Below, piece after piece: positions 1-64,000 of a DNA stretch of 64,000 nt (position 1 is the stretch's first letter; each line of letters begins with the position of its first letter). The stretch is taken from assembly GCA_014871385.1 (NCBI GenBank), contig CM026423.1:18341690-18405689 (forward strand), written 5' to 3'. A program made the position numbers and the translations under genes. The DNA is from Ceratodon purpureus. Taxonomy: Eukaryota; Streptophyta; Bryopsida; Pseudoditrichales; Ditrichaceae. Under the pieces are notes generated by a model. It made no database searches. It was not told where the DNA came from and saw only the letters and a list, made by a program, of their open reading frames with translations.

Positions 1-222
1 TGAATTCTTGAAATTTCCTATACTCTCATCACATCAGATCTATTACGCCCCAGGATTTGCACCTTTATATCAACACTCTTTAGAACTCTAAATTCGTGCA
101 ATCAAAACAGAAGTTAGTACTACCAGCCAGCCTTTTATTAAGAACTAGACATCCTGTCTTGTTAAAAGTTAGAATTGTAGAATTAGGGCTCGCTAAACTC
201 AAAAACTTCTATCTGCCTGCAG

Positions 223-633
223 GCCTGGCTTCTGCACGAGCAAAACAACCTAATGGAGCTGGTCGACCCCCAACTCCACTTGAACGACGAAGAAATGCAT
301 GACGTGCAGCGGGTGATCAACGTATGTCTGATTTGCATCCAGAACGCAGCAGAGAAGCGCCCTACCATGGCCAGAGTTGTTTCCATCTTGCAGAGTGACA
401 CCGAATCTGAGATCCAAGTGCTGGGCGAGGGGAACGAGCCATCGTACAAGTCCAACAGGTCCCGAACCAAGTCCCTGGATTACAAGAGCAATGGGCTGGA
501 GAGTGTCTCGGAGGAGGCCGGCTCCTCAAATGGAACGAATGGAGTAAATGGGTACCATAAGAAACCCCGAGAGCCAGGGAGTCTGGACGATTTCAGCATT
601 GCGGTAGAGCTCAGCGAAATCAGAGCAAGATAA
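223..633 (+). CDS. RLK-A: last exon of an LRR receptor-like kinase (5' part outside the window)
   Basis: This is the final exon of a plant receptor-like kinase. It opens after a ctgcag acceptor with residues AWLLHEQNNLMELVDP and contains the end of the kinase C-lobe, including the conserved [14 protein letters not shown] stretch, followed by a Ser/Asn-rich tail ending SEIRAR and a TAA stop. The same exon, with the same acceptor context and tail, closes RLK-B and RLK-C downstream, so this is the first of three tandem paralogues in one orientation. Bases 1-222 read as the preceding intron. Kinase catalytic residues lie upstream of the window and cannot be assessed. Family assignment (LRR-VIII-like) rests on the full paralogues. 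Confidence 0.9.
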   Translation, partial: AWLLHEQNNLMELVDPQLHLNDEEMHDVQRVINVCLICIQNAAEKRPTMARVVSILQSDTESEIQVLGEGNEPSYKSNRSRTKSLDYKSNGLESVSEEAGSSNGTNGVNGYHKKPREPGSLDDFSIAVELSEIRAR

Positions 634-2093
634 TGGAACGCAGGAAGTACTAAGGTTTACCCTGTTCAAAAATTCGACAAATATCTGTACCTGAAAACCA
701 GGTGGTGCTTGGGTGATTCCCAGGTGATGCTGAGGCAGTCATCTTGAAAAATGGAGAAGGATACATCTCTGGAAGCATGTCTAGACTTCTTCGGATTGTG
801 TAGTTTGGAGCTAGGTCTTAGTTCAGAAGACCAGAACACTAGTCATTTTTGTTTTTGTTTTCCTTCAAGTCTCTTTTTAATAACGTAATGTTAGGTGTTT
901 TCAGAGGTAACTACTCCTAGTGACTACCGTTATTTAGATGTTTCAAGTATTGATTATTGCAGAAGGCAGTGGGTTCATTTTGAGGTGATGTAGCTATTCA
1001 CACGACTAATTTAGTGTGTGTGTAAATGGGTATAGTATTTGCAACAAGGTCTCGTTCTGTTGGTTTGTTAATAAACTTTGGAAAAATTTCAAGTTCTCTG
1101 AACATTAGTACTGAAGGTGTTTTTCATCTTTGATATGGAACAATGTTGATTTCTCTGATGAGAATGGAGAATCTTTCCGTGCAGACACAGCTATCTCCGA
1201 GAGAGTCAGTCGCTCGCGGTAACTCTTCATATTGAAGTAGTCTAACAACGAGGGCGGCGAAGGGGGCATCGTCTCCGTCTTGAACGGCAACTTAAAACAA
1301 AATTTTAGAAAAGTCAAGCAATGAGCAGATAACGATAACGAGCATTCATCGGAAAGTACAAGGTCAACTGGTTTGGTTTTGTTTGTCACTAGATCCACCA
1401 CTCCAGGAAACTGTGGACTCTGGACAGTTACGAACTAGGTAACCTGGGGGAAGAGGATGGTTACGGGATGTAGCCGAGTCCGCCAGGACGAGGCGAAATC
1501 CCCGTAACCATCCGATTCCCCCAGGTTACCGTTCGTAACCCACGGTTGGTGGACTGATTCGCTGCACTTTTTGCACTTTCCGGAGTATGCGGAGCACTTT
1601 ACAGGTTACGGGTTATAACCTACGGTCTCTGGGCAAATCGGAAGCTTACACGTCAACCAACCGTGGGTTACGACTCTTTAAACTCTGAAAGAATTACATC
1701 AGAATTCCAAGTAACCAGTACATTTAACAGTCTCTTCTACAGTACCCTCCAGGTTGGAGAACTCCTAATCAACATTGTGGAGTCCAAATTAACCCGCAGA
1801 CTCAAGTGGGCGCTGTTTTGTAGCGTCGCCAATTTGCACGTGATTTCCATATTTGGATTTTGGTGATTTCTGATGCACGTTCGCCCTTCTAGAATCTGGA
1901 CACTCCAGCTGCTGCTCGCGCCCGATCAGAGTGGACGATGAGCTATTGGGAGTGATGGTGCACAGCTCAGAGTTGCTTGCTATGGTAGCTTGGAGACACT
2001 CGTTTTTTGCCATTGCCCCAGCTTGGGGTCATTGCTGAAACCTCAGAAGCTAGGCGCTCTTGCATTGCTCTTGGAGCGTGGTGACGCTGCAAG
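634..2093. other. Intergenic region between RLK-A and RLK-B
   Basis: This covers the 3' flank of RLK-A and the presumed promoter and 5' leader of RLK-B. I see no convincing ORF. The only structured sequence is the fold-back repeat at about 1427-1673, listed separately. Confidence 0.6.
1427..1673. repeat. Nested inverted repeats (fold-back or MITE-like)
   Basis: Two inverted repeats lie head to tail. The first pairs about 1427-1468 with about 1499-1539; the arms share GGTAACCTGGGGGAA and GGATGGTTACGGG with few mismatches and leave a loop of about 30 bp. The second is an exact 18-bp inverted repeat, 1533-1550 against 1656-1673 (ACCAACCGTGGGTTACGA), around a spacer of about 105 bp. No coding potential is apparent. 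It could be a small non-autonomous transposon or a hairpin-RNA source upstream of RLK-B. Confidence 0.65.
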
Positions 2094-4553
2094 ATGGTAG
2101 ATATGTACTGGGGCGTGAAGCGTCGACAATGGTCAGAGCAGTTGTCTAAGCTGGGCCTTTCTGTGCTAGTTTTACACCTTGTCCTCGGCTCTGGCAGCTT
2201 CGTCGACTGCGCCTTCAATATTTACTCACAACAAAGTTGTACGTCTCACTCAACAATATTTTGTATTCTACGAAGTTCACGATCTGACAGAAGCAGAGAG
2301 TGGGGCTGAGGATATTGTTTTTGGACTGTTTTATTCCTTTTAGAACTGCTAAAACACCATGTGGATTAGGTCATGTCTGTGATGGGTCAGATAGCACTAC
2401 CGATGGTAGAGATCACTCAGTCTTGTACAGTTTTGAACGTAGAGGATAAAGGTCGATATTACTTACAGATTCTGGTCATTAGAGCCGGTTAAAGATTTTT
2501 GAGATTCAAGCCAATCTGTAGTGTGGAATAATCAACTTCGAGGTGAAATTATGTAACTACTGAAGTTTGACATTTTGGTTGGTCTTCTCTACTTCATTTT
2601 CGCTAGTTTTTTGGCTATACTCTTGAAAGTCGGACATTGGAATGTCTCACTGTATCAAAGTGCCTCGTGCACAGTGCCATATTCTGACGGTTGAGTATCA
2701 TAGTGTGAAATATATTCACTTTACTAAAAATATTATAGTGTTCTAAGAACATATTTGTTTGGTTGTAGTGGACGCGCTACAAGCAATGTGGGGAGCATGG
2801 AATGCAAGTACCCCGGATCTGAGCAGTAATTTGGCTGGCTGGAGCTCAGATGAAACGAACTTCACCTCCATATACCCTTGCCAGAGTCTGAATAGCGCAG
2901 ACGCTACAATTCCCAATTGGCGAGGAGTTTTTTGCTTGAAAACGAATTGTAACTCTACGTCTGGGGACTGCAATGTTGAAATTATCGGCCTGTAAGAGCC
3001 CTATTCCCTCTCGAGAGACTCATGTTGAGTTCCACAATTAATGAACTCAGAAATTTTCTCACAAGTAATTAGGTCTTTCATCAAAGAAAGTAGCTCTGTA
3101 CATGTGTTGCAGTTGGCAAGACAATCTCGTGCAAATTGAGCATAGGAGGCGCTCCTCACAGCTGACAGTGATCTAACATACATGAAATGATGTTCAATGA
3201 ACAGGACCCTACAAAATGCATCGATTGTGGGTACTTTGCCACCAGACATTGGAAACATGTCCTCCTTGACCACCTTGTAAGCTACTTCCTCTGGATGAAT
3301 TGTACTTTCGTTTGGGTAAATTGATTTGAAGTATATTAAAGTTTATGCCTAACTTTTTATTGAACGAGAATCTCAGAATTTTCTTTGAGATAACATGAAA
3401 ATGGTATCATCTAATGTGTGCAGGGAATTAACAGGAAATCCTGGACTTACTGGTCCAGTCCCTGGCACATTCGGCGGTACATGGCTAAATATTTTGTAAG
3501 TTCTCGTTTGCTAGGATCCCAGCGTCAGTAGAATTAGTCATAACATTGATTTTCAGGAAGTGGGCGCAACTCGCAGGTGCACTTTACTATGACGAGCTAC
3601 TGGTACTTGCACCACAATGTTTTATTCTTTGAATGTTTTTGCAGGGATGTTCATGACAATGGTTTCACAGGACCTGTTCCAGATCTATCAGGCTCTTGGA
3701 ACCTTCTGCAGTTGTGAGTTTCCTTTTCACTCTCAAATAATTACACTTAATTCTCTACTACGAATTTGTGAGTCATAACAGTCTTAAGTAGAATATGCTA
3801 TAGCCCTTAACGATGGACTTCTTGTAGAATCTCCTATTTCCTCCTGGGCAATCATTTTCTCAATACCTCCTCCCTTGAACTGAATATTGAGAAAAGGTGT
3901 TTTTTTATTGGGTGTGCACAAGGGTATCTGTACATAGAATTAAGTAAAACTAGTGATATATAATGTTATTAGTCAGTAGATAACAACTCAGGGTCTTCAT
4001 TTTCTGTCGGTCTTGTACATCATTGGTCTAGCTTATGAAGAAGGCTTACTTCATGGGCTTTAGTCTTCTATTTCGAGCATTCTGACCGCTACTAATTCAT
4101 ATTCCTACACATTTAACAGGGATCTCAGTGGCAATAAATTAACTGGAGAGTTTCCATTTACCCAGCTCAGCACTATGGATTACCTCCAAATACTCAGCAT
4201 TGGTGGGAATCGTCTGATAGGAGAAATTCCGGCGTATGCCTTCACCAACAAGACGGAACTACAAAAATTGTAAGACACGGTTTGCGTCCAGCGACGCTTA
4301 CTAGAAGCTGGTTTCTTATCTGACCTAGAGCTGAGTTAGAACTGTTTATTACTTGAAAGAATGAGGTCTTAATATGTGTCTCATCGTCTATTAGTGATGA
4401 CTCGACCTGTTCCTTCCTTGCAGGGACATATCTGACAACAACTTTACTGGGACTCTACCGCCTCTGAACCGCATGCAAAAGTTCTTGAGTTATTTGTAAG
4501 CTCTAAATTTCTTTCTGAAACACAAAATCAAAGTAGAAAACACAACCTGATCA

Positions 4554-4608
<55 letters not shown>

Positions 4609-7600
4609 GTTCCAACTGCTTGACGCTGGTGGTCTTGATATTATATTGGTGGTAAATAGAATCTCTGATTTAGATATCTCACTTGTGCTTTTATTTTAGT
4701 TGCATTTGGAATCTTGTCATTTATTTCTCTACATAGAGATAATCTCATCCGAAGAGGGGAAGTTGAATCAAGAAATGCAACTAACTGCTCCCTGGTGAAA
4801 CTTACAGGGATGTCTCTGGGAATCAGTTTGAGGGGCCGTTACCAGATCTTAGAGGGTTCAAAGCATTGCGTTATGTGTAAGTGTCGATGGTAACTAGTCA
4901 TTCGAATCCCATGTTCCCTTCCGAATTGAACGTTTGTTGACTAGCTGAAGGGCTCTTCAGAGACTGCTAAAATACCCGGCATAACTCCCACTTGACAATT
5001 TCTTGCATATATTCTTGTCAGCTGAGTAAATGTATCTTAGAGCTTCAAGTTGAATGGATTGATATGGGCGTTCTCACCTTAAATTGACATAATCTGTAAC
5101 CTGTGTGCATGTGGTACAGGAATTTGGGCAGGAATAGGTTCACTGGGACGTCAAATCTACTCGATATCCTCAATCTGACTACAAGTGCACTGGCTGTTGT
5201 GGACTTGTCTCACAATCGTCTTGCGGGTCCTCTCCCATCCTGGAATGCCTCAAGCCTTGGCTCTATTCAAGAGTTGTAAGTCGCAGACAGAACCCCATTC
5301 TATTTCCACTAAATTATTTAACTCTGATGATGAACACAAATGATATGACTTTATCATGTGATCCTTGCAGGTACTTGGACAACAACACACTATCCGGAAT
5401 CCTTGATATTCCTCGGATGTATGCACTTGGTTTGTTGCAAGCGAAACACTCAGCTGATAATTCAACTCAGAAGCTGAGAATTATGAGTTTGAGCAACAAT
5501 AGCATCGAGCATGTGATATTTGACCCGAACGTCATTGATAAAGTTGCAACTGTCTTCATGTAAGTTATCCATGACCACTTAGTTACAGCAGTATCTGAAT
5601 CCATGAAAATCTCACAGAGCGCCACCACACTGTACCCTTGAAATTAGATGGCACGGTTGTTTGTCATCAATAGTCTTGAGCGAATTCGTGTTTTGTTCAA
5701 ACCTAATGAAAATCCTGAGTTCAGAATCCCCACTCTGATATTTGTAGCATTCTTTCCTCTTTAAACACCCTTCCGAATGGTGGCAGCTCTTAAATTTAAG
5801 TCATAATTCCTGTGCATGGTGTGCATACAATTTGCAGATTACAAGGGAATCCATATTGTGATAAGTATGACTCTGGCGATGATGGTCAGAGATGCTACTG
5901 CACTCAAGTCTGCTTTGTAACGCCAGGTAAGTACCAAAGCTGACTATATATTTGCCCCAGGCCTGCTTATTAGTAATTAAATTTATTTCGGTGAGATTTC
6001 GGATTTACTTGCACGACTCTGTAATTGGACTCTGGTACTGAGTGTGAAATTTAATCCCATGAATTGGCTCTTTTTGTGCAGCCAAAACGGACAGCCGCAA
6101 GATTATCATCATTGCAATAGTTAGCAGTGTACTTGCTGTAGCATTGATATTGCTTGTTATAGTGGGAGCTATCCTTTACAAAAACAGAAGATACAAGCAG
6201 TATCTGCAACTTGAGTTTAAACAGAGTGGGTACCCCTGCATATTACTCATTTTTTTTTGTCTTCAATAATATTACTATTTTATTGATGGTTTCAATTCTC
6301 ATTCAGTTTCTTTTGTAATCACTTCTGTAATGTCCCTTTTGTGCGGTGCAGAATTTGACGAGTTTGACGTGAAGCCCACTATCTTCTCCTTCAACGAACT
6401 TAGAACTGCTACACGAGACTTCCACTCCGATATGAAACTGGGGCAGGGTGGCTATGGAGCAGTCTATAAGGTTCGGAACTTGTTTGATCACTATTTCACA
6501 TAGTACATTACACACGTGTTATGAAATACATTCCAATAACAAAGCTAATCAAAATCACCTACTGTTAAGCCTAGCTAGAATTCTATATCAACTGTCCTTA
6601 CAAGCGCGTGCTTTTAATCACTACCTCTTCAACTGCAGGGTGTGTTCCCAAATGGAAATGTGGTGGCTGTGAAGCAGCTCTTCATCAAGACAGCGCAAGG
6701 TCTAGATGAATTTTCTAACGAAGTTGTCCTGATCACGGGCATGAAGCACAGAAACCTGGTAAACCTGAAAGGCTGCTGTCTTCGTGAACACCAAAGGCTT
6801 CTGGTTTACGAGTACGTGGATAACTACGATGTCGACCAGGTTCTTCTTGGTATGATGACTCAGCTCAAGCCCACTAAATTCTTTTTACATTTCCAATGCT
6901 CTTCAATTCCACCGAATGTTGGTAGTTTATTGCTCTGAGGCATTTGGTAGTCACCCGGTTGTCACATGATGCTAGCTAACAAAAGGCAAAATTTCTGTCG
7001 TTTAGAGCTGCATGTGTGTTGAAACTGATATGGTATGATGTACATTTCAAAAGGATCGACTCGACGGCAGGCGGTGAACTGGCCTGTGCGGTTGAAGATT
7101 TGTTTGGGAGTTGCTCGTGGTCTGCACTATCTGCATGCGTTGGCGCATCCGAGAGTCATCCATCGGGACATTAAGGCAAGCAACGTCTTGTTGGACAAGA
7201 ATCTGGAGCCCAAGATTGCAGATTTTGGCTTGGCTCTGCTATTTCCGGATGAAGAGAGCCACATTATGACCATACATGTTGCCGGAACGAAGTAAGCACC
7301 TGCCTTGACTCTCTTTTCCTGAAGTGAAGCAACAACCGGCTCTATTCTCTATACATCGGTCTTCTTAGGATTCAACCTCTACAAACTTTCTTGGAAGACC
7401 TGACCAGTATCTAAATGACTTGATGTGCAGGGGGTACTTGGCACCGGAGTACGCCTCTCTTGGGCAACTGAGTGACAAAGTGGATGTCTACAGCTTCGGA
7501 GTTCTGTGTTTGGAGATCATCAGTGGTCGACGGAACATTGATGAGACTAAGCCTCTTGAACAAATCTATCTCACCAAATATGTACGACTTCTAAACGTTA

Positions 7601-8358
7601 CTGATCAATGTTCAATTACATTACATCCGATGTTAAGTACTAGTTTAAATGCCGCACTCTTCAGAGTTAAGTCTTAAACACAAAGGTTTCGGGACCATCT
7701 CTTCTGCACCACCTTCCTTTAAGGTCTTACAAATATGATCATCTTCGCTACACTGTCTTACTTCAGAGTGCCAGACGCTTTGAAACAAAGCAGGTTATTA
7801 AGGTATCAGGTTTTAGGTTTCAAGCGGCCGTTTGAATCCGTGCCAACATCACTGAATCTTTTGTGATGTTCAGTAGTAACAGAAAGGGTAGCTACCACAA
7901 ACAAACCAGTTATGAACATCTGTAAAAGGAAGTGATTTTAAAGACTACTTGTGCAGGCCTGGCAGCTGCACGAGGAGAACAGGCTACTAGACCTGGTCGA
8001 CCCGACGCTCCATCTAACCGAAGACGAAACACGAGACGTGCAGCGGGTGATCAACGTATGCCTGCTATGCATCAACAACGCATCTGAGAAGCGTCCCACC
8101 ATGGCCAGGATTGTGTCCATCTTGCAGAGTGACACCGAATCCGAGATCCAAGTGCTGGGCGAAGAAAGCGAGCCATCGTACAGGTTCCGGAAGAAGTCAG
8201 TGAATTACACGAGCTCCGAGCTGGAGAGCGTCCTAGAGGAGGGCAGTTCGTCGAATAATGGTGCTGCAAATGGGGAGCATCATGAGAAATCCCAGCAGCC
8301 TCGCCGAGAGGATGATCTCAGTGTCGCTGTAGAGCTCAGTGCTGTAAGAGCAAGATAA
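2094..8358 (+). CDS. RLK-B: complete LRR receptor-like protein kinase, 17 exons
   Basis: Predicted single-pass plasma-membrane Ser/Thr kinase of 856 aa. Exons by splice signals: 2094-2238, 2769-2991, 3205-3276, 3424-3495, 3645-3713, 4120-4269, 4424-4495, 4808-4876, 5120-5275, 5371-5559, 5838-5926, 6082-6225, 6352-6470, 6639-6849, 7054-7291, 7431-7581, 7957-8358; they sum to an exact multiple of three. Exon 1 gives a signal peptide, exon 2 the LRR N-cap (NLAGWSS, NWRGV), and exons 3-10 LRRs, several in 69-72-bp one-repeat exons. A Cys-rich juxtamembrane segment ([16 protein letters not shown]) precedes the transmembrane helix (about aa 440-465). The kinase has [33 protein letters not shown] and [23 protein letters not shown], so it should be active. 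The kinase resembles LRR-VIII RLKs; no malectin domain is seen. The ligand is unknown. Confidence 0.9.
4557..4604. repeat. (AT)n microsatellite in an RLK-B intron
   Basis: An uninterrupted run of alternating AT dinucleotides lies in the intron after the seventh exon of RLK-B. The paralogue RLK-C has no such tract in the matching intron. Confidence 0.95.
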
Positions 8359-9778
8359 TTTGCTTGCGTTAGACTAGGTAAAGAAGGTATTTAGTTCTTC
8401 TATTTTATTTTATTTTTTAAATTGCACAAATGAAAGGAGCTTTCATTGCTCTAGAGAGAATTACAATACAAAGTTTAGATCTAAAGACTACCTCTAAGAG
8501 GAGGTATTTAAGGTAGTAACACTGATGTGTAAAGCACCAATAACATTCTAGTTTTAAGAGTACATCACTGTTCATTTATGATGATACTGTTTTCTGCATA
8601 TGTTGGTGGTTGCCTCATTAGCCCACTTATTAGTTTAATATTCCTTCTTTTTAGTAGTTTGTTAGTGTAACCACATACTATATGTTTCTAAAACTCTAAC
8701 TTTAGATCTTTGAAAATTCACAAAAAAATTAATACAACTCAAAAAAAATTGAGTTTTTTTTGGGTCCATGTTATCTATGTCTGCTTGACTTTGTATATCT
8801 TTTCCACACTCATTGTGCCATTTAATCAACAAAAAGGCTCCAAAAGTGTTACTTTCTGCTGTTGCTACCTTATTAACACTACCCCGAGTAGACTCTTGAC
8901 ACACACTGGTCATATTGGCCACAGTACTCATCTTCAGATCAAGACAAGTTTGGCTTACAAGGCCGCGTTTCAGAGTGTGCCAAATTTTTACTCAGGTTCC
9001 AGATGATCAGGTGGACGTTTGAAACTGTCTCATAACTTAGTCGGCCAACTTTTTCAATTATTTGGAGATTCTTCAGGTGGGCAGGTATATTTGGGGAAAT
9101 TGGTGATTGCTGGGACGCCTGTATTATTGCTCGGAATTTCAGCGAGGTTACTGCTGTAATACGATAGCAGGTTTGCCATCACCCGCAAACACATATTTTT
9201 TTATTTTGAAGGAATAAGGAATATTTTCGCCTCTCAAAAACTTAGTTTCTCAGTTCTTGTTTTTTAGCAAAAATCAACAAAATTGACCTTAAAGGTTCAG
9301 AAATAAATAAATATATAAAAACTAATTAATTCTATTTTATTTTCTTGTCTTCTTGATTTCTCTATTTTTTTATTTTTATTTTTTGAAGCAATCGGTGATT
9401 TTATGCCACAGAAAAGTAGCAAACGGTTCGTAGCGCACATGATTTATTAGTTTTTAAATTTTTTATTTTTATAATTATTTTTGGGCGAACTTGCAATGGT
9501 TACTATGGTAGTACATTTTTGGTTGACAACACTGAGTTTTCCTGAAGGCAAGAACTTTTAAATGTTTCCAGGGTTTAGGTGTAAAAATGGAAAATGCTTT
9601 TGTTCATATTAGTGGCAAATCAAAATTAGATGTGAAGGAAAATTTGTGTTTGGTACTCAGCGTGAAATAAAATGAATTTCTTCTTGGAAGTAAAGAGGAT
9701 TTAAGAATTCAGTCATAATCTAAAGTAATCTATTGTAGTACTAAAATTTTCACCAAATAACAATGTTCTGTCCAATAA
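8359..9778. other. AT-rich intergenic region downstream of RLK-B
   Basis: 3' flank of RLK-B up to the terminal repeat of the outer transposon. It has several A/T runs and short ORFs without recognisable similarity. I see no gene here. Confidence 0.6.
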
Positions 9779-9818
9779 CATTAGGAGAAAAATCAGGTCA
9801 CAAAAAGGCCGTGTAAGC
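9779..9818 (+). repeat. Left TIR of the CATTAGGAG element
   Basis: Matches the reverse complement of 38857-38896 with a few mismatches, and matches the right edge of the 400-bp derivative (40520-40559) almost perfectly. In the derivative the homology to this end runs about 200 bp inward. Confidence 0.85.
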
Positions 9819-9906
9819 GGCACGTGAGAGAAAAAAACGAGCGCTGCCCGCGTACTTTTTGACATGGCACCGGCTGTGCCACCGTGGTGCCAGCAACCGC
9901 CACGGG

Positions 9907-9917
9907 GGCTCGAACCA
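9907..9917 (-). other. tRNA-like T-arm / Pol III B-box-like sequence in the subterminal region
   Basis: The minus strand reads GGTTCGAGCCC, which fits the Pol III B-box consensus GGTTCGANNCC and lies in a T-arm-like context. The derivative keeps it at 40422-40432 with one change. I could not find a matching A box, so this may be a tRNA-derived relic or chance. Confidence 0.25.
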
Positions 9918-10654
9918 ATGACCTCCGAGCGAGGCGTGTGGAGGGCACATCTACAGTGCCGGGCTGACAGCGGACTAGCGGAGCAAGGACCGGATCCCGA
10001 GCCGACTGCTCATGTCAGCAAACTTTCTGCCAGCACTTTGAACGAGGAAATTATGAGTCCGCCCACCTACCTCCCCCACCGACGATGAGTGAGTGCCGAA
10101 GTTTTTGAACTTCGTAGGGAGAGTGAGTGCAGCCAGCAGGTGTTTGGCGCTACGGGAGAAGCGACGCACTTGGGAGATTGGTTGCAGCCAGCGGGAGTTG
10201 GGGCTGAGAGGATTCGAGCTGATTTGGGAGAGTGGGTGTGGGTTAGTGCGAAGGGAGAGACACGTGATTGTGGAAATTCTGTGCCGGCAGCAAGAGTTAG
10301 CACTTGCTGGGAGTTGACCAGGTGATTTGGGGTTGTGGGTGTTGTTCATGTAGCGAATTGTGCTTGAGTAGTTACTTGCTGAATCAAGGTGGAAGTGCGG
10401 CTTTCTTCGCTATCAACTCAATGTGCCGTTTGCTGCCAGCGAGCTACAAAACTAGGTAATTTTTTTTTCAATATGATCAATTTCTTGTCTTGACATGATC
10501 CAAGCTTTTCTGCCTCCTGGGGGCAACGTTGTGAGTAGGCATGAATTCCTCAAACTTTATCTCTGATTACAAACTCAGGATTTTCCTCTCCTCAAGTGCT
10601 TAAACTATGCAAATTTGATTTTCTCTGTGCTGGCAGCATGTTCCCTCGCCTTGG

Positions 10655-11958
10655 TTGGTACGAAAGGGAGGTGTTATAGTTCATTTCTGTGTCTCCCAAT
10701 ACCTTGGGGTTCAGGGAAGCATGGCCAGACGGCCAAAATTGATAGTTCAGAGCGTTATTTTGCACAACGATCAAGATGTCCACGGCAATTGGATCCCAAT
10801 GAGGCTGGACCGGGATTCGTGGGTTCTGCTGCAACCAAAGTCGGAAGGGCCTTGGGGTAGAGAGGCAAGGCGGCATGGTGGAGATAATTTTCGAGGGGCC
10901 TTCAAGGCTCAAATCGTGGATTTCTCATGGACACCTGGTGTGCGTGGGGCAAGCAACCTGGATAAGGTGCTTGTGCGGCATGCGTATCAGCCTCGTCAAT
11001 TAAGCTTGGATCCCGCTGTGGCAGCAAGTAGGCAATGCACGGCAAACTACCTATACTCCTCGCACTTTGATGATTGGGTGCACCCCACGTCTATCATCAG
11101 TCCCATTCTTGTGCTCCATGCAGAGATTGGGGAGGCGACGCGGAATGGTCGAAGCCATACAGACTTGTTGGACACGGGTACATTCTTCCTTGGTGGCGTA
11201 TATTTTCCCCCCTAGAGCCTACGTTGTACGGGAGGATAGAACCAATCCCGCTCCCTGGTTTCAACGACGTGGAGTGGCCTTTGCCAGACATGCACACCTC
11301 CGAAGCCTTCAGGACGAAGCTGACAGCAGATTTTTCGAATGCGATGAAAGCGTCCACTGGCAGTAGTTTCGCCCATGAGCAATGGTTTATGCCTGTCCAT
11401 GTTATGGTGGACTTGTTTGCGATCGCATGTGACAGCATTCGGCGGACTCCTACACTCTTCGTTCTACACTCTCCGTCGGAGGCACTCCTAAGTAGTCTGA
11501 TGAATCCAGGATGGGCTGAGAAGTTTCACATTGGCCAGGATGTTATCAAGTGCGTTGTGAATAGGTCCAGCGTTGTCTTCAGGTACCATGTGGGCAGGCA
11601 AACACTATACACGAGGTTCCAGTATACAAGGTTTCGGGGTGCTGCCAACAACAGATGGGATGCGATTGACCATCTACCAGAGGTGGAGATGGTAGAAGTC
11701 TGCTGTACATTTAGAGGGAGACCAATGCCAACATTTGAAGTGGGCAAGGACTCGCCTGTATCCCACTTGCGCCATGAAATTGCAATGACGCTCAGAGACG
11801 ATGATCCCAAAGAGTACAACATGGTTCTAGTGGAAGCAGACGGTTCACGTGAAAAAAAGGTACATGTAAGCAGCATCACCCCATTGGTTTTAGATATGGA
11901 AGGTGCTGCTTCCATATATCAGCATAATTGTACTAACGCATTTTGTTGGAGGCATTGA
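10655..11958 (+). CDS. Element-encoded protein with a possible C-terminal ubiquitin-like domain
   Basis: Two overlapping + strand ORFs (to 11215, and 11074-11958) look like one gene of about 430 aa. The frame changes at the C-run around 11205-11213, where a one-base shift joins a VYFPP context to LEPTLYGR, so either this copy has a 1-bp indel or a short intron is used. The first in-frame ATG is near 10722 (MARRPKLIVQ); an upstream exon ending at an AG near 10636 is possible. The last about 80 residues (VEVCCTFRGRP, then TLRDDDPKEYNMVLVEADG) have the spacing of a beta-grasp ubiquitin-like fold; this is inference only. The rest is unrecognised. It is transcribed convergently with the RING-like gene. 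Confidence 0.5.
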
Positions 11959-12607
11959 TGTAGATCAACATACGTAATGAGAGGCGTGTACTTCTTGGTG
12001 AGGTGGCGGTTCCCAAAACCATCAAGATAGTGGAGGTGTAGGACAACAACGTTTTCACCACGGCATTAAGGTGCTCTATTAGTGTCTTCACAAGTCTGCC
12101 TACAGTATTTGAGATGACTCCATGTTTCACTAGACCAATGCCAGAATGATTATTTACAGTTGTAAGGGACTATGCATTGTGCTTGACACATCATGTATGG
12201 TACTTATATGGTCAATCATGTAACCTTCCCCCTTGATGAATGAAAGTCTTCTTCTAGAACATGTTGCTGTCAGCACACATTAGGGTTCACGACCAAGGCG
12301 ACTTCCATACCATCACGACCAATGTGGCAGCCACATGTACAAGATAGAAATAAAAAAGGATAACATTCATCATAAGTATCGAAAAAAAATGAGGTTCGGT
12401 TTTTTTAAAGTCTGACCCCAACACCCCCCCCCCCCCCCCCAAATCGGAACTACTTACACAGTGCTGCCAGCAACTACTTGCTGGCACCGCAGCTGTGAAA
12501 ATAGAGTCGAAAATCAGGGCAGCAAATGCAAATGCAACGTGGCACAAACTAATAGCCACTAATACTAATCCGCTATGGCACTATGAACCAAAAAAAAGCC
12601 ACAGACT
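11959..12607. other. Spacer between two convergent element genes, with a poly-C tract
   Basis: Holds the 3' flanks of the ubiquitin-like and RING-like genes. There is a C run at about 12424-12440 and two copies of the GCTGSCAGC word near 12462 and 12478. I see no gene. Confidence 0.6.
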
Positions 12608-14202
12608 CTAAGCCTCTACTGAGGTCGCGATGGCATCAACCAGCTTCTCCAGGGCAGCTCCAGCCGGGTCTTGAGATGTCCCCTCGGACTCGGTGGTACT
12701 GGAGCTGAGTCCACCACCATGAGTGGCTGTGTCCTCGGCCTCCCGGCGTGGAGGGGCTTGTGTCCCCCGCTGGAAGCTGAGGTCATCTGACTTCTGGGTG
12801 CTCGCAACACCATCGCCATCCCCTCCATCTGCCGGCAGCACGGCCGCGGATACTAGGGGCTGAGCGGAGATCTTGGCGATGACATACGGACCCGAAGCCT
12901 CGGACTCCTCCAGAAAGCGAGTCTTCTTCTTGACTTGGTTTTCCTCCCCCAAAGGAGGAGAAGAGCGCTCAGCGGCTCTCTTGCTGCCAGCAACGGGGCT
13001 CTGGACGTCTGGGGCTCCCACCTCGGACTTGAGAACCTCAAGGAGGTGCTGCAGCTCCGCTTGAGCCGACTCATGCAGTGGAAATCCCCATTGCCCAAGC
13101 CATCCCCCACTCAAGGAGCGGCAGCAACAGCTATACTTGGCGTCAAGGGAGAAGACAACCTCAAACATGCAATGTGGGTGTGCCAAGCAGCCGCAGTTCA
13201 AGGGTACACAAGCAGCGTCAACAAAGTACCGCGCACAAAAGGGGCAAGGGTCGGAAACCTGAATGGGGAGGGCTCGAAACTCGGATGGCAGGTGTGGGAG
13301 CACACGCTTCGGGCGAATGAATGCCGCTGCCAGCTCCAGGGTCATGATCTCCACGCTAAGAGCACCAATCTCGGCCTTGCACCTCTCTATGTCCCCCATC
13401 AAAGCATCCATCTGCTTCTCCTTGTTGTCAATGCGAAGCTGGGCTTCTTCGGCAGCCTTGCTCGCATTGGCCATCTGATCACCACCTAGACGGGCCAGAG
13501 CATCCAATCGCTTCTTCTCTGCCGTGTTGCCAGCGGCCGCGGCTATCTTGCTGGCAGCACGGTGGGCAGCAATCTCCTCATAGAACCGGCCCTCCTCATC
13601 CTCCTTCTCCTGCATAAAGGTCCTCTGGTTCTTGATATCTCCAAGAAACAACTCCCTCTGAGCCTCCTTCTTCGTGAGCTTGGCCTGAAATCTCGCCTTC
13701 TTGGCCCTGGCCTGGTCCAGCTTCGCCTTCGGATCCGTGCTGGGTCGGTCTTCATCCTTGCTGCCAGCAAGTGAAGACTTGGGCAAGCGCTCCTCCTCAG
13801 TGATCAAAGGCGCCTTCGACTTGAGGTGGCTTCGAGTGCGACCCCGAGCTCCCTCTGCTGCAGGCGCTCCCTTGCTGCTGCTCCCCGTAACAAGGACCCC
13901 GTGGCTAGGTCCGATGCCGACTCCCTCAATGGCCATGACCGTGTTGCCAGCAGAGGGTCTGTCGTCGATGTGGCCAGCGAGCACGTCGATGAGGGCCTCG
14001 ATCTGCTCTCTGAAGGCTGGGGGTGTGAGCTTGAGAGGGTTGCGGGCATCTTTCTTATCACGTGCCTTCTGCAAGGTCGCGGCTTTCTCTGCCCAGTTGA
14101 CGTCTTCGCCCAGCTCAAAGGTCAGATGGCAGCCTCGCAGGAAGGAGGTACCAAATGTCCCGTTGTCAGGGCCTTCACCTCCATACACCTTCGCATGCTG
14201 GA
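12608..14202 (-). pseudogene. RING-like coiled-coil gene, downstream part (split by the nested MULE)
   Basis: C-terminal 531 or so residues of a minus-strand single-exon gene whose first part is at 32036-32341. The frame is continuous across the insertion: with the MULE and one 10-bp duplication left out, the ORF is 636 aa, so the insertion alone interrupts it. It has a long charged coiled coil (LDQARAKKARF through KEKQMDALMGDIERCKAEI), then a Cys/His cluster CPFC, NCGC, AHPHC, SCCC fitting a variant RING finger (about 40 residues), then a low-complexity acidic tail. RING proteins usually act as ubiquitin E3 ligases; activity here is not shown. The peptide AGSK recurs because the TTGCTGSCAGCAA DNA word falls repeatedly in the same frame. 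Confidence 0.7.
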
Positions 14203-14212
14203 GTGTGTAAGC
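14203..14212 (+). repeat. Target-site duplication, left copy (GTGTGTAAGC)
   Basis: Ten bases identical to 32026-32035, directly flanking the MULE terminal repeats. A 9-10-bp duplication is typical of Mutator-like elements. Confidence 0.9.
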
Positions 14213-14265
14213 GGGGAAAGTTCGTACGTGAGCGGAGAGCGTAGAGCGGAGAGCGGTGAGCGCAG
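14213..14265 (+). repeat. Left TIR of MULE copy 1
   Basis: 53 bp matching the reverse complement of 31973-32025, identical from GTACGTGAGCGG inward to GTGAGCGCAG. Internally it is built from short AGAGCG/AGAGCGG repeats. About 50 bp further in, the block GACCCTATAACCGTGGA (near 14316) is again shared with the right end. Confidence 0.92.
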
Positions 14266-14983
14266 AATGGAGAGCACAGAATTGACAATTAGCAAAATTT
14301 TCAAAAGCAAAGTAGACCCTATAACCGTGGAAAATTACTAAATTAAGGCTTGATTTTGACCCTTTTTTTAGAAAAAGAGTATATTACCGTGGAAATCAGG
14401 GTTAGCTCTGGTAAGAATTTATTACGTTTGTTCTCTAAGATACAAATTAGGGCTGATGTCATGATGACGTCATGCATATATTTTGTTATATTTCTCATGG
14501 ATTTAGGCAAGATATAATGATCAGGCGTTAAGTTTTAGACCAAACAAATAATTCTTTCATAGGATTATGTAAATGCACAAGGAAAAAAACAAATTTGAAA
14601 GAACGAAAAGGAGGCAAGGTTTGAAAACTTCCTGGAATATTTCAAAATTCGTGTGGTGATATCTAAACTGCTGAAACCAAGATATACCTTGTTAGAGTCC
14701 TTGTCTTCATCGAAGATTACTCTCTCTTCGTAGGCAGCAAAGCATCTTCATTTCAGTGATACAAGTAGGAGATTTTCATCATCAAACAACACTTGGTAAG
14801 CTGGGTTCCAGAGAAGGAGGTCACTCTTGGTTTCTTGAGCTTGTCTCTAGATGGCGTATTTGGATAGTGACACAGTCCTTGGCATGCTGTGCTGTATGCG
14901 AAGGTAGCGTAGGAGTTCGGGGATGTCAATCTGCAAGCTTGCCTGTAACGTTTTAAGACTACAAGAATTCAGTGTGTTGCGCG

Positions 14984-15355
14984 ATGCCGAAGGTGTGTAA
15001 TGCAAGATCCAGGAGGACGAGAGCGGCTGTAGGTTTGCCCCCAAAGGCACCGGCGAGTTATGAGGAGCTGCGGCCGTGGCTGCTGGAGGTGGAGCGCGCC
15101 AGGGAACGAGGCATGGACCTGCCACCGTTTAGGCACATCGGAAGCCTCCATGTTGGTGAAGGTGAATGGCGTTGGACAGTGCTTTGTACCAATGAGCTTC
15201 TCCGTATTATGGAGTTGTCCCTAATCCCGTATCCCTTGCTATCGAACGTCGATGACAATCCAGTTGTTCAGCTGCCCGAAGTGATCATATCGGATGGCGA
15301 AACTTGCTGGTTTGATATGGACAAGAGTTGGACTGTATATCCTTCGAAGGATTAG
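14984..15355 (+). CDS. Conserved 123-aa MULE accessory protein, copy 1
   Basis: Starts MPKVCNARSRRTRAAVG, with a short basic N-terminus, followed by an acidic, Leu/Pro-rich body (SYEELRPWLLEVERARERG) ending YPSKD. The copy at 56038-56409 differs at only about four bases in 372, while flanking and intron sequence differs more. An in-frame stop lies just upstream in this copy, which supports the chosen ATG over a longer N-terminus. I do not recognise a domain. Its place next to the left terminal repeat and its strong conservation suggest a role in the element's life cycle, possibly binding its end; that is inference. Confidence 0.65.
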   Translation: MPKVCNARSRRTRAAVGLPPKAPASYEELRPWLLEVERARERGMDLPPFRHIGSLHVGEGEWRWTVLCTNELLRIMELSLIPYPLLSNVDDNPVVQLPEVIISDGETCWFDMDKSWTVYPSKD

Positions 15356-15868
15356 TACTATGAAGTCTAGTGGGGTGTTCCAATACAATCCTTAAGATTT
15401 GGTCATTCATTGGATCTAGATACGAGTATTCCAGCATGATGGTTTTAGATAATATAGATGATTCTAGAAATAAGAAAAGAAAAACCAACTAAAAGAAATG
15501 GTCTTAGATTTCCGTGGAATATTTCAGAGTTCGTGTACAATAATGGAGTAGCAGAAACCAAGATGTACACCAAGTGAAGAATAGGTAACATGGCTATGCA
15601 AATGTGGGATTTTGAATGAGTAGAATATAAATAACAGCACAATATTATATTTGAGCCTTTCTTTTGTAACATTTCATTCTTCATATTATATTTTTAGCAT
15701 TACAGTTGTGACATTTCATCCTTTACAAACACGGAGACAAATTGGAAATGAGAATCATAACAAGTTTAGGTTTAGGGTAGTAGAGTAGACGAAGGATTAC
15801 CCAATGAACTCCAATGAAATCAAATCAAATCAAATGAAAACAACAATACACCGAAGTCTCCTTCAAAC

Positions 15869-18800
15869 TCACAACATGCTACAGTCGCTACTTTCACTCT
15901 CAGAACTAGATGACTCCGAATCTCCTTCTACCGCCTCGTCATCGACGAATAGAAGGGCCCTGGGATCAAAAGTAGTTGGCCGACTAGGAACATATGTAAG
16001 GGCTCCAGATTGAAACGCCTGTGCTAAGCCCTCTGCGTAGTCCGGAAGTATGAAAGGCTGAATCGGGCTGGAATGAAGACGCCACGATGGAGTGGACTGT
16101 GATGTTGGCCCACGTGGCGGTGTTGATGAAACTACTCTGCAATAGAGAACGGACTGTGGTTACATCGAGTACGTAGAGGTGCAAAGAGAAGCAGTGCTAG
16201 GATATTTTGAACAAAGAATAGAAGACTTACACCACTTATCAGGTCTTGGTCTCTTTGGAGGAGCTTCGTCTGCTGCTGCCGGCCTTGGATGTTTAGGAGG
16301 GCCCATGGCGGATGGTTTGAGAAGGGCGTTGAATATGGCTTCGTCCTCCTCAAAAGCGAGAATGTGACGACCAACAGCCTGGGCGGCCTTGATGGAGGCC
16401 CCTGAAACTCGGAGAGAAACAAAGAAATGAGGTACTCTGGAAAAAACGAGAGGAAAAATGAAGCAAGGATATGGAAGAAGAGTTACCTGTCCCTGCATTC
16501 CAATCAAGGACTATGTCGCCTGGCTTGGACAGCTCCTCAATGATGTTCTGCATCATCTCAGGAGATTTCTCCCTTGGGCCTCTCCACGGCACCTCCCCAT
16601 TCATGAGCTGAGAGTCGGCATCGGTGAAGTTGAAAATGGCATCACTCTCGGTAATATTGAGGAGCCCATGTATCAGGTCTTCCTTCTTCGTCTGGAAGGA
16701 GAAAGTACTGCCACTACGAACGTAGACGCGAATCCAGAACCGCATAGTCTGCAGTCAAGCAGAACTAGTGAGTAAAATTAAGCGGAAGGGTTATCAGTAA
16801 CTAAAGAGAAGGGTATGTTTAGGAAAAGTACCAAGTTCTCGGGGTTCGTAGGAGAAGTGAGGCCGAGGACATTGACGCCCCACCAGTCCTTGAAGAGCAC
16901 GTAGTCACCACCAGCAGCTTCTTCGTCGATATCCTTAGCCAGCTTCTGATCAGTGTTGTAGATGAGGCAGAGGGCACCATCTTTCTGCAGGAAATCATCT
17001 GCAAAACGGAAGATGTCGAACACATAATCCTTGTAGCGAGAGTTCCAAGGCGGAATACTCGTGGGGGGAACGGAAACGGATGGGACGGGAAGATTCTCAG
17101 GGATGTCGGCAATGATCAAGTCGACTCCCAGATGGTTCTCTTGTTTGCACCGGTCCATAACTTCGTTTTCGCGGCCTGCTCCAAACTTTAGGAAACAAGA
17201 AAGGAGAGTTAGTAACTACATAGCGAGTGGAGGTGGCAAAATCCATTAAATGTCAAAATATAGGAACAAACCTTGCGAATGAAGTCTTGAGTCTTGATCC
17301 AATCCGGGTCGCCACCTTTTCTCTCCAGTCTCCTATTTCGCCGTAACATGGAATCCACAGATGAGTTGAAGACGGAAACATGTGTGGAAGTCGAAGCTCC
17401 AGCGGAAGAAGTTGCGTGAGGATATAGTTTGGCTTTCCTCTGCTGAAGGAGACCTCTGGTGATCTGCGAAGCACTGATCGAGGAAGGAGCCGGCGAAGAA
17501 CCTGGAGAAGGGTTCGTAACGACAATACCCGGAGAGGGCTCTGGTGCCTTCTCAGCTGGGGCGGAAGACTCCGCACCAGTTTGTTGCGATGCCTCTGACT
17601 TAGAACGCAGAGATTTTAATCGCTTTCCTCTTCCTCTCTTCGGTGGTGGAGCGGAAGACTGATCCTGCTCTCCTTCACGACCTTCTGCATCATCCGCGGA
17701 GTCGTCCACCACAACCTCACCTCCGTCGTGTAGAGTCTTGACATCCGCCTCTGAGTCAATCGTGAAACCACGAGAGCAATCAAGATACCAGCAGCCCTCA
17801 AGCAAGTGAGGAGATTTGTACCTTTTCAGCTGTTGGGGAGAGTACATACACTGGTCCGAGGTTGTCGACGTCCAAGCAGGGAAGTAGTTAGGGAGCTGCT
17901 GGACCGTGATGGCCCCCTTCAAAACAAGCTCTCGCTTGAAGTACCTAAGTAAACCAATATGTAGAAGGTTAGTATCAAAGTAAAGAGACCTAATTCTCGA
18001 ATTTGAATCTAATTTAAAGGTATGTAACGTACCGGTAAGTAACCCGCTTGACAACCTGAGCGGTTCCAGGAAAAGTAGCAAAAATGGACTTCTTGTCGAA
18101 GGGCTTATCAGCTGACTTTCCAATGAACGTAGGGAAGGCCTTGTCCCACAACAGAATACGTGCACTCTCCACATAATCGCCCGGCTCTTGGACATCTGGA
18201 AATGCCTTCCAATTAATAACGATGTTCTCCGCCTTGCATATGTCCTCAAATCCGTTGATGACGGCTTCCTCCAACTGTATTTCAGAATTCAATTAATTTT
18301 CAATGAGAGAAATTCGCGGAAGAGATGAAAGGATCCGGTCATTGAGAAGGTTTTTAAGAAACTTTACCCCAGCCCAGAATGAAGCCTTGTTCAACCAAGG
18401 GTCGAAGTCGGTATCCTTGAATTCAGGTGGTGGAAATCTGTAGGACATTCGGGAACTCAGAGATGAGTTCCACCACCTCAACCAACGAGCCTTGTATTTG
18501 GCCTCAACGGCCGCTGGAACAATCTTCTGAAGCTTATCGAGGGTCATCTCGGGTTTATTGTACTCACTAAAATGCCGATTAATCTGCAACAAGTAGAGGA
18601 GTTTTAAAAAATATGATCACAAATCTGATGTAGTCAAACGAAATACTGAAGTGAAGCAGGGTCAGGGTCTCACTTCATTGAGGAAGTCGTCACCGTTCTT
18701 GGGATTTGCAATTGCCAAGTACTTAGTAAAGTCCTTCTTCTTAATGGATTCGACCATGTTGTTTATTGCTGCAGTCATGGCATCCCAAACACCAGTCGCG

Positions 18801-21800
18801 GTTTGGTCTTCAATTGCTGTTTTTGTCTTGTAGACTCGGGCAGCTTCGTCAGAAGCAGCCGTGATTTCTCTCTGGAAAACAGATTTAAGAAATGGTAAGT
18901 TTACAAACAAATACAAATCCTTTGTCGATATGGAAGTGTGATGGGGGGAGAAAGAAGTGCTTACACGATAAAGAAACGCGATGAAGACTTTGGTTGGCAA
19001 TGTAAACCAGGATGGATTGGACGGTTTGTGGTTCAAACATAAATGATACTCCGCTGGTGTAAGGAGATCCTTGAACTCCTCCAATTTCATCACACCGAAT
19101 GAGCGAATTCGGAAAAGTTTTGCCGGAATATTACTCTTCACATGATCATTTTCTGTAGACCTGTACGAAAAGACGATGGTTAGTACAATGCATAAAGATC
19201 GAGTTTAACCTGCGTGCAAGCGGAATGGACAAAATAAGGGGTTTAAATCCTCACCAGTTTATGTCGTGCATGGCATGTAGAAGATTTCCCACATGACCTC
19301 GGGGGTCAAGAACAATGCAATGCACAGAAATGTGCCATGCCTGATCTTCGCTGTGATGTTTGTTGATATGTCTGTACCATGCCGCAAGGCGATGGTTACC
19401 TTCCCAGACATAGAACATCTTCCCAGAAAACTGCTTCAAATCCGAGTCGGCCAAGAGCTCATCTTCGAAAGCATCATTCGCTTTGTGCCAACAAGGGCTC
19501 CACTTAGCCTTGGTCTCCTCTGTGACGTCGGATGTCTTCTCTTCGTGGTCGTAGATGGAAATGTACATGACTCGGTCTCCATCTCTATACCCTTTGACAA
19601 ACTCGCGCTCCAAATGCTGAACTCCCATTTCTCCTATAGGTCTCACTCTTGCCATAGAGATCATTCTGCAAAGGGGAACTAGGATACGCGACTTCGTCTT
19701 TGGAAGTATTCGGAGCTTATTGATGACGCCTATGGAGTCTTCCTTGTGTTGTACCCGATGTCCCAATTCACTGTCCACTACATTCGTCAAATCAGGAGGA
19801 CACGATGGCGCTGGCAACATATCCTGTGTCTGAGTTACCTGCCAGAAGTCATGCATTTTCAAATTTGATCCGAAGACAAGGATGAGAATAAGTAAAACAA
19901 TTAGGAAGATGAATAAACCAATAGCTTTCAGAACTGATACATCTCATTTGCAAAACCAACTCTAAACCCAAACAATAGGAAGTAGTACATAGGCCACTAT
20001 GTACGTGGAGCACGGCTATAATACTCCCTAGCCTGTCTACAATTCCAATGACGGCGCCTCCTCCAAAAACGCCTGGTCTGTTGGACAGGGCATGGTAGTA
20101 TCGCCGGGAGGGCGAAGACAACATGGGCTGGCCTCCTCACTCTAATAGGCGAGGAAGGAGAAGGTGGAGACATCGGCGGGGTACCAAGCCGTGGAGAAGT
20201 AGGCATGTAGCCTGGGGATGTAGGCTCATAGACAGGAGACGTAGGCATGTACTGAGGGGAGTGGACCTCGAGAGGTCCACTACCTACAACTACAGGGCTT
20301 CCTAAATCACACCTACATAAATGGGGCTGATCAAATGAATCCGAGAGGTCGGAAACATTGATCACTGAGATAGGGGAACTGATGGACAAGGGTGCATCTG
20401 AGAATACCTGCAAGCATAGATACAAAGACAATGTCAATTTACCATTATAGTTTTCAAAACTACTTAAGAGAGATTTAATAAAAATGCAATGTTGACTACA
20501 AAAGCAAAAATGATTAAATTACCTCAGTTTCTGCAGGAGTTGGACCATCACCTTCAGTCGCAGTGAGTTGATCTGTGAACTCCTATATTACAAACAGCAA
20601 ACCACTTATAAGCTTCAAAAAAAAATAAGTAGCAATCCAAAAAAAAGAATTCGTCTTGAGGTGCAAAACTTCTATATTCCCCATCCCAAACTCCCACATT
20701 TTATACAAAATTATCACCCCCCGCCCCCTTGCATTAATGGCCCTGGCAGTCGCATCCCACTCCAATATGCCCTCGCGGCCTCCCCCCACCTCCCCAAAAC
20801 CCCACATTCTGTACCGAATGTACATCCCTTGCCCCCTTGCATGAATGGCCATGGCAGTCGCATCCCACTCCAATGTGCCCTCGCGGCCTCCCTCCACCTC
20901 CCCAAACGCCCACATTCTGTACCGAATGTACATCCCTTGCCCCCTTGCATGAATGGCCATGGCAGTCGCATCCCACTCCAATGTGCCCTCGCGGCCTCCC
21001 TCCACCTCCCCAAACGCCCACATTCTGTACCGAATGTACATCCCCCGCCCCCTTGCATTAATGGCCATAGCAGTCGCATCCCACTCCAATGTGCCCTCGC
21101 GGCCCCCCCCCACCTCCCCAAAACCCCACATTCTGTACCGAATGTACATCCCCCGCCCCCTTGCATGAATGGCCATGGCAGTAGCATCCCACACCCATGT
21201 GCCCTCGCGGCCTCCCTCCACCTCCCCAAACGCCCACATTCTGTACCGAATGTACATCCCTTGCCCCCTTGCATGAATGGCCATGGCAGTCGCATCCCAC
21301 TCCAATGTGCCCTCGCGGCCTCCCTCCACCTCCCCAAACGCCCACATTCTGTACCGAATGTACATCCCCCGCCCCCTTGCATTAATGGCCATGGCAGTCG
21401 CATCCCACTCCAATGTGCCCTCGCGGCCCCCCCCCACCTCCCCAAAACCCCACATTCTGTACCGAATGTACATCCCCCGCCCCCTTGCATGAATGGCCAT
21501 GGCAGTAGCATCCCACACCCATGTGCCCTCGCGGCCTCCCTCCACCTCCCCAAACGCCCACATTCTGTACCGAATGTACATCCCTTGCCCCCTTGCATGA
21601 ATGGCCATGGCAGTCGCATCCCACACCAATGTGCCCTCGCGGCCTCCCCCCACCTCCCCGATATTTGTATTTCCCACATTCTGTACAGAATGTGGGTCTG
21701 CCCGCCCCCTTGCACTCTTGGCCATGGAAGTCGCATCCCATTTGAATGTGGCTTCGCGGCCTCCCTCCACCTCCCTCCTTCGCGTATTACCCACATTCTG

Positions 21801-24469
21801 TACAGAATGTGGGTCTGCCCGCCCCCTTGCACTCTTGGCCATGGCAGTCGCATCCCATTTGAATGTGGCGTCGCGGCCTCCCTCCACCTCCCTCCTGCGC
21901 GTATTACCCACATTCTGTACAGAATGTGCGTCTGCCCGCCTCCTTGCACTCTTGGCCATGGCAGTCGCATCCCATTTGAATGTGGCGTCGCAGCCTCCCT
22001 CCATCTCCTTCATATTTGTATCGCCCACATTCTGTACAGAATGTGGGTCTTTACTCCCCCTTGCCTCCGTGGCCATGGCAGTCGCGTCCCACTCCAATGT
22101 GCCCTCGCGGCCCCCCCCCACCTCCCCAAAACCCCACATTCTGTACCGAATGTACATCCCCCGCCCCCTTGCATTAATGGCCATGGCAGTCGCATCCCAC
22201 TCCAATGTGCCCTCGCGGCCTCCCTCCACCTCCCCAAAACCCCACATTCTGTACAGAATGTACAACCCGCGCCCCCTTGCCTTTGTGGCCATGGCAGTCG
22301 CATCCCACTCCAATGTGCCCTTGCGGCCTCCCTCCACCTCCCCAAACGCCCACATTCTGTACAGAATGTACAACCCGCGCCCCCTTGCCTCCGTGGCCAT
22401 GGCAGTCGCATCCCACTCCAATGTGCCCTCGCGGCCTCCCTCCACCTCCTCAAACGCCCACATTCTGTACAGAATGTACAACCCGCGCCCCCTTGCCTCC
22501 GTGGCCTTGGCAGTCGCATCCCACTCCAATGTGCCCTCGCGGCCTCCCTCCACCTCCCCAAACGCCCACATTCTGTACAGAATGTACAACCCGCGCCCCC
22601 TTGCCTCCGTGGCCATGGCAGTCGCATCCCATTCCAATGTGCCCTCGCGGCCTCCCTCCACCTCCTCAAACGCCCACATTCTGTACAGAATGTACAACCC
22701 GCGCCCCCTTGCCTCCGTGGCCTTGGCAGTCGCATCCCACTCCAATGTGCCCTCGCGGCCTCCCCTCACCTCCCCAAACCCCCACACTTTGTACCGAATG
22801 TTTATCCCCCGCCCCTTTGCCTCCGCGGCCATGGCAGTCTTCTCCCACTCCAAAGTGCCCTTGCGGCCTCCCCTCACCTCCCCAAACCCCCACATTCTGT
22901 ACCGGGTGTACATCCCCGGCCACCTTGCCTTCGCGGCCATGGCAGTCGCATCCCACTCCAATGTGCCCTCGCGGCCTCCCCCACCTCCCCCACCTTCGCA
23001 TTACCCACATTCTGTACAGAATGTGGGTCTGATCCCCCCCTTCCACTCGCGGCCGTGGCAGTCGCGTCCCAATCCAATGTGCCCTCGCGGCCTTCCCCCA
23101 CTTCCCCCTCTTCGAGCTTCTGGGTCGCGGCTGCGTCTGGCATCGGAATCGCAACTCCCAGCTACCCACTTGCAGCAGTGACAGCAGGGTCTTCCGCACC
23201 TTCAACCTCACACAATGCGGATCTATCTGCTACTCACATTCAATCCCGAAGTACCCATCACGCGGTCTCCCACATAACAGCATCAACAAAACCCATAACC
23301 CTTACCTCGTCAGTGGCCGGTGCTCGATCGGATTCCCCGCCCTGGCTCTCAATCTCTTCCTCCCCACGCTCAGGTCCACGCTCCCTCTCCATCTCTTCCT
23401 CCCCACGGTCAGTTGCCGCGGATGCGAGTGTGGATGCTGCCTCACAGGTACTCCTCCCACGAGTTAGTCCTCTCCCTCTCCCACGAGCACCTGCACCTCT
23501 CCGTCGACCACGGCCTCTATCCACATTCACAATTTCTTCACACTCTATGTCTTCTACCGGCCCCGCCATCCAACCCTGCGATTGGTTGTCATCCACACTC
23601 ATCTGAGATGGGCTTCCCGGGTCCCCTCGACCCTCTCGTAGTGCAACTAAAGCTTCCCCACCTTCGCCCGCCTCCATAATTTCGCGTCTCGCTCTACGAG
23701 CCAGTCTTATCAATGTCTCAGGATCTGACTCCTCGCCCGCATTCACTTCTGGCGTCTTTTCCTCTACAACCTCTTGTTCAATCCTAAACCAATCGACAAT
23801 CTGCACAAATATTTAAGACTATGACGAGTATGGATACATCGAATCTCTTATTGTAAACCACCACTCCGTTTGATGCGCCATCAGAACTCTAAACAGTAAA
23901 ATATTTGAATGCGAAGACATTACATATAAATGAAGGTAACTCTCAAAAATACATTACTTACACTTAGCATATTATAATGAATCGATTATGAAACTTACCA
24001 CATCCGTGTTAGAATGGTCGCCCGACTGAGAATGCGTCCCTCTTGTGGAACACTCCTTGAATCCGAAAGACGGTTGTGGTGTCTCCAAAGTCGGACTGGA
24101 ATTAAACCCTAGCCCTTCCGTCATGTCTACGTGTTTTTCTCCGCTACTTATTACCTCATGCTCCTCATGCTCAACCGCGGTATCCTCTAAAACCTCATCT
24201 TTCACCTCTACAATGGACTCTAGTATGAGTTTACGGATGCTACAAAATTTAATTGCCACCGGCAGCCCCGCTCCTCGAACCTTCAGAGGTGCACTCAAGA
24301 GGTTGCCTTTCGACTTTGACTTCCTACGTAATTCTCTCCTCTTCCTCGCTCTCCTGTTCGTAAAATCTGTACCGTATGCCTTTCTTCTAGGTTTAGGAGT
24401 GACATAAGTGGAGGGAGCTGACCCTCCACTCTCCTTCATGTGTCTAACTAACGAGAGAACTCTCCTCAC
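15869..24469 (-). CDS. MULE cargo gene, copy 1: CTD-like heptads + ParB/Srx-like domain + beta-class-type DNA methyltransferase-like domain
   Basis: About 14 exons by splice signals: 23999-24469, 23306-23800, 20523-20582, about 19997-20407, 19255-19838, 18965-19160, 18674-18871, 18367-18583, 18033-18274, 17272-17944, 16832-17185, 16487-16748, 16231-16401, 15869-16137. Exon 1 is basic; exon 2 has an RGRGRRRGAGARGRGRG stretch. Exon 4 has three YxPTSPx heptads and an Arg-rich tail. Exon 5 has a ParB/Srx-like core (VWEGNHRLAAW, HCIVLDPRGHVGNLLHAMHD). Exons 11-13 follow beta-class order: motif-IV position LIIADIPEN, then motif I GDIVLDWNAGTGN, then QAVGRHILAFEEDEAIF. Motif IV lacks the usual PPY/PPW, so catalysis is doubtful. 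The tail is Ser/Asp-rich (SESSSSESESSDCSML). The exon 4-5 junction does not resolve in phase; exons 1-4 could be a separate gene. Confidence 0.7.
20189..20251 (-). other. Three RNA-polymerase-II-CTD-like heptads (copy 1)
   Basis: The minus strand encodes YMPTSPV, YEPTSPG and YMPTSPR in exact 7-residue register, followed by a PPMSPPSPSS run. The Pol II CTD consensus is YSPTSPS; Tyr1, Pro3, Thr4, Ser5 and Pro6 are kept and Ser2 is replaced by Met or Glu. Copy 2 has four such heptads at 61238-61321. Confidence 0.85.
20720..23095. repeat. GC-rich minisatellite, about 108-bp unit, in an intron of the methyltransferase-like gene (copy 1)
   Basis: About 20 head-to-tail units averaging roughly 108 bp, each with a CCTCCACCTCCCC-type stretch, CACATTCTGTACNGAATGT, a GCCCCCTTGC block, GGCCATGGCAGTCGCATCCCA and TGTGCCCTCGCGGCC. 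Because 108 is a multiple of three and stops are rare, long ORFs appear on both strands, but these are repeat artefacts. Units carrying ACAGAATGTG contain a perfect 20-bp palindrome, CACATTCTGTACAGAATGTG. Unit order shows higher-order duplication: two nearly identical multi-unit blocks lie at about 20940-21270 and 21270-21600. It lies between exons 2 and 3 of the cargo gene. Confidence 0.9.
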
Positions 24470-25236
24470 AATACAGCTCTTCTTCTAACTTTCCTCTAAC
24501 TTATGTATCCCAAACCTGCAACCCCCCTGAGTCAGCCCTAGATACTTCCCATATTCTAAACCTACTTGAATTAATGAAAACTATAAATAAATTGCAATTT
24601 GAATTAAAGCTGATGAGATCAATCTATATTTAAAGAGAATAAACAAAGCCCACATAATATTAAAAGATTTGAATTAAGCACAGAAATACTTGTATTAAAT
24701 ATGGATGCAAGTGACGGCTCACTCTAATCTCACTCTTAGTCTGTCTGTCCAGTAATTTTTTATGAAAATTGTGGAACTCTAACACTGTATAAAATATAGA
24801 ATTTGAATAAATCATATGCTTGCATTAGTCCTACATATTTATAACTAATGCATGAATATGATTAATTCAAATTCTATATATTTATTGTTTTAAATACAGA
24901 AGGAAAAGACGGCTCTTTCTAATCCAATCAAACCCCATAAAAAATAGAATCTGCTCCACTGTTTAAACACTTAAAGCAATATTCTGAAAATCTTACCGCA
25001 TATTTATGTGCCTGCAAAAAGTAACATTCTAATCAGTTAGCGCCGTCTCTCTTTAATCATACATTCGTTACGTAGCACAATGAATCATTACCTAGTCGTC
25101 CACATGGACATTCCAATTTGAATAAAATGATCAACAGCGATGCATCATTCCTCTCACTTTGCACTCGCGATACAGCTGGGCTAGTACACTCACTCTTCTC
25201 CCTTCTTCCTCTAGTATCTCTGAGTTGCCTGCAAAT
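24470..25236. promoter_or_regulatory. Divergent intergenic region between the cargo gene and the transposase
   Basis: About 0.7 kb of AT-rich sequence between the start of the minus-strand cargo gene and the + strand transposase; a shared bidirectional promoter is likely by position. It contains two TATATTTA/CTATATATTTA stretches, but no element is assigned with confidence. Confidence 0.4.
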
Positions 25237-28200
25237 ATGGGGATGGTCTGTCTGTACGCCCAAGGCATGGGCATCCCTCTAAGGTTTCGCGTAGATGACG
25301 ATGGTCTAGCTACGGTGTCCTCTCTTCGCCTCAGTCTCAGATTCCATTTTCGTGAGGATTCCATCAGTATAGAGGAGGAGATCTTTGATGACGTTACTGC
25401 CGAGGTTACCCACACCCTCGGGCAACCTTCAGTGAGAGATGAGAACAACATGTTGCAGTGGAGACTCCTCCCTGGATCCTATAGAGTCTATGGTCTTACT
25501 GATTCTCTTATGGCTGCATCCACTGAGATCCTCACCCCCCGTCGCTCTTCTACTTGCACAATTCAGACTCCCTTACCTCGTGATGTCAAGGTCAAAGTCG
25601 AGCCTGGTACCGAGACTTCAGATGTAGAGAAACCTCCTCCGACCGTCATATCTCTCTCTTCTGATGACGAAGTCAGTCCCGTGAAGTTGGTGCCTATGGT
25701 CCATGCAGATGCTCCTCCTTCCAATGTGTCTCCTCCATTGTCCCAGGTCACAGTTAGCATTGTTCCGCTCCTTCAAGAGATTGCTAAGACACGTGGGTCC
25801 AAAAACATTTTGAAGAAGATAGACTATTCCACTATTAGACACGAGAGAGTAGAGTACTTGCCTGCGAAGTTTGATGGTCCGGTTCTTTTTGAGTTGCCCC
25901 CAGCTGCTGCAGGATCCTCTAAGCTCGCCGCCAAGTCTATGCAGGGAATGGACAAACGATACGACGGACACTTGTGGACCAAGACCATCACAACAAACAT
26001 CAAAAACGACTTCGGACTCTCTTTTCGAAGTTCCACCTGCGTCGGATGGCTCCGGTGCAGCAACCAGGAGTGTGACTTCCTCAAGCGTGTTCCCAAGATC
26101 TTCGAGGTCAACGAGACTGAGTTCGAAGGCTGTACCCTGCAAGCTTTTGTCATGGACCAGCCTCCTCCATCTGACTCGACGCTAGTATGCAAGGTATGTA
26201 AAGAACCTCCGTCATGTGTAGCTACATGCGAGGCTAAGATTTATTACGTTATGGGCAAACCGAATCAGACTAGAGCGTGTATTCACATAGGAACACATCA
26301 TCATCCAGTGAAAGTAGGAGACTACAGAGACTCTAAAGCAGAGATTAGTAGCTTAATAGAAGAGCAGGTAGAGATGAACAACAAAGCAACAAAGAGCGCC
26401 GTTGTCCTGGAGGCGAGCAAACTCCTCATCGGGAGCTACCTCCTACAGCCCGAGGATGCACCACCGAGGAAGCTGACGATGGAGGAGCTGGTTCCTGTTC
26501 TGGATCGATGCAAAGACATGGCGTCACCAAACATCCGCAACAAAGTCGCCACCTTCAAAAGATTCAACAGGTACGGAATCATGGACGGTATCACCAAGCT
26601 CCGTGGTAACAGTCTCTGGGCGTATGTCCAGGAGAATAGGTTTCCTGGTCAGGGAGCTATGCGTGACAAAGTCTTCGTCTTCAAGATGTCGGAGGTCGGG
26701 CCGGGAAGTGGTGTCGACTTGGTCAGCCGTATGCAAGCTGGTGGCGACTTGGAGAACGCATGGATCATGTTCGACCATGTCAAACGCGTCAAAGACTGGT
26801 CGACGATGGCGTGCCATGTGTACGACGCCACCTACTGCCGCGTGATGACAATCGCCACTTGCGACATGCAGTCCGAGGACACGGACGCCCAGCTCGTCTT
26901 CTGGAAAAACCTGAACCTGGTCATGGAGATCAATGGCGTTGCAGCGCCGAACTTCAAGGGGTTCATGGCGGATAACGCACAGGCGAATTGGAATGCAGTG
27001 CGAATCCTTTACGGCAATGGCAACAAAGAGGACCCAATGGAGGACCGGGAGAGGTCGTGCTTGTTCCACTAGACTCAGAACATGGTGGCGTATACGCAGA
27101 AGCACTTCCCCGAAGAACTCTGGGAACAGCACAAGAAGATGTGCACTCAGTACAAGAATGCGACCAGCATGGCAGAGGCGGAAACTCTGTACCACGCGTT
27201 GCGAGCATGGTGGGCATCCACCGGGGTCGTTGGCGAGAGCGGGCTCATCAAACTCGATCAGTGGCTGTCATTCTGGCACCACCGCTTCCGCCAGTGGGGG
27301 GGATTCATGACCGAGGTATTATCTCTGCACTCTGTTTTCATGTTTTTGATACTGGTTTCCTAGCCCTAACCTCGAAACCTGTAATCCGTGAATCTAACGG
27401 CACCTACTGTCAAATCTGCAGAAATTCACGAAAGAAGAACTGACAGAGATGCCCACCTGTAACCTGGCCGAAACAGTTCACAACAAGTGGCTCCAAGCCT
27501 CAGGAAACAATGGGAGCGACCTGTACGTTGCTACCGTGGACGATTTCGTTCGGGCTTTTCTACAGGTTGTCAACTACTATCAGTTCCTCAAAGGTGACGT
27601 CGGCGGAACTGGACCATCCAAAAAGGAACTCAGGCTCCGGATGGCTGAACGCAACGCGAAGAAATGGGGAAATCCTACACTGCTCGACAAGCCCATGCTC
27701 GATATGCCAGGCGCGGATGAGTTCTGCACTCGTCAGCCTATCATGCCTGGAGCGGAAGTCTTCGGTTCACAGAAGCGAAAAGCCGACGTCCTTATCGGAG
27801 CTGACGAAGAGTCTCATCGCCCGGACAAGACAAACTTCTCACGCCCAAGAGGCCCAAGACGTGCCGTCAGGGCTCGCCCTATGCAGATGCCCGTCATTGA
27901 GGAAGACGACTCCGAACACGACACCGAGGTACAATGTACGCAACCTCCTGCCCAGGAAGTTCATTCCCCTTTACCTTCACCTGTGAACAAGGGCGGCATT
28001 CGCCATGTCAACGCGGTTGAAGAAACCAAGGTGGACGTAAAGGAGTGGCACATTTCCAGACTTCACAAACTTTCTGCAAAGTGCTGCTGGGCCCAAAGAG
28101 CTGAAACGAAGAAGAAGTGCACTGAGAGAATCGTCAGAGGGCCCCATTGCACAGCTGCACCGACCTACACTGGGCTGTGGACTAACTATCGTAGGAACAC

Positions 28201-28915
28201 TGTTGAGAAGACAGAGTTCTTCTTCTGCTCCGACGATATTGAGCGCTGCGTGAAAGGCTCTAAGCGCAAGTGGGTAGCGCACTACTCAAAGGACCAGGAA
28301 TTCCCCTCCATTCCAGAGGTCTGGCCAGTGAAACTAGGTACTAATCTAAAACTGACTGAGATTCTTGCCCTCGAAGCAGCAGGCTTTCAACTTCCGCCTA
28401 AAAAGCCGGTCTCCCCAAGACGCCTCTTCTCCTCTGCCCCGCCCCCTGCGAATCTCAACTCGGTGCCAGTCCCTGCAGACGCTGACCGCTACCCAGGGAA
28501 GAGAGAGGGCAAGATGGTGAAGCGCACTGCCACTCGTCCCAATCCGGCGCAGCGACTATCCATGGGCTCCTCCGAGTCTCTCAAAGCGCGCCTCCGTTCC
28601 GTCACCATGATACCTGAGCCGGGCCACGGTTGCATCATTGGGCTGGATTCGGGCGTCGCTCCTCACATCACACGTTACCAGATTACCATCAGTTCTTACC
28701 CTGGTTGCACTTGCCCAGCATTCAAGAAGACGATGACTACGTTCAAAGGCAGGACTCAGTTCACGTATTGTAAGCACCTTTACTACATACTCTTGAAGGT
28801 CTGCAACCGTGATCCCGAGGCCGAGCTTTTCATCCATGCGCCTACCTTTAGCTTCAACGAGGTCAAGCTTCTCCTAGAGAGTGGAATCTTGCGTCACCCC
28901 TTGGCGAAGAAGTAG
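25237..28915 (+). CDS. Mutator-like transposase with SWIM zinc finger (one in-frame stop in this copy)
   Basis: Two exons, 25237-27315 and 27422-28915. The ATG at 25237 (MGMVCLYAQG) is chosen because the upstream in-frame extension to 25159 is low-complexity. The N-terminal half has an acidic SLSSDDE segment and a Cys/His region (CSNQECDF, CKVCKEPPSC, CIHIGTHHH) typical of a MULE DNA-binding part. The catalytic core has the first Asp in HVYDATYCRVM (about 26824) and the second in FMADNAQANW (about 26971), followed by the family's CLFH-x-TQ motif. At 27070-27072 a TAG replaces the Trp expected in CLFHWTQ, and the frame then continues unbroken. The C-terminal SWIM finger has CTC at about 28709 and CKH at about 28770. 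Total is about 1190 codons, long for a MULE transposase. Confidence 0.88.
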
Positions 28916-29168
28916 GTAGCCCTCCTACTTTAGAACTGCCATTTCACAATGGCCATTTGTCACGTAGTGAATGCTTTTAGTAATATACCATGTACTAAGT
29001 CAGCTATTCAGAAGCTGTATTGACTTTTTAATTATATTAAAGGCTTTGTCGTTCACATTGATTGCATTCTATTTCAATACATTCTATCTTGAACAAGTGC
29101 ACTATATACCTCGTATCCTCTGACATGTACCCTTTATTACAGCAAACATATACTTGTTATTAGATGTC

Positions 29169-29621
29169 TCAATCTTCGAACCTAACACGTTTAGGGTTGC
29201 CCACTACACTATCAACAAGACTGCCAGCCGCTGACTGTACTACAGGACAAACTACATTCGCATTCACTTTCGTTCCCACACTTGGAGCGTGTCCTTGGTA
29301 TGAACGTTTCAGCAATGGCCCACCTCCGCGCCTCCGATTAACTGATTCCCTGGAATAGGTTCCCCTTGGGATCTTTCCAACCTTCGAGTATGCATGTGGT
29401 TGCAAAGGCACATCTGCGTCCTTCTCTAGCACTATGATTTCATCCGAATTTTCTGAACGTGGAGGGTCAGCTCTTACATCCGGTTGGACGTCAGCATCCG
29501 TTGTCGAAGGACGCCCTTGGCTGTTGGCCATCACCTCTTCTTCGTCCTCCACCTCAACATATGGTTGAAATGGACAAACATCGTCAGCAAGTGAAACAAC
29601 AATATCTCTGACGTCTTCCAT
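29169..29621 (-). CDS. 150-aa acidic MULE ORF of unknown function
   Basis: Begins MEDVRDIVVSLADDVCPF and ends GNPKRVRFED. The first half is strongly acidic (YVEVEDEEEVMANSQ); the second is basic with SRESVNRRRGGG. No introns or recognised domain. It is convergent with the transposase, whose stop lies 250 bp away; bases 28916-29168 hold both 3' flanks and nothing else I can see. The matching part of copy 2 lies beyond the window, so conservation cannot be checked here. Confidence 0.5.
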   Translation of the reverse strand: MEDVRDIVVSLADDVCPFQPYVEVEDEEEVMANSQGRPSTTDADVQPDVRADPPRSENSDEIIVLEKDADVPLQPHAYSKVGKIPRGTYSRESVNRRRGGGPLLKRSYQGHAPSVGTKVNANVVCPVVQSAAGSLVDSVVGNPKRVRFED

Positions 29622-29821
29622 AGCTGCTGTCCTGCACTACAGAAAAGAGCTTCACATAACACCAACACAAAAGAGGAAGAGACATTCCATAATCCTATCT
29701 TAAATATCTCTGAAGAAGATGCTTGGCGCCCATGAAAATCGGCTGTTCATTCATTTATAAGTTGTCATCCTCCTAAACCGAATGGAAAAAGATGAAGGTT
29801 TAGCAGAGGTCATTTAGCATT

Positions 29822-29849
29822 TAAATTTTTTTTAAAAAAAAAAAAAATG

Positions 29850-29887
<38 letters not shown>

Positions 29888-30155
29888 ATTTATAAAAAAT
29901 GAAATTAAAAAGATTAAAGTAAAGAAGAGCAAAGTACATTCAGCAAAAGTAATTTAGCATTTAAAATTTTAACAAAAAATAAAATTAAAAAAATGAAAGT
30001 ATAAAAGTAAAAAAAAAAAAAAAAACACTTATAAAAAATGAAATTAAAAAGATAAAAGCAAAGAAGAGCAAAGTACATTCAGCAAAAGTAATTTAGCATT
30101 TGAAATTTTAAGAAAAAATAAAATTTGAGATTATAAAAATCAAAAAAAAAAAAAA
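29822..30155. repeat. A-rich tract with a direct repeat of about 140-bp period
   Basis: Long poly-A runs plus two near-identical copies of a segment with AAGAAGAGCAAAGTACATTC and AGCAAAAGTAATTTAGCATT, at about 29886-29961 and 30026-30101. A partial third copy of the AGCATTTAAA part lies at 29815. Non-coding. Confidence 0.8.
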
Positions 30156-30420
30156 AAACATTTCAGCGGAATGTAGTAATTACAGCGTCATTTGAAGGGA
30201 CTGCTGAGTGTTGGCGCATTTGTCTAGGTGGGGTGGGATTAATGGTATAGGGGGGAGCCGGGTGGCGAGGGGAGTGATGGTGAGGGCTAGGGGAGGGAGG
30301 GTGAGGGGGTGGATGGAGGGTCTGAGGCGTTGTAGAGGAGGCGGGGGTGGACATAAGTTACTGTTCAGCTGCGTGGAGACATAGTTAGTGGGGGTGGTAT
30401 AGTTTTCGAGAGCAGAGGCG

Positions 30421-30912
30421 ATGGATTTCGAGAAGGGTACGGTGTTGGCGTGGGTGGGCCAGGTGTTTTTGCGACGGGGGGTTCAGGGTGAGTGGGAAGA
30501 GAAACCAAGTTTGCCCGATCTGCCATGTTTGGGTCGCGCATTGGCGGATTCAGGGGTGTTCATCTGGACGGAGAAGATTCGGCAGGAGGTGATGGCGTTG
30601 GGGGCTGCAGCGAAGTATTCGTTTGAGGATTATGTGAATGAGCAGTATGGTGCGGAGGCGCGACTGGGGGTTGAGGGTACGGGTAACGGTGGGGTGGGGG
30701 ATGGGGTGAGGGGGGTGACAGGTGGGGATGCGGGTGCGGAGGTGGTGGGGGGGTCTGGGCATCGAGAGGCTCAGCGAGCTCAAGCGATGGCATTGCTAGA
30801 CCCCATGGCCCCGAGCGTGGCTGACATTTTACAACAATTGGCGGCAGAAGGAGGTGGTGTGTTCGATGAGCAGAGGGAGTTGTCCACGAAAAGCAGCAGA
30901 GAAGGAGGTTGA
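30421..30912 (+). CDS. 163-aa Gly-rich MULE ORF, unrecognised
   Basis: Opens MDFEKGTVLAWVGQVFLRRG and has ordinary-looking protein composition for about 85 residues (EKIRQEVMALGAAAKYSFED), then a Gly-rich low-complexity stretch, then LLDPMAPSVADILQQLAAEGGG. No known domain recognised. The region is markedly G-rich on the + strand compared with its AT-rich neighbours, which suggests a captured segment. It may be a real small gene or one exon of a larger one. Confidence 0.35.
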   Translation: MDFEKGTVLAWVGQVFLRRGVQGEWEEKPSLPDLPCLGRALADSGVFIWTEKIRQEVMALGAAAKYSFEDYVNEQYGAEARLGVEGTGNGGVGDGVRGVTGGDAGAEVVGGSGHREAQRAQAMALLDPMAPSVADILQQLAAEGGGVFDEQRELSTKSSREGG

Positions 30913-31811
30913 CGAGGTCAGCGGGAACGAGGTCAGAGGGAGTGTAGAAGAAGGAGGTGGAAATCGAGCTGCACGGAGTGAGTAGCGTGGCAAGCTGCAG
31001 CCGTGAATATACAACGGAGGACTTGGAGTCGTCTCGCAGCGCGAATGACGGGGAGTAGGGCAAGATGAGTGTTGGGAGGGAGAGGTGCGTGGTAGGCGGA
31101 CTGGGAAGGTTGGAGTGGGTAGTGTGATTTTGGGAGGGCAAGGGGGTCACGAGTAGGGCGAGGGGAACACGGCCTGTAGATTTGTACAGACATTGTGTAA
31201 AGGCGGGGATGCCAAAAGTGATGGCAGATTGTTTGAATGGAAGTGCAAAGACAATTTGGAGAAAACTTTGGAAAAATCTGAGTGTGTTGGATAGGTGTGT
31301 AGACAGAGTTTGAAGTAGGCACGATGTATGTGTTTGAATGGATGTGTATGGGGTAATGTATGGATCAGCTGTGTTGAGGTCTATGGTTGATGGTGCGGTT
31401 GTTGGTGTGGAATGGGAGTGGGGTGGTTAAGGGAATATTTGATAGTAGGAATGTATATGAAGAGTGAGTCTGAGGTTAATTCTACGTAATTGTTGGTATG
31501 TGATATAGCTGATAGTGTGTGTGGGGATTTGAGGGAGGATTGGGTGTGGATGTGGGTGCAGGGGAGTATGGCGGATGATTTCTAACAATGTTAAGAAATT
31601 GTTACGATATTAAATGTTACTTTATCCCTCTTAAGAGCTTTAATACCAATACATTTTATGCGGTAATTTGCATATAAATTTGAGGAGATAAAGGGAATTA
31701 ATGTATGCCTAAACTAGTTAGAAGGAGCTGGAGCATAGTAATTGGTGCACGTTAAAAAATTAATCATCAAAAAAAAGAGAAAACGAACTACAAATTCAAT
31801 GAAAACACTGT
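30913..31811. other. G/T-rich to AT-rich MULE right-end region without a clear gene
   Basis: The G-rich strand bias fades at about 31570 into AT-rich sequence. I see no ORF with recognisable content. Confidence 0.5.
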
Positions 31812-31972
31812 AATTATTCCACGGTTATAGGGTCAATAAAATTACTAAAATTAGTATTTTTACAAAAATATACTGAGAATATTCGAATCTTCTAATTTTA
31901 TATTTTATTTTTAGTAAAAAAAGTGCTATTTTTAGGATCTGTCCCCCACTCTGTGCTCTCCGCTCTCCAAAT

Positions 31973-32025
31973 CTGCGCTCACCGCTCTCCGCTCTACGCT
32001 CTCCGCTCACGTACAAGCTACGTCC
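31973..32025 (-). repeat. Right TIR of MULE copy 1
   Basis: Reverse complement of the left terminal repeat at 14213-14265, differing mainly in the outermost dozen bases. The inner block GACCCTATAACCGTGGA recurs at about 31812-31830. Confidence 0.92.
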
Positions 32026-32035
32026 GTGTGTAAGC
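32026..32035 (+). repeat. Target-site duplication, right copy (GTGTGTAAGC)
   Basis: Identical to 14203-14212. Confidence 0.9.
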
Positions 32036-32341
32036 CTCGACAGCCTGCTTGTCGGTGCAGTCAGCAATGTGGTGGCGCCCTCCATGTCGTTCCGGCCACC
32101 TCTTAATGAACAAGGATTTCTTGCATACCTTGTCACTGCTGAGCTCGGTGAAGGATATCCCTTCCTTGCAGAGCCCAAGTGCACGGTTGAAGAAATCGAC
32201 GTCGTAGTTTGCGCTCTTCCTACCAAGAAGAAAGGGCGCCATCACCACGGCCTTGTCCGCCACATACTGCGGTAGAGCCTTCAGGTCGAAAGGGAGGTCC
32301 CATTGCGTGAGAACACCGTCGTCCTTGCTGCCAGCAACCAT
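32036..32341 (-). pseudogene. RING-like coiled-coil gene, first part (split by the nested MULE)
   Basis: N-terminal about 102 residues of the gene continued at 12608-14202. It starts with an ATG inside a TTGCTGCCAGCAACCAT context, giving MVAGSKDDGVLTQWDLPF, and runs in frame to the target duplication. No domain is recognised in this part (ALPQYVADKAVVMAPFLLG). The upstream flank at 32342-32870 has no clear exon. Confidence 0.68.
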
Positions 32342-33838
32342 GGCTGCAACACAACATACAGTTGTTAGTCACGCATTGTATCCACATTCAAAGCACTCTA
32401 ACTCTTAAAGAAATGAAGTGGAAAATGGTTTCGGAAAATGCTTAGGCTCTTTGATGACAGCAAGAACTGTAGCTCCCTCCTTAACCTTGGCTTCTTGCAT
32501 ACACTACATGAATTTTTTTGACGCAAGACATCTACACATTTAGACTCGCACGTGCTACACAGTAGACGTAGCGCTTCGGACTCCTAGGGTCATGGCCTCT
32601 TGAGCAGCTGCTGCGCACACAGTACCGAAACATACCAGCAGGTGGGGGAAATACGTGAGTACTACCGCGGCCCCCAAGCGCCCCTTTGTCCTCCGCTGCT
32701 GTCTCTCCCGCCCTCCCTTGCTTAGCTGCACCTCTATACCGACAACCAAATACAAAATCAGCTATGAAATCCGCGGCCTCCTCTAAAATCCCCAGTACCC
32801 AAGAATCCTCGTGAAGAAAGTTTCGAACCAGCTTACCTGAATTTCAGAGCAGACCCCGAGCTCCCTCCGGGACTTGAGCTCCCTCCCTCCTTCGGTTCTC
32901 CCCTCCACCTTCAGCTCCCCCCTTCCTCCGTCAGCTCCCTCCTTCCGCCTTCAACTCCCTCCTTCCTCCTTCCTTGGAGAGCTCCAGGGCAGCTCCTCGG
33001 CTGCAGCCCACAAACTACGCCTCCCGCGCCCCTTCGTCCTCCGCCTTCCTTGGTCAGCTCCGGAGCTCCTCAATCAACCCTCCCGACTCTACACTCAGCC
33101 CTTAGTTCGGGTCCCCGCCCACGCGCCTCCTGCAGCCTCGTGCAGCAACTTGCACCGAAGCTTGCCTCAACCAGCAGCGTCGCGGAGACGTTGCTGGCAA
33201 CAGCGGGAGCAAGAGGAGGGATGGGGAGCGCCCCTCCCCCTCTCTACCACGCGCGGAAATGGGCGCCGCGGTCATAGGGGATGACCGGCGCCCATTATAA
33301 TGCAGCCTCCTCTACAATGTCCCATCACATTTAAAAATTTAGGACAAAAAAAAAAATTAAAATTTAGAAATTAAAAAAAATAAAAAAATGAGTAAAAACC
33401 CAAAAACAAATGATGAGGGATAAGAGAATTCTCTAAAGTTGGAAGGAAAACAAAATCAAAATAAAAACCAAATGAAAATAAACACGAAACGAAAATAAAA
33501 AGACAATAAAACCTTACTCGGCAATTTTCAAAATACTTGACTATTGGGAAAAAATAAGAGAAGTCGGGAAACTAACTAAATCTAAAAATGAAAAGGAAAA
33601 TAAATAAACCTAAAAACGTAAATTAGTAAGTTAGTAACCCAAAAAAGAAAAGGTTTAAAATAATAATATGTGGGAGGAAAAATCTAAACAGAAGAAAACC
33701 TTAGATAATGAAGGATTAGGGAGATGTCCAAAATCTATATGGAAAAAGAATTAAATGAAGATAAAAGTAATGGTGGAAAAAAATGAGAAGGGAGAAAAAA
33801 GAAAAAAGAAAACATGTATCTCCAGAAAATGGGTAGAG

Positions 33839-33871
<33 letters not shown>

Positions 33872-35158
33872 AAAAATCCGAAATGGGGGATAAATATAAA
33901 GAATGGGGGGGAAAGAGAATAAAATTAAATTAAAAAACAATGGGAGGAAAAACATAAAGAATGGAGGAAAAAAATAAAGAATGGGAAAAAAAAAAAGGAA
34001 AGGGAGAAAAAGAAAAAAGAAAAATGTATCTCCAAAAAACGGGTAGAGAGAAAAAGAAAAAAAAAAAAGAGTAAAAACCCAGAAAACAAATGATGAGAGA
34101 TAAGAGAATTCTCTGAAGTTGAAAGGAAAACAAAATCTAAACAAAAACCAAAATGGGAAAAAATAGAATAAAAAATAAATAAAGATAAAAGCTCCAAAAT
34201 AAAAAATAATGAACGGTAAGAGAATTATCTGAAATTGGATGGAAAAAAATAAAAGAAAGACAATATAAAAACCAAATGAAAATAAAACCTTATTTGAGCT
34301 TTGAAATTAAAAAGATAAAATAAAAAAAATATAAAAAAACATACAACACGATAAAAATCTAAACAGAAAATAAAAACCAAAATGAAAATAAAACCTCACT
34401 CGGAAATTTTAAAAATACTTGACTATTGGAAAAAAATAAGAGATGTCGGGGAACTAACTAAATCTAAAAATGAAAAGGGAAATAAATATAAATAAAAAAC
34501 AAATTAGTAAGTTAGTAACCAGAACAAGAAAGGGTCTTAAATAATAATTTGTGGGACTTAAATGACATGGAGACATAATCTAAACCAAATGAAATTTAAC
34601 CCTTATTTAGCGATTTCAAAAATACTTAAATGCGGGGGAATAAAAAAATAAAAGATAAAAGAATTATCTTACTCTTATTTGTCTGAGTATGGACGATGTT
34701 TCCTTGACTATGTATTTGCACATCTACTAAATTTTGAGAGTGAATTGCCTAAATTTTGAATTTTTTAATATTTTTTTTAATGAAAGTGTACATTTGAAGA
34801 CAATTTAAGCGTTCATGTAACTACTCGCTTCACTATCCTCTCTATAGAATACAGTATCTTTGAAAGGCATTACTTCTTTGTAACATTACCCTTCTACAAA
34901 ACATTGTATACCAAAAAAAACTCCATGACCCCGAGCTCCCTAGTCGCTGTCAGCATGTGCAATGTCGACATCGGGGGCAATATCCTCCCCGGCACCCCTG
35001 TTGCCAGCATCCGCGATGTCCTCATCGTTGTTAGCAGCGTCCCTCTGTTCATCTTCCTCGCCCCCACTGCCAACCATGTCCCCGTTGGCATTCCATTCCT
35101 GCTCTTCTTCCATCATCCAATCTCCTTCGTCCTCCACGACTTCTTCAAGAACATAAGC
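32342..35158. other. Long non-coding spacer of the CATTAGGAG element
   Basis: Bases 32570-33290 are GC-rich with CTCCCTCC-type low complexity, and the ORF there is compositional. From 33300 to 34700 the sequence is very A-rich with duplicated modules: a segment with GATAAGAGAATTCTCT at about 33405 and 34084 (a degenerate third near 34205), and one with ATACTTGACTATTGG and CTAACTAAATCTAAAAATG at about 33513 and 34396. I see no gene. It separates the 5' ends of the RING gene and the 3' end of the 909-aa gene. Confidence 0.6.
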
Positions 35159-38098
35159 TCATCCAACACGCCTCCTCCTTGACCTCCACTCCTGGCAGGC
35201 AATGGCAGCGTTTGATTGTTGCCACCGCTCGCGTCTCCTGGCCGCCTCAATGGCCCGTGCTCCGTCATCCGGGTCAGGTACAGCTCCCTGGATTTCCATT
35301 TTTTTCCTATATCGATGTTGTATGTTTCGGTACCAATGCTGGATCTGCTGGAGAATCGCACTAGTACGGACTTTCCCACCACCATGGGCTATATGTGCCT
35401 GATGTGCTGCCTTCGCTTGGTGGTGTGATTTCTCCATGCCTTGGCAGCTCCACACTCCAAGGCTCCCATAGTGTTCCACAAACCAAGTGGAGTGCCGTAC
35501 AATTACGTGCTGTCAACAAGAAGAAGGAAGTTAAAAGCCGGATACTTAGGTCAAGTAGACGGTTCACTGAAGAAACACCAAAAGCAACAACAGACAGAGC
35601 CGGGAGCATACCATATAATGGGTAACATGCTCCTCTCCGAAGGCCTTTAAGTATGCCTTTCCCCACTTGTGTATCTTCTGCTTGAATTGCATCCGTTGCT
35701 CTGTTGTCAACACCAGTCCTGTCAAATATGGTACGACATCTTCAAAGGCTTGCCACATCTGGTACTTTGCAATGCGGTCAGCCCCACTCCCGGCATTATT
35801 ATTCTCAGCTTGACATATATCCTTCCAGGCCTTATCATTTCCAGACCAAACGCTTGGCCTAAAAAGCCTGCTGGCAACGGTACCACTCAAAGAGGGTTTT
35901 TGCGGCACGTTTTTGGTGTTGCCACTGAGCTTGGGGTCCCTCTTAATCTCCACGTTTCCACCATGAGCCCCAATCGCGGACAACGACTTCTCCATCTGTT
36001 CAATTGCAGTAGCCCTCAGTCTCTGATTCTGTATGTTCCAAACATACATGATATGCATGTGCACTATCTTCTCCGTCAATCGAACCAAGGCATGCAATGT
36101 ACAAATGTGTACTCTGGACAAAGGAATCGGCAGGATAGGCCTCCACCTAGTAGATGTTGCCACGTCACAAGGTTCCTCAGGTACGCTGCTGGAAAATAGC
36201 CCCCCCACCCAGTTTGCTTTACCACGGCTCTTGATGGCAGCGTTTGCCTGGCTTGCTGTCCCCACAGTGGGCTTTATCCTCTTCTGGTCGCAATATATGC
36301 AGTTCATTGCACACGACGGCCCTGACTGGAGCCCGGACATACACTTGATCGTCTTCATGTTCGCAGCAAGATGCCACTCCACCTGGAATTCTCCAACTTC
36401 GGGGACCGTGAGTTTCTCGCCACTTGACTGCGCTGCTATCACAGCCGGGATGTTCGACTTTCCAAATATCCACGAGAGAACATCGTAGGACTCCTTCTCG
36501 ACCTGAAACGTGGCAACTGGCCAAATCTCCTGCTCTGATTGTACTGAGAAGTACCTCTCGTGGTCCATCTGAATGTTAGTGTCCAGAGCCCGATTCATCA
36601 ACGTGATGCTAACACGTTCAAATTTCTTCCCGTTAATAATCTCTGCCTCATCCAGCTTGAGGACAAATATTAACGGAGCCCCTTCCAACTCTGCAAGAAT
36701 ATCCTCATGTGAGAATGTTTCTGTAATGCAATCGAATTAGCTTCCATTGTTAAACACATACAATGCAGTTGCTGGCACCAAACGGACATTCACCATTGCT
36801 GTCAATAAGAGAAGAAGAGGATGCATACCTGACTCCGTGATGCCATAAAAGATCACCATGCTCTGCTGGACCACCTCAAGGTCCGTGAATAGCGAGTTTT
36901 TTTCATCTAAGACCACCTCCTTTCGCTGCTCCTCAGATTTCTTGGTTTTCTTTGACACTGCTGGCAGCTCCATCCTTCCCTCAGCGTGGTAGTACTGGCC
37001 AATGAATTGTGACAAGTTCGCATTTAGCTCCTGCTGAAGCCTTTTGACGTGGTAGGGACTAGGTAGTATGTTGGATTTGGCATCCTTGCCCAAATCCCGA
37101 ACTGGAGCCTTCACGGCTTGGTAAATTGCACCATAACCTTTCAAGGACACCCCTGCTTGGTCGCAGGCAGCAAGAATATTACTCGGCCCTACCCTTTTTC
37201 CAATTGCCTTCATGACGTTAGTAGCAATCTTTCTCTTAACATGCTCCATAGATGGCTGAGTTGCGAGGGTGAGACCTTCATGCCTAGTCAGTATCTTTGC
37301 TAACGCTACAGCAGTTACTGTTTGGGAGGCTTTATCCCCATGAAGTCGCTGCTTCTCATGGTTGACCCGGTTGTTGTCGTTGACAGCATCCACGAGATGA
37401 GGCTGCAAATGGGTCCTAACGAGCTTCACTCTGCGTTTTGCCCACCCTGAACCATGATTCAATTCATGAATCCCCCTGAGCGGTCGAGCCCTACGTCGCA
37501 TCCCCATAGGCGTGTCCTTCAAAGGGCTAGGCCCCTCCGGTAGGCCCTCACTTGCTTGCTGCCAGCGACGCACCTCGGTCTCCAAGCCCTGCACCGTCAC
37601 CCTATGATTTCTCTCCATGCTGCTCATCTCGGTTCGAATAGTCTCCAATTGAACCCGCAATTGCATGCATGTATCCTCAATGTCCCTGTTATGGTCGAGC
37701 CTCTCTCGGCTGCCAGCAAGGTCCTCTCTCACCTTGCCGAGTTCTTCTTCTAAATGTCGGCACTGCATTTCCATCTCACGCCGTGTAGGTCCTCCTCCAT
37801 CACTGAGACACAATCTGCGTGCATATCCATACAGACCTTGCTCTCCATGACATATGAATTCCAGGCAATCTCGAAGAGTTCTAAATGGAGGTGGCCTCCC
37901 TGTTCCTGGATCAACCGGGTAAATGCTGCCATCGACCCACAAGTCAATGTTTGTATCCCCGGCTGCCCTCCGTCTTGGAAATGTTGATGGGCAGGGTTGC
38001 TCGGATCTCAATGAACCTCTCCTAATAAGTGGTGCATAGCGTGCATCAAGCTCAGCATTAACACGGTAGCTTGAAGGCTCCACCCCTCGTGCTGCCAT
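35159..38098 (-). CDS. 909-aa element-encoded protein, candidate transposase (RNase H-like fold inferred)
   Basis: Three exons with good splice sites, 36829-38098, 35612-36720 and 35159-35509, sum to an exact 909-codon ORF. Exon 1 starts MAARGVEPSSYRVNAELDARY, has a coiled coil (about aa 115-190) and a basic segment. Exon 2 has a strand-like stretch with an acidic residue, FVLKLDEAEIINGKK, a second, ATFQVEKESYDVLSW, a CIYCDQKRIKP zinc-knuckle-like CxxC, and HICTLHALVRLTEKIVHMHI. Exon 3 has VRHSTWFVEHYG and SCQGMEKSHHQ, then a basic tail. Ordered acidic residues with a CxxC insertion and a late Glu resemble DDE/E transposases with an inserted zinc module; I infer it is the element's transposase. 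No family is recognised. It ends RRRRVG. Confidence 0.6.
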
Positions 38099-38856
38099 CG
38101 ACAGTCCAGAATTTTGAAGTAGTGATTCAAGCTCTCAAGGCCCCGGATTGACCTGGAAGTATGCAGAGAATCGTTTTTAAGATTACCATATACCCAGAAC
38201 CGCAGAGTTCACAACAACCAAACCCTAAACCATAGCCACTCAAGGAAATTGCAGGATCAAATGAATAGCATGCAATGTACAAATGCACGACCCAAACTTG
38301 TCATAGAGAAATTGACACTTACACAACCTCTTCAGTCCACGGCATGAGGTGTTGCAAGAACACCCTTCGAATGCTTGCTGCTCCAATTTGTAACTGCTGC
38401 CAACGCGTATCTGCACAATCATGCTCACTAGTTTAGTTCTCACAATTTCCCTTCACTCTCTCGATTTTCACCTGCGAATTGGGTCGTTGGTCCTGCAACA
38501 CCAAAATTCTACGCACCCAACTTCGAATCACCCCATTCCCAGGTGGGGAGACCAACCTACTGTCGACGGAGCTCCATGGCTTCTTCCCGTTGTGGCAGCA
38601 AACTTCGAATCTTGAAACGGTTGACACCAATCTCCCGTCATCTCTCCTTCGAATCGGGCTTTAACTTCAATAAATGGGAGAAGGCGTGGTTCACCAAACA
38701 AGGCAGCCACCTCGGCGCCACTAGGCACACCAACCCGCCTCGCAACCCCTTCCCGAGACCATTAAGTCGCCCTATTAACTCTGCGGGCAGCGATCCTGGC
38801 ACCCGCTGCCAACGACAGTGCCGCATTTGGGCAGGGAGTTCACCTAGAAAGGGCAG

Positions 38857-38896
38857 GCTTACACGGCCTTATTTTGAGCTCATTTTTCTCCTAATG
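38857..38896 (-). repeat. Right TIR of the CATTAGGAG element
   Basis: Reverse complement begins CATTAGGAGAAAAATGAG and shares AAGGCCGTGTAAGC with the left end. The same right-end sequence, including TTCACCTAGAAAGGGCAGGC just inside it, closes the 400-bp derivative at 40160. Confidence 0.85.
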
Positions 38897-39844
38897 TATA
38901 ATTGTTACTCATGGCTAAAGACTGTTCATTTGGACCTAAATGACCAGTATACAAATACTAATACCCTTTCAACTTAACCCCTGAAGCATGTTGGCATCAG
39001 AAATGGTGCAGCTGTACATGGTGTATTCTGCAGCATACTTAGGATACACCAGCCAATTTTGATATTCTAAAGTGACATTTTTGAAGGTTTGAATTTTTGT
39101 TTGCATTCTTTGTGAAGACTGAAAGAGGGCTATGTAATTAGATTTTGAATGTGATGAGTCCATAATTTTAGAGAAAATGAGAAGTAAGAGGGGGTGTGAA
39201 TCCCTGTGGAAATAGTATGCGTATGGGAGAAGGGGAATAAAGGGTTTCAGACAGAGGTCTGAAGCAGTAGGTGAACTAATTTTTCAACTCGGTAGAGAGT
39301 TGGCGGTACATTGAGTGACCGGTAGAATCAGTCACCAAGAAGTCGGTTGGGGTATGCTAGTGATTACATCGAATCGGGAGAGGCCATGCAAGAGGGGGTG
39401 AAACAAGCCAAGAAGTCACGGGACTAGGGCTTCCAACTGCCCTGAGTCCCGTGGCCCTGAACTCGCCCATAAACTCAGCAGTTCGGTACCACAAATTCCA
39501 AATGCTGAAATTCAAATGTGATGAAAGAGCAAAATGGGGGTAAGAGAAGTCCTCATAAACATTGGTAATCAAACAATACAAAGTCTGAAGTGACACCAAC
39601 ACAAACAATACAAAACAACAACTATAGAGGGTGTCTTTCGGCGGAGAATGTCAACTGGTGCAAAAATTCTGAAGCATGGACATTGTCTGCTCTAATCCTC
39701 CAGCGGGTGTGACTCTTCACAAACATGGCAATGACCGCAACTCTAGAGCAGCTTCGTGGGACAAGTCTGTAGATACACATAAAGAACGAAATCACTGTCT
39801 ATCGACAAGCAGGTAGAAGAGCTTAGGGCACCCGAGTGAAGTGG
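38897..39844. other. Intergenic, no gene seen
   Basis: AT-rich sequence between the right end of the CATTAGGAG element and the B3-like gene. Only short ORFs without recognisable content. Confidence 0.5.
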
Positions 39845-40643
39845 CTAGGCTGATGCGAAAGATACTTCGAATGCACAAGGTCTAGTCTTCACAAACAATA
39901 TTGTGTCGCCCAGCTTTAATTTGTTCAGCATGTGAAACTCGTACCATCCTTGAGTCAAGAAACAAAAGGTTTGCCTCCCGATGATGTGTAGCGCACTCTT
40001 GGCGATGCCCCACCACAATGGCCCAGTCAGGGTGTAGAGCTGTCCATCAAATTGGTTGTGCCCGTAAGCCCTCCAGTAGGGGGTGGGGATGTCCTGCCAT
40101 GACATATAGAAGCCACAAGTGAAGAAAGTAGAAATAGATGAGTGATAACAGGTGTGATCCATTAGGAGAAAAATGAGCTCAAAATAAGGCCGTGTAAGCC
40201 TGCCCTTTCTAGGTGAACTCCCTACTTTGGGCACCTCTGCCGCTGGCAGCGGATGCCAGAGTTGCTGCCCGCACAGAACTGCGTGGCGCACTCACAACAA
40301 AGGTCCGCGGAATATTAGGTGAGACATGAATGCCTCAGCTCGGGCTTTGGTCCCAAGTGGGCAGGTTGTGTCAGCCCGACACTGTAGATGTGCCCTCCAC
40401 ACGCCTCCCTCGGAGGTCATTAGTTCGAGCCCCCGTGGCGGTTGCTGGCAGCAAGGTGGCACCTCACATGCCATGTCAAAAAGTACGCGGGCAGCGCCCG
40501 TTTTTTTCTCTCACGTGCCGCTTACACGGCCTTTTTGTGACCTGATTTTTCTCCTAATGCATCAAAGGATCCACGAGCAACCAGAAGGTGACCTTTCTGA
40601 AGTCGCCAATGATCACCTCCCCAAATGCAGATTTTTGTGCCAT
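39845..40643 (-). pseudogene. Small B3-like DNA-binding domain gene, interrupted by a 400-bp transposon derivative
   Basis: Starts MAQKSAFGEVIIGDFRKVTF at 40643. Codon 28 ends exactly at the insertion edge (40560), and the frame resumes at 40159 with DHTCYHSS. The remaining about 105 residues fit a plant B3 domain: DIPTPYWRAYG, LTGPLWWGIAKS, then FLTQGWYEFHMLNKLKLGDTI, which matches the family's GW-x2-F and LK-x-GD signature, ending EVSFASA. The intact gene would be about 133 aa and intronless, a B3 domain and little else. B3 proteins bind DNA in plant transcription control. The insertion separates the first 28 codons from the domain, so this allele is probably non-functional. Confidence 0.6.
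40160..40559 (-). mobile_element. 400-bp internally deleted derivative of the CATTAGGAG element
   Basis: Read on the minus strand, it starts with about 215 bp closely matching the left end of the large element (from 9779, including the B-box-like stretch) and finishes with about 110 bp matching its right end (from about 38785), joined directly. Termini are CATTAGG and CCTAATG. No target duplication is visible: the host B3 reading frame abuts the element on both sides without repeated bases beyond chance. A MITE-like non-autonomous copy that should be mobilised by the large element's transposase. Confidence 0.85.
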
Positions 40644-43600
40644 GGTGACACACTTGGGACTCAACTGCGTTGAAGAGGGGATCCCCATCTCTAGCCGCCA
40701 CTGCTTGCAATCACACCTCCCTACCGTCAATTCTTCAACCGGATTTCAGATTTCAGAGCTCTCTTCCCTAAACCCAGTGCAACACTCTTCAAGTCGAGAG
40801 AGGGAGGGACTGTTGGATTCAATGTTCGAAGTGCCACGCCTAAAGTAGGCTAACCGCTAAATCACCTGTCGGACCGGTCACCAAGGTAGGATTGGAATCA
40901 TTGGTGTCAGGCCAGGGGACGCGTAGATTCAGGGGGGCGTTGTTACAGCTCACAGAGGAAATACGTAGAATACAACATTCGAGGCTGTCCACAGGGCGTG
41001 TTTGATTTTTTTAATTTAAAAAAAAAAAATCAGTCATGATCCTCGCAACTATGCCCACAATTCCTCTTTGACACCAAGGAGCAAATACAGTCAGTAAGTG
41101 CACTCAAACTTCTGAATACAACAAACCGCAGTCCATATGGGCTTGCAACATGCTTTAGGGGTTAAGTCGTGACATTTCAGAAACATGTGGATGCTAATGG
41201 ATACACTTTAAACCTTTTCAACAAAACTGTTGCAGCATTTCGACTGTTAAAATATTTTGTCTTGTTACAGTGATTCTAAATCTTGGGCTCTTGGAGATGA
41301 TAATGGTCTTGTTCTTCTCTTTCTATGTAATAGAGAGCCCACCCCATAGGATTTCTGTACTTGAAAACCTTGAGGGCGATCCTCACAATAAACCTTACTT
41401 TTGTCTTAACCCTTAAAGGTTCTTGGTGTTATTGAAGCCAAAACTTCCTAAAACATACCCCTATTGATAGCAACTTACTGCATTCTAAAATTGGACATCC
41501 AATTAAGTATTTAATTGTAGGATCTTGTAACTAACTTATTCAAAAACGTGTATACCAAAATTGAGTACAATCCTCAATACCAATTGTGAGATTTTAAAAT
41601 TTGAAGTCACTGCAAAAGTTTTTTTTGACACTGCCTCAAGAGTATCGAGAGTGTACCTAAGTTTAGATGCCCAAAAAGTATACATTGCAAACACATTTGA
41701 TTTACTGAGGGTCATTAATTCCTATAGGTGTAGAAGTTAGGTGTAGGGTTACAAAGTTTGAGCCTCATACGGTCCACGGACTTAGGAAGAAAGAAAAATC
41801 CTTGATTTTGTGAAAAAGGGTGTTCTGAAATTGCTTTGTATTCTCCAAAATTAAAATTACCAAAAGGATAATTTAAACATATCCAATTGAAAATCCAAAC
41901 TACGGATATGTTAAGGTCAATGAGAGAAAGTACCAAAAAAATTCAATGCAATTGAAGAAAAATTAGAATTTTTGGAAATTTTTGAAGTGTTAATTGTATA
42001 TTTCTTTTAATTACGACGAGCAACTTTGATAATAAGGGATCATGCGGATGGACTACCTGCCACGTTATAGATCATACTAGATGATATTTGTTAAATTTGG
42101 ATGAAAATGAAGATTGGGTGTAATATATTTGTAGATGAAAAAAAAAATTGGATGGAAATTGAGTTATGGATGACAATTGTCATTTGGATGAAAAATTCAA
42201 CAATGAAGCAACCCTTTAGATGGAAATTGTTGGTTAGGTTAAAAAAGTCTATTGGATGAAAATTTTCATCAATGTACATGGATGAAAATAATATTGGGCC
42301 CATTATTTTGCAAGTGCCCACCTTTTGAAATTAGGTCTTGTCATTTTTGCTTTTGTTAACGATGGGCAACTTGGCAAGAAATGGAAGATTTTGATTGGTT
42401 AGTGACTGCCGAGATTTAGAGCAATTTTTTATAAATCCATGACTTTTGCATCATGAGTTCAAAATGCTCTGAAATTTGCGCCATTGAGAAGCTAGTGGTG
42501 AAAGCTATGTGTAGTAAAAAATTTAGAAAATTCCAAAAAATTTGGAAGCTTGAAATAGCCTACCAAAAAGAGTTGGGACCACAATGTATTAATGATGGGG
42601 CTGATTCTTTGAGACTCCAAAAGGTGTATATTTTAAAAAATCTTTCTAAAAAGACATGTTATTTAATTGTGTAAAAGTCTCAAAGATGAAAGGATAGCAG
42701 AGACTCAAAGAGGTGTTATATGAGTGATCAAACTTTTAAAAGTGAAAAAATATACTTTTGATAGCATAAATTTTCCTTTGAATTACATATAGTAAAAGGA
42801 AAAAACTATGCTTCCATGAAACTTTTACGATTTTGTACCTTCAAAATATATTTCAAAAAATCAAGGTTAAATTTCCATATATTCAAACCTTACTAAAATT
42901 GCGAAAACATGTTTTGTCATACTAAATATTGGAGTACATTAAAGAATACCCGTCGAACTCTTCGAAGAACCCTGAGTGGGCCTTAGTATAACATCCCAAC
43001 TTGCGGGACATTGGTCCCACGTTCTGCAGACTACAGAAGGGATTTTCACAACAAAAATATGGGTCATAGAACCCAAATTTGGCAAAATAATTCTTATAAA
43101 AGAATGCAAAACCTTGAATTTGTTATTTCAAGGTTCAACATATTTGAGTCTTGATGTGAACAGTGTTCTACATTCTTAGAGAAGGTCCTCCTAAGAATTC
43201 TATGTGTATACATTACAGGAATGTGCCCCCAGTGTGCCCCATCTTCAAGGGATCACTGGATCAAGTTGAAATGTGCATGATGTGAGTTCTTTACATCGCT
43301 ACATCAACGGCATTAACTGCATTGGAATGTTTATTCCATTTCCAAGGGATAGAATTATGGAAAAATCTGGAAGGAACATCGGAGTCACATCTCAAAGCCT
43401 TGGCCCCATACATTCGATATTTTGCCGTAATACACTGAATGCTTGTACTGCCGGACAGCCACAAAGGCATCTATACATGCATGATATGATAGTTAAATCT
43501 TATAATATGCTTGATATTATATTTATTATAAGAACAGTCGGTAGAACAGTCCAATCCTTCTCAAGTTCTCCATTATTCTAGGGTGCACACTCACCTCATC

Positions 43601-44625
43601 AAATAGTTCATTCACTACTTGGAATGATAAAATAAATAAAAATAAAATGTTGAAGAATTATGAGCATGCAATAAAATAAATATAAATATGTACAATTGAA
43701 GTTGTAGATCATGAATTTCTCTTTACAACTCTCTAGGTAGATCTATGATTAGTATCACCATTTATTTTTAAAGTTCAGAAAATTAAATTTAAAAAACAAT
43801 TTAATATGAAAACAAATATTACCAATCTATGGGTGAAATTTGTTGCAATGGACTACAAGTTAGCTTTGATGATGAGCACTGGAGCCTGGAGCCAAATGTC
43901 GAGCACCCTCCTCCCTCACAATAAGTAAAAAGAGGCAGTCCAGTCCCAGTCTACGACTCTACACGGTAGCATAACCCTTTGGCATAAAATGAATAATTTT
44001 AAATGAACCTCTGCCGTCACTAACTTAGTAAAATAACACATTTTGACTGATTTGGTCTTTCATTTCATACTAAGTGACGCAGAAGTGGGCACCGCAGCCA
44101 TGATAATGATCTACTCGCTGCGACAATGTGAAGCAATTTTTCGAGGGAGGAACTGACAAATTCTGGAAATCAGACTCTAGAACAAGCCTGAGGTCTGATC
44201 AAGAGCACATTGAAAGTTTCATGGACGCGACTGAGTGCCTTTCTCGAAGGACACGCAACTTGAAGTACTCGTCGGTTTGATCAGATCATAGCTGAGCACG
44301 AGGACCTAGTCTGGAGAGGTTCGGAGATTCTGGCGGATAGTTGCAGGAAGTCAAGTGGGCGCTTGTTTTCAGAGCGCACGTGTACATGCTTTACCCATTT
44401 TCTTTCGGCAAGAGCCTGACTTGAATCATACCTGCAGAACTTGCGTTTTAGTAAGTCTAGCTTGGCTGCAAGTTTCGTTTGATCGTTGTGGAATTAGGTG
44501 GTGTAGCCGGATGTCTCAGAAGATGAGCGTGTGAGGTTCTGCTTTGTTTTGAACAAACTCTCTAGGGGTAGAATTAACACTTCAAGCTGTCATGCAGTGC
44601 TACTGCTAAAGCCCAAGGTTGTCGT
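40644..44625. other. AT-rich intergenic region upstream of RLK-C
   Basis: About 4 kb with no recognisable gene. It includes a patch at about 42090-42290 with repeated GGATGAAAAT/GGATGGAAATT words, and the presumed RLK-C promoter and leader at the end. Confidence 0.55.
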
Positions 44626-47600
44626 ATGCCTCAGTGTTGGAACGCTTTTGTGAAGAACAAAATGGGAGCACCGGAGGTGATGAAGCCGCAGCTGATTGCA
44701 AAATTACGCAGTTCTGTGATAGTCTTGTGCCTCTTTCTTGGCTCCAGCAGCTGCGTAAACGGCCTGAATTACACATATTATTATGATTCCACTGAAGGTA
44801 CGTTTTTAAGGACTTCAGTTGACTAGAGGATCTGATTTTGTCTTAAAAATTAAATTCCCTGTTCAAAAGAACCATAGCCTGTTGCCAATTGGGATTCTTT
44901 CGAAGTTGCAATAGTTATGATCCATATCCTGCAGTTGGTTTCAGCCCTGCCTCGGCCCTCGGGGACTGATATATTTCGCAAGTTACTCTCAAAATTCAGT
45001 GAGTAGTTGTGCATGGTGGTTCCTGTAGAAATCTTTAATTTTGGGGAAAAATCTTTCAAATTGCAAGCAGCTCTGAGAAAATAGTTTCTGTGATGTCTGT
45101 AGTGGCTGCGTTGCAAACAATCTGGGGAGCATGGAAAACAAATACTCCAGATCCGACTAGTAATCTGGCTGGCTGGAGTAGTACGCAAACAAAATTTTGC
45201 GAATATTTGGATCCAGATTCAAACGCTACAGAAGTGCCAACTTGGCGAGGGGTGCAGTGCACGTTTTACTGTAATTTCACTGGCAGTGAAAAATATCTTG
45301 ACCCTAATTGCACAATAAGACAAGCTTATTTGATTGGCATGTACGAATTCTTCTCTTTTTTCCAAAATACAAAGATCAGATGTAGTGGGACTGTCATGTT
45401 GAAGTCAAAAATTTACTTTCAGTACTAGAGTACTAACCAATTTGAGACATTACAGCGAACATATAGAATACATGACTTAGCTTAAGAGGTCATAAGTATA
45501 CTCGATTTTCAACTTGTTTTCAACTTGCACGTTTGAATACTTCTCGTCTCTGTCTCTTCCCCTACAAGAACAGTCTGGAATGACTAAGTTTGCACAATTA
45601 TACTGATATTTGTTGAGGTACGTAGACTCCAAACAACCAACATTTACTATCAAATTTGTCATGTTCCACTGTGTCTTAAATGGAATATGTATGGATCACA
45701 GATCTATAGCCAATGCATCTATTGAAGGCGTTTTGCCACCAGATATTGGAAACTTTTCCAGTCTGTATACCTTGTAAGTTCACTTGATTCAAGACTCATC
45801 ATTTTTGGGTTAATCAGTTGCCATTGTTCTTCAATTTAAGTTTTAGGTCATTCATGATTCTTAAATGTTTTTCTTACGAGAGTTCATGCACTCAAATTTC
45901 CTGATGATTGACCATGTATGCACTGCTAACTGAAATATGTATGCAGAGAATTGACAGGAAATCCTAACCTCACTGGTCCACTCCCTGAGACACTCGGGGA
46001 TACATGGTTAAATATATTGTAAGTGCTAAATCTTCCTCAAAAGCTAGCAGGGAAATTGATCAGTACTAGACTAAGTAAAAGAATATGGTAGAAGAATGAC
46101 ATTGTGATATTTTTAACAAAAAGCTTTGCACTAATTATTTGATTGCTTGTAGTCCAGTTATCTCCGGAATATTTTACTAATTGCTAATCAAGTGGTGTCT
46201 TGAATATGAAGGGATGTTCATGACAATGGCTTCACCGGGCCTATTCCAGATCTCTATTGGCTGTGGAATGTACTTCTGCTGTGAGTTCTCACCTTTGAAG
46301 AATCTTCTTAGCTGCAAAATCCTAACATAGTTTCCGTTACAAGATCCTGATATTAAATTTCTGGTGAAATAATTGACTCAAACGATCTGGGTTCAGTAAC
46401 TGAATTCGTCATGTGTCCCATATGAGCAAATTGACACTCTAAAGAAAAAATTCGGTGCTAATTCATGCTGTGCACATGTACCAGAGATTTGAGTGGAAAT
46501 CACTTCTCCGGAGGATACCCATTCAGCCAGCTCAGAACGATGCAATACCTCCAAGAACTCAGCATTGGTGATAATAATATGACAGGAGAAATCCCATTCG
46601 ATGCTTACACCAATAAGACGGAACTTGAAAAACTGTAAGGCGGTTGAATGATGCTGTGTCAAGTTTATTATTGAGAGTTTGTTGAATTTCCCCTGCCAAG
46701 GGGATTGAGGGATAATATGTCGGCATGTGACTCATTTGCATACCGTTATTAATGTTGAAAATATCGGATTTTACTACTTCGCAGGGACATATCCGACAAT
46801 GGATTCAATGGGTATTTGCCAGACCTAAATCCTATGCGTAAACTGAGACATCTGTAAGTTTTATATCTCCTAAACCACTTCTATTTTCTAATTTGGCTCT
46901 GTCACACAGTTAAGTGAGAAACCATGGCATAATTCATTTGAATCAGTTTTATTGCTGCGAATGAAGTTCGTGATACTCTAGGTTATCAAAGTTCGTGAAT
47001 TAAGGTTGGAAATTAACGGCGCAGGGATGTTTCGGGAAATCAGTTCGAGGGACCGTTGCCAGATCTTAGAGTGTTCGAAGCACTGCGTTATGTGTAAGCG
47101 TCTCTCTAGCTCTGCACTTGATATGTGGTTCATCTTGTGCTCATCATTCTAAGAGTGAATTCTGAGCCAAAAGGTCAATTTGGAGGTCAGTAGGTCTCTC
47201 CAGAAATTAACTGCATCAGTGTTCAACGTAACTAGAATCGTGCAGTTCCTCTATGACCCTGGTCACAGACATGAGTTTGATCTGGATGTGTGCGCATATG
47301 ATACAGGAATCTGGGTAGAAACAGGTTCACAGGGACGGCAAACTTACAAAATATCCTCAATCTAACTGGAACTTCACTCACTCTAGTGAACTTGTCTCAC
47401 AATAACCTAACGGGTGATCTTCCATCCTGGGATGCCTCAAGCCTTGGCTCTATTCAAGAGTTGTAAGTTGCACATTCCCCTGTTTTTCAGCCACCTGAAT
47501 TATGCTTCCTATCATACCGAACCCATAATAATGCTGAAGAATACACTGTTGCAATGACGTATCATTTGAGCTGACTTCCACTGTCTGGCAGATACTTGGA

Positions 47601-50431
47601 CAACAACAAACTTTCAGGAACCCTGAACATCTCAGAGATGTCTAATCTGAATCTACTTCAAAGCGAAGATGACAAATCAACTGAGAAACTAGGGATAATG
47701 AGTTTGAGCAACAACAGCATTACGAATGTAATTTTTGACACAAACGACATAGAGAAGATCTCCACAGTCTTCATGTAAGTAAAACTCCATAGCTATTCGG
47801 TTCTACCAAACCTAAATTCTGTCTACCAATGTAGGATATAAATTTACATGATTTTTTTCGCTTGTTTATGCAAGCCCCCTCTGTTTGACAATGGCCCTGG
47901 AGTACAATCCAAACTGAGATCCAACATTCAGCCCCTCAGTTATCTCCATTATACTTAATTGCAGTAATTCTAGATGGTGCCCAATAAGGTAGCTCAATAA
48001 AGCAATGTATTGATCACGCGTATGATGTGAATGCATGAAAATTGCAGACTAAACGGGAATCCATACTGTGAAAACTATGACTCCAACGATGATGGCCAGA
48101 GATGCTACTGCTCACAGATCTGCTTCGTATCCCCAGGTATTAGAACCATAGCGCCTGAAGATTGCATATGGATACATGATTTGTGGTCCCCATCTGGAGT
48201 CTTCCGTAGTGTTATTTTCTTATGAGCTCTGCCTAAATCTAATTCATGTGTACGAGTGGTATTTATAATTATTTGGGATCATCATAATTCTTTGGGATCA
48301 TTTAATTTAACAAGAATTGATGTTCACTTGTATTCACAGCCAAAGCGAACAGCCGCAGGATTATCATCATTTCAGCCACTACGAGTGTGATTGCGGTGAT
48401 ACTGATATTGCTAGTTGTTGTGGGACTTCTACTTCTCAAGAGCAGAAGATATAAACGTTATCTGCAGCTTCAATTCGAACAGAGTAAATACCTCTACCTT
48501 GTGATGCCCAGCAGTACTGCGACCGTTTCAGAACATTCATGTAGACCTGTTATCAATCATATTAACTTCAATTTCTTTCGTGTTCACTTCTGATATGCCC
48601 TTGTTATATGGTGCAGAATTTGAAGAGTTTGACGTCAAGCCTACCATATTTTCCTATAACGAGCTTAGGATTGCCACACGAGACTTTAGCGAAGACATGA
48701 AATTGGGTCAGGGCGGTTATGGAGCAGTCTACAAGGTGCGTATCAGTTAAAAGAATGATACAAATGACATTCATATGTTGTACACTAGACTGCTTGAAAT
48801 CTATGCACATACCATCTGCTGAATGAGGTGCTCATTTTCATCAGATGTGCACATTGAAATGCAGGGTGTGTTGCCAAATGGAAATGTGGTGGCGGTGAAG
48901 CAGCTTTATGTAAAAACTGCACAAGGTATGGATGATTTCTTAAATGAAGTTGTCCTCATCACTGGAATGAAGCACAGAAATTTGGTGAATTTGAAAGGCT
49001 GTTGTCTTCGTGAACACCAAAGGCTGCTGGTCTACGAGTACGTGGACAACTACGACGTCGACCATGTTCTAACTGGTACAGCTCAAGCTCAATTCGATTG
49101 AAGCTTGAATTTATTGTCTCTCGCCACATCCATCAATGTCCGCAGCACACCAAATCATGTTCTAGGGCTTCTAACATCTAAATGTGTACCATGATCAGTT
49201 AAAGTAGACCATACACAAAATTAACTGACGTTTGTTATGATCCTTTTGCTGGTAACGATTAAAGGATCCAAAAGGGAGGAGCTGAGCTGGCCTATGAGGC
49301 TGAAAATTTGCTTGGGCGTTGCTCGAGGCTTGCATTATCTGCACGCGCTGGCGCATCCGAGAGTCATCCATCGAGACATCAAGGCGGGCAATGTCTTGTT
49401 AGATAGCAATATGGAACCCAAGATTGCAGATTTTGGCTTGGCTCTGCTATTTCCAGACGAACAGAGCCATATCATGACTGTCCATGTGGCAGGGACCAAG
49501 TAAGCAATCAACTGTGCATGATCTTAGGATTGCCTATCTGCTGCTAAATCAAACTATTTTAGATCTCATCGGATTGCTCTAGATATCTGATAATTATGAA
49601 GTTCAAGAATTTTTATGATTGAAATGGCCCTAAAAAACTGAGTGCAGGGGTTATTTGGCACCGGAGTATGCTTCACTAGGGCAACTGAGCGACAAAGTGG
49701 ATGTCTACAGCTTCGGGGTTCTATGTTTGGAGATCATCAGTGGTCGAAAAAACATTGACGAGACTGCGCCCATCGAACAAATCTATCTCTCCAAATGGGT
49801 ATGAATTCTAGTACCTTCATTCTTCAATCTCATTCGAATACTGTACCAAAACGCGGCCACAGTTAGTTACCTACATATCAATGCTACTCAAAAATTGAAG
49901 ACTGTTACATATCGGACTATTTCATGGGCTTGAGAAATGCACAATTGCTGTAAAATCAGGGTACTGCAAAGCTATTCATGCTCAATGTTGTTAACTGCTC
50001 AGGCCTGGCTTCTACACGAGCAAGACAGGCTAATGGAGTTGATCGACCCCGAGCTCCAGTTAACCACGGACGAAGAAGTGCGCGACGTGCAGCGGGTGAT
50101 CAACGTATGTCTCCTATGCATCCAGAACTCAGCCGAGAAGCGGCCAAGCATGGCCAGAGTCGTATCCATCTTGCAGAGTGACACTGAATCCGAAGTGATA
50201 GTGCTGGGCGAAGGCAAGCTGTCCGGCAGGCGGTCCCTCAACTCCACCAGGTCCAACAGATCAGTGGATATGAAGAATGGTCTGGGAAGCGTCTCCGAGG
50301 AAGGCAGCTCGTCAAATGGATTCTACGGAACGTCGTCGAATGGGTCATCTCATGGTCGAGGCCGGCGAGGTCTGGGTGAGAGCGGCGTCGACAGCTTCGC
50401 AGTGGAGCTCAGTGACATCACAGCAAGATAA
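44626..50431 (+). CDS. RLK-C: complete LRR receptor-like protein kinase, 17 exons
   Basis: Paralogue of RLK-B with the same 17-exon layout: 44626-44797, 45103-45340, 45702-45773, 45947-46018, 46212-46280, 46485-46634, 46785-46853, 47025-47093, 47307-47462, 47592-47774, 48048-48136, 48340-48483, 48617-48735, 48865-49075, 49265-49499, 49648-49798, 50003-50431, summing to an in-frame 875 codons. The signal peptide may start at a later ATG (44662 or 44680). The ectodomain has the N-cap ([14 protein letters not shown]) and LRRs; the juxtamembrane Cys cluster ([16 protein letters not shown]) is kept; a transmembrane helix lies in exon 12. Kinase motifs are intact: [53 protein letters not shown]. 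The Ser-rich tail ends SDITAR. Expected plasma-membrane receptor kinase; ligand unknown. Confidence 0.9.
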
Positions 50432-52200
50432 ATACTATAATTCTAGACACTCCTATGAATCCTCACTTACTATTTCAAGTGTTTTAGAAGTTCTGTGAGT
50501 CACTTGGGTTTCAAAGGACAAGAAAAAGTCATTTTCCACATTCTATGTCTATGAAGGGCGACACATTATGAGTGAGGAATGATAGGGTTTCTTGTAGAGT
50601 GTGATACCTAACCTTCACATAATAGGGAGAACTAGGTGTAAGATAAACTGGAATTTTTAATTTTTTTGAAAGAATGATCACTACTTTTGGTAATGCATTA
50701 ACTTTGCCCTTCTCGTTTGCTGCAATGAGTTAGTTATTTTTTAGTTATGGTGATGTAAATATGAGCATTGGAGTTTGATTAGAATTAATTTACATCTATG
50801 TAAATAATTGCAGATATATTAATTTTTTTATTAAGATTGCATTGCATCACCGTTTTTTCTCTTTAATCTTTTGTTCCTTCTATCTTTCTTCTCCCATGTC
50901 TTTCTGAAATCTCTTTGCACACTCATTAGGAGAGATATGTAGTCTCAAAGGGGCCTTTGAGTTTCCCACGTACTAAAATTTTGTTTTGGATGGAAGTACG
51001 CTAAGTACACCACTTCAGGATAAGCTACAGCCATATATGACCTATGGACTCAGGTGTACGATGATACCCACATTTCGAACAAGGAAATCACCTTACAGTT
51101 TGCACGTGGTGTGATTTTAGAGCAAATCCAACCTGTGAATTATGCAAGTTTCATAGTGTCAAGATATTGTTATCAAGAGGTTTTTAGAGCAGCCAAAAAC
51201 AGCTCTATAAAATCAGAGAGTAGTGGTGGGAATGTGAGAGTCGGTAGTAGAAGGGTTGTAACCATGGGGAAGAAAAGGCTACATGCAAACTTTGCAGCTG
51301 ATTGCCGGCTGTTACCAATAGGAGTGAAGCTCACTTTGAAGCAAGAAGTGGCCGATGAGTGTAAGATGTCGAAGAAGCACTTTGAGTGTAAGGGGAAAGC
51401 TGAAAGAAACCATCACTCTATTTGATGTTAGCTGAATGTTTATAATTAAACCTACGTTGAATTTTGGCTCTCTGTGCAGCGTACCAACTTGAAGGTTGTG
51501 TCAAAACATTCCATTTCTTTGCTTCACGATTGGAACTTTAGATCAAGACTTGACAAATACACGTGGATCATCTTCATGTTGTATGTCCATTTCACCCCAC
51601 GGTATGTTAACCAAACAATTCATAGAAAGTTGATATACTTTCAGACCTTTGTTCGTGATTGATCTTTTGTCTGCCTCTCTGGACCTTGTCGTGACACTAC
51701 GTACCATTCAGATTTGGTTTCCTTAATTAATAGAATAATAAAATTTGTGAGCTTTTGCAGACTATTGACACTTGTCAATCTATCGTAAAGAAAGCAACAA
51801 AATTTTTGGATCATGTTGCTCAGCTGCTTTGCTCTACTTGTTGTCTGGCTGTCATGCTGCTCTACTCTACGTATGAACCGGCGCTCTCTCAACCAAGTAA
51901 CAGATCTCGCCTTCTTCAAAATTTGCTATGGATGTTGTCTTGATGCATGTTTTCTCAGTTCTTTTTTTGTGCATGCTAATTTGACACTCTATGTGATCAT
52001 TGTACATTTGAAGATGATTTGGAGACACGGAATGCACAAGTAGTTTTAAATATTGAGTGAGTCAATTTATCCTCAAATCTAGTAACTTTCTAATTCCAAT
52101 GAACATATGAAATGGACACATGAACATATGAAATGGACATTAACTGAAATCAGTGTTTGCAATGTGGCACGTTCTCACCTTTTTCGAGCTAAAGCTTATA
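50432..52200. other. Intergenic, no gene assigned
   Basis: 3' flank of RLK-C, then AT-rich sequence. A 123-aa ORF at 51054-51425 has no recognisable similarity, and its composition does not make it convincing. Confidence 0.5.
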
Positions 52201-53264
52201 GTGATGAAATGGTCAAATTTTTGTTCGTGCTGATAATTTCAGCAACTTGTACCAATCATTCTTCCATAATACCCTCCGCATTGTTATCAGAGTCTATTTC
52301 CTCTTCATCCTTTGTTTGAGACGTTTCTTCAGCTTCGCTTGATTTCAATGGTGTGTCTTTGAAAAGTGGTGTCTTCATGTGTTCTTCCATTGCAGTGGAT
52401 TGGAACATGCAGTTGAGAATTTGTTCAAGTCCACATTGTGCCCAACCACGTTTGATCATTTCTAGTTTGTTGACATGCTACCATACCTTAAACAACCATG
52501 AACAGAGTAGAGGTTTAAGGTTGACATGCAAAAATCAAGCTTAACATCTTTTGCCTCCTTCACCTCTATTAGCTTGTTAATCATAGATGTAGTGTAAATA
52601 TTAAACTTCTTTCTAAAATCATATTTGAATGGCCGTTGAAAAATGACATCTGCATATTCATAAATAGATGTACAATTTGCTGTCCAACACATATTAGAAG
52701 AATATTTGGATGTGTCTCCTTGATCCATGCTAAAAATTCCTTTGGTTTGTGTACACTCCAGCAGTCCAGTAACGAGACAAGTTTTGAATCCTTATGCAAG
52801 TTTAATTCAACTATAACTTGCTTCTTGTACTAGGGTTGTAAGATTGTTTCCACAAATTCTTGGCAGGTATACATCTTAGACCAATGATTTTTTGAACAAA
52901 TAAATTGCCATCCAGCCCCTTCACGTTGCATACAACCTGGATATCAAAGAGGGAGACTTTTGTCCGTTAGTCCAATAAATACGACGTGAAACGCTAAAAG
53001 GTTACCACTTGCCAAGGAAGACACCAAGACTGTAACTTGTCCCTTATCCTCCATTCCATATACAAGTACATGTTTTGATCATTTTTTTGCCCAAGTTCTA
53101 GCTCCACATGTAGGAACAAGATGAATGCCTATTTGGTCTGTATTGACAAACATTTCAATCGGGATGGAATAAGCCTTCACAAGAAATGCAACCCTTTGTG
53201 CCATTCGCAGTCCTTGTTCTACCCAATTGCTTGGTAATTTTTGAGTTGTTCTTGTTGCTGCCAT
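52200..53264 (-). pseudogene. Degraded pogo-like (DDE_1) DNA transposase remnant
   Basis: The minus strand carries pieces of a pogo/Tigger-type transposase: MFVNTDQIGIHLVPTCGARTW (first catalytic Asp context NTDQ) near 53100-53160, DCWSVHKPKEFLAWIKETHP near 52730-52770 (second Asp), and NCTSIYEYADVIFQRPFK near 52640-52690, equivalent to the family's NCTS-QPADV motif. The pieces lie in different frames with stops between 52800 and 53080. No terminal repeats were found, so the ends are approximate. An old plain DNA transposon fragment. Confidence 0.7.
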
Positions 53265-53417
53265 GTAAGTCCAATCTAACTTGCTTTGAACAAATTCCCG
53301 GGTCCATGCTAGTGAAACCCTAATTCCGTTTCGATTTTTTTTTTCAAGTAAACTAGGTTTTCTCTTTCGAATTAAACCTCGTACAATAGATGCAAAGAGA
53401 GAGAGTCTAGCGTCTAG

Positions 53418-55267
53418 ATGTTCCTCAAAAGGGTGGAAAGAGAAAGGCAGGAGCTAGCGCAGCTGCACGATCTATGGGAGGAACAGAGACGGGAGCGCGA
53501 ACAGGAACAGACTGAGGAGATTCCAGTCAGGACTCCCTACTTAACCGACCCCACTCCGGAGGTGCTAGGGGATAGAAAGGTACCTGGACCCCTTCCAACT
53601 GTAGCTCCTTCGGCAGTCCATCGACCCCTTGCTTATGTGGATCACCTTACAGGTGACACATATCACTCTGCCCAGCCGACTCAGCCCACAGAATTTCCTG
53701 TCAGAATAGCAGAGCCCACCTTTGGGGAATCAGCCCCTGAAGTGATTTATGGGGGGAGGCCAACAGTTCATACTTCATCCTCTGCCCCAGTAGGCTACAG
53801 CCCAGCTGCTGTCCCCGGAGGCCCTTACAGTGCTGCCCCGACTCCGCACCCCCCGAGGCATCCCACAGTGACATCAGTAGTGCGACCTCCTGCTGTACCC
53901 ACAGCCCGCACCACCGACTTCACCTCTGCACCTCCTCGACCCCCTGTCAGTACTCAACGGAAGCAATTGCCGTACAGAGCCTACAAGGAGGGTAGTGATC
54001 CCGATGCCCATCTCCGCTACTTTGTTAAATGTGCCTGGTTCAATGGAGAAACTGATGAACAAGTGATTATCACACTGTTCGGGACGACCCTTGTGGATAA
54101 AGCCCAGAGATGGTTTGATGATTGGCTGGATCACCATCTTTACTGTACATGGGAAGAGGCTAAGGAAGCTTTCAAACTGCGATATCGAGAGCAGGATTCA
54201 GATGAGCAGGTCTACATGACTCTCAGAACCTTCAAACAGGGTGAGGGAGAGAAGGTACAAGACTACTACGAACGTTTTATGAAGCTGATCAAGTGCCTGC
54301 AGACAGAAGTGGGAGAAGGGTTCAAGCTTACATATTTCAGGGCAGGTCTGCTTGATTACTTGAAGGTGACTACCAGTGGGTCTACAGCAAACACCCTTAC
54401 CGAACTAAAGGAGTTGGCTAGGCGCTGTGAGACTAATTGTACTGATGCTTCGGGGAAGAAGTTATACTTTCAGGTCAAGAGGACAGAGCCGACTAATAGT
54501 CGGGCGAGTACTGCAAACGCCCAGGCAGATCAGGTGGAGACAGTCAACCGCAGGTTCTGCACGGTATGCAAGAAATTTGGGCATGAAGACAAATACTGCT
54601 TCGTGAACCCAGATAACCCAAACAACAGGCTACCCAGGGCAGAGGGGAAGCCAACTGTAGGAGTTCACGAAGTATCGGCTACACAGCCGACCAGTGGCTC
54701 CGGAAGACAGTTCAACAGCCGACCTGGAGGATATCAAAATAGCGGAGCTGGCAGGATTGATGGGTGCTTCTTGTGTTTGGGCACCGACCATCAGATGCGT
54801 AATTGTCATTTACGTCTTAAGTTTCAGCAAATGGTGGCTGCTGAAAAGCTAGGAACTAACTCTGTTGGTGTCAACAGTGTGGAGTTGCAGGAGTTGGATA
54901 ACCCTGAAGTGGCCACTATACTAACCAGAGCGGCTAGGGTGCGAGCCGGACTTCCACTGGAAGATAAGGAACTGAAAGAACCAGAACCACGGCTGCCCAA
55001 GACTCAGGCAGACTGGGAGAAGGAGGAACGGCTCCGGAAGGAATTCATTGCTTTAACTGAGGAGATTAATCGGGAGAATGAGTTGGCACAGCAGAAGGAA
55101 GAGGAGCTCCAAAAAGCAAACGTGGACAACTCTACATACACAGATGGACCAGTACTAGATAGTGACTGGGCAGGGTTTCCTCATGCGGATTGCTTGCAGG
55201 AGACACCCAAGCTGGTGCCGACTGGGAATTCGACAGAGCCGCCTACTCCCCAGCCTTCATCAGCTGT
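53418..55267 (+). mobile_element. Gag-like LTR-retroelement fossil, truncated by MULE copy 2
   Basis: A retrotransposon Gag reading region with a Pro/Thr-rich N-terminal third, a Gag core (about residues 185-320, with the HLRYFVKCAWFNGETDEQ and WFDDW context), and two CCHC zinc knuckles, CTVCKKFGHEDKYC (about residue 380) and CFLCLGTDHQMRNC (about residue 450), followed by a charged coiled tail. The layout suggests the Ty3-like order of elements. No LTR, primer-binding site or pol region is visible in the window. It is interrupted at 55268 by a MULE, so it is older than that insertion. Treated as a fossil element. Confidence 0.75.
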
Positions 55268-55320
55268 GGGGAAAGTTCGTACGTGAGCGGAGAGCGTAGA
55301 GCGGAGAGCGGTGAGCGCAG
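55268..55320 (+). repeat. Left TIR of MULE copy 2
   Basis: Same 53 bp as 14213-14265, and the inner block GACCCTATAACCGTGGA also follows. Confidence 0.92.
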
Positions 55321-56037
55321 AATGGAGAGCACAGATTTGACAATTATGAAAATTTTCAAAAGCAAAGTAGACCCTATAACCGTGGAAAATTACTAAATTA
55401 AGGCTTAATTTTGACACTTTTTTTAGGTAAAGAGTATATTACCGTGGAAATTAGGATTATCTCTGGTAAGAATTTATTACGTTTGTTCTCAAAGATACAA
55501 ATTAGGGCTGATGTCATGATGACGTCATGCATATATTTTGTTATATTTCTCATGGATTCCGGCAAGATATAATGATCAGGCGTTAAGTTTTAGATCAAAC
55601 AATTAATTTTTTCATAGGTTTATGTAAATGCAAAAGGAAAGAAACAAATTTCACAGAACATAAAGGAGGCAAGGTTTGAATACTTCCTGGAATATTTCGA
55701 AATTCGTGTATAATATCTGAACTGCTGAAACCAAGATATACCTTGTTAGAGTCCTTGTCTTCATCGAAGATTACTCTGTCTTCCTAGGCAGCAAAGCATC
55801 TTCATTTGAGTGATACAAGTAGGAGATTTTCATCATGAAACAACACTTGGTAAGCTGGGTTCCAGAGAAGGAGGTCACTCTTGGTTTCTTGAGCTTGTTT
55901 CTAGGTGGCGTATTAGGATAGTGACAAAGTCCTTGGCATGCTGTGCTGTATGCGAAGGTAGCGTAGGAGTTCGGGGATGTCAATCTACAAGCTTGACTGT
56001 AACGTTTGAAGACTACAAGAATTCAGTGTGTTGCGCG

Positions 56038-56409
56038 ATGCCGAAGGTGTGTAATGCGAGATCCAGGAGGACGAGAGCGGCTGTAGGTTTGCCCCCAAAG
56101 GCACCGGCGAGTTATGAGGAGCTGCGGCCGTGGCTGCTGGAGGTGGAGCGCGCCAGGGAACGAGGCATGGACCTGCCACCGTTTAGGCACATCGGAAGCC
56201 TCCATGTTGGTGAAGGTGAATGGCGTTGGACAGTGCTTTGTACCAATGAGCTTCTCCGTATTATGGAGTTGTCCCTAATCCCGTATCCCTTGCTATCGAA
56301 CGTCGATGAGAATCCAGTTGTTCAGCTGCCCGAAGTGATGATATCGGATGGCGAAACTTGCTGGTTTGATATAGACAAGAGTTGGACTGTATATCCTTCG
56401 AAGGATTAG
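56038..56409 (+). CDS. Conserved 123-aa MULE accessory protein, copy 2
   Basis: Same protein as at 14984-15355 with only a few substitutions (for example NVDENPVV against NVDDNPVV). Here the frame is also open upstream to 55810, unlike copy 1, where a stop interrupts it; the shared ATG before PKVCNARSRR is therefore preferred. No recognised domain. It lies between the left terminal repeat and the 3' end of the oppositely oriented cargo gene. Confidence 0.65.
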   Translation: MPKVCNARSRRTRAAVGLPPKAPASYEELRPWLLEVERARERGMDLPPFRHIGSLHVGEGEWRWTVLCTNELLRIMELSLIPYPLLSNVDENPVVQLPEVMISDGETCWFDIDKSWTVYPSKD

Positions 56410-56922
56410 TACTGTGAAGTCTAGTGAGGTGATCGAATACAATCCTTAAGATTTGGTCATTCATTGGATCTACATACGAGTATTCCAGCATGATGGTTTA
56501 AGATAGTATAGATGATTCTAGAAATAAGAAAAGAAAAAGCAACTACACGAAATGGTCTTAGAAGTCCGTGGAATATCTCAGAGTTCGTGTACAATAATGG
56601 AGTAGAAGAAACCAAGATGTACACCAACTCGAGAATAGGTAACATGGCTATGCAAATGTGGGATTCTGAATGAGTAAAATATAATTAACAGCACAATATT
56701 ATATTTAAGCCTTTATTTTGTAACATTTCATTCTTCGTATTATATTTTGAGCATTACAGTTGTGACTTTTCATACTTTACAAACACGGAGACAAATTGGA
56801 CATGAGAATTATAACAAGTTTAGGTTCAGGGAAGTAGAGTAGACGAAGAATTACCCAATGAAATCCAATTAAATCAAATCAAATCAAATGAAAACAACAA
56901 TAGACCGAAGCCTCCTTCAACC

Positions 56923-59900
56923 TCACAACATGCTACAATCGCTACTTTCACTCTCAGAACTAGATGACTCCGAATCTCCTTCTACCGCCTCGTCATCGAC
57001 GAATAGAAGGGCTCTGGGATCAAAAGTAGTTGGCCGACTAGGAACATATGTAAGGGCTCCAGATTGAAACGCCTGTGCTAAGTCCTCTGCGTAGTCCGGA
57101 AGTATGAAAGGCTGAATCGGGCTGGAATGAAGACGCCACGATGGAGTGGACACTGCACTTGGCACACGTGGCGGTGATGCTGAAACTACTCTGCAATAGA
57201 GAACCGACTGTGGTTACATCGAGTACGTAGAGCTGCAAAGAGAAGTAATGCTTGGATAATTTGAACGTAGAATAGAAGACTTACACCACTTATCAGGTCT
57301 TGGTCTCTTTGGAGGCGCTTCGCCTGCTGCTGCCGGCCTTGGATGTTTAGGAGGGCCCATGGCGGATGGTTTGAGAAGGGCGTTGAATATGGCTTCGTCC
57401 TCCTCAAAAGCGAGAATGTGGCGACCAGTAGCCTGGGCAGCCTTGATGGAGGCTCCTGAAACTCGAAGAGAAACAAAAAAATGAGAGACTGTGGTAAAAA
57501 CGAGAGGAATAATTCAGCAAAGATATGCATGAATAATTACCTGTCCCAGCATTCCAATCAACAACTATGTCGCCGGGCTTTGACAGCTCCTCAAGTATGC
57601 CCTGCATCATGTCAATGGATTTCTCCCTTGCCCCTCTCCAGGGCACCTCCCCATTCATGAGCTGCGAATCCACATCGGTGAAGTTGAAAATGGCATCACT
57701 CTCGGTAATGTTGAGGAGCCCATGTATCAGGTCTTCCTTCTTCGTCTGGAAGGAGAAAGTACTGCCACTACGAACGTAGACGCGAATCCAGAACCGCATA
57801 GTCTGCAGTCAAGCAAAACTAGTGAGTAAGATTAAGCGGAAATGGTTATCAATCAGTAAAGGGAAGGGTATGTTTAGGTCAATTACCAATTTCTCGGGGT
57901 TCGTTGGAGAAGTCAGGCCGAGTACATTGACACCCCACCAGTCCTTGAACAGCACGTATCCACCAGCAGCAGCTTCTACCTCGATATCCTTAGCCAGCTT
58001 CTGATCAGTGTTGTAGATGAGGCAGATGGCACCATCTTTCTGCAGGAATTCATCTGCAAAATGGAAGATGTCGTACAAATAATCCTTGTAGCGAGAGTTC
58101 CAAGGCGGAATACTCGTGGGGGGAACGGAAACGGATGGGACGGGAAGATTCTCAGGGATGTCGGCAATGATCAAGTCGACTCCCAGATGGTTCTCTTGTT
58201 TGCACCGGTCCGGAACTTCGTTTTCGCGGCCTGCTCCAAACTTGAGGAAACAAGAAAGGAGAGTAAGTAACTACAGAGCGAGTAGAGGTGGCAGAATCCA
58301 TTAAATGTCAAAATATAGGGACAAACCTTGCGAATGAAGTCTTGAGTCTTGATCCAATCCGGGTCGCCACCTTTTCTCTCCTGTCTCCTATTTCGCCGCA
58401 ACAGGGAATCCACAGATGAGTTGAAGACGGAAACTTGTGAGGAAATCGAAGCTCCAGCGGAAGAAGTTGGTTGGGGATATAGTTTGGCCTTCCTCTGCTC
58501 AAGGAGACCTCTGGTGATCTCCGAAGCACTGATCGAGGAAGGACCCGGTGAAGAAGTTGAAGAAGGCTTCGTAACCACATTACCCGGAGAGGGTTCTGGA
58601 GCCGTCTGTTCTGGAGCGGAAGACGCTGCACCAGTTTGCTGTGAAGCTTGTGAATGTGATCGCAAAGATTTCAGTCGCCTTCCTCTCCCTTTCTTCGGTG
58701 GAGGAGCCGATGATTGGTCTTCAGGGCCATCGTCATCTTCAGGACCGTCCACCGTCTCTTCGACCATCACCTTACCCCCATCGTGTAAAGTCTTGATGTC
58801 CACCTCAGAGTCAATTGTGAAACCGCGAAAACAATCAAGGTACCAGCATCCCTCAAGCAAGTGAGGAGATTTGTACCTTTTCAACTGCTCTGGAGAATAG
58901 ATACACTGGTCCGAGGTTGTCTCTGTCCAAGAAAGAAAGTAGTTGGGGAGCTGGTGGACCGTGATGGCCCCCTTCAGAAGAAGCTCTCGCTTGAAGTACC
59001 TAAGGGAAGAAATTTAGAAGCTTAGTAGCATAAGAAGCCATAGCGAATTAAAATATGCAAATGCAGTACAGTTTCGTGACATACCGGAATATAACCCTCT
59101 TGACAACTTGAGCGGTTCCAGGGAATTTAGCGAAGTTGGACTTCTTGTCAAAGGGCTTCTCAGCCTTCTTCCCAATGAACGTAGGGAAGGCCTTGTCCCA
59201 TAACATAATACGTGAACTCTCCACAAAGTCGCCCGGCTGTTGAACATCAGGAAATGCCCTCCAATCGACATTGAGGTTCTCCGACTTGAATATGTCCTCG
59301 ACCTCGTTGATGACGGCTTCCTCCAACTGTAATACAAAATTCAAATAAGTACCAATGAGAGAAGAATTAAGAAAGCACTTTCTAATTGGTAAGGCATATT
59401 TCGAAACCATACCCCAGCCCAGAATGAAGCCCTGTTCAACCAGGGGTCGAAATCAGTATCCTTGAATCCAGGCTTTGGAAATCTGTATGATAGTCTGGAA
59501 CTCAGGGATGAGTTCCACCACCTCAGCCAGCGAGCCTTGTATTTCGGTTCAACGGCCGCCGGACAGATCTTCTGGAGCTTATCGAGGGACATCTCAGGTT
59601 TAGAGTTCTGACTGTAATGCCGATTGATCTGCCAGGAGTATAGAAGTATTAGAAACCATAATTGCATAAGGTTGTAACAATTGAAAATACTATATGAAAT
59701 TAGGTGAAGGTGTCACCTCATTCAAGAAATCGTCACCGTTCTTGGGATTTGCGATTGCCAAGTACTTGGTGAAGTCCTTATTCTTGATCGAGTCCACCAT
59801 TTTCTCAGACGCTTCACTCATGATTTCCCAAACCGCAGATGCAGTCTGTTCATCCGCCGGTGTCTTCTCCTTGTAGGCCTTAGCTGCTTCATCCGAGGCC

Positions 59901-61639
59901 ACAGCAAGTTCCCGCTGTAGAAAAGTAACCATTTTTTAGAGAAATCAAAAACGAATGAAATAAAACTTTCAAAGACTGAAAGGAGATAAACCGAGCGAAG
60001 ACAGAGAGGAGGTAGAAATTACTCGGTAAAGAAATGCGATGAAAACTCGAGTAGTCAAGGGAAACCATGATGGGTTCGGTGGCTTGTTCTTCAAACAAGC
60101 ATCGTATTCTTCAGGTTTGAGGAGATCTTTGAAATCCTCCAGTTTCATCATTCCGAATGAGCGGATTCGAAACAATTTCGCTGGGAGATTACTCTTCACG
60201 TGGTCATTCTCAGTCGACCTGAATATTAAATTAGTAAGTACGTTTGATGAATTATAGTAGAGAAAGACTTGAAATGGACAACATATACTCAGGATTTTTG
60301 AACTTACCAGTTGATGTCGTGCATTGCGTGCAAGAGATTGCCCACATGGCCACGGGGGTCAAGTACAATGCAATGCACAGGGATGTGCCAGGATGGGTCG
60401 TCCGCATGATGCTGGTTGATATGCCGGAGCCAAGCGGAGAGACGATGGTTACCCTCCCAGACATAAAACATCTTGTGCGAGAATTGCATCAACTCCTCGT
60501 CCCCAGAGATCTCATCATCAAAACGATCACTCGCTGCTCTCCATAAAGGGCTCCAAGTGGCCATAATATCCGCCGTCACATTCTTCGTTTGCTCTTCAGT
60601 GTTGTACATGGAGATGTACATGACGCGGTCGCCATCTCGGTATCCCTTAACGAACTCACGCTCCAAGTGTTGTACCCCCATTTCACCCACTGGTCTAACC
60701 TTGGGCATAGGGATCATCCTGCATAGGGGCACAAGCATTCGCGACTTATGCGTGGGTTTGATCCTGAGGTTGTTGATGACGGCGTTGGTGTCCAGCTTGA
60801 ACTGTATACGATGCTGCAGTTCCCCTTCCATAGCAGTCTTCAAGTCAGTTGGACAAGATGGTTTGGCCGACACATCTTGTGTTTGAGTAACCTGCCAAGA
60901 GGAGTGCGAATTAAGGGAGGAATCACAATCAATGGATGTCATGCAAAGAAGACAATAATGTAAAAGAAAGTAACAATATGTCTTCATACTGTCATATCTT
61001 TAGTAACAAGTGTAACAAGTAAAACGGCATCTGCGCTTAGGGTAACTATCTACGTGATGCTCGACTATAGTACTCCTTAGACTGTCTACAGTTCCAGTGA
61101 CGGCGCCTCCTCCAGAACCGCCTGGTTTGCTGAACCGGGCACGGTAGAATTGCCGGTAGAGCAAAAACCACATGGGCAGGCCTTCTGACTCTGATAGGCG
61201 AGGAAGGAGAGGGTGGAGACATAGGCGGTGAGCCCTGTAGAGGCGAAGTGGGCATGTAGGCCGGGGACGTAGGCTCATACACTGGGGAGGTAGGCATGTA
61301 CACGGGAGAAGTAGGCATGTACTGTGGAGAATGGACCTCGAAAGGTCCACTATCTCCAACGAAAGGGTTGGCTACATCACAGGTACAATAAGGCTGATCA
61401 AATGAATCCGAGAGGTCGGAAACATTGATAACTGAAATGGGGGAGGTCGCGGACATCTCAGGAGCATCTGAATATACCTAGAGTAGAAGAATTTAAAAAA
61501 AGAGGATTATTTTCCACCTTTGAAAGAGTTGTAAGCAATAAATTAAAAAAAACACAAGTAAGAAGAACTAGTAATGTACCTCGGTCTCAGCTGGAGTTGG
61601 GACTTCACGTTGGCTTCCCATATTATCCTCAGAAGACTC
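56923..61639 (-). CDS. MULE cargo gene, copy 2 (CTD-like heptads + ParB/Srx-like + methyltransferase-like), first exons outside the window
   Basis: Exons match copy 1: 61580-61639, about 61046-61477, 60308-60891, 60023-60218, 59717-59914, 59413-59628, 59085-59326, 58327-58999, 57887-58240, 57541-57802, 57285-57455, 56923-57190. The ParB/Srx-like core has VWEGNHRLSAW and HCIVLDPRGHVG. The methyltransferase part again has LIIADIPEN at motif IV and GDIVVDWNAGTGN at motif I. By eye the C-terminal methyltransferase exons and the heptad exon are about 90% or more identical in protein to copy 1, but the ParB-like exon and exons 6-9 are clearly less so, with introns differing. All exons remain open, which suggests selection on protein sequence. 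The 5' exons lie beyond 64000. Confidence 0.7.
61238..61321 (-). other. Four RNA-polymerase-II-CTD-like heptads (copy 2)
   Basis: The minus strand encodes YMPTSPV, YMPTSPV, YEPTSPA and YMPTSPL in exact 7-residue register, one heptad more than copy 1, followed by the same PPMSPPSPSS run. Confidence 0.85.
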
Positions 61640-61907
61640 CTAATTCATAGACATAGAAATTGACTATGAATGAGAAATCAACGTGAAAGACAAATAAATG
61701 TGACAAAGCAGTCATCCAACCCCCGTCCAAAACAAACGAATACGACTAACCTAGAATACTAGGAGCTCGAGTCAAAGAACAGGCACACTACAGAATTTAA
61801 ACACATTATCAGAAACGAGTTTAAAAAATTGGGGCCATCATTAGTACAGCTTTAAAGCAGTACCTCCAGCGGGGGGGAATCGAACCCAGTACTCTCTTCA
61901 AGCAATC

Positions 61908-64000
61908 ATGGCCTCATCGACCCCGCCCGAGGGCAGGGCCTCCGCCCCTCTCTTCTCATCTGGTGTGCCGCGGCCCTCTGTCGTTGCCGACAGAGGGCTC
62001 TAGCAACCACAATAACAAAAAATTTAAATTGCAATCATGGCCTCATCGACCCCGCCCGAGGGCAGGGCCTCCGCCCCTCTCTTCTCATCTGGTGTGCCGC
62101 GGCCCTCTGTCGTTGCCGACAGAGGGCTCGAGCAACCAAATTTTAAAAAATTTAAAATGAAATCATGGCCTCATCGACCCCGCCCGAGGGCAGGGCCTCC
62201 GCCCCTCTCTTCTCATCTGGTGTGCCGCGGCCCTCTGTCGTTGCCGACAGAGGGCTCGAGCAACCAAATTTTAAAAAATTTAAATTGCAATCATGGCCTC
62301 ATCGACCCCGCCCGAGGGCAGGGCCTCCGCCCCTCTCTTCTCATCTGGTGTGCCGCGGCCCTCTGTCGTTGCCGACAGAGGGCTCGAGCAACCAAATTTT
62401 AAAAAATTTAAATTGCAATCATGGCCTCATCGACCCCGCCCGAGGGCAGGGCCTCCGCCCCTCTCTTCTCATCTGGTGTGCCGCGGCCCTCTGTCGTTGC
62501 CGACAGAGGGCTCGAGCAACCACAATAACAAAAAATTTAAATTGCAATCATGTCCTCATCGACCCCGCCCGAGGGCAGGGCCTCCGCCCCTCTCTTCTCA
62601 TCTGGTGTGCCGCGGCCCTCTGTCGTTGCCGACAGAGGGCTCGAGCATCCAAATTTTAAAAAATTTAAAATGAAATCATGGCCTCATCGACCCCGCCCGA
62701 GGGCAGGGCCTCCGCCCCTCTCTTCTCATCTGGTGTGCCGCGGCCCTCTGTCGTTGCCGACAGAGGGCTCGAGCAACCAAATTTTAAAAAATTTAAATTG
62801 CAATCATGGCCTCATCGACCCCGCCCGAGGGCAGGGCCTCCGCCCCTCTCTTCTCATCTGGTGTGCCGCGGCCCTCTGTCGTTGCCGACAGAGGGCTTGA
62901 GCAACCACAATAACAAAAAATTTAAATTGCAATCATGGCCTCATCGACCCCGCCCGAGGGCAGGGCCTCCGCCCCTCTCTTCTCATCTGGTGTGCCGCGG
63001 CCCTCTGTCGTTGCCGACAGAGGGCTTGAGCAACCACAATAACAAAAAATTTAAATTGCAATCATGGCCTCATCGACCCCGCCCGAGGGCAGGGCCTCCG
63101 CCCCTCTCTTCTCATCTGGTGTGCCGCGGCCCTCTGTCGTTGCCGACAGAGGGCTCGAGCAACCACAATAACAAAAAATTTAAATTGCAATCATGGCCTC
63201 ATCGACCCCGCCCGAGGGCAGGGCCTCCGCCCCTCTCTTCTCATCTGGTGTGCCGCGGCCCTCTGTCGTTGCCGACAGAGGGCTCGAGCATCCAAATTTT
63301 AAAAAATTTAAAATGAAATCATGGCCTCATCGACCCCGCCCGAGGGCAGGGCCTCCGCCCCTCTCTTCTCATCTGGTGTGCCGCGGCCCTCTGTCGTTGC
63401 CGACAGAGGGCTCGAGCAACCAAATTTTAAAAAATTTAAATTGCAATCATGGCCTCATCGACCCCGCCCGAGGGCAGGGCCTCCGCCCCTCTCTTCTCAT
63501 CTGGTGTGCCGCGGCCCTCTGTCGTTGCCGACAGAGGGCTCGAGCAACCACAATAACAAAAAATTTAAATTGCAATCATGGCCTCATCGACCCCGCCCGA
63601 GGGCAGGGCCTCCGCCCCTCTCTTCTCATCTGGTGTGCCGCGGCCCTCTGTCGTTGCCGACAGAGGGCTCGAGCAACCAAATTTTAAAAAATTTAAATTG
63701 CAATCATGGCCTCATCGACCCCGCCCGAGGGCAGGGCCTCCGCCCCTCTCATCTCATCTGGTGTGCCGCGGCCCTCTGTCGTTGCCGACAGAGGGCTTGA
63801 GCAACCACAATAACAAAAAATTTAAATTGCAATCATGGCCTCATCGACCCCGCCCGAGGGCAGGGCCTCCGCCCCTCTCTTCTCATCTGGTGTGCCGCGG
63901 CCCTCTGTCGTTGCCGACAGAGGGCTCGAGCATCCAAATTTTAAAAAATTTAAAATGAAATTATGGCCTCATCGACCCCGCCCGAGGGCAGGGCCTCCGC
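61908..64000. repeat. Minisatellite, about 128-bp unit, in an intron of the cargo gene (copy 2)
   Basis: At least 16 nearly identical units of 128-129 bp running off the window. Each has a GC-rich half (GCCTCATCGACCCCGCCCG, GTGTGCCGCGGCC) and an A/T spacer that alternates between two versions, AACCAAATTTTAAAAAATTT and AACCACAATAACAAAAAATT. Each unit contains a perfect hairpin CCCTCTGTCG-TTGC-CGACAGAGGG. Overlapping ORFs in all + frames are artefacts of the repeat. The unit is unrelated to the 108-bp unit in copy 1 but occupies the same intron. Just before it, the minus strand at 61877-61888 has a B-box-like GGGTTCGATTCC. Confidence 0.93.

Follow-up and report, generated by a model that had tools for sequence, protein, structure and literature searches.

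The locus analyzed here raises the question of why a large DNA transposon of Ceratodon purpureus carries an intron-rich accessory gene with similarity to DNA methyltransferases, and what the product of this gene may do for the element. A sequence-only reading had described a MULE of 17.8 kb whose cargo joins a ParB/Srx-like domain to a methyltransferase and could mark the element's own DNA. We analyzed the window, i.e., the whole stretch of 64,000 nucleotides, to which all positions refer. The presence of a transposon with a conserved methyltransferase-related accessory gene is close to certain. Our overall reading, which falls slightly short of an even balance, is that a large MULE-like transposon encodes an accessory protein, ParB-like and beta-class methyltransferase-like, that would recognize the element's own repeat array and counteract silencing.

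The element extends from 14213 to 32025 (17,813 bp), in agreement with the size proposed before, and has terminal inverted repeats (TIRs) at its ends and 10-bp target duplications outside. The TIRs share a perfect core of 43 bp (14224-14266 and 31972-32014), and their outer 10 bp are imperfect. Removal of the element and one duplication in silico yielded a single open frame of 645 aa spanning the junction, showing that this copy (copy 1) inserted into an open frame. The window also contains a second copy (copy 2), and the left end of the element is confirmed by the homology between the two, which sets in precisely at 14213 and 55268. The features of the element outside the accessory gene are as follows:

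14203..14212, no strand: left target-site duplication GTGTGTAAGC, the same 10-mer being found at 32026-32035
14213..14290, plus strand: left TIR with 7-bp GAGCGGA-type repeats, 43-bp perfect core against 31972-32014, start of the homology between the copies
14984..15355, plus strand: ORF A, 123 aa, with 120/123 residues identical to the copy 2 counterpart at 56038-56409
25237..28915, plus strand: transposase gene, with one exon to 27315 and one exon at 27422-28912 ending in a SWIM-like CTC...CKH
31947..32025, minus strand: right TIR, inverted-repeat match to the left end
32026..32035, no strand: right target-site duplication GTGTGTAAGC, joining the flank
55268..64000, no strand: copy 2 of the element, truncated at the end of the window, with E5-E14 at 60891-56923

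We refer to the element as MULE-like on the basis of its TIRs, a SWIM-like CxC...CxH string in the transposase, and the length of the target duplication, which at 10 bp lies within the range of 8-11 bp given for MULEs in PMC6446971. The string was read by eye as a SWIM-type zinc finger, for which the Pfam profile gave no match. The MULE assignment made earlier is thus backed by these three features, but not by profile searches: no Pfam family, PF10551 included, matched the transposase in pieces, joined, or with X at the stop (E up to 10), and the PDB yielded nothing better than E 1. Moreover, an in-frame TAG (27070-27072) is located directly after SCLFH in copy 1, the frame being open on both sides, so that this copy is probably unable to make full-length transposase.

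Pfam also gave no match for ORF A, for a minus-strand open frame of 155 aa within the element (29172-29636), and no significant one for both pieces of the 645-aa target frame (12611-14202 joined to 32036-32368), in which a Cys-rich RING-like stretch was noticed by eye. On either side of the region lies one of a similar pair of receptor-kinase-like genes (4092-8359 and 46458-50320; DNA blocks 69-84% identical), and a Pkinase match was obtained in Pfam for one piece of these flanking genes.

The accessory gene is located inside the element on the minus strand, opposite to the transposase. Its exon model was obtained by aligning the two copies, exons being the conserved blocks amid diverged or unalignable introns:

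23999..24439, minus strand: E1, with the first ATG of the model (24439); open frame, GT donor, no counterpart in view
23306..23800, minus strand: E2, Arg/Gly-rich; open frame, GT/AG, no counterpart in view
20523..20582, minus strand: E3, 60 nt, its phase fitting both E4 and E5; 60-nt counterpart at 61580-61639 in copy 2
19997..20407, minus strand: E4, with a stop at its end in both copies and Pol II CTD-like heptads (YMPTSPV); tail dN 0.031, dS 1.13
61046..61477, minus strand: E4 of copy 2, with its own stop, for comparison with E4 of copy 1
19255..19838, minus strand: E5, putatively ParB-like, with GNHRLAAW (GxxR); dN 0.198, dS 2.14, dN/dS 0.09
18965..19160, minus strand: E6; dN 0.111, dS saturated
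18674..18871, minus strand: E7; dN/dS 0.08
18368..18583, minus strand: E8; dN/dS 0.16
18033..18274, minus strand: E9; dN/dS 0.28
17272..17944, minus strand: E10, linker containing basic as well as Ser/Pro-rich stretches; dN/dS 0.27
16832..17185, minus strand: E11, with motif IV ADIPEN (DPPY in relatives), aligned with TDPPYN of phage fusions; dN/dS 0.64, from few substitutions
16487..16748, minus strand: E12, with motif I VLDWNAGTG; PF01555 above cut-off, hhalign match; dN/dS 0.17
16231..16401, minus strand: E13, remainder of the motif I region; dN/dS 0.30
15869..16134, minus strand: E14, acidic C-terminal tail of the same length in copy 2; dN/dS 1.08, from few substitutions

The comparison bears out an intron-rich gene. 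All ten exons from E5 to E14 are equal in length between the copies, the splice sites in each copy are GT donors (9/9) and AG acceptors (10/10), the introns are short (83-108 bp), and the frame is free of stops in both copies up to a common terminus, ...SDCSML. The gene had been drawn up to 24469, but the model begins with the ATG in E1. As described before, VWEGNHRLAAW (E5), ADIPEN (E11) and VLDWNAGTG (E12) are encoded on the minus strand with motif IV preceding motif I; only the final N of the reported VLDWNAGTGN has to be dropped, because it is intron-encoded (the exon ends in GGGACAG before GTAACT, and the protein continues with GASIK).

Selection was estimated by NG86 from copy 1 versus copy 2. 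The dN/dS ratio over E5-E14 is 0.21, with values of 0.08-0.30 in seven of the nine exons for which it is defined (E5, E7-E10, E12 and E13), and the substitutions between the copies in E5-E7 number 61, 47 and 164 at codon positions 1, 2 and 3, respectively. These patterns show that the accessory gene is under purifying selection. E14 is the exon with the least certain coding status; its acceptor CAGAG was chosen since the nearer CAG leads to an immediate stop. No significant Pfam match was found for E6-E10.

A single joined model including E4 was also considered and rejected, as its frame is broken, and E4 was then handled as an alternative last exon. The conservation of the E4 protein up to the stop in both copies suggests that it is either the end of a separate upstream gene or an alternative last exon. 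We lean slightly towards two genes, namely a gene X (E1-E4, 468 aa) that has CTD-like heptads and ends at the E4 stop, and an independent ParB-like/methyltransferase-like gene whose start lies immediately ahead of E5. Besides the stop and conserved tail of E4, this arrangement is favored by in-frame ATGs found ahead of E5 in both copies, at distances of 18 and 51 nt, the one at 19856 being the start codon if a gene of its own opens with E5, and by the size of the E5-E14 product (1059-1071 aa), which is near the 1104 aa of a similar protein from Ectocarpus. However, E3 is also phased with E5, skipping of E4 would give a protein of 1385 aa, and the residues ahead of E5 are unconserved save for WQ. 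The YMPTSPV-like heptads of E4 number three in copy 1 and four in copy 2, the Arg-rich tail is kept up to the stop, and the Pfam family Rpb1_R scores 17.7 bits, under its cut-off of 20.3. The divergent spacer between the gene beginning with E1 and the transposase (24791-24882) contains two 46-nt arms that are 85% complementary without gaps.

Copies 1 and 2 are 84% identical over 6,263 aligned bases, a comparison of two copies from one window and thus a small sample, with the right end of copy 2 lying beyond it. Their identity is mosaic: in bins of 400 bp it amounts to 90-98% at 14213-17412, 80-82% up to 18612 and 67-72% up to 20600, and dS inside the accessory gene ranges from 0.04 to more than 2. 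Such a spread within one gene points to parts with different ages of separation, suggesting recombination or conversion between element lineages. Copy 2 is found inside a 622-aa frame (53418-55286) with two CCHC knuckles, gag-like by eye, which suggests that the element inserts into other transposons too.

The methyltransferase-like part proposed for the protein was recovered by profile search. PF01555 (N6_N4_Mtase) scored 39.1 bits with copy 1 and 31.8 bits with copy 2, compared with a cut-off of 26.7, the match being limited to the motif I half (profile positions 163-218 and 164-218 of 221). NCBIfam and PHROGs agree on a methyltransferase at the sub-equivalog level, with PHROG methyltransferase families down to 7.7e-11, and CcrM and DpnA were found in the PDB at E ~0.002. 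When the whole E5-E14 protein was aligned by hhalign with 51 phage ParB-methyltransferase fusions (E 5e-4, probability 31%), ADIPEN was paired with TDPPYN and VLDWNAGTG with VLDTFGGSG, motif IV again standing before motif I. The methyltransferase region alone reached E 1.5e-4 and a probability of 52% in a profile-profile comparison in which 0/100 column shuffles were as good, and the best local stretch comprised motif I only. No relatives of this region were detected by tblastn at E 1e-3 in viral_contigs and genome_contigs. Taken together, these searches support the C-terminal part as a homolog of beta-class amino-methyltransferases.

The catalytic motif IV of beta-class N4/N6 amino-methyltransferases follows the pattern [DNS]PP[YFW], and normal methylation of bases is in doubt once its aromatic residue is lost. 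Motif IV reads DIPE in both Ceratodon copies, outside this pattern and in contrast to TDPPY in 51/51 phage fusions examined, although the copies are 96% alike in this exon and are not independent witnesses of the change. Motif I is likewise modified, with DWNAGTG versus DPFxGSG and its F altered. With DIPE instead of DPPY, active DNA methylation by the accessory protein is doubtful, and a non-catalytic or altered-substrate role appears as likely as real 6mA/4mC writing.

The ParB/Srx domain, in contrast, was not borne out by profile search. Nothing ParB-like was found for the E5-E14 protein in Pfam, NCBIfam, PHROGs and the PDB, tblastn against phages and plasmids gave no ParB-type match, and E5 had no relatives in viral_contigs and genome_contigs by tblastn at E 1e-3. 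Our own ParB profile matched E5 at E 0.13, with 19/100 shuffles as good and with higher scores for 6/13 other windows of this protein; since the query consisted of two sequences only, these tests are weak negatives. Two AlphaFold2 predictions had pLDDT values of only 34.8 and 33.5 and lent no support to a ParB fold. E5 of both copies contains GNHR, and GxxR is the P motif (box II) of the ParB-CTPase fold as described in PMC12704722; a box-II matrix scored E5 no better than shuffles (3725/5000 as high for copy 1). On the strength of this motif, kept in both copies, and of the same two-part label given to the Ectocarpus protein, we consider a ParB-type fold in the N-terminal region somewhat probable. 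Bacterial ParB recognizes parS via an HTH domain adjoining the ParB fold, according to the same paper (PMC12704722).

Beside the gene, each copy contains a tandem array of palindromes:

20685..23107, no strand: copy 1 minisatellite located between E2 and E3, with a palindrome of 18 bp; 22.0 copies, unit range 108-117 bp
61902..64000, no strand: copy 2 minisatellite with a palindrome of 24-26 bp, located beyond E3, as is the copy 1 array; 128-129-bp units

The copy 1 array consists of 22 units, mostly of 108 or 117 bp, and has 21 matches to ACATTCTGTACAGAATGT at up to three mismatches, ten of them perfect, with none elsewhere in the window. Judged by palindrome pairing, ten units are perfect (9/9 pairs), nine have 8 pairs and three have 6. 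Copy 2 contains at least 16 exact occurrences of CCCTCTGTCGTTGCCGACAGAGGG up to the window end, again with none elsewhere in the window. The palindromes of the two copies are unrelated in sequence, yet they occupy the same place beside the gene, and the putative ParB-like exons near the arrays rank among the most diverged between the copies. The GGCAGTCGCATCC stretch of the copy 1 unit is about as conserved as its palindrome. As several frames of the copy 1 array are open owing to its units of mostly 108 or 117 bp, a coding repeat was considered; this role was set aside because the units of copy 2 measure 128 or 129 bp.

Cargo of this kind is already known from algal transposons. The 21.5-kb element Sola1-1_Ec32 of Ectocarpus carries, opposite its transposase, a gene for a ParB-like plus methyltransferase protein of 1104 aa, for which its authors propose self-modification, and the same paper cites green and red algal transposons with such proteins (Iyer 2011, Petroll 2025) (PMC12477816). 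The claim that no such cargo had been described was therefore too broad, but in the open-licence literature we found no MULE or plant case, nor any palindromic arrays associated with such genes. Compared by published description only, the Ectocarpus and Ceratodon elements are both giant DNA transposons in which a gene opposite the transposase encodes about 1.1 thousand residues with a ParB-like label and an N4/N6 methyltransferase-like module. Broken transposases, as in copy 1, are frequent in giant families (PMC12477816). The Ceratodon element differs in its MULE-like vehicle, which is neither Sola1 nor EnSpm, in its motif IV (DIPE) and in its palindromic arrays, which are different in copy 2; the main text of PMC12477816 does not mention palindromes or minisatellites. 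What is new here is thus the MULE-like vehicle, the altered motif IV and the arrays differing between copies.

Phage and bacterial fusions of ParB-CTPase with N6_N4_Mtase (L009 and 50 relatives) share with the Ceratodon protein the beta-class methyltransferase fold by profile alignment and an N-terminal GxxR string (PMC12704722). Their ParB part is recognized by Pfam and their genes are intronless, whereas the Ceratodon gene has introns and an unrecognized ParB part, and DIPE where DPPY is intact in 51/51 fusions. The N4CMT of bdelloids resembles the Ceratodon gene as a bacterial-type amino-methyltransferase linked to transposons in a eukaryote, but is described as a host gene that silences transposons, is fused to a chromodomain and is not transposon-borne (PMC8885841). 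VANC of the Arabidopsis VANDAL MULEs is a MULE-borne non-transposase protein which, like its motif, varies between families (PMC5735166, PMC10398659). A VANC-type feature is present here, in that the non-coding DNA of the element contains tandem repeats in which a motif specific to it is amplified. The VANC motifs are of 8-9 bp, with palindromes unmentioned in the account of PMC5735166, and no methyltransferase-like module is named for VANC there. Pfam yielded neither a VANC-like nor a DUF match for the proteins of the Ceratodon element.

The arrays could be ordinary intronic minisatellites, located in gene X if there are two genes, in which palindromes merely favor expansion and no protein is bound. 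Such repeats are common, and the palindrome of the copy 1 consensus is only moderately unusual, as 35/1000 shuffled units had a best inverted repeat as good. However, this was the case for only 3/1000 shuffles in copy 2 and for 0/1000 with a perfect copy 1 unit, picked as the best, and unrelated palindromes at a matching place in both copies are not readily accounted for. Mean identity in copy 1 is 0.949 in the palindrome columns versus 0.846 in the rest of the unit (4/91 windows as high), and 0/11 variable columns of copy 2 fall within the 26-bp palindrome (~0.07 by chance in a hand calculation). We regard ordinary minisatellites as a serious contender, just short of even. A decaying captured host or bacterial gene without function for the element, by contrast, is very improbable: the transposase of copy 1 is broken and the comparison of the copies reveals little constraint on E14 and E11, but the frames are open in both copies and dN/dS is low in seven of nine exons, spanning saturated to recent divergence.

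If the gene is functional, its protein could be an active writer that places 6mA or 4mC on the element it binds, as a permissive or identity mark, similar to the suggestion of the Ectocarpus authors. The beta-class motif order and the GxG of the SAM motif are retained, as are the Asp, the third-position Pro and the following Asn of motif IV (DIPEN versus DPPYN), and selection acts on the gene; the Glu that in both copies replaces the aromatic residue of all 51 phage fusions examined, however, makes such a writer unlikely. A pseudo-enzyme, whose methyltransferase-like module would bind SAM or DNA without catalysis while the protein serves as a DNA-binding scaffold or competitor, has better prospects, since DIPE and DWNAGTG replace DPPY and DPFxGSG although the exons are open and conserved. 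Yet an altered motif IV is no proof of lost activity, and E11 and E12 remain constrained across a short divergence, so that we regard this explanation as possible rather than probable.

In the reading that we prefer, the ParB-like region would act as a family-specific reader of the array of palindromes next to the gene that encodes it, and the methyltransferase-derived module as an effector that gives the element a shield or mark against silencing by the host. By binding the array of its own element, the accessory protein might thus work like VANC of Arabidopsis. That the array is the cognate site of the protein is a tentative proposal; given such binding, an effect on silencing would be fairly probable. 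The most far-reaching version is a parS-like self-recognition in a eukaryotic transposon, in which each family would have its own array of palindromes and a ParB-like reader to match it, with a methyltransferase-derived module fused to the reader, and array and reader would co-diverge, the ends and the 3' half of the gene being homogenized by recombination. This would represent an independent, non-VANC route to family-specific anti-silencing or copy identity, and we consider it rather unlikely as a whole.

If only the accessory gene holds, the known algal cargo is extended to a MULE-like vehicle and to a version whose catalytic motif has changed. Should the array prove to be the cognate site, a partition-type and DNA-modification module from bacteria would have come to serve self/non-self recognition in a eukaryotic transposon, a convergence with the VANC system of Arabidopsis. 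The two arrays in one window would then allow a direct test of each protein against each array, and the recurrence of ParB-like plus methyltransferase genes in giant algal transposons and in the Ceratodon element would have a reason.
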